Shown here one piece after another: positions 1 to 49,962 of a DNA stretch of 49,962 bases. Origin of the DNA: a virus; IMG/VR virus record IMGVR_UViG_3300036790_000112, positions 1 through 49,962 of that record, one strand, 5' to 3'. Below the pieces are notes generated by a model, which had not been told where the DNA came from, made no database searches, and was given only the letters and a program-made list of their open reading frames with translations. Each line of letters opens with the position of its first letter. Within the stretch, counting starts at the first letter, position 1. The position numbers and the translations under genes were made by a program.

Positions 1-127
1 TCGTTCCAGCCACGGCGACACTGTCGGGCTCTGGTGCTCTGACAGCCACTCCGAAACAGCAGTTCCAGGACACGGCCACGCTTACTGGCTCCGGTTCTTT
101 GTCCGCGACTGTCTTTCAACAGTTCTC
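1..127 (+). repeat. Terminal direct repeat, left copy
   Basis: Bases 1-127 are identical to 49836-49962. A reading frame continues through the join, so the overlap marks a circular or circularly permuted genome of 49,835 bp. A length of exactly 127 is typical of a k-mer overlap left by an assembler and need not be a physical phage end. Confidence 0.95.
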
Positions 128-761
128 CCGACCTGTTTCTCTCGCAGGCTCCGGTTCTTTGTCCGCGACTGCGTCCCTACTGGCCGGTCCCACGTTCGAC
201 GCTATCGGCGGCGGATACCAGGGCGGTGGGACTACTACGCCTTCGTGGAGCCACACTGCGGCCAGCGGCGCCGAAGTCCTGGTGTTTGTTGTGTCACTCG
301 TGTCGGTGACGTCGGTGATGTACGGGTCGTCGTCTATGACACTTGCGGGCAGCATCACGAACTCAGGAGAGACGCTGTACTGCTACAAGCTTTCCAACGC
401 CTCCGGCGGAGTCCAGACGGTGACCGTCACGACCGGCAGTTCATCTGCCCCGGTGGCGAACTCGATTTCCTTCACCGGGGTTACAACGGTGGGAACGCCG
501 ACAACCTCGACACAATCGACTACCGCCTATTCGCAGTCCGCGACCTGCACAACGGGTCAGATGATCGTGCAGTCTTTCGCGGACGTCGGCTCCCCACAAA
601 TCACCAGCACCAGCGGGGGCACGCGTCAGTTCCTCGGCAACTTCGAGGCAATAGCCAACGATGGCGCGCTGACCATCTCGACCGCAACCGCGTCCACCAC
701 ATTCACCGCTACTAGGTCCGGTGCAGGTCGCGGAGAGTCTATGTACCTCGTCCTGAGCTAA
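1..761 (+). CDS. Repeat-built tail fibre, 3' part (continues from 48758 across the join)
   Basis: This is the C-terminal part of a 612-residue protein whose start is at 48758; the frame is kept exactly when base 49835 is joined to base 1. It contains the last repeats of a 20-residue motif (LTGSGxLSATA-like), then a Ser/Thr/Gly-rich beta domain of about 185 residues with the landmarks YGSSSMTLAG, GGVQTVTV and SISFTG. The same landmarks occur in the proteins at 24962 and 44897. It follows the other minor tail genes, so a tail-tip or receptor-contact role is inferred. An ATG at 99 is internal and not the start. Confidence 0.85.
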   Translation, partial: VPATATLSGSGALTATPKQQFQDTATLTGSGSLSATVFQQFSRPVSLAGSGSLSATASLLAGPTFDAIGGGYQGGGTTTPSWSHTAASGAEVLVFVVSLVSVTSVMYGSSSMTLAGSITNSGETLYCYKLSNASGGVQTVTVTTGSSSAPVANSISFTGVTTVGTPTTSTQSTTAYSQSATCTTGQMIVQSFADVGSPQITSTSGGTRQFLGNFEAIANDGALTISTATASTTFTATRSGAGRGESMYLVLS

Positions 762-778
762 AACCCGAAAAGGAAAGC

Positions 779-1084
779 ATGTCAACACTGACAACCCTCA
801 CCCCAGTCACTGCAACCATCCAAGGGTTTCAGATCCAAGCACCCGCCGACATGCTCACCGCCCTCCAATACATCTCCCCCGGCGGAGGTTTGAACTCCAC
901 CGCCTACGGCGGAACAGTCAACTCGCAGAACACATCCGGAACCGCAACCTGGACTTTGCTCATCAACAACACCCAGGCCAACACATCCCAGACGGCGCAC
1001 ATCGGCGACTACGTCGTCCTCACCAACAACTCCATCGTCAACATCGTCCCCCAAGCAAGCTTCGCCTCCCTCTACACCGGCTGA
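779..1084 (+). CDS. Small beta-rich tail-tip protein
   Basis: 101 residues, rich in Thr, Asn and Ser, with no signal peptide or membrane segment. It lies 17 bases after the fibre gene, with an AAAGGAAAG ribosome site just before the ATG. The pattern TWTLLINNT ... GDYVVLTNNSIVNIVP suggests a small beta sandwich. Position in the tail operon suggests a fibre accessory or minor structural protein; the family was not recognised. Confidence 0.75.
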   Translation: MSTLTTLTPVTATIQGFQIQAPADMLTALQYISPGGGLNSTAYGGTVNSQNTSGTATWTLLINNTQANTSQTAHIGDYVVLTNNSIVNIVPQASFASLYTG

Positions 1085-1114
1085 CCCTCCTTCCCAACAA
1101 GTTAAGGAATACGC

Positions 1115-1468
1115 ATGGCTATCGCTATCGGCGCAACCCGCACCGCCCTCGCCGCCACCTACGCCGCCCAAGGCACCTACTTCGGATTGGCTACTGCCTC
1201 ACCGGGTACGACCGCAACCCCATCCAACGAAGCATCCGGCTCCGGGTATGCCCGCGTAGCCACCACCTGGAGCGCATCAGGCACCGCTGGGGTTCAGAAC
1301 GGTACCGCCGTCACCATCACCGCAGGCGCCGCAACCTACACATACTGCCTACTCGCCTCAGCGGCAACCACAGGCGCGGCGAACATGGTGGACAACGCCG
1401 CCATCACCTCCACCGTCCTGAGTGCTACCGGCCAAATCGTCCTCACCCCCACCTACACCCAGAGCTAA
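1115..1468 (+). CDS. Small Ala/Thr-rich structural protein
   Basis: 117 residues, strongly enriched in Ala, Thr and Gly with alternating hydrophobic residues, as in beta-sandwich fibre or adaptor proteins. A TTAAGGAATACGC leader gives a ribosome site. Its TAA stop overlaps the ATG of the next gene by one base, so the pair is probably translationally coupled. Likely a minor tail or fibre-associated protein; no specific function is visible. Confidence 0.75.
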   Translation: MAIAIGATRTALAATYAAQGTYFGLATASPGTTATPSNEASGSGYARVATTWSASGTAGVQNGTAVTITAGAATYTYCLLASAATTGAANMVDNAAITSTVLSATGQIVLTPTYTQS

Positions 1469-1818
1469 TGGCGGGAGAAGGCACACTCTCCTTCACAGTG
1501 TGGCCCGCCTACGTCGGTGCCTGCACAGGTGAACCCACCAACGGTGTCCAAACCGTGTGGGAACCCAACAGCCCCGACTACAAGCGCGGACAAATCATGT
1601 GGGCGTTAGAAGGCGAACAGATCGTCGGGAGGGCTGAGATACATGCCCCTGCAGGCACATACACGCATCTGCTGTACTTCCACCACCCCGAGGAGCCACA
1701 CATTGCCGGGAGCGTTCAACTGCCGCACCCGCTGGTGTTCACGAATCCAACGAACGTGATCGACGTGTACCCAATCACCAACGCTGACCTCGAATTACTG
1801 AAGCCGTACAACACATGA
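1468..1818 (+). CDS. Hypothetical tail-operon protein
   Basis: 116 residues with an even mix of polar and aromatic residues, no signal peptide and no membrane segment. It starts in the TAATG overlap with the preceding gene and ends in an ATGA overlap with the hydrolase gene, so it sits inside a coupled cluster of tail-tip genes. A beta-rich fold is likely (AEIHAPAGTYTHLLYF, then VYPITNADLELL). The family was not recognised. Confidence 0.75.
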   Translation: MAGEGTLSFTVWPAYVGACTGEPTNGVQTVWEPNSPDYKRGQIMWALEGEQIVGRAEIHAPAGTYTHLLYFHHPEEPHIAGSVQLPHPLVFTNPTNVIDVYPITNADLELLKPYNT

Positions 1819-2570
1819 CAACGGTCTACATGCTCGGCGGGGCCTTCAGTGGGTTGAACAACTACCTGCCCACCATGCTCCAAGGCGCTGTCACCAACGG
1901 CAACACCAACATCCAAGTCCCGTACGATAATATGGGGCTTTTTGTGAATACGGTGCAGCAGGGCGCATCCATGTTGAATGCGTTCCTCACAGCCGGGACC
2001 GGGCAGATGGTGGTGTTCGGGCACTCCCTAGGTGCGGTCGTAAGCTCGTATTGGCTCGCCAACTACGTCGATGGGCCTCTTGGCACGACGAGCATTGAGC
2101 CGGCGGATTTGTCGTTCGTGTTCATCGGGAACAGTGTCCACAAATACGGTGGCGCATTAGGGCCTGAGGGTGGGGCTGAGTGGGCCAACTGGTTCGGTAC
2201 GGGTGTGACAGCCCCCGACAACACCCCCTACACCGTCACCGATGTTGTGAGGCAGTATGACGGCTGGGCGGATTGGCCGACCGGAACGTTCAACGTGGAC
2301 GCGGACTTCAACGCCTTAGCGGGCCAAAACTCGGTCCACCCGAACTATCAGAACGTGTCGATTAGCCCGACGGCTTCCGGGAACGTCTCTTACACACCGA
2401 CTGTCGGCGGATCACCCGGCAACGTTACTTATATCTATTCCATGACGGAACCGGTGCCGCTGCTCGGCAGCCAATGGGTTGCACCGATAGCAACCCTGGA
2501 CGAGGAACTTCGGCCGACCATCGAATCCGCCTACAGCCGACCAGTGACCATCGCGACACCCACCTACTGA
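1815..2570 (+). CDS. PE-PPE-type serine hydrolase (alpha/beta-hydrolase)
   Basis: 251 residues. A GHSLGA nucleophile elbow places Ser71 after a beta strand (MVVFGHSLGA). The segment RQYDGWADWP (Asp149 or Asp153 as candidate acid) and SVHPNY (His175) match the usual order of the PE-PPE hydrolase domain of mycobacterial cell-envelope proteins. It has no PE/PPE N-terminus and no signal peptide. It lies after the tail-fibre genes and before the lysis genes, coupled by ATGA overlaps, so it could act on envelope lipids during entry or help lysis. Catalytic class is well supported; substrate is unknown. It is distinct from the LysB esterase at 5045. Confidence 0.8.
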   Translation: MTTVYMLGGAFSGLNNYLPTMLQGAVTNGNTNIQVPYDNMGLFVNTVQQGASMLNAFLTAGTGQMVVFGHSLGAVVSSYWLANYVDGPLGTTSIEPADLSFVFIGNSVHKYGGALGPEGGAEWANWFGTGVTAPDNTPYTVTDVVRQYDGWADWPTGTFNVDADFNALAGQNSVHPNYQNVSISPTASGNVSYTPTVGGSPGNVTYIYSMTEPVPLLGSQWVAPIATLDEELRPTIESAYSRPVTIATPTY

Positions 2571-2989
2571 TGACAACCCCGGCGCACAACCAGAAGGTCA
2601 CCCACTCCTACATCGTCAGATACCCAGCCCACCCCGAACGGCGCAGCGACCCGCACTATAAGGACTTCAACGCTTACCGTCGCCGCACCCACAAAGACGC
2701 CAAATGCGCTGTTGGGCTACATCGCAACGACTTCACCGAATGCGGGGGAGTGCTCGAGCTGCATCACCATTCGGTCGAGTTCGCCCTGCAAAACGGGATC
2801 GACCTGGAATGGCTCGAGGTGGACTACCCAGGTATCTCTGACCCGGATTCCGTTGGGGCATGGGTGGAGTCAGCGGCCAATCTGTTGTGGCTGTGTACCA
2901 GGCATCATCGCGGCGACCTCGGTGTGCATGTGTTGTCGTCGTCGGATTATGAAGCAGCAAAGTACATCAAGGGGCTTGTGCAGCCGTGA
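2570..2989 (+). CDS. HNH-like endonuclease
   Basis: 139 residues. The start is the ATG that overlaps the previous TGA; an upstream in-frame start would lie deep in the hydrolase gene. Core motifs are CGGVLELHHH, SAANLLWLCTRHH and a final GVHVL, fitting a His-Asn-His metal-dependent nuclease. Only one clear zinc-type cysteine pattern is visible. It overlaps the next small membrane gene through GTGA. It may be a homing-type nuclease or a late packaging or repair accessory. Confidence 0.75.
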   Translation: MTTPAHNQKVTHSYIVRYPAHPERRSDPHYKDFNAYRRRTHKDAKCAVGLHRNDFTECGGVLELHHHSVEFALQNGIDLEWLEVDYPGISDPDSVGAWVESAANLLWLCTRHHRGDLGVHVLSSSDYEAAKYIKGLVQP

Positions 2990-3126
2990 GCACCTTCCTG
3001 CATTACGCGATCGACGCCGCTATCGCAGTCCTGGCTATGTTGGGGTTGGTGGAACTCGCCGTGTTTCTAGGGGCCGCGTTCATCACTCGCATGGAATTCG
3101 ACTTCGACGATGAGAGAGACCAGTGA
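2986..3126 (+). CDS. Small single-span membrane protein next to lysA
   Basis: 46 residues from a GTG that overlaps the TGA of the HNH gene; its own TGA overlaps the GTG start of lysA, giving a coupled HNH-membrane-LysA chain. Residues 7-36 form one hydrophobic helix (IDAAIAVLAMLGLVELAVFL) and the tail is acidic (EFDFDDERDQ). Position immediately before the endolysin suggests a lysis accessory such as a pinholin-like or regulatory membrane peptide, but this is inference from context only. Confidence 0.65.
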   Translation: MSTFLHYAIDAAIAVLAMLGLVELAVFLGAAFITRMEFDFDDERDQ

Positions 3127-4346
3127 CATACACGCCTGATGAGGTTGCGCGCGACATCATCACAGAAGGCGGGACTGCCCGCACAGTCGGAACTCCGGAG
3201 ACTCTTCATCCTGTCATCACGCCTCGGGGTATCCAGATCGCTTTGAGCACAGCGATTGTCGAATCAAACGAAAAGGTTCTAGCCAATCCCAACGTGCCCG
3301 CGTCCGAGAATTTCCCGAACGACGGGGACGGCTTCGACCACGACTCGGCGGGCGAGTTCCAGCAGCAGTACGAGTGGTGGGGAACCGTCGCCGAAGAGAT
3401 GGATCCGCGTCTGTCGGCGGCCATGTTCTTCCACCACCTTGCGGGCATGAACTACAACGACCCGGGGGCGTCTCCGGGCACGTTCGCTCAAGACGTTCAG
3501 CAATCCGCTTTCCCGACCCGCTACGACCAAGCGTTCCCCCAGGCAGTCGCCCAATACAACCGGCTCACAAGTGAGGCCACCGTGTCACCCGCGTCCAACG
3601 TAACCCCCGCTGCTGTACCTGCTTTCAACTACCAGAACTGGACTGACCGCTGTTCCAACTGGCAAGACCGCGCCGGAACCCCCATCGATCTTGTGCTACT
3701 GCATACCCAGGAAGGCTCCGGGACGGCAGAGGATTTAGCGCACTTCCTCATCGGGAGCGCCAACACCGCTAACCCTGTCTCCTACCACCGCACCATCGAC
3801 AATACCGTGAACGTGATCGACGTGGTCGCGATGGCAGAGGCATCGTGGTCGGTGGGCAACAGCAACAACCGCTCCATCAACATGTGCTTCGCCGGATCAA
3901 CGGTCACCTGGTCGCGCGACGAGTGGTTGTCGAACATGGCTGATGGTATTGATGTTGCCGCCTACCTGGCGGTGCTGGACTGCCATGCCTGGGGCATTCC
4001 ACTGAATGTCATTCCCGGACCGAACTACAACTCCGACCCGCCCGGTATCAGTGATCACCGCTACTGCAGTGACTATCTGCAGGACGGCAACACACACACC
4101 GATGTGGGGAACAATTTTCCGTGGGATGTGTTCACTGCCGCGGTAGCGAAATACGGCGGTCTACCAACACCCCCTCCCGCGCCGCCAGCAGCTCCCACGT
4201 CGCAGACGTACACGGTTGAGTCGGGTGACACATTCGACGGCATCGCCGACCAGTACGGCATCACACCGGCTGCGCTGTCGGCGGCGAACCCGCAGGTCGA
4301 GAATGTCGGCCTAATTTATCCTGGCCAGATTCTAAACATCCCCTAA
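3123..4346 (+). CDS. lysA: Endolysin LysA (N-terminal lysin domain, amidase, LysM)
   Basis: 407 residues, GTG start coupled to the preceding small gene. Residues about 1-155 form an N-terminal domain common in mycobacteriophage LysA proteins (VGTPETLHPVITPRG, FDHDSAGEFQQ). Residues about 165-345 form an N-acetylmuramoyl-L-alanine amidase domain with the zinc-ligand landmarks LVLLHTQEG, YHRTID and SDHRYC. After a Pro/Ala linker, residues about 362-406 are a LysM module (YTVESGDTFDGIADQYGI). The protein degrades peptidoglycan at the end of infection. It ends 15 bases inside the convergent reverse-strand HNH gene. Confidence 0.92.
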   Translation: MTYTPDEVARDIITEGGTARTVGTPETLHPVITPRGIQIALSTAIVESNEKVLANPNVPASENFPNDGDGFDHDSAGEFQQQYEWWGTVAEEMDPRLSAAMFFHHLAGMNYNDPGASPGTFAQDVQQSAFPTRYDQAFPQAVAQYNRLTSEATVSPASNVTPAAVPAFNYQNWTDRCSNWQDRAGTPIDLVLLHTQEGSGTAEDLAHFLIGSANTANPVSYHRTIDNTVNVIDVVAMAEASWSVGNSNNRSINMCFAGSTVTWSRDEWLSNMADGIDVAAYLAVLDCHAWGIPLNVIPGPNYNSDPPGISDHRYCSDYLQDGNTHTDVGNNFPWDVFTAAVAKYGGLPTPPPAPPAAPTSQTYTVESGDTFDGIADQYGITPAALSAANPQVENVGLIYPGQILNIP

Positions 4347-4997
4347 TTTGGCGCGGTCGAACCTAGTGTGGCATGACCTGCATCGGGCGACATAATCAGA
4401 TGGATCAGGGCTGTAAGAGGCCAAGACGGTCTTCCCGCGAAAAGCCGTAATCGCGGTCAGCTCAACGCGTGCTCCACGCTGATATGACCAATGTGCAGCC
4501 TGGTCGCCGCACTCAACACATGGGTGTTGAGAAGCCTTACCGCGAAGGGCCACCACGCGACTATGGGCGGACCCGTAACCGATGGCATCGCCTCTCCAGC
4601 TAGGGCTCTTCTCTCCCCGCGGCAGTCCGTGAAATTCGATGCTTCCTGTTTTCTGCACTCGGTCGTAGTGAAGTTCGCAATACCCCTTGGAATTGTGCTG
4701 CCGTTCACAACCAGGAACTGAGCAATGTGTTCTTTGGCGGGAAGTGGGCTCTCCCGATTCGCCTGTTTTCCTCGCACGCTGGTAGTGCATGGTGCAGTAT
4801 CCCTTAACTTTGGATCTGCGATCGCAACCATCCACGGTGCATTCGAGCCCAGCAACGTGACGGATTGCATCTGTTCTGCCATAACGACGCATTCGGCTGT
4901 AGTGCGTATCGCAGTAACCCTTTGCCCAATGGGGCCTGTCGCAGCCTTCAACTGAGCACAATTTCATATTTCCATAATACCCGTCCACCCCCAACAT
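4332..4997 (-). CDS. HNH homing-type endonuclease with three zinc modules
   Basis: Up to 221 residues on the strand opposite to all neighbours. Three repeats of C-x4-C-x8-YC-x2-HY (CSVEGCDRPHWAKGYCDTHY and two relatives, residues about 14-33, 53-72 and 92-111) are followed by a C-terminal HNH-type module: GYGSAHSRV, CVECGDQAAHWSY, and a closing YVARCRSCHTRFD. It sits alone between lysA and lysB, as a mobile selfish gene would. An internal ATG giving MKLCSVEGC (start at 4967) begins right at the first zinc repeat and is an equally good start. Confidence 0.8.
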   Translation of the reverse strand: MLGVDGYYGNMKLCSVEGCDRPHWAKGYCDTHYSRMRRYGRTDAIRHVAGLECTVDGCDRRSKVKGYCTMHYQRARKTGESGEPTSRQRTHCSVPGCERQHNSKGYCELHYDRVQKTGSIEFHGLPRGEKSPSWRGDAIGYGSAHSRVVALRGKASQHPCVECGDQAAHWSYQRGARVELTAITAFRGKTVLASYSPDPSDYVARCRSCHTRFDRAKLGDV

Positions 4998-5007
4998 GAT
5001 CTACCAC

Positions 5008-5023
5008 GGTCAGGTTTCTGACC
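5008..5023. other. Short inverted repeat between the HNH gene and lysB
   Basis: GGTCAG-GTTT-CTGACC forms a perfect 6-bp stem in the 47-base gap between the reverse HNH gene and lysB. It could be an operator or a small mRNA hairpin in the lysB leader. There is no U-run, so it is not a normal terminator. Confidence 0.4.
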
Positions 5024-5044
5024 ATCCTAAATTGAAGGGTCGCA

Positions 5045-6172
5045 ATGGAAGTCAACGGAGAATGGCAAGGTTACGGGTTAGGCGATGTGAGTGCCACCGT
5101 CGCCGCGATGAAACAGTTTCTCGTCGGAAAGTTCAAATACGCCGCACCCTTGCAGTCGAGTCTCACCGCAGGTGGTGCGGCGGCGGAAACCTACGACCAA
5201 ACAATGGTCGATGTTGTCACGCAGATGCAGATCGCTTATCTCGCTGAACCATCCACCATCCAGAACGCGCAGCTTCAGGCAGATGGGGTTCTCAACTGGT
5301 CGTGGCAGGTTCGGGTCGGTTTGATTGCGCCACCGAAGATCACCATCCTGACGTGGCAGGGAACCGGGGCGGGCATGATGGACACCTGGTCGCCGCAGCC
5401 GTTCGGGGCCGCAGAGTATGTGGCGCAGAACTGCCCCAACGTGTTCGTGCAGCCCATCGGCAACTATCCCGCATCAGTCACCGGGCCCCCGATGGGGGCG
5501 TCGGCGCAGATGGGTGTCGATGAGGCTGTGCTTCAGGTCAACACCGTTCACACTGTTGGCCCGATCATCCCGTTCGGCTATTCGCAAGGCGGTATTGCGG
5601 CGTCGTGGTTCTGGCGGAATGAAGTGTTGAACCCGAATGGCCGCTGCCACAACCGACTTAACGATGTCATCGCCGGGGTGACGTTCGGAAACCCGCTGCG
5701 GAGTCCCGGCAAGGCTAATGGGAACACGAACTGCGGCTGGGGGATGCCTGCAACACAGTTCGGCGCGGTCACCGGAGGTATTTCCGGGCCTGACTGTCTC
5801 ACCGCGGCCCAAACCCCGGACTTCTGGTACGACTACGTGTGGCTGGGCACCGACGGCGGTGCGACGGAGCTCTACACGAACTGCCCCATCGGCGACAACC
5901 CGTGGACAGCTGAAGCCGCCGCCGGGCACGTCGGAACCTTGGTTTATGACGCGGTGATGAACCAAACCTTCACCACCGTCGTGGAAGTCGCTGAAGCCCT
6001 CCTACAGCCGGTCGGCATGATCGAAGAAATCTACAACGGCCTCATGTTCCTGTTCGCCCAAGGAAACGCCGACCACTATTCCTACAATTGGCTTCCCGCG
6101 ATCGAATACCTGACCGGTGTGTGCCAGAAGTGGACCGCCGACTACATCAACTCCGGTGGCACGCAAACGTGA
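5045..6172 (+). CDS. lysB: LysB mycolylarabinogalactan esterase
   Basis: 375 residues. LysB enzymes hydrolyse the ester that joins mycolic acids to arabinogalactan and so free the outer membrane during lysis. Residues about 1-80 resemble a peptidoglycan-binding leader. The hydrolase follows: ILTWQGTGAG at about 101, nucleophile elbow GYSQGG with Ser180, GVTFGNPLR, and a late His in NADHYSY near 353 as the likely catalytic base. A GAAGGG ribosome site precedes the ATG. The gene ends in a GTGA overlap with the holin-like gene. Confidence 0.93.
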   Translation: MEVNGEWQGYGLGDVSATVAAMKQFLVGKFKYAAPLQSSLTAGGAAAETYDQTMVDVVTQMQIAYLAEPSTIQNAQLQADGVLNWSWQVRVGLIAPPKITILTWQGTGAGMMDTWSPQPFGAAEYVAQNCPNVFVQPIGNYPASVTGPPMGASAQMGVDEAVLQVNTVHTVGPIIPFGYSQGGIAASWFWRNEVLNPNGRCHNRLNDVIAGVTFGNPLRSPGKANGNTNCGWGMPATQFGAVTGGISGPDCLTAAQTPDFWYDYVWLGTDGGATELYTNCPIGDNPWTAEAAAGHVGTLVYDAVMNQTFTTVVEVAEALLQPVGMIEEIYNGLMFLFAQGNADHYSYNWLPAIEYLTGVCQKWTADYINSGGTQT

Positions 6173-6414
6173 CTGACACCATTTTCAGCATCAGCTTTTG
6201 GCGCACGACAGCGGAACTTGTGTTGCGGGGGGCCGCGGTAGCTGCTGCCACCGCAATGGGCGGATCCCTCGTTGACGCGTGGCATTTGAACTGGAAAACC
6301 ATTGGGGGAATGGCCCTCTCGGGAGGCTTGCTGTCTCTGGTGACGTCGCTGTCTAGTAGTCAGATCGGGCAGAAAGGCTCACCACTGGTGACCGAACAAA
6401 AGCCGGCACCGTGA
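6169..6414 (+). CDS. Holin-like membrane protein
   Basis: 81 residues, with GTG overlapping the TGA of lysB. Two hydrophobic segments (LVLRGAAVAAATAMGGSLVDA and IGGMALSGGLLSLVTSLSSS) are separated by a short WHLNWKT turn and followed by a polar C-terminus. Two spans, small size and position directly after LysB fit the class II holin type common in actinobacteriophages. It would form or trigger the membrane lesion that releases or activates the lysins. Confidence 0.75.
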   Translation: MTDTIFSISFWRTTAELVLRGAAVAAATAMGGSLVDAWHLNWKTIGGMALSGGLLSLVTSLSSSQIGQKGSPLVTEQKPAP

Positions 6415-6542
6415 AATTTGCGCGGTGGGAAAAGCCCATGTACTGGGCGGCGATCGTGGCGGCGACAGGGATGACAGCATGGTTCGGGAGTGCCCTAGTC
6501 CTGTGGCTGATCCGGCAGTTCTCCTTATATGACCACACCTGA
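6411..6542 (+). CDS. Small single-span membrane protein
   Basis: 43 residues from a GTG overlapping the holin stop. A basic N-terminus (KFARWEK) precedes one hydrophobic helix (YWAAIVAATGMTAWFGSALV) and a short polar tail. It overlaps the next gene by 14 bases in another frame. Likely part of the lysis membrane set, perhaps a second holin or antiholin; no specific family was recognised. Confidence 0.6.
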   Translation: MKFARWEKPMYWAAIVAATGMTAWFGSALVLWLIRQFSLYDHT

Positions 6543-6945
6543 AAGACCCGAACCGGTAGGGGTGTACTGGGCGTTCTCCCTGTGGACCATCATGTTGGGT
6601 GTTGTCCTAGCGTTGGCGCCCCCGAACTGGTTTGGTCCGTCGTGGCATTTCTTCAAACAGTTCCCGCAGGACGGCTTTTGGATGGGGCTGTGCTGCATGA
6701 TGCTCGGCACCTGGCAGATGTTGACGTTGTGGAGGTCGCGGCAGGGCGGCCGCCTGTCAGGCCGGATGTTGGGGGCGTTGTTCTTTTGTTCCGGGTTCGT
6801 TTTCTGGACCTCGGGTTTAACACTGGGTGTGGCTGGTCTGATCGGGCATCAGGGATTGATGGAGGCACCGTTCATGCTGTATGTGGGTGCCCACCAGTTC
6901 GCTTACAGCGCTGAGCTTTTAGCGCGTTCAAGGCAACGGCAGTGA
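6529..6945 (+). CDS. Four-span membrane protein of the lysis cassette
   Basis: 138 residues with about four hydrophobic stretches: FSLWTIMLGVVLALAP, MGLCCMMLGTWQML, ALFFCSGFVFWTSGLTLGVAGL and MLYVGAHQFAYSAELLA. A proline-rich N-terminus is probably cytoplasmic. Similar membrane proteins are common beside actinophage lysis genes. Its C-terminus overlaps the GTG of the following TM/coiled-coil gene. Holin-related function is inferred from position. Confidence 0.75.
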   Translation: MTTPERPEPVGVYWAFSLWTIMLGVVLALAPPNWFGPSWHFFKQFPQDGFWMGLCCMMLGTWQMLTLWRSRQGGRLSGRMLGALFFCSGFVFWTSGLTLGVAGLIGHQGLMEAPFMLYVGAHQFAYSAELLARSRQRQ

Positions 6946-7361
6946 GTCACGAACTGCTGCTGGCGATCCTTGCTTCGGTGTTTTCCAGCACTGGGGGGAT
7001 GGGGTTGTGGCAGTTCATTCTTGCGTCCCGGCAGAAGAAAGCCCAAGCCGAGAAGGACGCCCAGGAACAGGCGCGGGAGCGGCGCCGGACAGCGCAGGCC
7101 GAAACCAGTGAGGTGTGGTATCGGGAGTCCCGCAACCATTACGACTTGGCGAAGCGGGAAGCGTCTGAGGCGCGTTCGGAATGCAACGAATGCCGCCGGG
7201 AGTTGGAGAAAACCCGTTCTGTGATGTACATGCTGTTGGAGGATTTCGAGGATCAGATCATTCCGATGTTCACGATTCCCGACACTGATCCGGTGCAGGT
7301 GCGTGCCGCGACGCGGGCGATCATCAAACGCGCGAGGGACACCCTGAATGCGCCCCGCTGA
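6942..7361 (+). CDS. Membrane-anchored coiled-coil protein
   Basis: 139 residues, GTG start in a GTGA overlap. Residues 4-26 form one N-terminal membrane anchor (LLLAILASVFSSTGGMGLWQ). Residues about 30-105 are highly charged and helical (KKAQAEKDAQEQARERRR), predicting a coiled coil, with a CNEC pair. The architecture resembles spanin-like or lysis-regulating proteins, but no outer-membrane lipoprotein partner is visible, so the function is left open. Confidence 0.75.
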   Translation: MSHELLLAILASVFSSTGGMGLWQFILASRQKKAQAEKDAQEQARERRRTAQAETSEVWYRESRNHYDLAKREASEARSECNECRRELEKTRSVMYMLLEDFEDQIIPMFTIPDTDPVQVRAATRAIIKRARDTLNAPR

Positions 7362-7581
7362 CCGCGCCTGGATCGCACTCGGGTTGGGTGTGGTCGCGTG
7401 GGATGTGGCGTGCGATGACGGCGAGATGCTGTCAGAAGCCTCAGCCCGGTATGCGAAGAAGCACCCGTTGATTGCGTATGCGGTGATCGGGTCGGTGGCA
7501 GCACATCTGGTCAACCGGATTCCGAAAAGGTTCGATCCGGTTCACGGGGTTGGGGCGTTGTTGCGGGTATGGAAGCGGTGA
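7348..7581 (+). CDS. Small conserved actinophage membrane protein
   Basis: 77 residues with the pattern DRAWIALGLGVVAWDVA, then KHPLIAYAVIGSVAAHLVNRIP and FDPVHGVG, a form I recognise from many actinobacteriophages near lysis genes. Two hydrophobic segments suggest a membrane location. It overlaps the genes on both sides (14 and 13 bases), so translation is coupled. Molecular role unknown. Confidence 0.75.
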   Translation: MRPADRAWIALGLGVVAWDVACDDGEMLSEASARYAKKHPLIAYAVIGSVAAHLVNRIPKRFDPVHGVGALLRVWKR

Positions 7582-8153
7582 CCCGCTGGCTCGCACTACC
7601 CCTCTGGATCAGCGCCGCCCTCATCCTCGCCGCAGCTCCTGCTCGAGCCGATCTCGGTGGGGAGGTTCCGTCTCCGGGGACGTGTGACTATCCCGCGGTC
7701 GGGCACTCCGGAAACTATTTCAACGTCTACATCTATGTGTGTGATTTCCCCACCGAAGTCAATGGGGCGCATCATCACTGCGAGTACGGGGGGGCGATGA
7801 TCCAAGGCCAAGCCGGTATCTCCATCGCCTTCTTCAACGCCAACCTCAGCGGCGATTTGGGGGTGATCTCGGGGTGGTGTGACTGGCTGTGTCCCAGCGG
7901 GGAGCGGGCAGCGCAGCCGAACCCGCCGGGGGGGTGGAAGAACTTTATGATCGCCCGCACCTGCAAACCCGTCGGCCCCCCACCACCATCACCGTGGGGC
8001 ACGGTAGATAACCCGAACCCGCCCCCGCCGGAGCCGCCGCCGGTGGATCAGATGCAACCCTTGGTCGCTACGCCGTGGCAGCCCGGATTGAATCCGGGGA
8101 CGCAAACCAACCCCGGAGCTCTCCCCTCTATCCCGCAGGAACCCGCCCGATGA
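7569..8153 (+). CDS. Secreted Cys-rich, Pro-rich protein (possible lysogenic-conversion gene)
   Basis: 194 residues. A signal peptide is clear: charged start, hydrophobic ALPLWISAALILAAAP, cleavage near ARA-DL. The mature part carries six cysteines (CDYP, VCDFP, HHHCEYGG, WCDWLCP, RTCKP), so disulfides and extracellular location are likely. From about residue 138 it is proline-rich and low-complexity. Similar secreted proteins occur in mycobacterial genomes, so it may have been acquired from a host. It could alter the cell surface, for example in superinfection exclusion; that is inference. Confidence 0.7.
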   Translation: MEAVTRWLALPLWISAALILAAAPARADLGGEVPSPGTCDYPAVGHSGNYFNVYIYVCDFPTEVNGAHHHCEYGGAMIQGQAGISIAFFNANLSGDLGVISGWCDWLCPSGERAAQPNPPGGWKNFMIARTCKPVGPPPPSPWGTVDNPNPPPPEPPPVDQMQPLVATPWQPGLNPGTQTNPGALPSIPQEPAR

Positions 8154-8257
8154 TGCTGTGGCGGCTCCACATCCGCCGCGGACTCATCCAATGGCACGGG
8201 CCGCTGCGGACGTACACGCTGTGGCCGTGGAAGGTGCAGGACCGCGGCAACCTGTGA
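8150..8257 (+). CDS. 35-residue basic hypothetical protein
   Basis: Starts at ATGATG overlapping the previous TGA and encodes 35 residues rich in Trp, Arg and Leu (MMLWRLHIRRGLIQWHG). It closes the lysis-side operon; after it comes a 72-base gap holding an inverted repeat. A very short coupled gene of unknown role. Confidence 0.5.
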   Translation: MMLWRLHIRRGLIQWHGPLRTYTLWPWKVQDRGNL

Positions 8258-8302
8258 GCCGATAAGGTTGCCCACTGTAAACCGGTCCTATGTAGTTCAC
8301 TC

Positions 8303-8318
8303 TACCACTTTGGTGGTA
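8303..8318. promoter_or_regulatory. Inverted repeat, candidate operator of the HTH gene
   Basis: TACCAC-TTTG-GTGGTA is a perfect 6-bp-arm palindrome lying 12 bases before the GTG of the small HTH gene. Its place directly upstream of a DNA-binding protein fits an autoregulatory operator. No convincing -35/-10 pair was found; a TTGACA nearby (8322-8327) is too close to the start codon to be used. Confidence 0.4.
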
Positions 8319-8329
8319 CTGTTGACAGC

Positions 8330-8524
8330 GTGGAAGAGGTAGAGGACTGGCTTGAGCAGCATGGCCGGAAACTCGCCAAAACCCGCACAACGGAACGCAA
8401 AGACCTTGAGGCCGCGGAAGCATTGACCGTGGAAGCCACAGCGGCCGGCGTCCCCGAAAGACGCATCGCCAAACTGTTGGGTGTGGATCGTATGACCGTA
8501 CGCAAATGGGTAGGGAAACGATGA
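8330..8524 (+). CDS. Small helix-turn-helix protein
   Basis: 64 residues from GTG. The C-terminal half is a resolvase/Hin-like helix-turn-helix: ATAAGVPERRIAKLLGVDRMTVRKW. The N-terminal half is charged and helical. Its TGA overlaps the ATG of an MbcA/ParS-like domain gene, so the two products together recreate the usual two-domain antitoxin layout (HTH, then toxin-binding domain). The last residues WVGKR are encoded by a junction repeat that recurs at the next genes. Confidence 0.75.
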   Translation: MEEVEDWLEQHGRKLAKTRTTERKDLEAAEALTVEATAAGVPERRIAKLLGVDRMTVRKWVGKR

Positions 8525-8706
8525 GCACGGTTGAGGAGCGCGTGCGGGAACTACTCGCGACGACGTACCTGCCCGAGGGCGTGGACATCTACATGGCGAG
8601 CCCGAACCGCAACCTCGGCATGAAAACACCGACCGAGCTGATCGCTGCCGGTCGGGGTGAAGCCGTGCTGGCTGAAGTCAAGTATCTGACAGGCGACGCG
8701 TGGTAA
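8521..8706 (+). CDS. MbcA/ParS/Xre antitoxin C-terminal-type domain, stand-alone
   Basis: 61 residues. The segment MASPNRNLGMKTPTELIAAG followed by RGEAVLAEVKYLTGDAW matches the DUF2384/MbcA-ParS toxin-binding domain (LGG.TP.ELI..G.G..V). Such domains normally follow an HTH in one protein and neutralise RES/MbcT-type toxins. Here the domain is a separate gene coupled to the HTH gene by ATGA, and no RES toxin is encoded nearby. It may act as a phage antitoxin against a host toxin, or as a regulator. Confidence 0.7.
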   Translation: MSTVEERVRELLATTYLPEGVDIYMASPNRNLGMKTPTELIAAGRGEAVLAEVKYLTGDAW

Positions 8707-8734
8707 ACGACGTCGGGAAGTGGGTAGGCAAAAG

Positions 8735-8914
8735 ATGAGCCTCGTGGATCAGATCCTCAACCTGCCCGCCGTCTCTAGATATCTTGATGCCGAGCGAGAA
8801 AAGCACCGTGTGGCGATTGCCGCCGCCAAGGAACTGGACGCCGTGTTTGAACGCGATGCTGCCCGCCTCACAGCACGGATGGTCCTTTCCGGCTGTTGGG
8901 TAGGCAAACAATGA
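8735..8914 (+). CDS. Small helical hypothetical protein
   Basis: 59 residues, ATG in the second junction repeat. Predicted mainly helical (VSRYLDAEREKHRVAIAAAK) and it ends in GCWVGKQ, whose codons are the next repeat copy. Typical of small early accessory genes in actinophages; no family was recognised. A GTG 15 bases upstream is possible but would translate the repeat itself. Confidence 0.6.
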   Translation: MSLVDQILNLPAVSRYLDAEREKHRVAIAAAKELDAVFERDAARLTARMVLSGCWVGKQ

Positions 8915-9072
8915 GCGGAGCACTTGACCGCAACGTGACCCAAGCAATCTTTCTCGTGGCTTGCGATTACCTGCGCGGCGATGACAGCGAGTATGACGTC
9001 CACGACGGCCTGTTGTGGGACATGGCGGTGGACATGCATAAAGCCGTCAACGCCGAGGTAGGCAAACGATGA
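8911..9072 (+). CDS. Small acidic hypothetical protein
   Basis: 53 residues, ATG overlapping the previous TGA inside the third junction repeat. Acidic and helical (YLRGDDSEYDVHDGLLWDMA), ending NAEVGKR in the fourth repeat copy. Coupled translation with both neighbours. Function unknown. Confidence 0.6.
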   Translation: MSGALDRNVTQAIFLVACDYLRGDDSEYDVHDGLLWDMAVDMHKAVNAEVGKR

Positions 9073-9359
9073 GCGCGACTCCAGATCGGTCGTGGATCGA
9101 GTTTTCAAATGGTCTACGCGGACAAGACCAGAACGTCATCAAGAAATTTGATAGGCAAACGATGAACGACTTGGACATCCGCGTTGACGTGTACACAGCT
9201 GGTGTGCTCCGTGAGGGCTACCCCGCTTCGTATCCGTGCGTGGTAGTGACGCACATGCCGACCGGGATTGTCGAAAAGGATGCTTCCACGCCCTCTCAGT
9301 TGCAGAACAAAGCCGCGGCGATGGCGCGGGTTGAAGGACGGCTAGGCAAACTAGATTGA
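9069..9359 (+). CDS. Hypothetical protein with internal junction-repeat start
   Basis: 96 residues. The N-terminal part holds DRSWIEFSNG, nearly repeated in the protein at 17278 (DRSWIEFTKT). A fifth junction repeat (9150-9167) lies inside the gene and gives an in-frame ATG at 9162, which would encode a 65-residue protein starting MNDLDIRVDVY. The gene may therefore be a fusion of a short peptide and an original smaller gene. It ends in a decayed sixth repeat. The second part (DVYTAGVLREGYPASYPCVV) looks like a small beta domain. Confidence 0.6.
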   Translation: MSATPDRSWIEFSNGLRGQDQNVIKKFDRQTMNDLDIRVDVYTAGVLREGYPASYPCVVVTHMPTGIVEKDASTPSQLQNKAAAMARVEGRLGKLD

Positions 9360-9448
9360 CCGCCATGTCGTCACCTGTGTTGTCACTCGGTTACGGCTGG
9401 GGAGTGTAGCTTGGAGTGTAGTGGCTGGTCCGATATCCTTTTGACCTG

Positions 9449-9510
9449 TGCGCCGTCAGGGTTTCGAACCCCGGACCCGCTGATTAAGAGTCAGTGGATC
9501 TGCTACAATT
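9449..9510 (-). other. attP: attP core: 3' portion of a tRNA-Lys(CTT)
   Basis: Read on the reverse strand this has a tRNA anticodon loop CTCTTAA with a CTGA/TCAG stem, a variable region, a T arm (CGGGG-TTCGAAA-CCCTG) and the acceptor 3' strand ACGGCGCA. The matching 5' acceptor strand GCGCCGT is absent and the D-arm part has lost bases, so it is not an intact tRNA gene. A copied 3' tRNA half in a temperate phage is the normal attP core: integration restores the host tRNA. The surrounding stretch 9360-9658 has no other gene. The integrase is about 1.9 kb away. Confidence 0.75.
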
Positions 9511-9588
9511 GACCAGTACGAACACCGAATAAGCCCAGGTGGGAGTGGAATGAGATGGAATGACTAACCATTGACCTGGAACTAGTAT

Positions 9589-9609
9589 GTTGTCAGTTGG
9601 GTTGTCAGT
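9589..9609 (+). promoter_or_regulatory. Candidate integrase arm-type sites
   Basis: GTTGTCAGT occurs twice in direct orientation 12 bases apart (9589-9597 and 9601-9609), and a relative GTTGTCACT lies on the other side of the att core (9379-9387). Short direct repeats flanking an att core are what arm-binding sites of tyrosine integrases look like. This is inference from position and repetition. Confidence 0.35.
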
Positions 9610-9658
9610 GAGTGAGCATGAATCACCGCGAGGAAATCGTTGTAAGAGAGGGAATGAT

Positions 9659-9877
9659 ATGGATCAACCGGGGACGATGCGGATGTCACCTGACGGCGAT
9701 ACCGCGATACTTACAACGGACAATGACGAAGCTCCCTGGTTCCATATCGACGGAGATGGTCGGCGCTACTGGGCCACGCATGACGACGTGAAGAACTGGG
9801 CTGTCCGTAAAGCATCATTTAGCCCGGCACCTGAGTTGAAGTGGACAACCGTGCCAGCTGGAAGATTTGGGGCATGA
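9659..9877 (+). CDS. Hypothetical protein after attP
   Basis: 72 residues. I chose the ATG preceded by AGAGAGGGAATGAT; an in-frame ATG 72 bases upstream lies in the att repeat region. The sequence PDGDTAILTTDNDEAPWFHI suggests a small beta-rich fold. Its TGA overlaps the next ATG. Family not recognised. Confidence 0.6.
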   Translation: MDQPGTMRMSPDGDTAILTTDNDEAPWFHIDGDGRRYWATHDDVKNWAVRKASFSPAPELKWTTVPAGRFGA

Positions 9878-10041
9878 ACAATTTGAAGGACTTGGCTGAC
9901 TTGATCGGCAGGCATGAGTCACCCGATTATCACGCCTTCACCTGGAGCTGCGACTGTGGCGTTGACTTCCATGATGCAGACTCCCACGCCGATCATCTCG
10001 CTGCTGTACTCAATGGCATCCTCGGGCTACATCTTGACTAA
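9874..10041 (+). CDS. Small zinc-finger-like protein
   Basis: 55 residues. The core WSCDCGVDFHDADSHADHL has two cysteines and two or more histidines spaced as in C-x-C...H-x3-H zinc-binding motifs. An ATGA overlap couples it to the preceding gene. Probably a small nucleic-acid or protein-binding regulator; role not determined. Confidence 0.6.
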   Translation: MNNLKDLADLIGRHESPDYHAFTWSCDCGVDFHDADSHADHLAAVLNGILGLHLD

Positions 10042-10075
10042 GTGCCGTTCCGGTGTTGGGTAGAGAGAGGAAAAC

Positions 10076-10279
10076 ATGAGGGATTACGTCGCAGCATTGC
10101 GCCAGGCACTCGCAGCACACGATGAGTGGCCAACCGATCTAACCCGCGAACGGGTGGTCGATGCGGCACGCGCCGCGCTACGCGAGCACGACATGGTGCA
10201 ATACCTGATCGACAAAGGACTGCCACCGATCAGCACCGCTGAGCTGGCGCGTCAATTAGAGAGAAACACGCAACAGTGA
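10076..10279 (+). CDS. Small helical hypothetical protein
   Basis: 67 residues, start fixed by the strong AGAGAGAGGAAAAC leader. Mainly helical and charged (VAALRQALAAHDEWPTDLTR, then RVVDAARAALREHDMV). The first codons (ATGAGGGATT) recur at 10878 as a tiny truncated copy that stops after 11 residues. Family not recognised. Confidence 0.65.
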   Translation: MRDYVAALRQALAAHDEWPTDLTRERVVDAARAALREHDMVQYLIDKGLPPISTAELARQLERNTQQ

Positions 10280-10322
10280 AGGTTGAGAAACAGATGAGCG
10301 ACGGATTGGACGCCTGGGAGAC

Positions 10323-10481
10323 ATGGACATACCGTTGACCGTTGGTGAGTTGGTCGCAGAGTTGCAGGAGCATCCGCTAGACCTGCCCGTCTATCTGCAC
10401 TTCCATGACAACGGCGAGGAATGTATCGGGGTTAGTCGCGGCAAGCAGGGCAATCCCCTGCGTGACGTGGTGTGGATCTAG
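10323..10481 (+). CDS. Small hypothetical protein of a common actinophage type
   Basis: 52 residues: MDIPLTVGELVAELQEHPLD followed by LPVYLHFHDN and a final VVWI. The pattern 'TVGELVAELQ..P.DLPVY' recurs in many actinophage small proteins. A 14-residue ORF beginning at 10294 overlaps its start in another frame and may serve as a leader or be a relic. Function unknown. Confidence 0.55.
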   Translation: MDIPLTVGELVAELQEHPLDLPVYLHFHDNGEECIGVSRGKQGNPLRDVVWI

Positions 10482-10489
10482 GAGCAAAT

Positions 10490-10864
10490 ATGAAATCCCA
10501 CCCGATGCGCGTTCTCACCGATGACCAGTTGCGCCGCTGGCGCGACGACCAGGCAGCCATCATCGGCGGTATGTCCCGCAGTACACACCGAGATGTTGGG
10601 CGTGAGATGCGCCGCCATCAGCGCACACTGGAGAAGATCGACGCTGAGATTTTCCGACGTGAGGTGGCTACACCATTCGTTTGGGTACCGCCCAGCATGA
10701 GAGAAGACTACGAGTGGAAACGTGCGGCACACCGTCAGTGCATCGAGTTGACCAGACGCTTTCAGGAGGACGGCGGGGCAGCAGCATTCTTCCAATGGGC
10801 AAACGCCTACACGCTAGCTTGTGCAGGCATCTTTTCAGAAGCCGACTACTACGGGTCGACGTAA
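10490..10864 (+). CDS. Hypothetical charged helical protein
   Basis: 124 residues. The chosen ATG follows AGGAGCAAAT; an in-frame start 18 bases upstream overlaps the previous gene. The first 65 residues are charged helices (DDQLRRWRDDQAAIIGG, REMRRHQRTLEKIDAEIFRR), then a segment with WANAYTLACAGIFSEADYYG. No family recognised. Confidence 0.6.
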   Translation: MKSHPMRVLTDDQLRRWRDDQAAIIGGMSRSTHRDVGREMRRHQRTLEKIDAEIFRREVATPFVWVPPSMREDYEWKRAAHRQCIELTRRFQEDGGAAAFFQWANAYTLACAGIFSEADYYGST

Positions 10865-10950
10865 CCGTGGAGGAACGATGAGGGATTCCACAGTAAGGCT
10901 GATTCATGTCTAAGCGTCGTAGTCCTGGTGATGGGTGGAGAGAAGAAAAC

Positions 10951-11097
10951 ATGGAAGACGCCGACAAAGACTACTGCTGGTGCGGCACCCGAGTGACCTA
11001 CCTAGCCACCGTTGGCAAGTGGCTTTGCAGCGCCCACGGCTACCAGGAGAGGGTCTACGGCCCAACCCCCGACCTGCCGACACTACCGCACGCCTGA
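10951..11097 (+). CDS. Small zinc-ribbon-like protein
   Basis: 48 residues from the ATG in the second repeat copy. CWCG near the N-terminus and WLCSAHG later give a possible C-x-C...C-x2-H metal site. A longer reading from 10906 would add SKRRSPGDGW, which copies the integrase N-terminus; I treat that as relic sequence, not as the start. Role unknown. Confidence 0.55.
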   Translation: MEDADKDYCWCGTRVTYLATVGKWLCSAHGYQERVYGPTPDLPTLPHA

Positions 11098-11145
11098 ACG
11101 CACAGTTGTATCGGTAGTCGCGGTGATGGGTAGAGAGAGGAAAAC

Positions 11146-11394
11146 ATGAGCGACGAGAAGGGCGACCCGGTAGAAGTTTCCTACGACGAACCCGACGGAA
11201 TGTCGATTGGGTTTACATACGAAACTGCTCCCGGCGAGTACGTCGAGTTTGATTTTGAGGATGGCAAGGTCGGCGTTGCCGCATCTGATGATGAGTGTCC
11301 AGGACACATGTCATGGCTGTCGAAAGAGCAGGCTGTCGAGATCGCGCAGCAGATTCTTGGCTGGGCCGGGATAACCCAACCCGATGCCCTCTAA
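11146..11394 (+). CDS. Acidic hypothetical protein upstream of integrase
   Basis: 82 residues, ATG directly behind the third repeat copy (AGAGAGAGGAAAAC). Very acidic in the first 50 residues (VEVSYDEPDGMSIGF, YVEFDFEDGKVG), then a helical tail (SKEQAVEIAQQILGWAG). Its last 11 bases overlap the integrase start, so it is probably co-translated with int. Function unknown. Confidence 0.65.
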   Translation: MSDEKGDPVEVSYDEPDGMSIGFTYETAPGEYVEFDFEDGKVGVAASDDECPGHMSWLSKEQAVEIAQQILGWAGITQPDAL

Positions 11395-12670
11395 GCGTCG
11401 TTCTCCCGGTGACGGTTCTCTGTCGAGACGTAAGTCGGATGGCATCTATGTCGCTTCGGTGGAGATCCCTAGCTTGGATGGGAAGCGTCGCCAGAAACGG
11501 GCGTTTTCGAAGGACCGAAACAAAGCGATAGCGAAGCTGAATAAGCTGCGGGCCGAGGTGGCCGCCGGCCATATCGCGGTGACGGGTAAGACAACGGTGG
11601 AAGCGTGGCTTCAGCGCTGGATTGAGGACATCCGCGGCCCGAAACTCCGCCCGGGGACGAAGGACGATTACGCCCGCACCATCCGCCTGCACATCAACCC
11701 CCACATCGGCACCAAACGCCTGGACAGGTTGTCGGCGCAGGATGTGCGGGTCATGCAAACCAGCATCAAACAGTCACGCACCGCCCAGCTCGCGCATGTC
11801 ATCCTCCGTAGCGCTTTGGGGGATGCGATCAAAGAGGGCATGCTGACAAGGAATGTGGCGGAGGTAGCCGAAAAACCGAAACACGTTACGTCGCAGCGGT
11901 CGCCTCTGTCCTCCCCCGAAGCGAAACAGCTACTTAGATCAGCTATCGACTCGGGGGATCGGTGGGCCACAAGATGGGCCGCAGCCCTCCTCCTCGGCGC
12001 ACGGCAAGGCGAAATATTGGGCCTCCAATGGAACCGCCTCGACCTCGACAACGGGATAGCCGACTTCCGGTGGCAGCTCCAACAGCTCGAGCAGGCCCAC
12101 GGCTGCGGACAACGTCACAGTGACAAAACAACCCCGTCAGTTGTTGTTGCGACTGACGGGGTTGATGAGATGAACCCTCCCCGAGAGAATAGCACGTGGC
12201 CATGTGGGCGCAAGCGTCCAGGCTGGTGCCCCCAAAGGCGTTGGGACCTACCCCGCGGATTCGAACACCAAATCCTCCACCGATCCCTGGCGTTGACTGC
12301 ACCGAAGACGCGGGCCGGAACCCGGATCGTCCCCATCCCCGCCCCCCTCTGGGCGCTCCTCCAAATCCACCCCCACGGCACCGACAACCCGCATGGTTTG
12401 GTGTGGCATCACGACGACGGCCGACCCATCTCACCGCGGGATGACTACGACAACTGGCAGACAGCCCTCTCCAACGCAGGGTTGCCGCCAGCGCCGTTGC
12501 ACATAGCGAGGAACACCTGCGCGAGCCTCCTAGCCGAAGCTGGAGTGCCCGAAGACATCCGAATGGCGATACTCGGGCAGGTCTCCCTAACCGCGCACAG
12601 GAGTTACGTCTACCGCGACCAAACACAAACCCGACAAGCCATGACCGCACTAGACCAGCTTTTAGGATGA
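11384..12670 (+). CDS. int: Tyrosine integrase
   Basis: 428 residues. N-terminal arm-binding region, core-binding domain at about 70-160, catalytic domain after 175. Visible catalytic residues: Arg207 (GARQGEILGL), Lys308 (APKTRAG), His373 and Arg376 (LHIAR), Tyr408 (HRSYVY). The usual His/Trp of the LGH motif is Gln399 (ILGQ). The region 240-282 carries HGCG and CGRKRPGWCP, cysteines found in related actinophage integrases, but they are separated by about 30 extra residues that include a 13-bp inverted repeat. It recombines attP with host tRNA-Lys. Fragments of its ends recur on both sides. Confidence 0.9.
   Translation: MPSKRRSPGDGSLSRRKSDGIYVASVEIPSLDGKRRQKRAFSKDRNKAIAKLNKLRAEVAAGHIAVTGKTTVEAWLQRWIEDIRGPKLRPGTKDDYARTIRLHINPHIGTKRLDRLSAQDVRVMQTSIKQSRTAQLAHVILRSALGDAIKEGMLTRNVAEVAEKPKHVTSQRSPLSSPEAKQLLRSAIDSGDRWATRWAAALLLGARQGEILGLQWNRLDLDNGIADFRWQLQQLEQAHGCGQRHSDKTTPSVVVATDGVDEMNPPRENSTWPCGRKRPGWCPQRRWDLPRGFEHQILHRSLALTAPKTRAGTRIVPIPAPLWALLQIHPHGTDNPHGLVWHHDDGRPISPRDDYDNWQTALSNAGLPPAPLHIARNTCASLLAEAGVPEDIRMAILGQVSLTAHRSYVYRDQTQTRQAMTALDQLLG
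12129..12164. repeat. Perfect 13-bp inverted repeat inside int
   Basis: CAACCCCGTCAGT and ACTGACGGGGTTG are exact reverse complements separated by TGTTGTTGCG. It lies within the part of int (codons about 249-260) that looks like an insertion between the HGCG and CGRKRPGWCP elements. It could be a transferred hairpin element, a terminator or antiterminator structure, or a recombination or binding site. Confidence 0.7.
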
Positions 12671-12700
12671 ACGCAACATTATCGGTGAAAGGATGATGCA

Positions 12701-13177
12701 ATGAGCAAAATGCGGATGACGTACCCGCAGGCCGACCTGTCCGAACTGGTCGAGTCGCCCACGCTATCGGGCGTACCTAAACATGCGCTGTGGTGGCGAC
12801 TGCGGGCGCTCCCCGGTGCGGACGGCTATACCCACGTGATGCAGATCGACGACATGGACAATCCAACGCTGATCACCGTCACTTGGTCCGATGAAGGACG
12901 CGATGAAACCGCCGATCCATTCGCAATTCAGGTCCACGATGACCGCGATGAGCCGCCGTATCTGGGGTTCTACGCAACTATCACGTCGGTGTCCGGCTCA
13001 ACAACCTGGCTCGATGCACTAGATGTTGAGCCACCCACATCAAACCCGCGCTGGGAACCGCTGACGCGGCCCGGCACCCACCGACACCCGTCGATGATGG
13101 ACAACATTGAGCAGCAGCGGAAAGAGCGGGGGTTATCTCCGACCTGGTTCGACGACCTTTACATAGGGCGGCGCTGA
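12701..13177 (+). CDS. Hypothetical protein downstream of int
   Basis: 158 residues; GAAAGGATGATGCA gives the ribosome site. Segments such as KHALWWRLRALPGADGYTHV and ITVTWSDEGRDE suggest a beta-rich N-terminus, then a helical tail (MMDNIEQQRKERGL). It ends DDLYIGRR, and its last codons (GACCTTTACATA) are nearly repeated at the ends of the two genes that follow. No family recognised. Confidence 0.65.
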   Translation: MSKMRMTYPQADLSELVESPTLSGVPKHALWWRLRALPGADGYTHVMQIDDMDNPTLITVTWSDEGRDETADPFAIQVHDDRDEPPYLGFYATITSVSGSTTWLDALDVEPPTSNPRWEPLTRPGTHRHPSMMDNIEQQRKERGLSPTWFDDLYIGRR

Positions 13178-13179
13178 CG

Positions 13180-13272
13180 GCGCATCGTAGTTATGTGTAT
13201 CGGGATCAGGCGCAGAACCGGCAAGCCATGACCGCCCTCGACCAGCTACTAGGGTGATCGCAACATTATCGG
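13180..13272 (+). pseudogene. Integrase 3'-end relic
   Basis: 26 codons encode AHRSYVYRDQAQNRQAMTAL and then DQLLG-stop, matching the last 25 residues of the integrase (404-428) with two substitutions. The match continues past the stop as CGCAACATTATCGG, also found after int (12672-12685). So an integrase 3' end plus downstream DNA has been duplicated here, about 590 bp from the first copy. The codons lack an own start and are not expected to be expressed. Confidence 0.8.
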
Positions 13273-13288
13273 CACTTAGGAGACAACG

Positions 13289-13633
13289 ATGCCGCACTTC
13301 ATTCTCAAGCCCGAACCCGACAAAGACGTTTACGTATGGTGGTCAACCATCTGCGAGGCACCATTGGCGGTGGGCACGCGGGACGAGCTGGCAAAGCGTA
13401 TGAGCCGCTCCGGCGAGCACGCTCCACCGGAACGCTTCGACCGCGCCGACCAGCGCGGCACCAGTTCGGTTGACGGACTAGACGGTTGGGACGACGGCAA
13501 AACCACCGGCAGCGTCATTGTCGAACAGCGCGGCCTAGTCCAACTCAAAGACCTGCCCGAAGTGTTCCGCTGCATGGAAGCCGACGAGCCTTACGACCAC
13601 GTAGTAACCCCGTTTGACGACGACCTTACATAA
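13289..13633 (+). CDS. Conserved mycobacteriophage-type hypothetical protein
   Basis: 114 residues. MPHFILKPEPDKDVYVWWST, then IVEQRGLVQLKDL, is a form I recognise from many mycobacteriophages near the integrase region. It has a small acidic fold without membrane segments. CTTAGGAGACAACG before the ATG is a strong ribosome site. It ends DDDLT with the GACCTTACATA codons shared with its neighbours. Function unknown. Confidence 0.75.
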   Translation: MPHFILKPEPDKDVYVWWSTICEAPLAVGTRDELAKRMSRSGEHAPPERFDRADQRGTSSVDGLDGWDDGKTTGSVIVEQRGLVQLKDLPEVFRCMEADEPYDHVVTPFDDDLT

Positions 13634-13652
13634 TAAGGCAGAAAGGACGAAC

Positions 13653-13772
13653 ATGAGCGTGGATGACGAACGCGGAAACTCACACTATTACGTGATCGAC
13701 TGCTGCGACGAGTACGTGTGCGCGGAGTGCGGCCAGAACCCCTGCGCCGTCCTCGACCCGGACCTTACATAA
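13653..13772 (+). CDS. Cys-rich 39-residue protein
   Basis: GAAAGGACGAAC precedes the ATG. Five cysteines sit in 39 residues: DCCDEYVCAECGQNPC, a likely zinc ribbon. It ends DPDLT, again with the GACCTTACATAA end. Possibly a small zinc-dependent regulator; too short to classify. Confidence 0.5.
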   Translation: MSVDDERGNSHYYVIDCCDEYVCAECGQNPCAVLDPDLT

Positions 13773-13787
13773 GGCCGTCGACGCACC

Positions 13788-13812
13788 GCATCGTGGCTAT
13801 GTGTATCGGGAT
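13788..13812 (+). repeat. Third integrase-tail fragment
   Basis: GCATCGTGGCTATGTGTATC continuing GGGAT matches the integrase-tail relic at 13183-13207 with two changes and would encode HRGYVYRD. The preceding bases (CCTTACATAAGGC) also align with 13157-13171, so about 50 bp of a gene-end/integrase-tail junction is duplicated. The gap 13773-13928 holds this fragment and a TTGACG at 13870 that may belong to a promoter for the next gene; I see no clear -10. Confidence 0.65.
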
Positions 13813-13928
13813 AGCTAATTAGTAGACGCCTATCTGTCAATCTGCTGTGACCGTAGTCCGTTGCACCGGTTGACGTGTCCGGATTATCGTAGCGTCAGTT
13901 TACCGGATAGTTACCCGGGAGTAGGTTC

Positions 13929-14279
13929 ATGTTGGGTGTCAAGAAGCGGCGCCGCGGCATCACAAGGGGAAAAGGGTCGGGGCAGGGGCACACAGGCATG
14001 GACCATGAACTAAACGAGATCAAAGCCCACATCAATCGCGTCCTCGATTGCATGCCCACCGAGCAGGCTCAGCGCCGGACCCGCGCGCACCTGGAGTGGG
14101 AACTCAAAGAGATGCTCAAACACATCTCACCGAAAGACTTCAGCACATCGGAGCTGCTGACGCTAATTGCGATTCTGCATCCCATCCATGCCCGGGTCCT
14201 CACCCCAGTCTTCGGGAACAAGCCCATCTTGACCATCGTTGCCGGCGAGCCTGCGGTAGCGGGCGAGTCGGTCGGCTAA
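13929..14279 (+). CDS. Helical hypothetical protein convergent with the repressor
   Basis: 116 residues, or 93 from the internal ATG at 13998 (MDHELNEIKAHINRVLDCMP). The middle is well-ordered helix (AHLEWELKEMLKHISPKDFS, ELLTLIAILHPIHARVL). The last 117 bases overlap the 3' end of the repressor on the other strand; one of the two C-termini may be poorly constrained. No family recognised. A regulatory role near the immunity region is possible. Confidence 0.45.
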   Translation: MLGVKKRRRGITRGKGSGQGHTGMDHELNEIKAHINRVLDCMPTEQAQRRTRAHLEWELKEMLKHISPKDFSTSELLTLIAILHPIHARVLTPVFGNKPILTIVAGEPAVAGESVG

Positions 14280-14585
14280 CCCCTTCACGAAAGCCTCATC
14301 GGACACATCGTCCATAGACACGGCGATCTGAATCGGACCCGAAATGTCGTCGGGGGCCAGGAATCCTGCGGCGACGAACGCTTCAACGGGCTTGCGCCCG
14401 TAGGCTTTCGCGAATTTCACCACATGCTCCACTGTCGGTCTTTTGTCGGCTTCCCAGCGTGCAACGTCAAGCCAGCGGCCGACGGTGGTCTGGTCCACGC
14501 TGACGGCGTAGGCGATGTCTTCCTGGTTGGCGTTCCGTGAGTGTCGCCGCACGTACTGCGGCCACGTCTCCAACTTCTGCTGCAT
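14163..14585 (-). CDS. Immunity repressor (HTH)
   Basis: 140 residues on the reverse strand from the ATG giving MQQKLETWPQYVRRHSR; upstream in-frame ATGs at 14603 and 14660 are possible. The N-terminal half is a helix-turn-helix of the Xre/Cro type: ANQEDIAYAVSVDQTTVGRW, then KRPTVEHVVKFAKAYGRKPV. The C-terminal part contains EAFVKGLADRLARYRRL. It is divergent from a Cro-like gene with a promoter/operator between, the layout of a lysogeny switch. It probably represses the early operon at 14821 and later. Confidence 0.8.
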   Translation of the reverse strand: MQQKLETWPQYVRRHSRNANQEDIAYAVSVDQTTVGRWLDVARWEADKRPTVEHVVKFAKAYGRKPVEAFVAAGFLAPDDISGPIQIAVSMDDVSDEAFVKGLADRLARYRRLAGNDGQDGLVPEDWGEDPGMDGMQNRN

Positions 14586-14740
14586 GCAAGCATGGTAATG
14601 CATGGATGCGACACTAGCTAGCCACAATTTAGTGACCATACCGAAGGTATCGCAGGTCACGCGCCATACATAGAAAATACATGTGCCCGCATCGGTGCAG
14701 GGATCTCCTCAGATTTCTTTCGATTCACCTGAACACACCC

Positions 14741-14781
14741 TTGACTTACCCTTGCATATGCACAGCTGCCATGCGTATGCT
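14741..14781 (+). promoter_or_regulatory. Early promoter with candidate repressor operators
   Basis: TTGCAT (14752) and TATGCT (14776) with an 18-base spacer make a reasonable sigma70-type promoter about 40 bases before the Cro-like start; TTGACT at 14741 is an alternative -35. Two related 8-mers, GCATATGC (14754-14761) and GCGTATGC (14773-14780), overlap the promoter elements on either side of an AGCT centre and may be repressor/Cro half sites. The whole gap 14586-14820 is non-coding control DNA; on the reverse strand no clear repressor promoter was resolved. Confidence 0.5.
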
Positions 14782-14820
14782 CACCTACATACCAGCCGAC
14801 CAGCGCAAGGGTGAAACACG

Positions 14821-15057
14821 GTGGCATACATCAAGCTTCGCAAAGAAGGCTTAGCCAAACTCCGCGGACTCGCACCACAGATGAGCGACAGCCAACTGTC
14901 CCGCAAAGCCGAGATCCACGCCACCCAACTCCACCGCCTCCTCAACGAGGACTCCAACCCCGGTACACGCACCATCGCCGGCCTATGCCTTGTGTTCGGC
15001 AAAGATTGGTTTGGGGAGTTGTTTGACGTCATCTCCGATGACGAGGTCACCAAATGA
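14821..15057 (+). CDS. Cro-like HTH regulator
   Basis: 78 residues, GTG start with AAGGGTG upstream. SDSQLSRKAEIHATQLHRLL is a helix-turn-helix, followed by TRTIAGLCLVFG as a typical closing helix of small Xre/Cro proteins. It is the first gene of the rightward operon and divergent from the repressor, so it likely turns off the repressor or tunes early transcription. ATGA overlap with the next gene. Confidence 0.75.
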   Translation: MAYIKLRKEGLAKLRGLAPQMSDSQLSRKAEIHATQLHRLLNEDSNPGTRTIAGLCLVFGKDWFGELFDVISDDEVTK

Positions 15058-15248
15058 CGGACTGGTTGACCCCCAATGAGGCTGCGGCGTATATCCGCGC
15101 CAGGAATGCCCGCACCATCAAAGACGCCATCAAATCGGGCCACTTGGCCGCCTATTTCTATGGCACCGGCACCCGTGATGTCCGCATCGACCGCGAAGAC
15201 CTTGACCAGTGGATCAAATCGCGGCCGTGGGAACCGGGTTCCTCATGA
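15054..15248 (+). CDS. Excisionase-like winged-helix protein
   Basis: 64 residues. LTPNEAAAYIRARNARTIKD is the first half of a MerR/excisionase-type winged helix and the end VRIDREDLDQWIKSR is the typical wing and last helix. Such proteins bend att DNA and direct integrase to excision, or act as small regulators. It stands between Cro-like and the next conserved gene with 4-base overlaps on both sides. Confidence 0.75.
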   Translation: MTDWLTPNEAAAYIRARNARTIKDAIKSGHLAAYFYGTGTRDVRIDREDLDQWIKSRPWEPGSS

Positions 15249-15580
15249 CCGACCAGCTGCCCCTCCTGTTTTGCGGCACCACTGCTGCAGCCTTCGAAGA
15301 ATTCCACCAGCAGAACAAGCACGTGTACGCGACGTTGGTGCGGTTGGCGCGGGAATGGATCAACAGCACCGGCTCTCGGAAGGTTGGTATCAAGAGTCTC
15401 TTCGAGGTCGCGCGCTGGACACTTGCCATCGAAACGTCCGACGCCGAATACCGGCTTAACAATTCCTACACCGCGTACTACGCGCGGTTGTTGATGGCTG
15501 AAAACCCTGAACTGGACGGGCTTTTCGATTTGCGGGCGTCCAGCGCCGACAATTGGATTCTCACAAGGGAAGTCGCATGA
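15245..15580 (+). CDS. Conserved actinophage protein
   Basis: 111 residues from the ATG overlapping the Xis-like stop. FEEFHQQNKHVYATLVRLAR, KVGIKSLFEVARWTLAIET and LNNSYTAYYARLLM are strongly patterned segments I recognise from many actinobacteriophage and prophage proteins located just after the regulatory genes. All-helical and soluble. Function not established. Confidence 0.75.
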   Translation: MTDQLPLLFCGTTAAAFEEFHQQNKHVYATLVRLAREWINSTGSRKVGIKSLFEVARWTLAIETSDAEYRLNNSYTAYYARLLMAENPELDGLFDLRASSADNWILTREVA

Positions 15581-15669
15581 TCGCGGACACCGTCTTGGCT
15601 CTAGCGTTTTTCGTCATCATCGGTGCCTGCGTGGTCGGTATCGAGTGGCTCATAAGTAGCGCCAAATGA
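15577..15669 (+). CDS. 30-residue membrane peptide
   Basis: ATG overlaps the previous TGA, and its own TGA overlaps the next ATG. Almost entirely one hydrophobic helix (TVLALAFFVIIGACVVGIEW) with a short polar end. A tiny membrane protein in a fully coupled operon; possible roles include exclusion or signalling but nothing specific can be said. Confidence 0.5.
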   Translation: MIADTVLALAFFVIIGACVVGIEWLISSAK

Positions 15670-15824
15670 AGTCTCATCAGCGGTGTCACTGCTGCGGCCG
15701 CCTGTTGGTTCCCGTGAACGGACGGATGCCGCATCACCGCCGACCACCCGTGAAGCATGACCGCACTGTGTCGTTGCCGTTGACGGGCCGCGACGCCCCC
15801 TGGTGCGCAGGCGGTGCGGCGTGA
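15666..15824 (+). CDS. Small zinc-ribbon-like protein
   Basis: 52 residues. HQRCHCCGRLLVPVNGRMPH and a closing PWCAGG give a C-x-C-C...H...C pattern of a small zinc ribbon; similar small proteins are frequent in actinophage early operons. Coupled by ATGA to the previous gene and by GTGA to the next. Role unknown. Confidence 0.6.
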   Translation: MKSHQRCHCCGRLLVPVNGRMPHHRRPPVKHDRTVSLPLTGRDAPWCAGGAA

Positions 15825-16249
15825 GTAAGCACAAGTACCTGCCGTTGGCGTCGGATGACGAGCGGCACGGCACGGACGGCGGCTACACCAACCAAAAGTG
15901 CCGCTGCCAACCATGCAGGGCTGGTCACGCCAAGGCGCAACGAGAAGCTAATCGGAGACGCTCCGAGCGGCCCATTCCAGGCCACGTGCATGGATCAATA
16001 AATGGCTACCGGAACTACCTATGCAGATGCGAAAAGTGCTTAGAGGCCAAGCGAATAGTGAGCCGCGAGCAGTACCGCCGACGGTATTCGGCAGAAGCGC
16101 GCGGGTCTAAATGGTCGGTTGAGTGCAAACGAGGACACAAGCGGACTCCTGAAAACACCTATCAGCGTAAGGACGGCCGCACCATGTGCCGTCCATGCAT
16201 TCTTGACCGCCAACGCAGCTACCGCGCCATCGCAAGGGGAACGGAATGA
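15821..16249 (+). CDS. Zinc-motif protein upstream of the Mom-like gene
   Basis: 142 residues from GTG. Two copies of the HGT..GY..CRC..C motif (HGTDGGYTNQKCRCQPCRAG, residues about 17-36; HGSINGYRNYLCRCEKCLEA, about 58-77) are followed by a third cysteine unit (CKRGHKRTPENTY ... MCRPCILDRQ). Basic linkers suggest nucleic-acid binding. In phage Mu the zinc-finger protein Com lies just upstream of mom and activates its translation; the similar position here is suggestive only. It ends 27 bases before the Mom-like GTG. Confidence 0.7.
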   Translation: MSKHKYLPLASDDERHGTDGGYTNQKCRCQPCRAGHAKAQREANRRRSERPIPGHVHGSINGYRNYLCRCEKCLEAKRIVSREQYRRRYSAEARGSKWSVECKRGHKRTPENTYQRKDGRTMCRPCILDRQRSYRAIARGTE

Positions 16250-16276
16250 CTGGCGTATCGGATTGGAGTCCCAATA

Positions 16277-16969
16277 GTGACCCTCCCTTTACCGCTGGAC
16301 CTCCCGGATTCGTCGGAGCTGGTCGATACGATCTCGGGTGTGATCACGGGGCTGCGGGTACAGCAGGTGAGCAGCCAGACCGCCAATACCGCTGTGGTCC
16401 GTCACCACTACCTGCACAGGCGCACGTCGATCAGCTTTGCCTACGGACTGTACAAGGGGCCGAAGATGCTTGGGGTGGTGACGTTCGGAACCCCGCCGTC
16501 GCGGCATCTGCAAATGTCGGCGTGCCCGTCCGACCCGTCGAAGGTGATCGAGTTGAATCGACTGTGGGTGGACGACGTGCTGCCCCACAACACCGAGTCA
16601 TGGTTTGTGTCGCGGGCGCTGAAGATGTTGCCTCCGAGAATAGTTGTGTCCTACGCAGATCCTCGGTTCGGCCACTACGGCTATATCTATCGGGCGTTGA
16701 ACTTCCGGTATGCGGGCTGGACGGATATGGAGCGCAAAACACCGCGCTACGACTACATCCCAATCGACACGTCGAAGCACACGCGCGACGCATTCAGGAA
16801 TGGCATCGCCTACCGGGTGCGCCGCGTGGCCAAGGTCAAGTACTGGACCGTTACGGGGCCGAATCGCAACGAGCGGCGGCACCTAGAGAAACTGTCAGGC
16901 TGGCCGCGCTTCGACTGGAAGCGGCTTCCACCACCAGCACCGGATCAGGTCAGCGCCGCGGAGGCTTAG
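16277..16969 (+). CDS. mom: Mom-like DNA modification protein
   Basis: 230 residues, GTG start. Mom-family proteins (GNAT-like fold) modify adenine in phage DNA (methylcarbamoyl adenine in Mu) and protect it from restriction. Matching landmarks: VRHHYLHRR, FAYGLYKGPKMLGVVTFGTP, VIELNRLWVDDVLPHNTESW, and above all VVSYADPRFGHYGYIYRALN followed by FRYAGWT. Length is near that of Mu Mom (about 240 residues). It is the only recognised DNA-modifying enzyme in the genome. A longer forward ORF from 16246 in another frame is a shadow. Confidence 0.8.
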   Translation: MTLPLPLDLPDSSELVDTISGVITGLRVQQVSSQTANTAVVRHHYLHRRTSISFAYGLYKGPKMLGVVTFGTPPSRHLQMSACPSDPSKVIELNRLWVDDVLPHNTESWFVSRALKMLPPRIVVSYADPRFGHYGYIYRALNFRYAGWTDMERKTPRYDYIPIDTSKHTRDAFRNGIAYRVRRVAKVKYWTVTGPNRNERRHLEKLSGWPRFDWKRLPPPAPDQVSAAEA

Positions 16970-17000
16970 CGCGACCGGCAATCTCGCAAGAGGTTGCCGC

Positions 17001-17273
17001 GTGAGCATCTATTACGGTGAGTGCCCGCCGTTGTCGGCCAGTGATTTCCCCATGTCTGCCCCCGGCGGTGTTGATGCGTCTTCCCCGCCGCAACCACCGC
17101 TGGGGGCCCAAACCACCGAAGAAGCCTTCGATTCACTGCGCAAAGAAAACGCGGCATTGAAGGCAGACAACATTCGGCTGGTGTTGGAACTCGCTGCCGC
17201 CCAAGCACAACGGGACACCGCCAACGCTCAAGCTACGCATTACCGCACCTACTACACCCGCACAGGTTGGTGA
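17001..17273 (+). CDS. Coiled-coil hypothetical protein
   Basis: 90 residues from GTG after AAGAGGTTGCC. The N-terminus is proline-rich and disordered (PGGVDASSPPQPPLG). Residues about 40-80 form a heptad-like helix (LRKENAALKADNIRLVLELA), a dimeric coiled coil. Role unknown; possibly scaffolding or regulation. Confidence 0.65.
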   Translation: MSIYYGECPPLSASDFPMSAPGGVDASSPPQPPLGAQTTEEAFDSLRKENAALKADNIRLVLELAAAQAQRDTANAQATHYRTYYTRTGW

Positions 17274-17277
17274 AACA

Positions 17278-17667
17278 GTGAAATCCTTTTGGCAGTCGAT
17301 CGCCTGGGTAGCGGAGACAGTCCTCAACCATTGTTGGCCGTTGGAGACGGAACCGTCCATGGCGGATGTGGAGCGGGAACAAGTCCTCTATGGGGATGGG
17401 GCTCACGATGTGTGGCCCGATAAAGAAGCTGAGGATGAAGTGGGTACGGGTGGGCGCGTCGGACCCGATGATGTGTGGCCGGAAACCCCCGACCCGATGG
17501 ACCACCTCATCGACCTGCTTGAGCAAGTTCGGGACCTTTTGTCTTCCGCTGTATCCCCCGACGCAGCGGAACGCCCCGGATCGGTTGTGCCCCCGACCGA
17601 TCCGGGGCACCCAAAACCACCACCGGACCGATCTTGGATCGAGTTCACCAAAACGCCCTGGAAGTAA
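17278..17667 (+). CDS. Hypothetical acidic protein with DRSWIEF tail
   Basis: 129 residues, GTG start 4 bases after the previous stop. The N-terminus is amphipathic and aromatic (MKSFWQSIAWVAETVLNHCW), then acidic, with two HDVWPD/DDVWPE repeats, a short helix (LIDLLEQVRDLLSSA) and a Pro-rich end with DRSWIEFTKTPWK. The same DRSWIEF tag occurs near the start of the protein at 9069. A strong hairpin follows the gene. No family recognised. Confidence 0.6.
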   Translation: MKSFWQSIAWVAETVLNHCWPLETEPSMADVEREQVLYGDGAHDVWPDKEAEDEVGTGGRVGPDDVWPETPDPMDHLIDLLEQVRDLLSSAVSPDAAERPGSVVPPTDPGHPKPPPDRSWIEFTKTPWK

Positions 17668-17673
17668 AGAAAC

Positions 17674-17701
17674 GGCCCGCACCGGATCAGCGGTACGGGC
17701 C
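17674..17701 (+). terminator. Hairpin in the early operon (possible terminator or processing site)
   Basis: GGCCCGCACCG-GATCAG-CGGTACGGGCC: an 11-bp stem with one C-A mismatch. It lies between the gene ending at 17667 and the ribosome site of the next gene. No U-run follows, so termination would be partial at best; it may be an mRNA stabiliser or an attenuator. Confidence 0.5.
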
Positions 17702-17720
17702 AGACAAAGAGAGGTAGTCA

Positions 17721-17891
17721 ATGTCAGATCAAACGGTAACACACGAAACCTTCCCAGATAGGGAGGTGGACAGTCAGGCGGAGTTCGATGCCGACCTCGA
17801 CTACCTCAAAGGTTTAGCGTCGGCGATCTTCGAACACGCCACACCCCAAGACCTGCTTCACATCGCAGCATTCGACAAGGACCAAGCGTGA
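17721..17891 (+). CDS. Small acidic hypothetical protein
   Basis: 56 residues; AAAGAGAGGTAGTCA before the ATG is a good ribosome site. Acidic and helical (EVDSQAEFDADLDYLKGLAS). Its TGA overlaps the GTG of the secreted protein gene. Function unknown. Confidence 0.6.
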   Translation: MSDQTVTHETFPDREVDSQAEFDADLDYLKGLASAIFEHATPQDLLHIAAFDKDQA

Positions 17892-18190
17892 CCCGATACA
17901 TCCTGTGGGGTGTCGCCTGCGGACTGGTCATCGGCGGCTCAGGATGGCTATCCGCGAAAGCCGACGCCGCCACCACCCAAACCCCGTCCATCTGTGCCGC
18001 TTTCGACGCATCCCCCACGTTCGCTTCGGTCAACCACGTGATGCAAACCCTCCTCGACAACGGACACAACCTCCAGCAGGCATCCCAACTGGTCGTGCAA
18101 ACAGTCGAAACCCGCTGCCCCCAGCATCTTTCCCTGTTGGAGGCGTACGTGGATGCCGGCGTATTCCTATACCCGGAGCTAACACGATGA
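17888..18190 (+). CDS. Secreted DUF732-like small protein
   Basis: 100 residues from GTG. A signal peptide is clear (YILWGVACGLVIGGSGWLSA, cleavage near KADA-ATT). The mature part has two cysteines (SICAAFDASPTF and ETRCPQHL) and helical segments resembling the small secreted DUF732 proteins that are abundant in mycobacteria. It may change the lysogen's surface, act in exclusion, or be acquired host DNA. Assignment to DUF732 is by motif memory only. Confidence 0.6.
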   Translation: MTRYILWGVACGLVIGGSGWLSAKADAATTQTPSICAAFDASPTFASVNHVMQTLLDNGHNLQQASQLVVQTVETRCPQHLSLLEAYVDAGVFLYPELTR

Positions 18191-18447
18191 AGGGCGCAAT
18201 CATCAAGCGCCGCCGCGCTGTGCTGAGGCCGATCGTCAATTGGTGCAATCGGAACCTTAGTCAGAGAAATCTGGACTGGATAGCGGACCACTCTTTCGGA
18301 TGGGTAAAGATGGTTCCCCGTCCCGTCCGAATCCCCGGATCACCGTATGTAATCGCGGGCGTGAAGGTGATGGATTGGGTTCGCCTGGATGAGCAGCCCG
18401 AGGGAGAACCGGCGTTCGGCGGGTTCGGTAAAGGCGGTCCGTGGTGA
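18187..18447 (+). CDS. Basic hypothetical protein
   Basis: 86 residues, ATG overlapping the previous TGA. Very basic start (MKGAIIKRRRAVLRP), then WCNRNLSQRNLDWIADHSFG and a Gly-rich end (FGGFGKGGPW). Possibly nucleic-acid binding. Ends in a GTGA overlap with the next gene. Confidence 0.6.
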   Translation: MKGAIIKRRRAVLRPIVNWCNRNLSQRNLDWIADHSFGWVKMVPRPVRIPGSPYVIAGVKVMDWVRLDEQPEGEPAFGGFGKGGPW

Positions 18448-18587
18448 GGTCGCTGCATGATCGGATGTGTGATGCTGCCGAGGTTTTAGAAGAACTATCC
18501 GCACTGTACGGCTACAAGTTCCCCAACGAGGCCGGATGGTCGGCCACCGAACTACGCCACGAAGCCCAACACGTGGGGGACCGATGA
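18444..18587 (+). CDS. Small helical actinophage protein
   Basis: 47 residues from GTG. LHDRMCDAAEVLEELSALYG then WSATELRHEAQHV is a two-helix pattern frequent among actinophage small proteins. 4-base overlaps on both sides. Function unknown. Confidence 0.6.
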   Translation: MRSLHDRMCDAAEVLEELSALYGYKFPNEAGWSATELRHEAQHVGDR

Positions 18588-19048
18588 GCACCTACGAATC
18601 GTGGATGGATCGTGCGGCGTGCGCGGGTTCTCCAGTGGACTTCTATCCTGACGAACGCTCCAACCCTGCGCCCGCGTTGGAGATCTGCCGCTCCTGCCCA
18701 GTGACACGGGAATGCCTCGACTACGCGCGAGAGCATAAGCAGGAAGGCATCTGGGGAGGATTTACGGAGAATCAGCGCAAGGGACGTAAGAGGGTACGCA
18801 CCCTCCAGCCGTGCGGAACTGTGGCAGCCTTCCAACGCCACGTACGCCGCCGTGAAACCCCTTGCGAGGCATGCCGGGAGGCGAAGAACCAATCCCAGAA
18901 GCAGTCCGCTCCGCAGCATCTTGTGCCGTGCGGCACTTACGGGGCGTGGCGGCGGCATCTCAGGCGCGGCGAGCAGCCATGCAAGGCATGCCGTGATGAG
19001 CGCAACAGGTTACAGCGGGAACGACGATCAGCCGGGAACGCGTCATGA
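18584..19048 (+). CDS. whiB: WhiB-family protein fused to duplicated Cys motifs
   Basis: 154 residues. Residues 1-70 are WhiB-like: Cys13, then CRSCPVTREC (Cys35, Cys38, Cys44) as the iron-sulfur ligands, and GIWGG at 55-59. Phage WhiB proteins repress or redirect host sigma-factor-dependent transcription. Residues about 75-154 add two copies of PCGT..A..RH.RR.E.PC.ACR, each with three cysteines, likely zinc sites. This C-terminal extension is not part of standard WhiB proteins and suggests an extra nucleic-acid contact. Coupled at both ends by ATGA. Confidence 0.8.
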   Translation: MSTYESWMDRAACAGSPVDFYPDERSNPAPALEICRSCPVTRECLDYAREHKQEGIWGGFTENQRKGRKRVRTLQPCGTVAAFQRHVRRRETPCEACREAKNQSQKQSAPQHLVPCGTYGAWRRHLRRGEQPCKACRDERNRLQRERRSAGNAS

Positions 19049-19215
19049 AAGACACCAGGCTTAATGAGATTGCAGCACTTGTGGATGATGCTCGCTGCCT
19101 CATCGCAGATATGAAGGATGAAGGGGTCCTAGCTGAGGACCGCATCGCACTGGACCGTATCCGGGGCAGCCTCAACGACGCCATCCGCAGAACAAACAAC
19201 CTGAAAGACGCCTGA
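19045..19215 (+). CDS. Small helical hypothetical protein
   Basis: 56 residues, ATG overlapping the WhiB stop. Charged helices (RLNEIAALVDDARCLIADMK, DRIALDRIRGSLNDAIRR). It overlaps the next ATG by one base. Probably part of the DNA-transaction set that follows; no family recognised. Confidence 0.6.
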   Translation: MKDTRLNEIAALVDDARCLIADMKDEGVLAEDRIALDRIRGSLNDAIRRTNNLKDA

Positions 19216-19685
19216 TGGACGACCGGATGAGGGATGCAGCAGCACGCGCGATCGTGTTCCAGGTGCTCGAGCAGGCCGCTAAAGCCCGCAAGGATGAGGC
19301 GAAAGCTGAATTGGCCCAGATGGAGCCTGGTGACACCATCGCCGGCAAGTGGGATGGCCAGCTCCTCGGCAAAGCCACAATGACCACGGGTCGCACCAAA
19401 CTCATCGTCACCGACGAACAGAAGCTGTTGGAGTGGTTGCAGTACAACCAGCCCGACGAGATCGTCATGTCCATCAACCCCGCATACCTTCGTTTGCTTG
19501 AGTCGCGGGCGAAAGAAGTCGGGGCGGTCATCGACACCCAGGGGGAGTTGATCCCTGGTCTCGAGTTGGTAAGCGGCGATCCGTATGTCTCGGTACGCAA
19601 GGAGAAGGACGCGCCATTCGTTGTTGCGCAACTTCTTTCCGGTGGTCGGGTGTCCCTCGATGGCATAAGGGAGTTGGAGCAGTAA
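19215..19685 (+). CDS. Conserved protein paired with the annealing protein
   Basis: 156 residues. Helical N-terminus (AIVFQVLEQAAKARKDEAKA), then GKATMTTGRTKLIVTDEQKL, LQYNQPDEIVMSINPAYLRL and a GDPYVSVRK end. This pattern occurs in many actinophages beside Erf/RecT-like genes, and here the next gene is Erf/Sak-like. It may assist homologous recombination or protect ends, as Gam-like proteins do, but sequence alone does not show it. Confidence 0.7.
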   Translation: MDDRMRDAAARAIVFQVLEQAAKARKDEAKAELAQMEPGDTIAGKWDGQLLGKATMTTGRTKLIVTDEQKLLEWLQYNQPDEIVMSINPAYLRLLESRAKEVGAVIDTQGELIPGLELVSGDPYVSVRKEKDAPFVVAQLLSGGRVSLDGIRELEQ

Positions 19686-20080
19686 TGGGCTTCGATCTGG
19701 ATTCGTACAACACGGTCCCCGAGCGGATTGCGGAGTTCCGCGACAAGTACCCGGACGGCTCGCTGCAGCAAGTGAAGTACGAGCTGCTGGAAGTCCCGAT
19801 CTATACGAAGGACAAAGAGACCGGGATTGTTTCACAAACCGCCGTCCGCGTTTATCTCGCATACACGGCAGCCGCCTACCGGAATGCCGACGACATGAAG
19901 CCCGGCATCGGGACCGCGTGGGAGCCTATCCCTGGTCCTACACAGTTCACCCGTGACAGTGAGATGCAAAACGCTGAAACCGCGGCGTGGGGCAGGGCAA
20001 TCGTGGCCACACTCGCGGCAGATACCAAGAAGGGCATCGCTTCCCGTGAAGATGTCCAGTCACGCAAGGGGGACTGGTGA
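19685..20080 (+). CDS. Erf/Sak-like single-strand annealing protein (putative)
   Basis: 131 residues, TAATG overlap with the partner gene. TVPERIAEFRDKYPDGSLQQ, PGIGTAWEPIPGPTQFTRDS and MQNAETAAWGRAIVATLAAD with KKGIASREDV are hallmarks of the short Erf/Sak-type single-strand annealing family in actinophages. It would anneal single strands in recombination-dependent repair or genome circularisation. No phage exonuclease was recognised beside it, so host nucleases may supply ends. Confidence 0.6.
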   Translation: MGFDLDSYNTVPERIAEFRDKYPDGSLQQVKYELLEVPIYTKDKETGIVSQTAVRVYLAYTAAAYRNADDMKPGIGTAWEPIPGPTQFTRDSEMQNAETAAWGRAIVATLAADTKKGIASREDVQSRKGDW

Positions 20081-20271
20081 TGTGGTGTGAGTGCACGTGC
20101 GGTCATCACCGCAGTAACCATCCCTGGCTCGGCCACGGGCCTTACGGCTCGACATCCGGTTACGGGGGATGCGATCACTGCCTCCAGTGCGACAAGCCCT
20201 CCCGTGAGCATGTGTTCGTTAGCCACCAGTTCAAACGCTGCGACTGCCACATGTACCAGGAGACAGCATGA
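20077..20271 (+). CDS. Cys/His-rich zinc protein
   Basis: 64 residues from GTG (or the ATG directly after). Eight cysteines and many histidines: CECTCGHHRSNH, CDHCLQCDKPSREH, CDCHMY. A zinc-binding small protein, perhaps nucleic-acid binding. 4-base overlaps on both sides. No known family. Confidence 0.6.
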   Translation: MMWCECTCGHHRSNHPWLGHGPYGSTSGYGGCDHCLQCDKPSREHVFVSHQFKRCDCHMYQETA

Positions 20272-20600
20272 CCGGGTTCCCGCCGGGGGTGCGCGAGATT
20301 TTGAGTGAGCGCAGCGCCGGAATGTGCGAGTTGTGCGGCATTGATCGAGCCGTCGAGGCACACCATCGCCGTCCCAGAGGCGCTGGTGGCTCACGCAGAG
20401 ACACCACAAACACGCCGTCAAATGCGTTGGTGCTGTGCAGCTCCTGCCATCGGATGGCTGAAAGCTACCGGGCAGTGGCGATCCTGATGGGCTGGATTGT
20501 CGCCCAGTCCGAAGGCAATCCGGCCCGTGTTCCCGTGCTGTATCGCCGGCGATGGATGTACCTAGACGACTGCGGGAACCTCTTGGAGGCGGCTGCGTGA
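20268..20600 (+). CDS. HNH endonuclease
   Basis: 110 residues, ATG overlapping the previous TGA. CELCGIDRAVEAHHRRPRGA, SNALVLCSSCHRMAES give the two CxxC pairs and the HH...N...H triad of an HNH nuclease. Its tail (WIVAQSEGNPARVPVLYRRR) matches the recombination-associated HNH proteins of actinophages. Likely a DNA-processing nuclease of this operon rather than a stray homing enzyme. Confidence 0.85.
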   Translation: MTGFPPGVREILSERSAGMCELCGIDRAVEAHHRRPRGAGGSRRDTTNTPSNALVLCSSCHRMAESYRAVAILMGWIVAQSEGNPARVPVLYRRRWMYLDDCGNLLEAAA

Positions 20601-20782
20601 ACATCTTCAGGCAGTTGGGTGACCGTAACTCTGTGATGGTGACAGACGCCCTCACACGTACCTGCACGATCTGCAAAGCAGCCCCACGGGTTGATTGTCG
20701 GCATCCGTGGGAGACGTCTGAACCGTTGGGTCGGATAGTGCATTTGGCTCGGGCACAACACCACATGGACAGGGGCAAGTGA
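20597..20782 (+). CDS. Small Cys-pair protein
   Basis: 61 residues from GTG overlapping the HNH stop. RTCTICKAAPRVDCRHPWET has a CxxC and an additional Cys/His, and a closing helix ends RAQHHMDRGK. A small zinc-type protein common between actinophage nucleases. Function unknown. Confidence 0.6.
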   Translation: MNIFRQLGDRNSVMVTDALTRTCTICKAAPRVDCRHPWETSEPLGRIVHLARAQHHMDRGK

Positions 20783-21363
20783 TGGCGGTTTCAAAGCGGT
20801 TGCGGTTTGAGATATTCCGCCGCGACAACCACACCTGTCGATACTGCGGACGGACAGCTCCCCAGTGGCCTATGCAGGTCGACCACGTCACCCCGACAGC
20901 ACTGGGAGGAAGCGACGAGCCGACGAATCTTGTTACCGCGTGCGTAGATTGCAACGCCGGAAAGACGTCAGTGCCGCCTGGTGCTCCGCTGGTGGATGAT
21001 GTGTCCGCTGATGCGCTGCGGTGGTCTAAGGCTATGCAGCACGTGGCCCAGATCCGGTTGGCGGAGATGCGGGACCGCGAGGAGACGCTGGCTTGGTTTG
21101 CTGGTCTTTGGGCCGATTGGAATTACGGCGGCAAGACCAACCCCAAGCCAATCCCTGCGCCAGAGGGGTTCGAGGGAATCTTCAAGTTCCTCGCGGCTGG
21201 TCTGACACGGGAAGAGATCCAGCACCTGCTCAACGTGGCCATGAGAGCGACACACATTCCGCCGCAGGCCACGTGGAAGTACTTCTGTGGCTGCTGCTGG
21301 AAACGCATACGTGACAACGCTGATATGGCAGCGGCGATCCTCACCGCGGAGGGGGACGACTAG
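20779..21363 (+). CDS. HNH endonuclease with C-terminal helical domain
   Basis: 194 residues from GTG (or the ATG after it). RFEIFRRDNHTCRYCGRTAP, QVDHVTPTALGGSDEPTNLV and CVDCNAGKTS form a canonical HNH module (CRYCG, DHV, N, CVDCN) in residues 8-65. The remaining 130 residues are helical, with KYFCGCCWKRI. It overlaps the next GTG by one base. May nick or cut DNA for replication or repair initiation. Confidence 0.85.
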   Translation: MMAVSKRLRFEIFRRDNHTCRYCGRTAPQWPMQVDHVTPTALGGSDEPTNLVTACVDCNAGKTSVPPGAPLVDDVSADALRWSKAMQHVAQIRLAEMRDREETLAWFAGLWADWNYGGKTNPKPIPAPEGFEGIFKFLAAGLTREEIQHLLNVAMRATHIPPQATWKYFCGCCWKRIRDNADMAAAILTAEGDD

Positions 21364-22064
21364 TGGCGTGGTTCATGGTCGATGACCAACTCGCCCTCCA
21401 TAAAAAGGTGTGCGAAGCAGGTAACGCAGCGATGGGGCTATGGGTCCGGGCCGGCGCATGGTCTATGCAGAACCTCACAGAAGGGTTCGTCTCAACGTCA
21501 GCTGTCCGAGCGCTAGGAACATCAGGCCAAGCCAAAGCTCTTGTCTTATCTAAATTGTGGGTCAAGGTGGAAGGCGGCTACCAGTTCCATGAGTGGGGGA
21601 CGAGACAACTATCTGCTGAGCAGATTGCCGAGCGTAGGCGTAAGCGCGCGGAAGCTGGAAGCAAGGGCGGCAGGGCATCCGGACAAAGCAGAAACGAAGC
21701 AAAAGGCGAAGCAAAAGGCGAAGCAAATGCTTCAGCACGGCCGGATCAAAATAGAACCCCTTCCCTTGTCCCTGTCCCTGTGGTGGTTGATTTGGGAGGG
21801 GATGTTACGCAAGTAGACGCGGCCGAACCCCCTCCCCGCTGCCCAAAGCATTTGAATGACGCCGATCCACCGAACTGTGTGCCTTGTCGGGATGCCCGTC
21901 TGGCGAACGCATCCTGGCATGCAGGGGAATTGGATCGACGTCGGCAAGCCCGCGCTGCGGAGAGGGCGCGCGCTGATGCCTGCCCGGTTTGTGAGGGCAC
22001 GCACTGGATTCCGAACACGTATCCCGTCCAGCGCTGTGACCACCAGGAGCAAGCCCATGCCTGA
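21363..22064 (+). CDS. Replication-initiator-like HTH protein
   Basis: 233 residues from GTG. WFMVDDQLALHKKVCEAGNA, GLWVRAGAWSMQNLTEGFVS and LVLSKLWVKVEGGYQFHEW form the winged-helix start typical of phage replication-initiator/DnaD-like proteins. A linker carries a short tandem repeat (EAKGEAKGEA). The C-terminal part has two CxxC pairs (CVPCRDAR, CPVCEGTHW), a zinc site. It is the best candidate for the replication protein. No helicase, primase or polymerase was found. Confidence 0.65.
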   Translation: MAWFMVDDQLALHKKVCEAGNAAMGLWVRAGAWSMQNLTEGFVSTSAVRALGTSGQAKALVLSKLWVKVEGGYQFHEWGTRQLSAEQIAERRRKRAEAGSKGGRASGQSRNEAKGEAKGEANASARPDQNRTPSLVPVPVVVDLGGDVTQVDAAEPPPRCPKHLNDADPPNCVPCRDARLANASWHAGELDRRRQARAAERARADACPVCEGTHWIPNTYPVQRCDHQEQAHA

Positions 22065-22251
22065 ACTTCGCGTCACTCACGGCGAATACGGGTTCGCTTG
22101 GGGCCCGGTTTATGTGCAGCGGACAACCGAAATTGATGGCCGCGTGGTGCTTACTGTCACAACCGACACGGGACAGACCATTGACATTTACGTCTCCCGC
22201 ACCGGCCGCAGCTTGCGCGTCTTCAAAAAAGGCCGCGGAGAACTCACATGA
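22057..22251 (+). CDS. Small beta-rich hypothetical protein
   Basis: 64 residues; the ATG lies within the last codons of the previous gene and follows AGGAGCAAGCCC. Beta-rich (GPVYVQRTTEIDGRVVLTVT, IDIYVSRTGRSLRVFKKG). ATGA overlap with the next gene. Family not recognised. Confidence 0.65.
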   Translation: MPELRVTHGEYGFAWGPVYVQRTTEIDGRVVLTVTTDTGQTIDIYVSRTGRSLRVFKKGRGELT

Positions 22252-22448
22252 GCTACGCCCACGACGAAGACCTCAACGAGCTGCCGCCGTATCCAGTGCA
22301 GTGGGAAGCGCATCAGCGGGTGGCCGCGTATTGGCATGCCCTGAACTTCACCAGCTTTCCCGGAACCACGCAGGGTTGGTATGCGGTGTGGAAGTCGTTG
22401 GAGCGGGAGCACAACCGACGGCACCCGAGCACGGAGGAGACAGCGTGA
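22248..22448 (+). CDS. Small Trp-rich hypothetical protein
   Basis: 66 residues. Many aromatic residues (YPVQWEAHQRVAAYWHALNF, GWYAVWKSLEREHNRRH). ATGA and GTGA overlaps on the two sides show coupled translation. Function unknown. Confidence 0.65.
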   Translation: MSYAHDEDLNELPPYPVQWEAHQRVAAYWHALNFTSFPGTTQGWYAVWKSLEREHNRRHPSTEETA

Positions 22449-22660
22449 CTCAGATCCGCGCTAAGGCGCGTACTAACACGAAACCTTTGACCCGCACACC
22501 CTGCAACGGCCACGGCACCCCGCGCCCCTATCAACGCATCTGGGCGTACCGGCATACGAAAGTGTCACAGGCTGATCTGCCGATGATCGCTAAAGCCTTG
22601 GGAATCCGTGAAGACGCGGTCATAGACACTGCAGTGAGGCTAAGTGGGGGAGAGCCGTGA
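22445..22660 (+). CDS. HTH-like small DNA-binding protein
   Basis: 71 residues from GTG. A basic start (QIRAKARTNTKPLTR) is followed by a possible helix-turn-helix: KVSQADLPMIAKALGIREDA. Could regulate this operon or assist the initiator. GTGA overlaps on both sides. Confidence 0.6.
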   Translation: MTQIRAKARTNTKPLTRTPCNGHGTPRPYQRIWAYRHTKVSQADLPMIAKALGIREDAVIDTAVRLSGGEP

Positions 22661-23022
22661 ACGACATTAGACAGCGCCTCGCAGACGCACTTCGGGAACA
22701 CCTATTGTGGCCCGGTACGCACTGTCGCTGCGATCACCAACTGGACGGCTCCGGTGGACCCGGTGAGCGCCGATCCCGTTACCAAACCCATCTCGCTGAG
22801 GTGTTGTTGTCGTTGCCTGGTATCGCCATCGTGGAACTACCGGATCGTCTTCCCGGATACACAGAAGGTGAAATGCCTCGCTGGGAAACCGCCGAAATCG
22901 TTGTGCAAACGGACCATCACGACTGGGTCCGACTAAACAGTGAAGCATTGGAGCCATGGGAGGCGCGCGCACTCGCTGTACGCCTCCTGGCTGCCGCTAA
23001 CGCAGTCGAGGCCGTCCAGTGA
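22657..23022 (+). CDS. Hypothetical protein with single Cys/His cluster
   Basis: 121 residues from GTG. RQRLADALREHLLWPGTHCR with CDHQLDGSG suggests a small metal-binding head. Later helices (HLAEVLLSLPGIAIVELPDR; LEPWEARALAVRLLAAANAV) complete a compact fold. I recognise similar openings in actinophage small proteins, without known function. Confidence 0.65.
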   Translation: MNDIRQRLADALREHLLWPGTHCRCDHQLDGSGGPGERRSRYQTHLAEVLLSLPGIAIVELPDRLPGYTEGEMPRWETAEIVVQTDHHDWVRLNSEALEPWEARALAVRLLAAANAVEAVQ

Positions 23023-23144
23023 GGGACCGCACCCGTAAACCCGCCACACAACCTCCTGAGACACAGGAACCACCACCTGAGTTGGACTGGGACGCAGCCG
23101 TAGCCCGGTTGGAGAAGATGCTCAGCGACATGGAGGACCAATGA
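23019..23144 (+). CDS. 41-residue Pro-rich/helical protein
   Basis: GTG overlapping the previous TGA; 41 residues with a proline-rich basic start (RKPATQPPETQEPPPELDWD) and an acidic helix (AVARLEKMLSDMEDQ). Coupled by ATGA to the next gene. Unknown. Confidence 0.55.
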   Translation: MRDRTRKPATQPPETQEPPPELDWDAAVARLEKMLSDMEDQ

Positions 23145-23380
23145 GCAACATTCAGCAGCGGATAGCGCAGATCATCAGACAGGTCGACGGCGATCACACG
23201 ATGGGTGCTGCAGCTCTCGCCGAAGCGTTGGTATCCGAACTAGGACTCACCCGCGTGGAAGGAGTTTCGTACGGTGTCCGCGATGTATTCGAAGTACCGC
23301 GTCCGGATGACTATGGGCCACGGTGGTCAAAGTTCTCCCGTTATGTCACTGAGTGGGTGCCCGCAATGGAGGACGAATGA
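23141..23380 (+). CDS. Hypothetical protein
   Basis: 79 residues, ATG overlapping the previous stop. IQQRIAQIIRQVDGDHTMGA then ALAEALVSELGL gives an N-terminal helical pair, then aromatic segments (DDYGPRWSKFSRYVTEWV). The start resembles that of the gene at 22657, so the two may be distant paralogues. Unknown role. Confidence 0.6.
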   Translation: MSNIQQRIAQIIRQVDGDHTMGAAALAEALVSELGLTRVEGVSYGVRDVFEVPRPDDYGPRWSKFSRYVTEWVPAMEDE

Positions 23381-23589
23381 ACGTGCTCGCTGAGTTGGTC
23401 GCAATCCGCAAATCCCGCGGACTCACCCTCAAAGACGTCGCCAAACTCATCCAAATCACCCCAGCCGCGATCTGCCTCTTCGAACACTCACACCGCTACC
23501 GCCGCAACCCAAACCTATCCACACTCGTCCGGTACGCGGACGCTGTAGGCGCGGAAATCCATGCCACACCAACCCCGGAGGACGCATGA
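23377..23589 (+). CDS. Xre-type HTH regulator
   Basis: 70 residues. I chose the ATG overlapping the previous stop (MNVLAELVAIRKSRGLTLKD). SRGLTLKDVAKLIQITPAAI followed by CLFEHSHRYRRNPNLSTLVR is a standard Xre/Cro helix-turn-helix, and YADAVGAEI closes the fold. Late position in the early operon suggests control of the next phase of transcription. Confidence 0.75.
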   Translation: MNVLAELVAIRKSRGLTLKDVAKLIQITPAAICLFEHSHRYRRNPNLSTLVRYADAVGAEIHATPTPEDA

Positions 23590-24374
23590 GCGAGTGTGCC
23601 AACTGCAGGCGACAATCGGATCTGTTCGGTTGCAAGCGCTGCCAGGACACATTGCGCGGATGGTTCTATGACACGCCGGGGTGGATCACTGCACTGCTGG
23701 AGGCGGTGCATGGAGAAACCCGCCTAGGTGAATCAGTGCGGCGCTCCAGTGAGAAGACGAGCCCGATGCTCTGCAACCTGGACGCTTCAGCCCAACTGGC
23801 TTATGCGCGATCGGTGCTAAACGAGTGGACGCGCGATCTGTGCGAGACCCGCGGATTGCAAACGCCGGATCTTGTTGATGGAGACCTCGCCATCTGGTTG
23901 GCACACAACGTCACAGCTATCGCCTGCGACCAAGGGTTCGGGGTTTGTTTCCTTGAGGTCAAACAGATGCTCGAAGACATCGAACACTTAGTGGACAGGC
24001 CCAAATCCCCAGCCCTCAACACATCGTGTCCAGCTATGCTGACTGTCGGTTACGGCGAGCAAGTGTGCGGCGCATATCTCACCCTTCTGCCCGAAGAGGA
24101 TTCAGTTCGGTGTCACAATTGCAAGGCCACCCACCAAGTCCATGAGTTGACCGAACTGCGCCTCGATGCAGTGCCTAATGATCTGCTGTTCACTGCCACT
24201 GAAATACTGGACATCATGGCCATGATCCGCCGTCCCATCCCCGAATCAACGTGGAGGCGGTGGCGCCAACTCAAACAGGTCATGCCAGCCGGTGAACTGT
24301 ATGGCGAACCCGCGTACCGCATCCAGGACGTTCGGGACTTCCGTAAAAAATGGACACGCGACAAAGCCAGTTAA
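23586..24374 (+). CDS. Zinc-ribbon and winged-helix DNA-binding protein
   Basis: 262 residues. Two cysteine clusters: CANCRRQSDLFGCKRCQD at the N-terminus and CPAMLTVGYGEQVCGAYLTL with CHNCKATHQ at about 150-185. The last third has a MerR/excisionase-like winged helix: TATEILDIMAMIRRPIPEST, WRRWRQLKQV, YRIQDVRDFRKKW. This class is common at the end of actinophage early operons. It is the last gene before the terminator and could switch on later genes. Confidence 0.75.
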   Translation: MSECANCRRQSDLFGCKRCQDTLRGWFYDTPGWITALLEAVHGETRLGESVRRSSEKTSPMLCNLDASAQLAYARSVLNEWTRDLCETRGLQTPDLVDGDLAIWLAHNVTAIACDQGFGVCFLEVKQMLEDIEHLVDRPKSPALNTSCPAMLTVGYGEQVCGAYLTLLPEEDSVRCHNCKATHQVHELTELRLDAVPNDLLFTATEILDIMAMIRRPIPESTWRRWRQLKQVMPAGELYGEPAYRIQDVRDFRKKWTRDKAS

Positions 24375-24375
24375 C

Positions 24376-24387
24376 TACACGCGTGTA
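24376..24387. promoter_or_regulatory. 12-bp palindrome after the early operon
   Basis: TACACGCGTGTA is a perfect palindrome two bases after the stop of the last early gene and 49 bases before the intrinsic terminator. It may be a protein-binding site. No promoter elements were identified with confidence. Confidence 0.4.
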
Positions 24388-24436
24388 ATTTGCTGCTAAA
24401 GTGAGCGCTTGAGGGCTACTTCGCGCGCCCATGAAC

Positions 24437-24464
24437 ACCCCACATCCCTCGGTGTGGGGTTTTT
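24437..24464 (+). terminator. Intrinsic terminator of the early operon
   Basis: ACCCCACA-TCCCTCGG-TGTGGGGT followed by TTTTCTTT: an 8-bp perfect GC-rich stem with an 8-base loop and a U-rich tail. It ends the long early operon that begins at 14821. It is the clearest rho-independent terminator in the window. Confidence 0.85.
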
Positions 24465-24488
24465 CTTTGCACAAACCCAGGGGTCTAA

Positions 24489-24680
24489 ATGGCCGTGATC
24501 ACTGTTGTTCCCCTGCACCGCATGATCCGTGACGCCCTGCAGCAGCTACGCGAAGCGCGGGATGACGGCGATCCCGACCACCGCGCGGAAACCTGCTCGG
24601 GTGCATGCCTCATCTGCACCCACCAGAGACACCTCAACAGATTGCTCGACAGATTGCCCCGACAGGAGAGCCATGTCTGA
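24489..24680 (+). CDS. Small hypothetical protein with Cys pairs
   Basis: 63 residues, first gene after the terminator. HRMIRDALQQLREARDDGDP then CSGACLICTHQRHLNRLLDR: a helical protein with C-x3-C-x2-C, a possible zinc knuckle. Similar small proteins occur in many actinophages. Function unknown. Confidence 0.6.
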   Translation: MAVITVVPLHRMIRDALQQLREARDDGDPDHRAETCSGACLICTHQRHLNRLLDRLPRQESHV

Positions 24681-24786
24681 CCAGCTTCAGGTGATAGCCG
24701 AAGAAACCGCTGAAGGTAAGCGCGTCGTGGTGACATGGACACCCGTGGAAGCGGCCGTCAACGTTGAGCAAGAGCGTGGCTATTGA
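24673..24786 (+). CDS. 37-residue hypothetical protein
   Basis: ATG after GACAGGAGAGCC, overlapping the previous gene by 8 bases. QLQVIAEETAEGKRVVVTWT suggests one helix and a beta strand. Its TGA overlaps the ATG of the membrane gene. Very short, so only moderately supported. Confidence 0.5.
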   Translation: MSDQLQVIAEETAEGKRVVVTWTPVEAAVNVEQERGY

Positions 24787-24968
24787 TGATCATCCTCGGC
24801 ATCGTTCTGCTGGTGTTGAGCGCATTATTGCCGGACTGGTTTCCTGTCCCGTACGCCGTGGAACACGCGCTCACTGTTGTTGGTGGACTACTGATCGCGT
24901 TGGGTTTGATTCTGCTGGTGCTGTCCCTGTTCGGTGTGGCAGTGGGGAATAGGCGGTACTGGTGGTAG
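24786..24968 (+). CDS. Two-span small membrane protein
   Basis: 60 residues from the ATG overlapping the previous TGA (a TTG one codon earlier is also open). Two hydrophobic segments (IILGIVLLVLSALLP and LTVVGGLLIALGLILLVLSL) flank a short polar turn, with a basic aromatic tail (RRYWW). A common actinophage membrane protein type; role unknown. Confidence 0.65.
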   Translation: MIILGIVLLVLSALLPDWFPVPYAVEHALTVVGGLLIALGLILLVLSLFGVAVGNRRYWW

Positions 24969-26254
24969 ACGCCAAGGCCCCAGACGATGTTCTGGACTAC
25001 ATGTGGAACTGGGGCAACTGGATGCCGACCGGGGACGCCATTTCCACAGTCGCCTGGACAATCCCCGAAACGTATTTGCCTCCACCGGCTGGGTTGATTG
25101 ACGCTCCCTCATCGAATGGTGGGTCGTTCGCGGCGAACGCCTACTACTGGGTTGTGACCGCGGTGAACGATGCGGGGGAAACAACCCCGTCGAACGAGAT
25201 CACAGCCACCCTGAGTGGGACGCAGTCTTCGGTGGGTTTGGGTTGGAACCCTGTTCAGGGCGCTAACGGATACAACGTGTACCGCGGCTCGAATACCACT
25301 GGGACTCCCGTGACGGTTGATTCGTCAGCAACGGGCACGAAGATCGGCACCAATTCCGGCTCTACAGGTTCGTTGACCGCGACCTGCACCTACACAAAAG
25401 GCAGCTCAGCGAACTACATCGTGGCAGCCGTCGGCTTCCTCGCCGGGTTGACCCCGTCATTGATGACGTGCTCTTACGGCTCTGACCCAATGACATTGCT
25501 GGGTTGGAATGTCGCCGGCTATGGTGGCACCGCCTACTTCGGCCTATCCAGCCCCCCCAGCGGGTCACAAACCGTGTCAGCGACGGTGCAGTCCTTCGGC
25601 AACGTCATCGGCATGGTTGTGGCGTGTGCATCGTTCAACGGTTGGGGTTCCACCGTCTACACCGGGACCGCTGGCGGTCAGGGAGGCAGCCCGTCCCAAA
25701 CCGTGTCCGCTGTGTACGGAGATTTGGTGGTGTGGGCGGCGACCAACGTCACCGGCTCAGGTATCTCCGCCGCCATATCAGGATTCAACGGAACTAGCTT
25801 GGAGAACTCCGGGAACGTCAGTTTGCCGATCGACGACCAGATCGGGCTCCTCCTCGGCTACACATCAGCTGGCACATCGGGTACATCGACGGTGTCGTTC
25901 ACGGCGAATGTGGCGCAAGCCAACATTGACCAGTGGTGGTCGGCCGCAGCATTGGCACTGTTGCCTGCTAGCCCCCCAATCAACACCCTCGTCACGTCCA
26001 TAAGAAATCCGTCGACCACTCAATACACCGACACCGGTGCTACGGGTACAACAGGGTCACCGCCGGCCGCGAACACCGCATTCACCAGCATCAGTCTCGC
26101 CAGCAGCCCGGCAGCCTCGAACACCACGACCATGGCGACGGCGTGGATCGCTAACGGCACCGCCGGAAACAGTTATCCCGTGACATGCCAGATCACCACC
26201 GAGCAAGGGCGTATCGCGCAGAGAACTGAGTCCATCGCGGTGGAAAACCTGTGA
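24962..26254 (+). CDS. Tail-like beta-sandwich protein encoded upstream of terminase
   Basis: 430 residues from GTG. Residues about 40-115 form an FN3-like domain (YYWVVTAVNDAGETTPSNEI, GANGYNVYRGS). Residues about 140-335 share landmarks with the fibre C-terminus and the 1201-residue minor tail protein: CSYGSDPMTLLG, SGSQTVSATV, CASFNG, SQTVSAVYGDLVVWAATNV. A short Ig-like end follows. It is probably a virion surface or tail-associated protein although it lies 16 kb before the tail genes on the linear map. Confidence 0.65.
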   Translation: MVDAKAPDDVLDYMWNWGNWMPTGDAISTVAWTIPETYLPPPAGLIDAPSSNGGSFAANAYYWVVTAVNDAGETTPSNEITATLSGTQSSVGLGWNPVQGANGYNVYRGSNTTGTPVTVDSSATGTKIGTNSGSTGSLTATCTYTKGSSANYIVAAVGFLAGLTPSLMTCSYGSDPMTLLGWNVAGYGGTAYFGLSSPPSGSQTVSATVQSFGNVIGMVVACASFNGWGSTVYTGTAGGQGGSPSQTVSAVYGDLVVWAATNVTGSGISAAISGFNGTSLENSGNVSLPIDDQIGLLLGYTSAGTSGTSTVSFTANVAQANIDQWWSAAALALLPASPPINTLVTSIRNPSTTQYTDTGATGTTGSPPAANTAFTSISLASSPAASNTTTMATAWIANGTAGNSYPVTCQITTEQGRIAQRTESIAVENL

Positions 26255-26364
26255 CCTTTCAAACTCCCGTTGAGCGGACATTCACTGTCATCGCATACGA
26301 GAATGCGCGGGAAATTGACATCCCAGCATCCAACAGGGTGTTCGTAGTCCCAGAAGACGAATAG
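26251..26364 (+). CDS. 37-residue hypothetical protein
   Basis: GTG overlaps the previous TGA. FQTPVERTFTVIAYENAREI then NRVFVVPEDE: a small beta hairpin-like protein. Small proteins of this kind often lie beside tail-fibre genes in actinophages. Unknown function. Confidence 0.55.
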   Translation: MTFQTPVERTFTVIAYENAREIDIPASNRVFVVPEDE

Positions 26365-26610
26365 ATGAGTACAGCACAGCCAAAGAAGAAGCCGTTCGCG
26401 AAGATTGATGACCAGGAAACCCTCCAGCTGTTGATGGACAACATCCACTGCTTGGAATACCGGTTGGCTGGTGGGTCGCAGTGGCTGAAACTCCCCTACT
26501 TCCAGGAACAACTCTCCGGGAACCGTGAAGGCGTGCGGGAGATCAAACGCCGCTTCTGTGAGGCCATCGTCCAGCTGCTCGAGAAGAACGGCCGGTTGAA
26601 GGATGCCTGA
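26365..26610 (+). CDS. Hypothetical protein
   Basis: 81 residues, ATG directly after the preceding TAG. Basic start (STAQPKKKPFAKIDDQETLQ) and a helical body (DNIHCLEYRLAG; REGVREIKRRFCEAIVQLLE). Overlaps the next gene by 8 bases. No family recognised. Confidence 0.65.
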   Translation: MSTAQPKKKPFAKIDDQETLQLLMDNIHCLEYRLAGGSQWLKLPYFQEQLSGNREGVREIKRRFCEAIVQLLEKNGRLKDA

Positions 26611-26749
26611 CCCCAACATTCAAGCCGCATATGTGGATAAGTTCATTATTCCGCTGTTGGCGAAGGCTGGGCTGAAGGTCAAAGTGACCCGCAAAGCCGA
26701 GTACACCACACTCAAGATTCCAGTGAAGCGTGCCATACAAGGCGGCTAG
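26603..26749 (+). CDS. Small hypothetical protein
   Basis: 48 residues; GTTGAAGGATGCC holds its ribosome site. IQAAYVDKFIIPLLAKAGLK followed by VKVTRKAEYTTLKIPVKR suggests a helix and a beta hairpin with basic charge. It overlaps the HNH gene by 20 bases in another frame. Function unknown. Confidence 0.55.
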   Translation: MPDPNIQAAYVDKFIIPLLAKAGLKVKVTRKAEYTTLKIPVKRAIQGG

Positions 26750-27041
26750 TCCCTGCACCTTCCCCGGCTGCGGATCTAAGGGCATTGTCCGTGGCCGCTG
26801 TAACCGCCATAAGCGGGGAACCACTACGCAGCGCGGCTACGACAACAAACACAAACGGACTAGAGCCTCCTACGAACTGGCAGTCCTACAAGGCCGTGTG
26901 ACGTGCTGGCGCTGCGGCGAACCCATCCTCCCAACAGATTCTTGGGACCTTGGGCACGACGATAATGACCGCTCCATCACCAAAGGCCCTGAGCACGCCA
27001 ACCGATGCAACCGCAGCACTGCCGCCAAGAGAAGAAACTAA
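26730..27041 (+). CDS. HNH endonuclease near terminase
   Basis: 103 residues from GTG. CTFPGCGSKGIVRGRCNRHK is an N-terminal zinc unit; CWRCGEPILPTDSWDLGHDD and GPEHANRCNRSTAAKRRN are the HNH core. HNH proteins next to terminase genes support packaging in many HK97-type phages, and this gene lies 1.5 kb before terS. Start choice is supported by the zinc unit beginning at residue 8. Confidence 0.8.
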   Translation: MPYKAASPCTFPGCGSKGIVRGRCNRHKRGTTTQRGYDNKHKRTRASYELAVLQGRVTCWRCGEPILPTDSWDLGHDDNDRSITKGPEHANRCNRSTAAKRRN

Positions 27042-27059
27042 CCAGGAGAAAGAATAGTT

Positions 27060-27428
27060 ATGGCTACCTTCCCCAACCAAGGCCCGCAGGGCGCTTCTAA
27101 TGCCGGTACCGACCCCGCCGTCGTCCCCTACACCAGCGCAACCGTTTCGTGCACCTCCACCGCTGGTGGCACGTCCATTGTGACGATCCCGGCGAACGGT
27201 GCCCCCGTCCTGTTGACTAACGCCGCAACCGCGCCCGTGTTCATCGGTAACAGCGGTGTCACCACCACCACCGGATACCAGATCCCCGCCAGCGGCTCCG
27301 TCCTGGTGACCTACGGCATGTTCGCCCCCGACAGTGGTGGTGTTTCTTGCGCCCTGTACGGCATCGTGTCGTCCACGGCGAGCGTCATCACGTACCTTGT
27401 GCCCACCGCATGGCCCGGCAACGAATAA
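27060..27428 (+). CDS. Small beta-rich structural-type protein
   Basis: 122 residues; ACCAGGAGAAAGAATAGTT gives a strong ribosome site. Ser/Thr/Ala-rich with strands (GGTSIVTIPANGAPVLLTNA, TTGYQIPASGSVLVTYG) and ends ITYLVPTAWPGNE. The order of elements and the end resemble the protein at 27704 (VTYLYPTA), so the two look like paralogues. Good candidates for head or tail decoration proteins. Confidence 0.65.
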   Translation: MATFPNQGPQGASNAGTDPAVVPYTSATVSCTSTAGGTSIVTIPANGAPVLLTNAATAPVFIGNSGVTTTTGYQIPASGSVLVTYGMFAPDSGGVSCALYGIVSSTASVITYLVPTAWPGNE

Positions 27429-27452
27429 CCAACTAGTGGAAGCAGCACAGCC

Positions 27453-27704
27453 ATGATCGTCCTCGCCTTCACAGGCGCGCTCTCAAATGAAGCGCGGCAG
27501 CGCATTCAATACCAGTTTGAGGAAGCTAAGCGCCTAAACAGGATGATCGTTGTTGAGGACTGCGATGTTCTCAGCGACGACGCCGAGAATCAGGCAACCA
27601 TCAAATTCTCAGACGGCTCGGTCGCATTCATCCCAGACGGCCTCACGCAGCAGGCTGTTATCGAGGCGATTCGTGAGATAGATGAAAGACAAAGGACCGC
27701 TTGA
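27453..27704 (+). CDS. Hypothetical protein
   Basis: 83 residues, ATG within GCAGCACAGCCATG. NEARQRIQYQFEEAKRLNRM is a helix, followed by IVVEDCDVLSDD and a KFSDGSVAFIPDGL strand. VVEDCDVL resembles the VFEDCKTV segment of the small protein at 30721 before the portal gene. Function unknown. Confidence 0.6.
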   Translation: MIVLAFTGALSNEARQRIQYQFEEAKRLNRMIVVEDCDVLSDDAENQATIKFSDGSVAFIPDGLTQQAVIEAIREIDERQRTA

Positions 27705-28021
27705 TGCCTAACTTCGACAACTACCCAGGCACACCGCCCCTGTCCCCGTACGCCAGCGGTACAGCCACAGTAGGCACCACAGCAGTCCTGCTGGCCACAG
27801 TCACCTCACCCACAGGCATCCTGGTACAGAACAACAGCGGCACAGCCATCACCGTCTACCTCGGCGGCAGCACCGTGACGGCTACAGGCGCTACAGGTGG
27901 TTACGCGTTAGCGCAGAACGCATCAATCAACATCCCCACGCTGGGTGATGCAGGATGCCAGCTGTACGCCATAGCCGCATCAGCCGGCGCATTAGTCACC
28001 TACCTGTACCCCACCGCATAA
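27704..28021 (+). CDS. Small beta-rich structural-type protein, paralogue of 27060
   Basis: 105 residues from the ATG overlapping the previous TGA. GTTAVLLATVTSPTGILVQN, SGTAITVYLGGSTVTATGAT and LVTYLYPTA repeat the plan of the protein at 27060. Probably a decoration or fibre-base protein. It is the last gene before the 420-base control region. Confidence 0.65.
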   Translation: MPNFDNYPGTPPLSPYASGTATVGTTAVLLATVTSPTGILVQNNSGTAITVYLGGSTVTATGATGGYALAQNASINIPTLGDAGCQLYAIAASAGALVTYLYPTA

Positions 28022-28052
28022 CCATGCATACCGGTGGATGGTAGGAGATCCC

Positions 28053-28091
28053 TCGAACAACCGTGCGACCATGGCACGCACACGCGTTCGA
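28053..28091. promoter_or_regulatory. SOS/LexA-like box pair A
   Basis: TCGAACAACCGTGCGA (28053-28068) matches the mycobacterial LexA box TCGAAC-N4-GTTCGA at 11 of 12 positions. ACGCACACGCGTTCGA (28076-28091) matches at 10 of 12. Their centres are 23 bp apart, the same spacing as in pair B. A further half site TCGAAC lies at 28114. Confidence 0.55.
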
Positions 28092-28154
28092 TACCAAGAG
28101 GGTTGGCCATCCATCGAACACCTGTGTACAATAGCGACCCGATCATGATGACCA

Positions 28155-28232
28155 CACCATAACCGCAGGTCAGCGCATACGCTATTGCACACGGTGACCA
28201 TCTATCACCATAACCGCAGGTCAGACCTGCGG
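28155..28232. repeat. 19-bp direct repeat and 19-bp palindrome in the late control region
   Basis: CACCATAACCGCAGGTCAG occurs exactly at 28155-28173 and 28206-28224. The second copy continues into a palindrome, CCGCAGGTC-A-GACCTGCGG (28214-28232). Two identical long sites in a gap with no gene point to a regulator or to a nick/packaging site. There is no U-run after the palindrome. The rest of 28022-28441 holds the SOS-like boxes, a T-rich tract near 28300, and the arms CGCGTT/AACGCG (from 28319). Confidence 0.65.
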
Positions 28233-28361
28233 GGGCTATTAAATCCCTCCAACCATGCACCCACCACGACTCATCCAGTCCGGCGTAAATACCCACAAGT
28301 TTTGAAGCTTTTTGGTTTTCGCGTTTTCTGTCCAATAACGCGGGGTGCCGATGGCACGGCT

Positions 28362-28400
28362 TCGAATGGGTGTTCGACTCTAAATCGAACGCTTGTTCGC
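28362..28400. promoter_or_regulatory. SOS/LexA-like box pair B upstream of the late operon
   Basis: TCGAATGGGTGTTCGA (28362-28377) and TCGAACGCTTGTTCGC (28385-28400) each match TCGAAC-N4-GTTCGA at 11 of 12 positions; the second keeps the CGAAC-N4-GTTCG core intact. Centres are 23 bp apart. They lie 44-82 bases before the first late gene, with an AT-rich TGCATATTCATT further down that may hold the -10. A LexA-like dimer here would block the late promoter. Confidence 0.6.
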
Positions 28401-28443
28401 TCGTGCATTGTATTCATGCATATTCATTCACCAGGAGAGAATC

Positions 28444-28596
28444 ATGCCAGCCAAGACGTCGTCTGATCTTTCTGCTGCTGAGCAGCATGTTGCTGAGGCT
28501 CACCGGTTGGTGGCTCGGGGTGGGGATCATGTGCAGATCGCGGTGCAGCATTTGGCGATTGCGCTGAAAGACCTGCTTAAAGAGCTAAATGGGTAA
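28444..28596 (+). CDS. Small helical protein, first gene of the late operon
   Basis: 50 residues; CCAGGAGAGAATC is a strong ribosome site and excludes an in-frame ATG 51 bases upstream. SSDLSAAEQHVAEAHRLVAR and QIAVQHLAIALKDLLKELNG are two amphipathic helices. Small helical proteins just before terS are common in actinophages. It overlaps terS by 8 bases. Role unknown. Confidence 0.65.
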   Translation: MPAKTSSDLSAAEQHVAEAHRLVARGGDHVQIAVQHLAIALKDLLKELNG

Positions 28597-29044
28597 GCGT
28601 GGCCCTGCTCCGCGGCCGACGCATTTGCGGGCTTTGGAGGGTGTTGAGGAGGGCCGGCTGAATCGGGATGAGCCGATCCCTGCGGCTGGCGCGGTGGTGC
28701 CACCAGCGGATTTGCCGCACTCGGCGCAGGAGATTTGGAACCGTCTAGCCCCAGACATGATTCAGAAAAGGGTTCTGACCTCCTGGGATGTGGATGAGTT
28801 CGCGAATGCGTGCCGCATACAGGCGTTGTTGAACCGTGCGCTTGTTGAGGCGGAGAGCAATCCGCTTATCGCTGCGGGGTCGAACGACAACCTCATCCAA
28901 AACCCGGCGATCCGGATCGTGACCTCGCTTGAAGCGTCGCTGCGGTCGATCTGGTCACGGTTTGGTTTGACTCCGGGGGATAGGGCTCAGTTGAAGGTGG
29001 ATGATGGTGGCTCAGCCTCCGGCGACGAAGCCCTCATCGTTTGA
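28589..29044 (+). CDS. terS: Terminase small subunit (P27-type)
   Basis: 151 residues. GKRGPAPRPTHLRALEG, EIWNRLAPDMIQKRVLTSWD, and a late RSIWSRFGLTPGDRAQL segment match P27-family small terminases, which recognise phage DNA for packaging and stimulate the large subunit. The 3' end overlaps terL by 44 bases in another frame. Confidence 0.88.
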   Translation: MGKRGPAPRPTHLRALEGVEEGRLNRDEPIPAAGAVVPPADLPHSAQEIWNRLAPDMIQKRVLTSWDVDEFANACRIQALLNRALVEAESNPLIAAGSNDNLIQNPAIRIVTSLEASLRSIWSRFGLTPGDRAQLKVDDGGSASGDEALIV

Positions 29045-30710
29045 GCCTTGCGGCTGGATAAACCCGCTTGACCAGCAGGAATGCGCCGAAACTGGTGATC
29101 ATTTCTGTGTTCCACGAGCCGATCATGTGTGCCAGTTCTTCGAACGCCTCCTCATGCACACCAAGGGCACTCAGTATCGGAAGCGGTTCCTGCTGAGGGT
29201 TTGGCAGTCCGAGGAGATCCTTCGGCCGTTGTTTGGTCGGGTGCGGTGGTCGGATGAGCATGCGTGTTATGTGCGGCAGTACCGCATCGCCTATATCGAG
29301 ATGGCCCGCAAAAACGGCAAAAGCCAGATTCTGGCTGGCATCATGCTATACCTGTTGTTCGCTGATGGTGAGCATTCCGCCGAACTGACGTCGGTGGCGA
29401 AGGACCGCGAGCAAGCGTCAGCCGTGTTTGATGTGGCGTCGCAGATGGTTTTGCTTCAGCCCTTGTTGTCGAAGCACGCCAAAGTCATTCCATCCACTAA
29501 GAGGATTGTGCGGCCGAAAACGAACGGTGTGTACAAGGTTAAAGCCGCTGATGGTGGGCGGTTGTTGGGTGGTAACCCGTCGGGTGTGGCGGCGGATGAG
29601 ATTTTGGCGTGGCCCACCCCGTCGGGGGCGGAAGTCTGGAACGCACTGCGATCCGGTATGGGGTCGATGGACCGCAAACAGCCGTTGATGGTGGCCGCTA
29701 CCACAGCACCGCCGGCCGATGAATCGTTCGGCGCTGATCTACACAGGCGGATGGTGCGGGTTGTTGAGGACCCGGAGCGGGAACCGCACGTGTTCGCGTG
29801 GATCAAAAACCTTGCGCTTGATGCCGATATTTACGACGAACGCAGCTGGCATGTCCCCAACCCAGCTTTGGGGGATTTCCTGTCGCTTGAGGAAATGCGT
29901 TCGATGGCGCTGGAGGCCCACAACGATCCCGTCGCGGAACTGTCGTTCCGCAGGTTTCAGCTCAACCAAACCCTCGGTAGTGAAGTTCATTGGATGCCCA
30001 TGCATCTGTGGGATGAATGCCAAGGAGCCCTGTACCAAAACGCCTCAGCAACTTTGGATGCGTTTGCGGGCCGGGATTGCTGGATGGGCATCGACCTCGC
30101 CGCCCGCCAAGACTTGACCTCTATTTGTTATCTGTTTCCGGACGGGGAAGAGATTGACCTGCTGTGGCGGCACTGGATGCCCCGCGAAGCCTACGAGAGA
30201 CTGAACAAGGCGAACAGCGGGAAATTCGCTCAGTGGGTCAAACAGGGTTGGCTGCAGGTCACCGAAGGTGACGTCCTGGACTTCAATGCCGTCTATGACG
30301 CGATTGATTCGGATGCGCAACGTTTCACCATTCTCGGGGCGGACGCTGACCGGTGGTCATCCGACCCTGTCCTGCAGGAAATCGGCTACCGCACCTACAT
30401 CAACGACGTGATGGCCTACTCCAACGACTTCACCCACATGTCTGACGGTATGCACCGACTGTTCGAACTCGTCCTCGAGGGGAAAGTCCGTCATCACGGA
30501 AACCCAGTCGCCAGGTGGTGCTTCGACTGCTGCGAAGCCCGACTGCATACATCCGACCCGGATCTGGTGATGCCGGCCAAGATAAAACGCGACCAGTCAT
30601 CCAACCGGATTGACGCAGTTCCCTCAGGGATCATGGCCGTCAATGCGTGGTGGACCCGCGGCCGGGATGTCAACAGCGTTTACAACAACCAGCCGATTCT
30701 ATTCGCCTAG
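29001..30710 (+). CDS. terL: Terminase large subunit
   Basis: 569 residues. An ATPase domain comes first: Walker-A-like ARKNGKSQ near 102-109, Walker B with GVAADE (Asp199-Glu200). A RNase H-like nuclease follows, beginning WMGIDLAARQDLTSICYLFP near 370, with further acidic residues in LGADADRWSSDP. The enzyme pumps DNA into proheads and cuts it. Start at ATGATG inside terS; length is normal for the family. Confidence 0.93.
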   Translation: MMVAQPPATKPSSFEPCGWINPLDQQECAETGDHFCVPRADHVCQFFERLLMHTKGTQYRKRFLLRVWQSEEILRPLFGRVRWSDEHACYVRQYRIAYIEMARKNGKSQILAGIMLYLLFADGEHSAELTSVAKDREQASAVFDVASQMVLLQPLLSKHAKVIPSTKRIVRPKTNGVYKVKAADGGRLLGGNPSGVAADEILAWPTPSGAEVWNALRSGMGSMDRKQPLMVAATTAPPADESFGADLHRRMVRVVEDPEREPHVFAWIKNLALDADIYDERSWHVPNPALGDFLSLEEMRSMALEAHNDPVAELSFRRFQLNQTLGSEVHWMPMHLWDECQGALYQNASATLDAFAGRDCWMGIDLAARQDLTSICYLFPDGEEIDLLWRHWMPREAYERLNKANSGKFAQWVKQGWLQVTEGDVLDFNAVYDAIDSDAQRFTILGADADRWSSDPVLQEIGYRTYINDVMAYSNDFTHMSDGMHRLFELVLEGKVRHHGNPVARWCFDCCEARLHTSDPDLVMPAKIKRDQSSNRIDAVPSGIMAVNAWWTRGRDVNSVYNNQPILFA

Positions 30711-30720
30711 TAGGAGTCCC

Positions 30721-30951
30721 GTGTTCCGCTCGAACATCGTAAAGCGCGCTGTTTTGAAGCGGTTTTGCATCACTTTGCGGGACAACGAAGCCACTTTCGC
30801 TGGTGTTTTGACCAACTTTGACGCCGAAATGTTCGTGTTTGAGGACTGCAAAACCGTTCCCACGCGTGAAGGAGAAACGCTTTCCGTCATCCCTGGGCGC
30901 GTGTTTGTGGAGCGCAGAACCGTCGCCTACTTGCAAGAGCTGCTGACGTGA
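30721..30951 (+). CDS. Small pre-portal protein
   Basis: 76 residues from GTG after TAGGAGTCCC. FCITLRDNEATFAGVLTNFD, MFVFEDCKTVP, VIPGRVFVERRTVAYLQEL form a small beta barrel-like pattern found between TerL and portal in several actinophages. The TGA overlaps the portal GTG. Role unknown. Confidence 0.7.
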   Translation: MFRSNIVKRAVLKRFCITLRDNEATFAGVLTNFDAEMFVFEDCKTVPTREGETLSVIPGRVFVERRTVAYLQELLT

Positions 30952-32465
30952 GCTTCATCCTGGAAAACGGGCTCGCACAGCCCGTCGCCCCTCAAGCGTT
31001 CGCCGAAACAGCGCCGCTGTTTTACAACGGGTACTTCGTTCCCCATCAGGGACTGCAGCTCGAACGCAACTTTCAGACCTACGCCCAGCTGTACATGCGG
31101 CAGCCCGCAGTCGCGACGGTCGTCAACCGGATCTCGCACGCAGTAGCACGCCTAAAGATCAACGTGTGGGATACCTCCCCGTCCACCGGTAACGTTTTGC
31201 GGCCGCCGACCGGCGAGGGCGCCAGCGCCTACGCGAAGTTGATGGCGAACCCGTGCCCGTTCATGGCGCCCTACAAATTTCGGCTATGGCTGGCCACCAC
31301 CTATGAGGTGTATGGCGAGGCGTTTCTCATCAAGATCCGTGATGGGGATGCCTACACCCGCGATACCGTGGTCGACGGAAAACGCGTCCAGGTTTCCGCC
31401 AAGACGGGGAAAACCAAAGGCTTCATTCCCATGCACCCCGCGTTGACGCAAATCTTCCGGGACCAGTACGGGGACTTGACATACCGGTTCATGGGACAAC
31501 CCAACGAACTGATGTCCGAGGACATGGTGGTTCCGTTCACGTCCTACAACCCCGAAACCGCGATGCGCGGCATTTCACGGCTGGAGCCGCTGCGGTCAAC
31601 ACTGTTGAACGAGGACGCCTCCAGGACAGCGACAGCCACATGGTGGAGACATATGGGGCGACCTTCCGCTGTGATGCATGTCGACGGCAAGCTCAATCCT
31701 GTTGCCAAGGAACGTCTCAAAGAGCAGTGGGCGATGGAGTACCAGGGCGCGGAGAATGTCGGCAAAGTCGCCATCATGGAGAACGGCTCCAAGATTGAGA
31801 AGCTCCAACTGTCCTCGGAAGAGATGCAGTACATCGAGTCCCGGAAACTGAACCGGGAAGAAGTATGCATGGTGTACGACATTTCCCCAATCGCCGTCCA
31901 CATCCTCGATCACGCCACCTTCGCGAACGTGACCGAAGGCTTGGTCAGCGTCTATCGAGACTCGATCTGCCCGCGCCTGGAGTTCCTGGAATCAGTGTTC
32001 GATCACTACGTCGGATCAGACTTCAACGGCCAACTCGAAGCGAAATTCGACACCCGCCAAGTGCTTCGAGGAGATTTTGTGCAGCGCGCCCAAGCCCATG
32101 TTCAGCTGGTGCAGACCGGGATTGAGAAAATCTCCGAAGCCCGCCCCGAATTCGACCTCGGAGACGCCGGACCGGTCGCCGACGAACTATACGCGCAGAT
32201 GCAGATGCAGCCCCTCGGCGCCACCCCGCCGCAGGCCGCGCTACCTGCGGGGCGCTCCGATGACCCCAAAACACCCACCACGGGATCGGGTGGGGGCTCC
32301 GGCGTGGCATCCATCAACAGCCGCAAGTACATCGGCGACATTAGTTCGCTGATGGGTCGCGGTAAATCGTTAGATGACGCCACGACACTGTTATTTGAAC
32401 GCAACCCTTCAGACAGCACAGCCATCCGCGAAGCCTATGAGCATTTCATCGGAAGGACCGCCTAG
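30948..32465 (+). CDS. Portal protein
   Basis: 505 residues from GTG. HK97-type portal pattern: YMRQPAVATVVNRISHAVAR, AKLMANPCPFMAPYKFRLWL, VPFTSYNPETAMRGISRLEP and EVCMVYDISPIAVHILDHAT near 305-325. It forms the dodecameric vertex for DNA entry and for tail attachment. The C-terminal 100 residues are Pro/Gly-rich, then LMGRGKSLDDATTLLFERNP. Confidence 0.92.
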   Translation: MSFILENGLAQPVAPQAFAETAPLFYNGYFVPHQGLQLERNFQTYAQLYMRQPAVATVVNRISHAVARLKINVWDTSPSTGNVLRPPTGEGASAYAKLMANPCPFMAPYKFRLWLATTYEVYGEAFLIKIRDGDAYTRDTVVDGKRVQVSAKTGKTKGFIPMHPALTQIFRDQYGDLTYRFMGQPNELMSEDMVVPFTSYNPETAMRGISRLEPLRSTLLNEDASRTATATWWRHMGRPSAVMHVDGKLNPVAKERLKEQWAMEYQGAENVGKVAIMENGSKIEKLQLSSEEMQYIESRKLNREEVCMVYDISPIAVHILDHATFANVTEGLVSVYRDSICPRLEFLESVFDHYVGSDFNGQLEAKFDTRQVLRGDFVQRAQAHVQLVQTGIEKISEARPEFDLGDAGPVADELYAQMQMQPLGATPPQAALPAGRSDDPKTPTTGSGGGSGVASINSRKYIGDISSLMGRGKSLDDATTLLFERNPSDSTAIREAYEHFIGRTA

Positions 32466-33317
32466 ATGGACGTGGTGACCAAAGAGGCGACCGCGACCGC
32501 GACTATCGCTCCAGTCAAAGATGACCAGTCCGAATACGGTGAGGCAGACGTCATCCTATCGACGTCGTCCCTGGACCGTGACGGGGACGAATTACACGCC
32601 GAAGAGTGGAAAACCCCACTCCCGGACTACATCACATTCGACACCGACCACGGGATGAGTGTCGCCACCACTGTCGGCGGCGGTAAACCGTTCATCAACA
32701 ACAAGGGCCAGCTGCAGGTCCGGGTCGGGTTTTCCAGCATCCCCCGCGCCCAAGAGGCCCGAACATTGGTGAAGGAACGCATCATCCGGAATGTGTCGGT
32801 CGCGTTCCTCAATCACACAGACCAGAAATCCGGTCGTGTCGAAAGGGAACTGCTCAACGGGGCGTTCGTCGCGGTCCCCGCGAACCCGGAAGCCGTCATC
32901 CTCGCCTCCAAGTCGAAGGTCACCCCGAACGACCTTGCGGCTGCCGCGAAAGCGAAACAGGACGCGGAAACGAAAGACGCCGCCAACTACAAAGACGACA
33001 CCATGGCCGCCATTGCAGCCATGTTCGACGACGACAACGTCGACCCCACTCACAGGACCGCCTACTTCCGCGGCATGAGGGACCTCGCTATGCGCTTGGG
33101 TGCCGGCTTCCCATCTGATGACCCCGACGCCGTCCCATCCGCGCTAGCCCCGTCGAACCGTTCCGTCGATGACGAGAACATCGCAACAAAATCTTCGCCA
33201 CCGGAAACGGTTGAAGCTCCCACCGACGCACCAGACGATGCTGCCGTCGCTGAGACCGACAACGAGTACGACGTGGCGCGGGCGAAAGCCCTTCTGTTCA
33301 CGCTAGATATCGACTAG
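32466..33317 (+). CDS. Prohead (head maturation) protease
   Basis: 283 residues directly after the portal stop. Early part: VILSTSSLDRDGDELHAEEW, FDTDHG (His62) and RNVSVAF (Ser111) correspond to the His/Ser pair of HK97-type S78 proteases; FVAVPANPEAVI follows. The charged C-terminal half (from about 155) may act as a scaffold or be cleaved away. It cleaves capsid N-termini during head maturation. Confidence 0.85.
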   Translation: MDVVTKEATATATIAPVKDDQSEYGEADVILSTSSLDRDGDELHAEEWKTPLPDYITFDTDHGMSVATTVGGGKPFINNKGQLQVRVGFSSIPRAQEARTLVKERIIRNVSVAFLNHTDQKSGRVERELLNGAFVAVPANPEAVILASKSKVTPNDLAAAAKAKQDAETKDAANYKDDTMAAIAAMFDDDNVDPTHRTAYFRGMRDLAMRLGAGFPSDDPDAVPSALAPSNRSVDDENIATKSSPPETVEAPTDAPDDAAVAETDNEYDVARAKALLFTLDID

Positions 33318-33342
33318 CGCGACCTAACCCCGCAGCACAGCC

Positions 33343-33381
33343 ATGCCAGCGACCGTTGGCGATCCCGCATGCCCTTTTTAG
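33343..33381 (+). CDS. Possible 12-residue leader peptide of the capsid gene
   Basis: ATG in GCACAGCCATG opens a 12-codon ORF (MPATVGDPACPF) whose TAG overlaps the TAGGAG ribosome site of the capsid gene. Termination there could expose or couple the capsid start. There is no independent evidence of translation. Confidence 0.25.
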   Translation: MPATVGDPACPF

Positions 33382-33392
33382 GAGTTAATGCT

Positions 33393-34823
33393 GTGAATGC
33401 AGACGCGATGCGGAAACGCATCAAAGAAATTGAGGCCGAGGTCATCCAGAAAACGGATGACGTTGAAGCCGAAAAAATCACCAAAGCTGACTACCGCGAG
33501 TTCGTTGACAAAGTAGTCATCGGCGAAGGCGAAGAACTCAAGAAAGACTTGAAGGCGTTCCAGGACGCTCGCGGGTTCGCCGGCACCGAAGTATCAACCC
33601 CTCCGCAGAATATGCCTGCCCCGCAGGAAAAGCGGATGGTCCAGGCCAAGGCCATTGCCGATGAGTACGCCCGCTTCAAGGGCCTCTCTGCGGCCAAGCG
33701 TTTCGGGGAGGTTGGTTTCGATCTCGGGTTGAAGACCCAGGGTGAAGCCAATCTGATGGGTGAGAACGCCTACGGCACCACCGCAGGTGTGGCGATGGCA
33801 CCGGGTGAATACTTCCTTCCCGGCACCGCCGGCCCCGCCGTCATGCCGGATTTCATCCCCGGAATCCTTGAGTTGCGCTGGTACGACAACGTCATCGCGT
33901 CGCTGTTCAACGTGTACCCCAGCGACGGACCGGTTGTTACCTACGTTCGGGAAACGAACTGGAACAACAACGCCGCGGCCACTGGTGAAGGCCAAACCTT
34001 CCCCACGTCAACCAACCAGGTCGCCCGGTACACCGCCCAGATCGGCAAGGTGGCGAACCTGGCCCGCGTGACCGACGAGATGATTCAGGACGCACCACTG
34101 TTCTGGTCGTTGGTGCAGAAGCGCACCGCTCAGGGTGTGTCGCGTGCCGAAGAGGTGCAGCTGCTAGGTGGCAGCGGCTACGGGGGTGTGGAAGGGCTAC
34201 TCGGTCTGACGACCAGCTTCACACTGCCGCAGACCGTCAGCGCGGTCACCAACCTCGTTGTTCCTGCATCGGGAACACCGGGTGAAGGTGCGACATCGGC
34301 GACCGTTTCCTCGGTGACGCCGGGTCGTTTGATCTCCCTCAACGGTGGGGGAAGCGCGGCCCCGACGGGCAAGGACATCGCCGTCGGAATCCTGGCGATG
34401 CTCACCGACATTCGAGTGACGCACTTCTTCGAGCCCACCGCGGTCGTGATGAACCCATATGACTGGTTCACGGTGAGAACTTGGACCGACAACAACGGTC
34501 AGTTCATGGCTGGTGGCCCGTTCTTCACCGACTATGGGCAGCCGCAGAACAACGTCCGACCCGATGTGCAGGCCGTCGACACCGTCGGCCAGATTTGGGG
34601 TAAGCGGGTCGCTACTACGCCTGCGATCCCCCAGGGCTACATCCTGGTCGGCGATTTTCTCAACGGAGGCTTCGTAATTCGCAAGGGTGGCCTGCGTCTG
34701 GAAACCGTCCAAACAAATGGGTATGACTTCGAACAGGGACTTTGGACCATGCGGGCGTACACCCGTATCGGCTTGGCTGTTGAACGTCCCGAACTGTTCG
34801 AGCTGGCACAGCTGCACGCCTGA
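33393..34823 (+). CDS. Major capsid protein
   Basis: 476 residues from the GTG 8 bases after TAGGAG; an in-frame ATG at 33369 lies before the ribosome site and is unlikely. Residues 1-65 are a charged helical delta-type domain (MRKRIKEIEAEVIQKTDDVE). The HK97 fold follows with the E-loop/P-domain area and landmarks RVTDEMIQDAPLFWSLVQKR, VMNPYDWFTVRTW and a C-terminal TRIGLAVERPELFELAQL. It builds the icosahedral shell and is a likely substrate of the protease. Confidence 0.92.
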   Translation: MNADAMRKRIKEIEAEVIQKTDDVEAEKITKADYREFVDKVVIGEGEELKKDLKAFQDARGFAGTEVSTPPQNMPAPQEKRMVQAKAIADEYARFKGLSAAKRFGEVGFDLGLKTQGEANLMGENAYGTTAGVAMAPGEYFLPGTAGPAVMPDFIPGILELRWYDNVIASLFNVYPSDGPVVTYVRETNWNNNAAATGEGQTFPTSTNQVARYTAQIGKVANLARVTDEMIQDAPLFWSLVQKRTAQGVSRAEEVQLLGGSGYGGVEGLLGLTTSFTLPQTVSAVTNLVVPASGTPGEGATSATVSSVTPGRLISLNGGGSAAPTGKDIAVGILAMLTDIRVTHFFEPTAVVMNPYDWFTVRTWTDNNGQFMAGGPFFTDYGQPQNNVRPDVQAVDTVGQIWGKRVATTPAIPQGYILVGDFLNGGFVIRKGGLRLETVQTNGYDFEQGLWTMRAYTRIGLAVERPELFELAQLHA

Positions 34824-34835
34824 TAACTGAATAAC

Positions 34836-34870
34836 GGTGGGGCGCACCACAATCTGCGGTGTGCCCCACC
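34836..34870 (+). terminator. Hairpin after the capsid gene (attenuator)
   Basis: GGTGGGGCGCACC-ACAATCTGC-GGTGTGCCCCACC: a 13-bp stem with one G-U pair, starting 13 bases after the capsid stop. No U-run follows. It probably reduces read-through or protects the 3' end of a strong capsid transcript, as expected after the most abundant virion gene. Confidence 0.75.
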
Positions 34871-34895
34871 CTCCAGTCAAAATAAGGAGTCTGTG

Positions 34896-35117
34896 ATGGT
34901 AGTGAAAAAGGAAGACACCGAAACCAAAGCCGTTGGTGTCCCTACTGGTCCGCCAAATGACGAGCGCGTTGACGACGGCCGAAAAGTCGACCAGCTGGGC
35001 GACTCTCACCCGCGCCCGCAGGGCGCAAAGCACGGCGACGAGAACGAAGTGGAACTGAAAGCCCGAGCGAAGTTCCTGAAAGACAACCCCGTCACGCTCG
35101 AGTCCGACAAAAAGTAA
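34896..35117 (+). CDS. Small acidic structural-region protein
   Basis: 73 residues; AAGGAGTCTGTG places the ATG over a GTG one codon earlier. Highly charged and likely disordered (KKEDTETKAVGVPTGPPNDE), ending KFLKDNPVTLESDKK. Small charged proteins at this place occur in many actinophages. Possibly a head accessory protein. Confidence 0.65.
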   Translation: MVVKKEDTETKAVGVPTGPPNDERVDDGRKVDQLGDSHPRPQGAKHGDENEVELKARAKFLKDNPVTLESDKK

Positions 35118-35122
35118 CCGGG

Positions 35123-35317
35123 ATGCCTCGCGAGGAAGAAACCATCCGCTCAGTTGGGCCGTGGCCAGCGCACGAATCAGAAGTGTGGCCAGCGGACCGA
35201 GAAGAACGGATCAGGCTTGCTCGCGAGGTAACTCTTGGAGTGCGGGCGAAATACCTTGCGGCTGAGCATGCTCACGAAGAGAACCTTCGAAGCAAGGGAA
35301 TCGAGGAGGGCTGGTGA
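35123..35317 (+). CDS. Small charged helical protein
   Basis: 64 residues. REERIRLAREVTLGVRAKYL and AAEHAHEENLRSKGIEEG form a charged helix. The TGA overlaps the GTG of the connector gene. In the head-to-tail block; function unknown. Confidence 0.6.
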   Translation: MPREEETIRSVGPWPAHESEVWPADREERIRLAREVTLGVRAKYLAAEHAHEENLRSKGIEEGW

Positions 35318-35988
35318 GCCTTGTTCCTGCGTCCTTGGTGATGGGTATGCCGATGATTGTAGGCGCCCACACCGTGGATGAGGTTCAGTTCGCCCTGGAT
35401 TGGGCAGCGGACACCATCGAGTCGTACTGCGAACGGAAATTCGCCTACGGCACAGATACGGCGTTCATCAACCCTTACCGGGGTAACGGCGGGAAAGCTA
35501 TGGCACTCCTACCCAACCCCCCGGTATGGAACGTGTCCGCGGTGCTGGCGCAGATGCCAACGGCCGGAGCCTTGGAGTGGGTGCCGCTGCAGTATTACCA
35601 ATGGGCCGAAGACGGCTTGCTGTACGACACCACACGGTATTACGGCTACAACGGTGTCACCGGATCAAGTTTCTGGTCTGGAGTAACGAACGCGGACGGG
35701 TATTTCGACTACGGCAATGTTCCATCCTGGCCCACCCTCCCACGGAGCTTGCAAGTCACCTATACGCACGGCTTCACGTTGCCTCTCGCCGACACCATAG
35801 ACGGTGTCCCCACCCTCCCGAACAGCATCAAGAACGCTGTGATCCGCGGGGCAGCGCTGTTCCTGGAAAACCCCCAACTGGCCACGGATCTGCGGGTCGC
35901 GGAGATCGGCTACAAGTGGGACACCAGCGGGCCGGCGAAGTGGCTGGATGAAACCCTGCTGGGTGAATACCGTTTGGTGCATCTGTGA
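35314..35988 (+). CDS. Head-to-tail connector (adaptor)
   Basis: 224 residues from GTG. FALDWAADTIESYCERKFAY is the helical start of HK97 gp6/SPP1 gp15-type adaptors, and the C-terminal helix block NSIKNAVIRGAALFLENPQL returns to it. Middle part is beta-rich. It binds under the portal ring. Overlaps the next GTG. Confidence 0.8.
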   Translation: MSLVPASLVMGMPMIVGAHTVDEVQFALDWAADTIESYCERKFAYGTDTAFINPYRGNGGKAMALLPNPPVWNVSAVLAQMPTAGALEWVPLQYYQWAEDGLLYDTTRYYGYNGVTGSSFWSGVTNADGYFDYGNVPSWPTLPRSLQVTYTHGFTLPLADTIDGVPTLPNSIKNAVIRGAALFLENPQLATDLRVAEIGYKWDTSGPAKWLDETLLGEYRLVHL

Positions 35989-36326
35989 TCGGCGCCCAGA
36001 AAGTCGTCTATGAGACTTCGTCTCCGGGTGCGTTGAGCCGCAAGAGCATTCCCACAGTCGACTACGCGCAAGGGGTTACCTTGTACGGGTCGTTGCAGCC
36101 CCTTGAGGTTAAAGAAGACGTCACGAACATCGACTACGCGATCGAGAAGTATCACTTCATCACCCCGCCCACCTCAACGGCGTTGGCGGCGAAGGCCACC
36201 GACCGGCTGACTGACGCCCAGGGGATCATCTATCGGGTGTTCGGGGCGCGGATCAAGCCCCGCGCGAACGGGTCTCCGCATCACGTGGAGATCATGCTGG
36301 AGAACCCGAGCGGTCTCAATGCCTAA
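35985..36326 (+). CDS. Head closure / stopper protein
   Basis: 113 residues from GTG. GVTLYGSLQPLEVKEDVTNI, KYHFITPPTSTALAAKATDR and IIYRVFGARIKPR form the small beta barrel typical of head-completion stoppers. Position between adaptor and neck protein supports the role. Confidence 0.75.
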   Translation: MIGAQKVVYETSSPGALSRKSIPTVDYAQGVTLYGSLQPLEVKEDVTNIDYAIEKYHFITPPTSTALAAKATDRLTDAQGIIYRVFGARIKPRANGSPHHVEIMLENPSGLNA

Positions 36327-36630
36327 ATGGGCGAAGGCGTTGAAGTCGAAGAAGGTTCAGGCCGGTGTGGAGAAGAAAGCTCAAAAGGTTCAGGATTACT
36401 GGAAATCTATCGCCCCGGTATTCGGTGACAAACCACCCCACAGGGACTCTCCTGCATACGGTGCACCGGGGGCGTACAGGGATTCCATCACAGTCATAGA
36501 TCTGTCCGACGGCGATGTTCCGCGGAAGCGCGTGCAGGTGCAGGATTTCAAGGGCAACTTCATCGAGTTCGGTAACGCCCACACCCCCGAGTACGCGCCC
36601 AGGGCGAAGACCAAAGCGAAATTCCAGTGA
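36319..36630 (+). CDS. Neck protein (HK97 gp10-like)
   Basis: 103 residues. Basic helical start (WAKALKSKKVQAGVEKKAQK), then SIAPVFGDKPPHRDSPAYGA, YRDSITVIDL and FIEFGNAHTPEYAPRAKTKA: the FG-N-..PEY.PRA pattern is typical of HK97 gp10-like head-tail joining proteins. GTGA overlap with the terminator gene. Confidence 0.78.
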   Translation: MPKWAKALKSKKVQAGVEKKAQKVQDYWKSIAPVFGDKPPHRDSPAYGAPGAYRDSITVIDLSDGDVPRKRVQVQDFKGNFIEFGNAHTPEYAPRAKTKAKFQ

Positions 36631-37052
36631 CATCACCGGAATTGGATGCTGAGGACTTCGTCATCGCCTACCTCACCAGCCTCAACGCGGTTGCGGTGGG
36701 CAGCATTTCCGCCCGGATGCCGGCGCAGGTGGCGTTGCCGTTCGTGCTGGTGCAGCGGGTGGCCGGTGGGGACGACTGGATCATCGACTCCGCCACCGTG
36801 TCGGTGCATAGTTTCGGCGCCGACCAGGACTCTGCATCGGACATGGCGCGCGGGATTCATCACGCGATGCGCCAGTTGCACGCGAAAACCGCTGTCACCG
36901 TTGATGGGGCGGTGTGGAGCATCAACCGGTTCGCCGTCGAACAAACCCCCATCTATCTGGAGTATCAAGAATCCGGTGGGGGCGCGGTGTCGGATCGGTA
37001 TGTGGGCCGCTACATCCTCGATATCCGGCTGCCCGCCATCCAGGGCTACTAA
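36627..37052 (+). CDS. Tail terminator protein
   Basis: 141 residues from GTG. LDAEDFVIAYLTSLNAVAVG, ARMPAQVALPFVLVQRVAGG, SVHSFGADQDSASDMARGIH and YVGRYILDIRLP match the small terminator fold that caps the tail tube. It directly precedes the major tail gene, as in most siphoviruses. GCACAGCCA follows its stop. Confidence 0.8.
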   Translation: MTSPELDAEDFVIAYLTSLNAVAVGSISARMPAQVALPFVLVQRVAGGDDWIIDSATVSVHSFGADQDSASDMARGIHHAMRQLHAKTAVTVDGAVWSINRFAVEQTPIYLEYQESGGGAVSDRYVGRYILDIRLPAIQGY

Positions 37053-37096
37053 GCACAGCCAAACCCTTTTAACCACTTCATTTTGAGAGGCTTTTC

Positions 37097-38125
37097 ATGG
37101 CTAACGGTGTTCTGTGGCCCACCCTGTTTCAGGGCGATGAAACCAACATCCGCAAGGCCCTATACGGGTCGTGGCTGATCCGTGACTGGAACTTCAACGC
37201 CACCTCCCTGACCGGTGTGAGTTTCTTCGGCGATGACGGCAACCTCACCAACCTCATGGACGCTGATTTCCCCGGCGGTCAGTGGTATGACCTCGGCTAC
37301 ATGGATGAGAAAGGCCCGGAGTTCACCCCGAAGCTGGATGTGAAGCCGGTGAAGGTGATGCAGTCCCGCTGGCCCGCCCGGTACGACTACACCGGACAGT
37401 CTGAGGAGATCGGCGCCACCATCCAGGAATCCAACCCTGTCCTGGATGCCTTGTACAGTAACGCCGCTCTATCGAATCTGCAGTCGGTCGGACAGATCGG
37501 CTACGCGTCGACGGCTCCCGTCGAACTGGATTTGCGGTGGCGGCAATCCCTTTTCATCGCCGTTGATGGACGGTCGGGGCAAAACTATTACACGCTGCGG
37601 ATCTACCCGAAGGTGTTGATTGGGGACTTCGGTAAAACCCCGTGGAACATCAACGACGCCGCCGGCACCCCGATCAAAGCGTTCTGCATCCCCGACGAAT
37701 TCTCGGTTCCTCCGGCGAACCCGGACGGCATCATCAACACCGGTTCCCCCAGGTGGATTTTGCGGGATGGCCCGGGTTGGCGTGCGCAGGGCGAGGCGAA
37801 CTTCGAGGTCGGCTTCCCCACATCCCCTGAAGCGGCCGCGGTGACGGGGTTGAAGGCCACCGTGGCGTTCCAAACCCCAGCAGGTTTGATCGCCCCCATC
37901 ACGTATACGGGACTCAAGCAGACCGGCGGCACTGGCGCATTCAGTTCGGGAACGTTGCTGAGCCCGACCGGAACCGTGTCTGGGAACACCACGACGGTCA
38001 CGTTCACGACGTTGACAGCATCCACCGAGTACGCATTCAAGGTTGTGGCAACAGATTCCACCCCAACCACACCGCAGGTCATCACCTCGGCAACGTCGAA
38101 CACCGTCACCTCAACCGCCTCCTAA
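37097..38125 (+). CDS. Major tail protein with C-terminal Ig-like domain
   Basis: 342 residues; TTGAGAGGCTTTTC precedes the ATG. The tube domain is residues about 1-245 (LYGSWLIRDWNFNATSLTGV, FTPKLDVKPVKVMQSRWPAR, SLFIAVDGRSG). Residues about 247-342 form an FN3/Ig-like decoration domain (TVAFQTPAG, SSGTLLSPTGTVSG, STEYAFKVVATDS). It forms the tail tube. A strong hairpin follows. Confidence 0.9.
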   Translation: MANGVLWPTLFQGDETNIRKALYGSWLIRDWNFNATSLTGVSFFGDDGNLTNLMDADFPGGQWYDLGYMDEKGPEFTPKLDVKPVKVMQSRWPARYDYTGQSEEIGATIQESNPVLDALYSNAALSNLQSVGQIGYASTAPVELDLRWRQSLFIAVDGRSGQNYYTLRIYPKVLIGDFGKTPWNINDAAGTPIKAFCIPDEFSVPPANPDGIINTGSPRWILRDGPGWRAQGEANFEVGFPTSPEAAAVTGLKATVAFQTPAGLIAPITYTGLKQTGGTGAFSSGTLLSPTGTVSGNTTTVTFTTLTASTEYAFKVVATDSTPTTPQVITSATSNTVTSTAS

Positions 38126-38131
38126 CAAGCC

Positions 38132-38172
38132 CCGGTTGGGGTGGGTGCTGGCTGTGCTGACACCCCAACCGG
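38132..38172 (+). terminator. Hairpin after the major tail gene (attenuator)
   Basis: CCGGTTGGGGTG (38132-38143) and CACCCCAACCGG (38161-38172) are a perfect 12-bp inverted repeat around a 17-base loop. No U-run. It parallels the hairpin after the capsid gene, so both abundant virion genes are followed by a stable stem. Confidence 0.75.
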
Positions 38173-38206
38173 TTCAAACCAACACAGCCAAAAACCAAGG
38201 ACAGCC

Positions 38207-38563
38207 ATGAAGAATCTACGGATCAAAGCCGCCGAATACGGTGAACAACAGCTGGAAGCTCTCGGCCTCCCAGCACGCCTCGAACTCGAGCTCGCAGACG
38301 GGTCGACGGTTGAGGTGGTTCATCCGTGGTTGTGGGATGACACCACAGAAGCCGCAGTAAAAGCAGCTGCTGAGGATGGTGACGAGCCGTACAACACCCG
38401 CTACGCCCGAGCTGTGCTGGGGAAGAAAGAACACACCCGGTTCATCAAAGCGGGCGGGAAATCCTCCCAGATCGCGTTAGCGGTAGCGACGATGAAGAAC
38501 GGCACCGTGCTGAAGGCGGAAGAGGGTTCCGACCCAAAAGACCCGTCGTCGAAGGACTCCTAG
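38207..38563 (+). CDS. Tail assembly chaperone G
   Basis: 118 residues; AAGGACAGCC precedes the ATG, and an in-frame GTG-type start 66 bases upstream would run through the hairpin. LPARLELELADGSTVEVVHP, DGDEPYNTRYARAVLGKKEH, HTRFIKAGGKSSQIALAVAT. It is the short product of the classic G/GT pair that loads the tape measure. The frameshift signal is 23-30 bases before its stop. Confidence 0.85.
   Translation: MKNLRIKAAEYGEQQLEALGLPARLELELADGSTVEVVHPWLWDDTTEAAVKAAAEDGDEPYNTRYARAVLGKKEHTRFIKAGGKSSQIALAVATMKNGTVLKAEEGSDPKDPSSKDS
38533..38539 (+). other. Programmed -1 frameshift site CCCAAAA
   Basis: The heptamer C-CCA-AAA in the G frame is a canonical X-XXY-YYZ slippery sequence. Slipping back one base joins the G reading frame to the downstream frame that runs to 38922, giving RPVVEGLLAHYPEEIEA after the shift, a typical start of the T part. 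Confidence 0.85.
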
Positions 38564-38922
38564 CCCACTACCCGGAGGAGATCGAAGCCTCCCTCCTCCT
38601 CGAGGGCTTGGACGTCTTCGACTGGTATCAGGGCCGAATGTCCAGCCGGCGCCTCCTCGTAATCTTGAAGCATCTTCCGGATACGTCACCATTCAAAGTG
38701 GCTTACAGCGAGGACTGGCCCCTCGAACACCACCTCACCACAGGGGTGTGGAACGAGATCAAAGCGATGCGCGGCGACCTCTGGGCATTCCTCGGACACG
38801 AACGGTTGGCGTTCAAACCCGTCCTACCCCCGTCGGCCGCACGCGACGTCGAAGCGAAACGCCAGCAGATGCGGGCAGGCCACGACGACGTGATCGCCCA
38901 ACTACGCGGCGATAAGTCCTAA
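38539..38922 (+). CDS. Tail assembly chaperone T (made as G-T fusion by -1 frameshift)
   Basis: 127 residues in the -1 frame, fused to the first 111 residues of G for a 238-residue product. GLLAHYPEEIEASLLLEGLD, WYQGRMSSRRLLVILKHLPD and later helices. An ATG at 38608 exists but lacks a ribosome site and would cut the conserved start. G and GT coat the tape measure during tail assembly. Confidence 0.85.
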   Translation, partial: RPVVEGLLAHYPEEIEASLLLEGLDVFDWYQGRMSSRRLLVILKHLPDTSPFKVAYSEDWPLEHHLTTGVWNEIKAMRGDLWAFLGHERLAFKPVLPPSAARDVEAKRQQMRAGHDDVIAQLRGDKS

Positions 38923-39011
38923 ACGAAGATCACCATCAGGACTATCGCTAGAGAAAGCATGAGGAACCAGTCCAGTCTGTGGCTGCCGGTGCTGGGGAGC
39001 TTGATTTCCAT
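38919..39011 (-). CDS. Possible reverse-strand 30-residue membrane peptide
   Basis: Reverse-strand ATG opens MEIKLPSTGSHRLDWFLMLS, then LAIVLMVIFV: a polar head and one hydrophobic helix. It fills the 159-base gap between the T frame and the tape measure. No clear ribosome site; upstream TATGCGTTAATT might serve as a promoter. It could be real or chance. Confidence 0.3.
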   Translation of the reverse strand: MEIKLPSTGSHRLDWFLMLSLAIVLMVIFV

Positions 39012-39081
39012 AAACGCAATTAACGCATAGGGACGCCCCTGTGTTCCGTGTATTTCCTGTGAAAATGCTGGGGGTGAGTCG

Positions 39082-41130
39082 ATGGCTGATGACGAAGACG
39101 CCATCTACATCGACGTAATCCCCAGGGTTGATGATTCTGCCGCCGACTCTGCCGTTAGCAGGCTGAAAGACAAATTCAAGGACGTTGCGGGTGAGATCGG
39201 CCCGGAGTTCATGGACGCGCTGGGCAACAGCGGAGCCCTTGAACAACTCGGCACAAAGCTCGGGGAGGCCCTTTCCGGACCGCTGAAGGATCTTTCCGAA
39301 GGCGTCGGACTTGACCTGAAGAACCCGCTTGAGAAGATGCTCAAGCAGGACATGTCCGGTGCGCTCGATGATGTCGCAACTCAGCTCGGAACCAAGCTCG
39401 CAAAGGCAGTCTCAGATCCATTACATGACGTCGCCGCAAATGTCGGCATCGATCTTGATACCGCAGTTAGTAAGGCCCTTAACAAAGACTGGGGCGGTCT
39501 AGCCACCGACCTGGGTAAGGGTCTCGGCGGAAAACTTACCGACGTATTGGGCATCAATGAACTCCTCGGCACCGACGGCCTCGACAGTGTCATCAATAAA
39601 TTCCACACTGTCGCAGACACTGTTAAATCTATTCGCGGAGGGGATATTGGCAGCGCGTTACAAGGCGCGAACGCACTCACCGGCGGCGCCCTGCAGCCGG
39701 TGGCCGATATGCACGACCAGATCAAGCAGTCGGTCGGAGACACTAGAGAACTCGTAGAGGATTTTGCTGGAGCCGGGTTCCTAGGTTCCAAGATGTCCGG
39801 AAAAGAAGCAGCCGAAAAGCTCACTGCGGCGGGGGCACCCGTGGCCGCATCTATGGCTTTGACAGGCCCAGTCGAAGACTTGTTGAACAAGATCCCATGG
39901 GTTCAAGAGAACGCGCCGCTTCCTGGTTCTGGCGGCGATTGGTTCAAGTCGCCGTTCCGCCAAATAGGCGGGGACATCATGCATCCGAGCAGGATCGGCA
40001 AAGACCACCAGTACGACCCAAAAACCGGCAATTTCGTCGGCGACGGTCCGCCGCAGGAGAATTCGACGGATCGGCTGTACAACAGCGTCTTCCCCAGCGG
40101 CGGTGGTGCGACAAGCACCACGGCGAACGAGGTTGATGTCAAGGCGAGCAGCGCCGTAGTTTCTGCCGGCAGTGTCACCCTCAGCGGCGGCATTTCGCTT
40201 CCCGGGATAGGCACTGCCGCAAGCGGCGGTGGACGTAGTACCTCCTCTGGTATTGCTGCGGCGGGCGGGGATTCAGGTTCGATGTCGTCCCTGTACTCCG
40301 GGGGAAGTGGAACGACGATCGGCAAAGGGCATTCGGCTGGCGGGATCTTGCCGGGGGATTCACCAGGCCACGACAACATGATCGGCGTTATGCCCTCCGG
40401 GTCGATGGTGAGCTTGGAGGGCGGTGAAGGGGTTATCCGTCCCGAAGCGATGGGACGCCCCGGTATCGCTGATCTGGTTTCGAGCCTGAATCAGCATTAC
40501 GACGAAGGCACCTCGAGCGCTGCCGGGGTTGGTGCCGACTCGAATAATCCCACATTGGCGGAGCCACCCACCCAAGGGAACACGGCGGGTGGCGACGGTA
40601 AAGGGATTCAGCAGCAGCAGTTGGGGAAAGGTTCCGGCGGCGGCATATCTGGTGGCGGCATCATCGGCGCCGCGGAGCAGGCCGGGGTGATGGCTGCCGC
40701 GGTCGGCGGCTTCGGAGGCGGTGGGATCGCCGCGCAGATGGCGGTGCAGGAAACCAACCTCGCTGTCCAGAAAGCCAGCCAAAACATCGCGGCCTTAGCG
40801 ACGGCCCCGTTTGAGACGTTCGGGTTGCAGGGCGGCCAGATGGGTGCCCCCACAGTGAATCCGATGGGCGGCTGGATCGGGAAACTCATTGCCGGTCAGT
40901 TGGGTTCGCAGACCAGCCTCCCCAACCTTGCCGGCGCTGTGCAGCCCCCCAAGAAGCCTGACCAGAAACCAGAAGACGGACAGCAGCCGCAAGGAGAAAC
41001 GCCGACGGGTCCATCCGGGGCGAAAGACGACCCAATGCATGTCAACGTCACCAACCAGCCCCAATCACCCCAGGGTTCAGCAACTTCCGCGATGAACGTA
41101 TCCCCAGCTATGACAATGTCGGTGCCCTAA
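39082..41130 (+). CDS. Tape measure protein
   Basis: 682 residues, short for a tape measure, which would set a tail near 100 nm at about 0.15 nm per residue. Residues 1-280 are amphipathic helices with recurrent DLGKGL/QLGTKL units. Residues about 330-560 are Gly/Ser-rich, including GHSAGGILPGDSPGHDNMIG and MVSLEGGEGVIRPEAMG, common to actinophage tape measures. The end is Pro/Gln-rich. It is preceded by TGGGGGTGAGTCG. It fixes tail length and is ejected with DNA. Confidence 0.85.
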   Translation: MADDEDAIYIDVIPRVDDSAADSAVSRLKDKFKDVAGEIGPEFMDALGNSGALEQLGTKLGEALSGPLKDLSEGVGLDLKNPLEKMLKQDMSGALDDVATQLGTKLAKAVSDPLHDVAANVGIDLDTAVSKALNKDWGGLATDLGKGLGGKLTDVLGINELLGTDGLDSVINKFHTVADTVKSIRGGDIGSALQGANALTGGALQPVADMHDQIKQSVGDTRELVEDFAGAGFLGSKMSGKEAAEKLTAAGAPVAASMALTGPVEDLLNKIPWVQENAPLPGSGGDWFKSPFRQIGGDIMHPSRIGKDHQYDPKTGNFVGDGPPQENSTDRLYNSVFPSGGGATSTTANEVDVKASSAVVSAGSVTLSGGISLPGIGTAASGGGRSTSSGIAAAGGDSGSMSSLYSGGSGTTIGKGHSAGGILPGDSPGHDNMIGVMPSGSMVSLEGGEGVIRPEAMGRPGIADLVSSLNQHYDEGTSSAAGVGADSNNPTLAEPPTQGNTAGGDGKGIQQQQLGKGSGGGISGGGIIGAAEQAGVMAAAVGGFGGGGIAAQMAVQETNLAVQKASQNIAALATAPFETFGLQGGQMGAPTVNPMGGWIGKLIAGQLGSQTSLPNLAGAVQPPKKPDQKPEDGQQPQGETPTGPSGAKDDPMHVNVTNQPQSPQGSATSAMNVSPAMTMSVP

Positions 41131-42222
41131 GTGCCTGTTTTTCCTCCCGACCTGATCACCCCTTTGGGGGCGGCCCGGTTGATGTCCGGCGTTGTTCCCG
41201 AGGTTTCGTTCGTGGGCTCCGACTCCAGCATCTTCTACCTTCAAGGTGGGCGCGCCCCAATCCTGTCATGTCAGGACGGAATTGGTTTGGTTGGGACGGA
41301 AGGGTTCCAAGCGCCTTTGGTATTGTTGGATGAGCAGGGCGCCCGCCAGGACGGCATTACTAACCTCGACACCGTCTTCGACCCCGCGGTTATCAAGCTG
41401 ATGTTGCAGGCATCGGGTAGGACGCCGCAGTCGTTGCGGACCACAGTTCGGACGTGGATTTCGTCCTGGAATCCCCCCAATGTTGGCACGTTGAATGTGA
41501 CGACGCAGGAGTTGGGTCAGTGGTGGATGCCGGTGCGGCAAGCCAAGGCGATACCCGACAAGTTGACTCAAGATCCGTCCCTGCACCGTCTGCTGGATTT
41601 TGAGTGGACATGCCGCGGGGACAATGCTTTCTGGCAGGGCATTGACACCGTCAGCGCCTTCCCTGGACCGGGACAGTCGTTGGTTGCCGGGGCCAGTACG
41701 GGTTTCTGCCCGCTAACGAATTTCGGTACGAGGCCATCGCCTCCGCGGTTCCTTGTGACAGGTCCGGGAACGTTCACGCTTGGTAACGGTGCGGTCCCCA
41801 CCTACCAGGGCACGATCTCGAGTGCTGGTTCGCCGATCACGTTCGGGCCGTTGGATGCCGGTCAGATGGCGTTGATCTACACACAACCCCGGATACGGAG
41901 TGTGGTGGATTTATCGCCCACGCAGCCGGCGCAGCTGCTGTCGGCGTTTCAGCAGATGATCCAAGCCTGGGTGAACAGCTCAGTCGGACAACTCCCTGTC
42001 CCGCCGGAGTTGACGGCTCTGGAATCAGCGTTCGGTATCCTGCCGCCCCAAGGCCCTTTGTATTCGTTGCTGAAGGGCAGGTTTACGAGCGCGTCGGCGT
42101 TGCCGCCGAAGCAGGATGGTTTTCCGGCTGTCACGCAATACATCGCGGTGGGCATCACGGGCGGTACGAGTGCTTCGAAGATTGTGGCTGCGGCAACCCC
42201 GTATAGGACGTGGCCCTGGTGA
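41131..42222 (+). CDS. Distal tail (Dit-like) minor tail protein
   Basis: 363 residues from GTG directly after the tape measure stop. APLVLLDEQGARQDGITNLD, LRTTVRTWISSWNPPNVGTL and LLDFEWTCRGDNAFWQGIDT match the first minor tail protein of mycobacteriophages, the Dit-like hub connecting tube and tip. C-terminal part carries a galectin-like beta pattern. Overlaps the next gene by 13 bases. Confidence 0.85.
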   Translation: MPVFPPDLITPLGAARLMSGVVPEVSFVGSDSSIFYLQGGRAPILSCQDGIGLVGTEGFQAPLVLLDEQGARQDGITNLDTVFDPAVIKLMLQASGRTPQSLRTTVRTWISSWNPPNVGTLNVTTQELGQWWMPVRQAKAIPDKLTQDPSLHRLLDFEWTCRGDNAFWQGIDTVSAFPGPGQSLVAGASTGFCPLTNFGTRPSPPRFLVTGPGTFTLGNGAVPTYQGTISSAGSPITFGPLDAGQMALIYTQPRIRSVVDLSPTQPAQLLSAFQQMIQAWVNSSVGQLPVPPELTALESAFGILPPQGPLYSLLKGRFTSASALPPKQDGFPAVTQYIAVGITGGTSASKIVAAATPYRTWPW

Positions 42223-44021
42223 CCCAGCCGGACCCCACGCAGCCCGTCGCTCCGCAACCTTTGAACCTTCCGTATCCGCCGAACCAGGTTCTGTTACCGT
42301 TCCAACCCCCAGTGAGTTATGCGCAGGGGCAGTTCGCTTCCGGTAAAACGCTGTTGGAGCTTTTACAGTCCGGTGTTCCCGAAGTATCTATGGGTGCCGC
42401 GTCGATCACAGGGAATGTGGCGCAGAACCCACCAGATGATGTCACGATCACGATCTACTCGAAAACGTATGTGCCGATCGGGGAAATCAACGACTACATC
42501 TCGTTGACGTTCCAGCTCGCCAGGAACCGGGTTGGTGGCGGGGAAATCGTCATCAAAGGCGCGGACTCCAACGTTGTCACCCTGATGAATTGCCCGAACA
42601 CCACCGTCCCTATCACGATCGAAACGGGCACCATCCGCTGGTCCGGACGTGTGATCGCGTGCGAGGACCGCCTGTCCCAAATCCAGGGCGTGGACCGACC
42701 CGTCAACACAGTGGTCGTCACACTCGCAGACGATTTCATGTGGCTATCCAAAATCCTGTGCTGGCCAAATTTTCTGTTACCCATACAGACTCAGTTTCCC
42801 GATGAGGCTCTCTACCTTGGCCCCGCGGTGACCTGTGTGGCCACCCTGATCACTGAGCAAGCGTTTCGGTTGCAGTCCGGTTTGTGGGAACTCGTCAACG
42901 ACTTGGGGTCGCTGGATTTGGATTGGACAGCCTGGTTCGGAACCCTGTTGGAGTCCGACGGCAACCCCGTCGACATGCTGATGACTCCCATCGTTGTCGT
43001 CCCGGTGGACCCCGTTTTGGATACCTCACCGTGGGTGAGTTTTTCGGGCCGGATGGATCAGCTCGACACCCTGATCGCACAGGTATGCAAAGACACCGGA
43101 ACGAACGTCGCTGTCGGGTTATGGCTGCCCGGAGATCCGCAGCCTCAAGGGCTTTCGGCCACGTTAGTCAACCCGACAATCCTTATAGAGGTCACCAACA
43201 ACCTCGGGGTCACGGGTCCGTCAGGGACGTTCCTGGATGGAATTCTGCAGGACGTCGTCGACCTGTCAGCTTCGGATGTGGGTGACATGCTCGCCCCCTT
43301 CCTGAACCCAGGCAACGAATACGCCCCCCAAGGCATCAACGTCGCCCCAGTATTCGGAATCAACTTTGTTCAACCTTGGGTCCTGTTCACCGATGACCCG
43401 CGATCCGGGCTGATCAACTACTCCATCAAAGGCCGACATCCGCTGGCCTACACCGTAGTTGGCGGCGGAAAATCACCCCAATGGATAGACGACCTTCTCA
43501 ACATAACGTCGTCGTGGGCGATTGATGCACTAACCACCCTGATCGGAATATCAGGCATCCCAGATGATTTGTTCGACGGCATCATTGACGACGTTATTTT
43601 AGCGTTCCAGCAGATCGAAAACGGGCAGCGCCGTTTGGATCTCGGCCCGTATGGGTTCCCCGAATTCTTTGTCCAGACTGGGGCGTCGGCGTACACGCTG
43701 GATGAGTGGTTCGCCCTCGAGGGGGCGATGTGGGACACCCGCGGTTTGTACACGTATCAGTGGACGTGGTTGAACGGCTTCCCCTACACGCTCGGGGTTG
43801 ATATTTTCGTCGGCCAGCTCGCCTCATTCGCTAACCGCGGGCAGTTATACACCGACTGGATCGACTCGGTTGTCTACACCGATGACCGCACAACACGTTT
43901 GGGGCGTCTCGAGGTGACAGTCGGGGATGGGCAGTTCGTGGAGAACCCTGTCGCGAAGATATACCGCAAGCTGGTCGCCGCCGAGAAGGCTTTCCAGATC
44001 ATAACTTTGAGCTACAACTAG
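42210..44021 (+). CDS. Tail tip protein (Tal/gp27-like)
   Basis: 603 residues from GTG. Early PDDVTITIYSKTYVPIGEIN, LTFQLARNRVGGGEIVIKGA, VPITIETGTIRWSGRVIACE resemble the ring-forming tail-tip hub. A middle portion contains KDTGTNVAVGLWLPGDPQPQ, and the end YRKLVAAEKAFQIITLSYN is typical of this second minor tail protein in mycobacteriophages. It closes the tail and likely guides ejection. Confidence 0.85.
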   Translation: MALVTQPDPTQPVAPQPLNLPYPPNQVLLPFQPPVSYAQGQFASGKTLLELLQSGVPEVSMGAASITGNVAQNPPDDVTITIYSKTYVPIGEINDYISLTFQLARNRVGGGEIVIKGADSNVVTLMNCPNTTVPITIETGTIRWSGRVIACEDRLSQIQGVDRPVNTVVVTLADDFMWLSKILCWPNFLLPIQTQFPDEALYLGPAVTCVATLITEQAFRLQSGLWELVNDLGSLDLDWTAWFGTLLESDGNPVDMLMTPIVVVPVDPVLDTSPWVSFSGRMDQLDTLIAQVCKDTGTNVAVGLWLPGDPQPQGLSATLVNPTILIEVTNNLGVTGPSGTFLDGILQDVVDLSASDVGDMLAPFLNPGNEYAPQGINVAPVFGINFVQPWVLFTDDPRSGLINYSIKGRHPLAYTVVGGGKSPQWIDDLLNITSSWAIDALTTLIGISGIPDDLFDGIIDDVILAFQQIENGQRRLDLGPYGFPEFFVQTGASAYTLDEWFALEGAMWDTRGLYTYQWTWLNGFPYTLGVDIFVGQLASFANRGQLYTDWIDSVVYTDDRTTRLGRLEVTVGDGQFVENPVAKIYRKLVAAEKAFQIITLSYN

Positions 44022-44030
44022 GAGATTCGG

Positions 44031-44894
44031 GTGACCCAACCCAACGGTATTTCGGTGGACGGTAACTCACTCGTCATCTCCAACGCCACCATCACCGTCG
44101 AGAACGCTTTCGACCAATCCAACGGTGCCGCAGTCATCATCATCACCCCCGCAGGAGGATTGGGAACACTACCAGCGCTGCTGCAGGGCGAGTCAGGACT
44201 ATCTCCTTCAGTCCGGAAGATCATCCCGCACTATGTTGCGTACGGAGATTCGTTACCTAACCCGCCAGCGACCTCAACAGAGATTTCTCCTGGCGGCCCA
44301 GGTGTGCGGTCTGTCATTGATATTGACATCTGGATTCCGACGGGGCAGCCGGGCACTTCGGGTTCGTATTCCATCGCGGGCTCCACGGACCTGTCGGGCA
44401 CAGCGACGAATAACTACACGCTGGTGTGGGATGCGTTGGAGAACCAGTTCTTCTATCAGCCGCTGTATATCGGTGCCACGTATTGGCCGACGACGATCAA
44501 CAACACGTCCGGGTTCACCGCCCAGAACACGGCCAGGACGTTGACGCAGATCTCAGTGCCGGCGTTGCCGTTCGCGTGGACCCCGGTGATGTTTGGGCAG
44601 ACGGTTGTTACGGGGACGGTCAATACGGTGATCGAGTTGTCGGCGAACCTCGGGTCGGTGTCCGGGCAGCAGGTTGGTGTGGGGTTCGGGGTTCCTGGGC
44701 AGGCTTCGCAAACCGTTGTGTTGCAGTCGGGTATCCCAGCCGGGTCGACTAGCGGTTACGGGCAGGTGGCAGCTAACTCGTCGGCGACGATCGTTCTATC
44801 GGCTACACAGACCGCGAACACCACGGACTCGTGGGCGACCAGTTCGTCAACCACATCGTTTCAGTTGACGCCTAATCCGGTTCCGCCTTCCTAA
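44031..44894 (+). CDS. Minor tail protein
   Basis: 287 residues from GTG after AGGAGATTCGG. Beta-rich: ISVDGNSLVISNATITVENA, PGVRSVIDIDIWIPTGQPGT, NYTLVWDALENQFFYQPLYI and a Ser/Thr-rich end. Place between tip hub and the large fibre-like protein suggests a baseplate or upper fibre component. Family not named. Confidence 0.75.
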   Translation: MTQPNGISVDGNSLVISNATITVENAFDQSNGAAVIIITPAGGLGTLPALLQGESGLSPSVRKIIPHYVAYGDSLPNPPATSTEISPGGPGVRSVIDIDIWIPTGQPGTSGSYSIAGSTDLSGTATNNYTLVWDALENQFFYQPLYIGATYWPTTINNTSGFTAQNTARTLTQISVPALPFAWTPVMFGQTVVTGTVNTVIELSANLGSVSGQQVGVGFGVPGQASQTVVLQSGIPAGSTSGYGQVAANSSATIVLSATQTANTTDSWATSSSTTSFQLTPNPVPPS

Positions 44895-44896
44895 AT

Positions 44897-47800
44897 ATGA
44901 CGTACCCGATTACGCCGAACCCGGCGATACATGTCCAGCCCGCCAATATCGGTTCGCAGCAGATGCTGTTCACGGCCGGCCAGTTGGAGGCGTGGGCGCA
45001 GCAGCTGCCGCTGGCGATGACGCTGGACCTTGTCGACGCCATCCTGAGGGCTTTCGGCGCGTCACAGGCTGACATCGACGCCATCAACGCCGACTACACC
45101 ACCTTCTACAACGGCGTGGAGTCGTGGCTGACGCAGTCGAACGCGAACGTCCAAGCGTCCTTCAACGCGATTTCCGCGTCCCTTCAGCAGTCGTGGTTGA
45201 ACTTTCAGAACCTGTTGAACGGGATTGTTCAAGAGGCTGACGCGGATGTTGCTGCCGCTGTGGCGTGGCTGCAAAACGTTGGTGTTGCGGCGAATAATGC
45301 GTTAACCCAAATTGAGGATTTCCTCGTCACCGGGGACTGGTCGGATCTGTCGACGGCGTGGAACGATCTGGTACAGGGCATCTTCGGGTCTAGTACGTCG
45401 CTGCCGATAGTTGGCCCGATTCCGGCGCCGTCCGTCGTTAATGTGGCCCAAAACTTGCAGCCTGTCTGGGATTTCCCGGATGCGGCGTCGGTGTCTGCGG
45501 CCGGTCAGTGGTCGTGGGACGGCAGCGAGGATCACACCGGGGTCACCGGATCAGGTAGCGCGAAATACGCCTGCAACGGAACACTCGGTGCTTTGCGGGG
45601 CATACCGGGCGCGGTGCAACCGGCTCAGGTAGTGACGCCTAGTGCGTGGGTGATGTGGTCCGGACTCACCGCGGCGGGCGGGACGTCCCCTATCCAACTT
45701 GAGTTGATTCCGTATTCCGGTGCGGGCTCGACACTTTTCGCCGGAACACCGGTAACGATTGCCTCTGTCACGTCCCCCGGTTCGAGTCATGCGTGGGAAG
45801 AACTCACCGGCACCTACACGGTCCCATCGTCGGGTGTGACTGCTGTGCAGCTGCGGCTGGTTGTGACCGCGGATGCCACTGCGGGAACGGTCAACTGGGA
45901 TGACTGCCAGGCTGATTTGTCTGGCGGTTTCCTGGCGGATCTGCAAGCCGACACTAACGACGTCGTCAACTCCCTCTCCCCAGGTGGAACGGCGGCGGAG
46001 TTTGTCACTGGGATTCAGAACCTGTTGGCGCTGTTCGGGTTAAGTAAGTCAACTCTCGGTTCGGCAACGGATCTGACAGCGTTCTGGACGGCGATTGTCA
46101 ACGACTTCATCAACCCGTTGAATGCGTTGGAGATATCCGCAGTCAACGGCTTGGCCACCGCACTCTCGGCATTGTTGGGGACCACCACATTCCAGACGCT
46201 GCTGGATTCAGTAGCGAACGCTCTCGGTCATTCGGGTACTGGGCACACCATCACCAACATTGAAACCTACCTGGGGTTAATACCACCCGCCAACGTCACC
46301 AACGTTCTCGGCGGGGCGAACTTGGGTGCTGACGTTTCGTCTGTGCATTCAACTGTCGGTACGAACACAACGAGTATCGCGTCGCAGCAAGCCTGGTGGA
46401 ATAGCCTGGCCACCGATCTGTGGATCTATGCGGATCTGTTCCATGCCTACTATCCGGTGGGAACGCCGTCTGACACGGCGACCACCACCTCGGGTGGGCG
46501 GCGCACCTGGTATTCGGCGATCGCCGACATGAAAGTGTTGTTCGCCGCTATCGGCAGTTCACCGCCCGTGATAGCGGCCACCGACATTGGTGGCGCGGTC
46601 AACACTGCGTCTTCGGCAGCATCTACGGCGTCAACGAACGCTTCAACAGCGATCACGAACGCTGCAGCCGCACAGTCGACGGCGACCACCGCTAATACTG
46701 CGGCGGGTACCGCGCAAACCACCGCGAACACCGCGAACACTGTGATCGGGCTCAGTCAGCAGCAGGGCACCAACCTGGTATTAGATCCCGGGTTTGAGAA
46801 TGCGGCAGCTTGGACGAGCGCCAGCAGTGGAACCCAATCGACGGCCCAAGCTCACGGCGGCACCAACTCGTGGATGCTGCAAGGAGCCGGGTCAGGTAAC
46901 ACCACAACACTACGGCTGATCAACGGGGCGTCCGGGCCGACGACGCTGAAAAGCCGTGCGGGTGAAGTGTTTCAGATTCAGGGCTTCATCTACCCGAAGA
47001 CCGGGAATGTGGGTGGCGGGACGGTTGCGCTGCAGATCGTGTGCACCGACTCGACCGGAGTCAACTCCCCGACAACGCTTGCGGCGGCTACTGAGACGGT
47101 TCCGGCGACTGGTTCGTGGTCGTCGCTGTCCGGTGACGCGGTGGTGCCGACCGGGTATGACACGGTTGATCCGCAACTGATTTTGTTGAGTGTGCCGACC
47201 ACCGACTTCGTGTATATCGATGACGTGTTAGTGCGCGAGACGACATTGGTGACGTCGGCGCAGTCGGCTGCGACCGCGGCCCAAGCCAACGCCAGCGTTG
47301 CGTTGTCGCAGTTGATGGCCGTACCCGTGCAGACGGTCGTTCCGGACCTGAGCGGCGGTGCATCATCGGTCAGCTTCGACAACGCTGGGAGTGGCGGTTC
47401 AGCCACCAATAGCAGTGGATCGGTGAGTACCCCGCTCTCATGCACGGGGACCCAAACTGTCGGTGCGTCAGCAAGCACCATGATTGCGGCGGTGACGTTC
47501 AGCCTCGTCGGATCAGGTTCTGTGGGCAACGCGCAGGTCTCCATCGGCGGTCAGCAGATGCAATCCGCTGGGATCGTTCAGCTTTCATCGGTGACGGAGT
47601 TCATAGAATTTTTCATCCTGTGGAACCCGCCGGTCGGTACAAGCCAAACCGTGACAGCGACCGCATACGGCTTGCTCGGGGCAGGTGTGGGCAGTGTTTC
47701 GTTTGAATCCTCCTCATACATTGGTGCAACGAGGGTTTCGACGCTGATCAAAAACTCAGGCACAGGAACCAGCCTGAGCTTGAGCGTTCCAGCTGCAATC

Positions 47801-48502
47801 GCCGGAACAATGGCGGCAGTAGCGTTCTCTGCTGGAGATGTCACTACTAAGGCAAATACCGCGCTCAGCAGCTTTACCAAAACTCAGCGCGGCAACGTCA
47901 CTGTCCAAGTCAACAGCACTCAGTACGGGTATCAGTCTCTCGCGTTCGGCGATACAACCGGCACATCTGGTGGAGTCACGTTCGGCGCGACAGGTGCGGA
48001 TTCTTTCGCTGCATGGGTTGGCGTAGGCGTCGTTTTGAGCGCTACATCGGTGATCGGTTCCGGTTTGCGACAATACCGGTCTGTCACTACAACCGTCCTA
48101 CCCTCAAGTGGCAACCAAACGCTGGGAGCGTTTTTCAGCGTCACCCAATACTGCACGGCTGATCTGTCAATCAACGGCGCCACGGGCGCAACGACAGTAA
48201 GTGTCGCAGGCTGGTACATGGTGACTATCTCCGTGTTAGAGGCTTCGGTCATTACCGTTCACCAGGCGCGTGTGCTGCTTTACCAGAACGGGGCCGTTGT
48301 TCAGCAGGGCGGCACTATGTATGTGACTACCTCAGCGTCGAACACGTGGGTGATGCAGAGTACGTTCACCGTCTACTGCAATGCTGGTGACACGATCCAG
48401 CCCGGAGTTTGGTACTCCGCTTCAGCCAACGCGCCTAGCGGGGAGTCGACCGGCACATGCTCATATTGGGAAGTTGCTCTAGTCAACCGAAGCTTGCTCT
48501 AA
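44897..48502 (+). CDS. Large minor tail protein with carbohydrate-binding-type domains
   Basis: 1201 residues. Residues 30-120 are helical (baseplate attachment). Residues about 190-345 form a jelly-roll, CBM-like domain (WDFPDAASVSAAGQWSWDGS, VNWDDCQAD). An Ala/Thr helical stalk lies near 565-615. A second CBM-like unit follows (LVLDPGFENAAAWTSASSGT). Residues about 840-1050 share the beta module of the fibre and of the 24962 protein (GTSQTVTATA, GSVSFES). The last 140 residues (STFTVYCNAGDTIQPGVWYS) look like a C1q/TNF-like receptor-binding head. Confidence 0.85.
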   Translation: MTYPITPNPAIHVQPANIGSQQMLFTAGQLEAWAQQLPLAMTLDLVDAILRAFGASQADIDAINADYTTFYNGVESWLTQSNANVQASFNAISASLQQSWLNFQNLLNGIVQEADADVAAAVAWLQNVGVAANNALTQIEDFLVTGDWSDLSTAWNDLVQGIFGSSTSLPIVGPIPAPSVVNVAQNLQPVWDFPDAASVSAAGQWSWDGSEDHTGVTGSGSAKYACNGTLGALRGIPGAVQPAQVVTPSAWVMWSGLTAAGGTSPIQLELIPYSGAGSTLFAGTPVTIASVTSPGSSHAWEELTGTYTVPSSGVTAVQLRLVVTADATAGTVNWDDCQADLSGGFLADLQADTNDVVNSLSPGGTAAEFVTGIQNLLALFGLSKSTLGSATDLTAFWTAIVNDFINPLNALEISAVNGLATALSALLGTTTFQTLLDSVANALGHSGTGHTITNIETYLGLIPPANVTNVLGGANLGADVSSVHSTVGTNTTSIASQQAWWNSLATDLWIYADLFHAYYPVGTPSDTATTTSGGRRTWYSAIADMKVLFAAIGSSPPVIAATDIGGAVNTASSAASTASTNASTAITNAAAAQSTATTANTAAGTAQTTANTANTVIGLSQQQGTNLVLDPGFENAAAWTSASSGTQSTAQAHGGTNSWMLQGAGSGNTTTLRLINGASGPTTLKSRAGEVFQIQGFIYPKTGNVGGGTVALQIVCTDSTGVNSPTTLAAATETVPATGSWSSLSGDAVVPTGYDTVDPQLILLSVPTTDFVYIDDVLVRETTLVTSAQSAATAAQANASVALSQLMAVPVQTVVPDLSGGASSVSFDNAGSGGSATNSSGSVSTPLSCTGTQTVGASASTMIAAVTFSLVGSGSVGNAQVSIGGQQMQSAGIVQLSSVTEFIEFFILWNPPVGTSQTVTATAYGLLGAGVGSVSFESSSYIGATRVSTLIKNSGTGTSLSLSVPAAIAGTMAAVAFSAGDVTTKANTALSSFTKTQRGNVTVQVNSTQYGYQSLAFGDTTGTSGGVTFGATGADSFAAWVGVGVVLSATSVIGSGLRQYRSVTTTVLPSSGNQTLGAFFSVTQYCTADLSINGATGATTVSVAGWYMVTISVLEASVITVHQARVLLYQNGAVVQQGGTMYVTTSASNTWVMQSTFTVYCNAGDTIQPGVWYSASANAPSGESTGTCSYWEVALVNRSLL

Positions 48503-48715
48503 ATATTGGGCTACTAGTTGTTTGTAGCTGAGTAGCCGGGTGCGGTTGATGTCCCCGTCCCCAAGCGATTTGACGACGAAGTTTGTTCCGTTGGGTCGGT
48601 CCACCCGCTCCACAATCGTCAACGGGACTTGTTTCCCCATGTGCGGATATTTCGGTATCCACACCGACCCCACCCCAACGTGGACGGGGTCACTCACGCG
48701 GGACGGACGGGCCAT
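48479..48715 (-). CDS. Reverse-strand small protein inside the tail operon
   Basis: 78 residues opposite to all neighbours, overlapping the end of the large tail gene by 24 bases. VGSVWIPKYPHMGKQVPLTI then VERVDRPNGTNFVVKSLGDG and RLLSYKQLVAQYLEQA read as a compact beta/alpha protein, not a shadow: it lies in the 255-base gap between two tail genes. No clear ribosome site. It could be a moron with its own promoter. Confidence 0.6.
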   Translation of the reverse strand: MARPSRVSDPVHVGVGSVWIPKYPHMGKQVPLTIVERVDRPNGTNFVVKSLGDGDINRTRLLSYKQLVAQYLEQASVD

Positions 48716-48757
48716 AGCCGGGGATTATTCACCATCTAGTAGCCGGAAGGGTATGGA

Positions 48758-49962
48758 ATGACGGCTCCTGGCTGGTGGTCTTCGGATTCGACTCCTACCC
48801 CGATCACCGGGTGGTGGGCCGAACTCAGGGATCCGGGAGAACTCTCCGGTTCCGGCACACTGACTGTCACTGCCAGCCAGACCGCCCACGACACCGTCAC
48901 CCTCACGGGTTCAGGGGTATTGTCTGCGGCGATCCAGGTCGGTGTCTTCCGCACCGCCCCCATGACCGGTTCGGGTGCCCTGTCTTCGACAGCGCATGCG
49001 ATAGTCCCCGCCACCTTCACCCTCACCGGTCCAGGCACCCTCTCGGTCGCTGCGGTTCAAACCTTCAGCGACTCAGTGACACTCACAGGCTCCGGCGTCC
49101 TGTCGGCAACATCTGTTCAGCAGTATGAGGGCGCTGCGGCATTCACCGGTATCGGTAACCTCGCGGCCACGGCAGAGCAACGCTACAGTGCCGCCGCATC
49201 CCTCACCGGCGCTGGTGTGCTGTCGGCTGCGGTGTATGCGGTCGAACCCGATGCGGCGCTCCTCGCCGGTTCGGGCGCGTTGACAGCAAGCGCTGCCGCG
49301 AAAGTTCCCGCCGCCGGGACGCTCACCGGCTCGGGTGCCCTGTCTTCGACTGTGGTGCAACGGTTCCCGTTCTCCGTGAACCTACAAGGCTCCGGTGTGC
49401 TGACATCTGGGGCGACACAGCAGTTCCAGGACACGGCCACGCTTACTGGCTCCGGTTCTTTGTCCGCGACTGTCTTTCAACAGTTCTCACTACCTGTATC
49501 ACTTGCCGGTGCTGGCGCACTGTCATCGACGGCGGCGACGCGGCCGGCTGCTCCAATGACCGGCGCTGGTTCGCTGTCGGTGACCGCCGAGGCGATAGTC
49601 CCGGCCGCAGTTTCCCTCACAGGGTCCGGTGCGCTTGCTGCTCCAGCGAAACAGCAGTTCCAGGTCACCGCCGCGCTGGCTGGGTCCGGTGCCCTGTCAT
49701 CGACGGCGCTGCAGAAGTACACAGACACAGCCACCTTGACCGGCTCGGGTGCCCTGGCTGTCAATGTGTACGCCGTCGACACCGACACAGCCACACTGTC
49801 CGGTAGCGGCGCGCTGACGGTATCGGCACATGCCATCGTTCCAGCCACGGCGACACTGTCGGGCTCTGGTGCTCTGACAGCCACTCCGAAACAGCAGTTC
49901 CAGGACACGGCCACGCTTACTGGCTCCGGTTCTTTGTCCGCGACTGTCTTTCAACAGTTCTC
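48758..49962 (+). CDS. Repeat-built tail fibre, 5' part (continues at base 1)
   Basis: Starts at ATG after AGCCGGAAGGGTATGGA and continues through the join to 761, 612 residues in all. After a 28-residue head (APGWWSSDSTPTPITGWWAE) come 20 tandem repeats of 20 residues, consensus [LM]TGSGxLSxTAxQxFxxxxx; one repeat (number 12) is 18 residues long. Repeats are degenerate, yet a 72-bp block is identical at two places. Such repeats likely build a beta-helical or beta-solenoid shaft that carries the C-terminal domain. Confidence 0.85.
   Translation, partial: MTAPGWWSSDSTPTPITGWWAELRDPGELSGSGTLTVTASQTAHDTVTLTGSGVLSAAIQVGVFRTAPMTGSGALSSTAHAIVPATFTLTGPGTLSVAAVQTFSDSVTLTGSGVLSATSVQQYEGAAAFTGIGNLAATAEQRYSAAASLTGAGVLSAAVYAVEPDAALLAGSGALTASAAAKVPAAGTLTGSGALSSTVVQRFPFSVNLQGSGVLTSGATQQFQDTATLTGSGSLSATVFQQFSLPVSLAGAGALSSTAATRPAAPMTGAGSLSVTAEAIVPAAVSLTGSGALAAPAKQQFQVTAALAGSGALSSTALQKYTDTATLTGSGALAVNVYAVDTDTATLSGSGALTVSAHAIVPATATLSGSGALTATPKQQFQDTATLTGSGSLSATVFQQF
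49417..49488 (+). repeat. 72-bp exact internal repeat in the fibre gene
   Basis: This block is identical to 49891-49962 (equal to 56-127 at the left end), 474 bases apart, which equals 158 codons or eight repeat units less two residues. Neighbouring repeats are much more diverged. It points to recent copying within the array and is a place where assembly could miscount repeats. Confidence 0.85.
49836..49962 (+). repeat. Terminal direct repeat, right copy
   Basis: Identical to bases 1-127. Joining the copies gives a closed 49,835-bp molecule with an uninterrupted fibre gene, and most likely reflects assembly of a circular or circularly permuted genome. Confidence 0.95.

Follow-up and report, generated by a model that had tools for sequence, protein, structure and literature searches.

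The late operon of this temperate phage appears to be preceded by five LexA-type binding sites that lie on both sides of the probable cos site, and we consider it likely that these boxes are operators through which host LexA directly represses the late genes until DNA damage releases them. Comparative sequence analysis supports the presence of the sites, the LexA-type profile that they share, their retention in relatives and their place around cos and before terS; from these we infer LexA occupancy, use of the promoter, repression and induction. All coordinates refer to the window, the whole stretch of 49,962 nucleotides that was analysed.

The original prediction had listed four 16-nucleotide matches to TCGAAC-N4-GTTCGA, and each was recovered, with 11 of the 12 fixed positions matched at 28053, 28362 and 28385 and 10 of 12 at 28076, as was the 23-bp spacing within both pairs (28053/28076 and 28362/28385). 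The search of the whole window with up to two mismatches that had been proposed as a check revealed no equal density elsewhere: 11 such sites were found in total, against 2.33 +/- 1.46 (maximum 7) in dinucleotide shuffles, and the three sites with at most one mismatch all fall inside 348 bp, where a first-order Markov model of the window leads one to expect 0.17 per 50 kb. The remaining seven sites with up to two mismatches are dispersed over the window. A fifth box (box 3), which fails the palindrome search, was overlooked in the original list because its second half reads GTGTAC; its counterpart in the relative G001 is TCGAACGTGTGTTTGT.

Table 1. Predicted LexA boxes, cos-region elements and relevant genes in the window.
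Feature	Position	Strand	Details
Tyrosine integrase	11384..12670	+	Indicates a temperate phage
Probable immunity repressor, 140 aa	14163..14585	-	HTH only, no S24 self-cleavage domain
LexA box 1 (pair 1), TCGAACAACCGTGCGA	28053..28068	+	1 mismatch; matrix rank 15 of all window positions
LexA box 2 (pair 1), TCGAACGCGTGTGCGT on minus strand	28076..28091	-	Strong half at right; matrix rank 2; 23 bp from box 1
Promoter-like TGGCCA-17-TACAAT	28104..28132	+	Reads rightwards over cos toward terS
LexA box 3, TCGAACACCTGTGTAC	28113..28128	+	Spacer up to -10 of promoter-like sequence; matrix rank 3
TGTNNAATARSG motif, copy 1	28125..28136	+	Candidate packaging or other cos-region site
TGTNNAATARSG motif, copy 2, inverted	28180..28191	-	Exact match
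Inferred cos overhang TCATCCA	28271..28277		Between right end ...CACGAC (28270) and left end GTCCGGCG... (28278)
TGTNNAATARSG motif, copy 3	28329..28340	+	Same stretch in several relatives
LexA box 4 (pair 2), TCGAACACCCATTCGA on minus strand	28362..28377	-	Matrix rank 4
LexA box 5 (pair 2), TCGAACGCTTGTTCGC	28385..28400	+	Matrix rank 1; 23 bp from box 4
terS, small terminase (Terminase_4, PF05119)	28589..29044	+	Profile match; opens late operon
terL, large terminase (PF03354/PF20441)	29004..30710	+	Profile match; start of late operon

The position of the boxes relative to cos emerged from the genome ends. A 127-bp direct terminal repeat (window positions 1-127 and 49836-49962) indicates that the record is circularly permuted and probably a complete genome, so that the box region, internal here, corresponds to both termini of the linear relatives. 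The right ends of the linear relatives G001 (48,654 bp) and G006 (46,612 bp) stop at the base equivalent to window position 28270 (the CGAC position), and the left ends of G001, G006 and L006 begin at the base equivalent to 28278, 9 bp before AAATACCC/GAATG. As these shared ends agree, we take them to be physical ends rather than assembly breaks, and the seven bases TCATCCA absent from them are probably a 3' cos overhang. The linear relatives thus end exactly between the box pairs, which would therefore flank cos, an arrangement that the original prediction had missed: boxes 1 to 3 fall on the right end and boxes 4 and 5 on the left, and G001 and G006 carry boxes at each genome end. Just upstream of cos there is also an exact 19-bp direct repeat, CACCATAACCGCAGGTCAG (28155-28173 and 28206-28224, 51 bp apart), partly kept in G001 and L014 as ATAACCGCAGGTCAG and variants.

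The assignment of the five sites as LexA boxes preceding the late operon is well supported by their sequences, given their fit to a published site profile, their conservation in relatives, their independence from TerS and the same placement in an unrelated phage. A weight matrix was derived exclusively from the SOS boxes that a Streptomyces venezuelae LexA study lists in its Table 1 (PMC9380542) and run over both strands of the whole 50-kb window, where its four top scores fell on the boxes at 28385, 28076, 28113 and 28362, in a phage whose host is placed only as actinobacterial. The same matrix applied to G001 gave its best seven scores to five sites, two of which score on both strands, and all five lie at the genome ends. 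The published ChIP-seq consensus for LexA, tCGAAC-N4-GNNCGa, is closely fitted by four of the five boxes, with box 3 deviating at GTGTAC; in the box at 28362 an A replaces the first G of the weak half, a substitution that the validated recA box TCGAACATCCATTC also has. In the 41 sites collected, or 38 if the unverified contig L112 is left out, the strong half is nearly always TCGAAC, a strictness that is partly by construction since the search required one good TCGAAC half, and the other half is GTTCGA, GTGCGA, GTACGA, GATCGA or ATTCGA. The central four bases, which played no part in finding these sites, read R-N-N-Y in almost all of them, with a purine at position 7 in 40 of 41 and a pyrimidine at position 10 in 37 of 41. 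Of the earlier description of a mycobacterial LexA box, the LexA part is thus borne out by the matrix and by conservation, and the mycobacterial part is better broadened to actinobacterial, the host range suggested by a WhiB gene and by nearest terminases found in mycobacteriophages.

Conservation of the pairs in related phages had been named as a further check, and both the set of boxes and a pairing at 21-23 bp do recur: pairs with this spacing are found around cos or before terS in G001, G006, L005, L006, L009 and L014, and at exactly 23 bp in L009 and L014. Denser box arrays occupy the region in L007 and L008, where the last box abuts a ribosome-binding site and not a recognisable promoter. 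Lilac, a cluster E mycobacteriophage among the next nearest terminase relatives, has no box with at most one mismatch and none at its ends. The annotated phage collection contained no near-DNA match to the window, and a TerL search of bacterial genomes for a close prophage returned only distant Bacteroidales and Rickettsiales terminases. Contig L112, which has a similar left end and boxes and no terminase match, was not counted as a relative.

Box pairs extend well beyond this group, as pairs within 30 bp were present in 72 viral contigs compared with 6 for a reversed control pattern, a set that was collected by box search and therefore shows breadth, not frequency near terminases. In L104, an unrelated phage of 40.7 kb with a phrog_2 terminase, the only two boxes with up to two mismatches (2062-2110, 33 bp apart) directly precede the terS-like and terL genes. 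Other unrelated phages carry pairs away from terminase genes. Gordonia phage Marietta and its relatives have intergenic clusters between the divergent genes 77 and 78 (L059 4668-4728), the Crossroads group of Mycobacterium cluster-L phages has another intergenic cluster (L065 6050-6097), and a pair-specific scan revealed clusters in phage L048 and contig L049, which we do not assign to cos. A pattern match in L047 was dismissed as chance, lying inside a tRNA-like stretch. Several loci show a regular organization of their own: L074 (1205-1367), L088, L095, L100 and L125 carry arrays of up to seven LexA-like boxes in 21-bp steps, that of L074 just before a DnaB-like helicase gene, and the lower-GC phages L072, L096, L102, L103 and L106 have a pair, spaced by 26 or 38 bp, that always lies 4.0-4.5 kb upstream of terL. 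Spacings of 16, 21, 26 and 32 bp between neighbouring boxes, in steps of about half a helical turn, are favoured among loci L056-L126; the cos family uses 21-23 bp.

Within the cos and box region of the window, the promoter scan returned two overlapping predictions where 0.6 were expected, and TGGCCA-17-TACAAT is the only promoter-like sequence. Box 3 is predicted to overlap it, and pair 2 has no evident adjoining promoter. TACAAT and the box directly before it recur at the right end of G001; the promoter-like sequence is confined to the window and G001, and its -35 element is weak. A scan of the region for a terminator returned none. The TGTNNAATARSG motif was also considered as a -10 element and rejected, as one copy is inverted and position 2 is not A in most copies.

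Because packaging signals lie at cos, the flanking position of the boxes could also mean that they are cosB-like recognition elements bound by TerS on both sides of cos, their likeness to LexA sites being coincidental. TerS homologues below about 47% identity, taken from a TerS search, have no clustered boxes, as this would predict. The boxes nevertheless do not follow TerS among closer relatives: L013, whose TerS is 62% identical to that of the window, has no box within about 1.1 kb upstream of terS, whereas L009 (50%) and L014 (55%) have pairs. Thus the boxes adjoin cos but their presence does not co-evolve with TerS identity. They also fit a matrix derived from host genes and form pairs in unrelated phages away from terminase genes. 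A better candidate for packaging or terminase binding is the TGTNNAATARSG motif, since its only three exact matches in the window all lie around cos and it is shared by several relatives at the corresponding place, among them the boxless L013. Recognition of the boxes by TerS is therefore, in our estimation, decidedly unlikely.

A reader encoded by the phage itself, which the original prediction had allowed for as a regulator using the same site, seems unlikely, if slightly less so. It might be the 14163-14585 repressor, a Cro-like or excisionase-like HTH protein, or a small LexA-like activator resembling gp6 of the Bacillus thuringiensis phage GIL01, which activation of the GIL01 late promoter P3 requires (PMC6182141). 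The window does encode several small HTH genes, along with a WhiB protein and an HNH nuclease. However, the LexA winged-helix domain (PF01726) gave no match at E<=1 in G000-G004, a search that very small or diverged proteins could escape, so a small gp6-like activator keeps some plausibility. Moreover, the interval from 10161 to 23959, which includes the immunity region where a repressor would be expected to bind, contains no box with up to two mismatches, and the same boxes in unrelated phages indicate a shared host reader. LexA might instead, or in addition to acting on transcription, block terminase cutting and packaging of an unexcised or undamaged genome from both sides of cos, the least probable of these readings. 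The placement of the pairs is compatible with such a role, as is the retention of pair 1 in L014, where the adjoining promoter-like sequence is absent. Yet some 180 bp separate pair 1 from cos, too great a distance for simple blocking, the literature searched yielded no precedent, and the pair in L104 is positioned with respect to its terminase genes rather than to a mapped cos. It is likewise very unlikely that LexA around cos couples the SOS state to late transcription and packaging together, such that ends would be cut and virions filled only once LexA is gone.

If host LexA represses the late operon directly, it would do so as follows. In an undamaged lysogen, LexA dimers would occupy pair 1, box 3 where it overlaps the promoter-like sequence (28104-28132), and pair 2 immediately ahead of the first late genes, and would thereby hold off transcription of the terminase, head and tail operon across the joined cos; a transcript from the promoter-like sequence would run over the joined cos into terS. 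DNA damage would produce RecA filaments and LexA self-cleavage, so that one event would both free the late operon and induce the host SOS genes. The prophage may sense damage through LexA: no S24 peptidase or self-cleaving repressor was found anywhere in the phage, and with neither that domain nor a LexA winged helix detected, RecA-assisted cleavage of the phage repressor is unlikely, and LexA becomes a plausible sensor of damage. Because the 10161-23959 interval is free of boxes, LexA alone would not be expected to trigger excision or replication.

Parts of this arrangement are familiar from other phages. The late promoter of lambda lies upstream of cos and its transcript crosses the joined cos into the terminase genes, as proposed here, but that promoter is governed by Q antitermination and not by LexA. 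In coliphage 186, with tum, and in Gifsy- and Fels-type phages, LexA-controlled antirepressors provide an SOS input even though the repressor is not self-cleaving; there LexA acts on a small antirepressor gene, whereas here it would apparently act on the late operon itself. Host LexA boxes have been reported at predicted prophage genes of S. venezuelae, where vnz_21525, vnz_21545 and vnz_21550 have LexA-bound boxes and are strongly induced by mitomycin C; those boxes precede a tail-fibre gene and hypothetical genes of a host prophage cluster, and the portion of the report available describes no paired arrangement around cos (PMC9380542). The closest parallel in these respects is GIL01, whose P3 promoter is repressed by host LexA together with gp7 at tandem boxes separated by about two helical turns (PMC6182141). 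Both are temperate phages with LexA boxes in tandem at the late operon and with a role for host LexA in sensing damage (PMC6182141, PMC4551915), a proposed one in the present phage, where the boxes stand 23 bp apart before terS and terL. GIL01, however, is linear and extrachromosomal and lacks a dedicated repressor, while the present phage is tailed and encodes an integrase and a repressor; its boxes lie on either side of the inferred cos, and searches revealed no LexA homologue to match the GIL01 activator gp6. The proposed operation is GIL01-like, but the two systems differ. The literature searched, of which coverage was incomplete, contained no description of LexA boxes at the cos of a phage or at a late promoter of an actinophage.

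When DNA damage induces a tailed temperate phage, the usual explanation is RecA-stimulated loss of the phage repressor or a LexA-controlled antirepressor. In this group of soil actinophages, judging from sequence, the late operon and cos region appear instead to answer directly to host LexA, with a similar box placement before the terminase genes of the unrelated phage L104. This offers a testable account of how phages without a self-cleaving repressor could sense the SOS response. The findings suggest that actinobacterial phages place their genes under direct LexA control more often than the well-studied GIL01 would lead one to expect, and, if the LexA reading is true, virus production could be unlocked directly by damage to the host's DNA.
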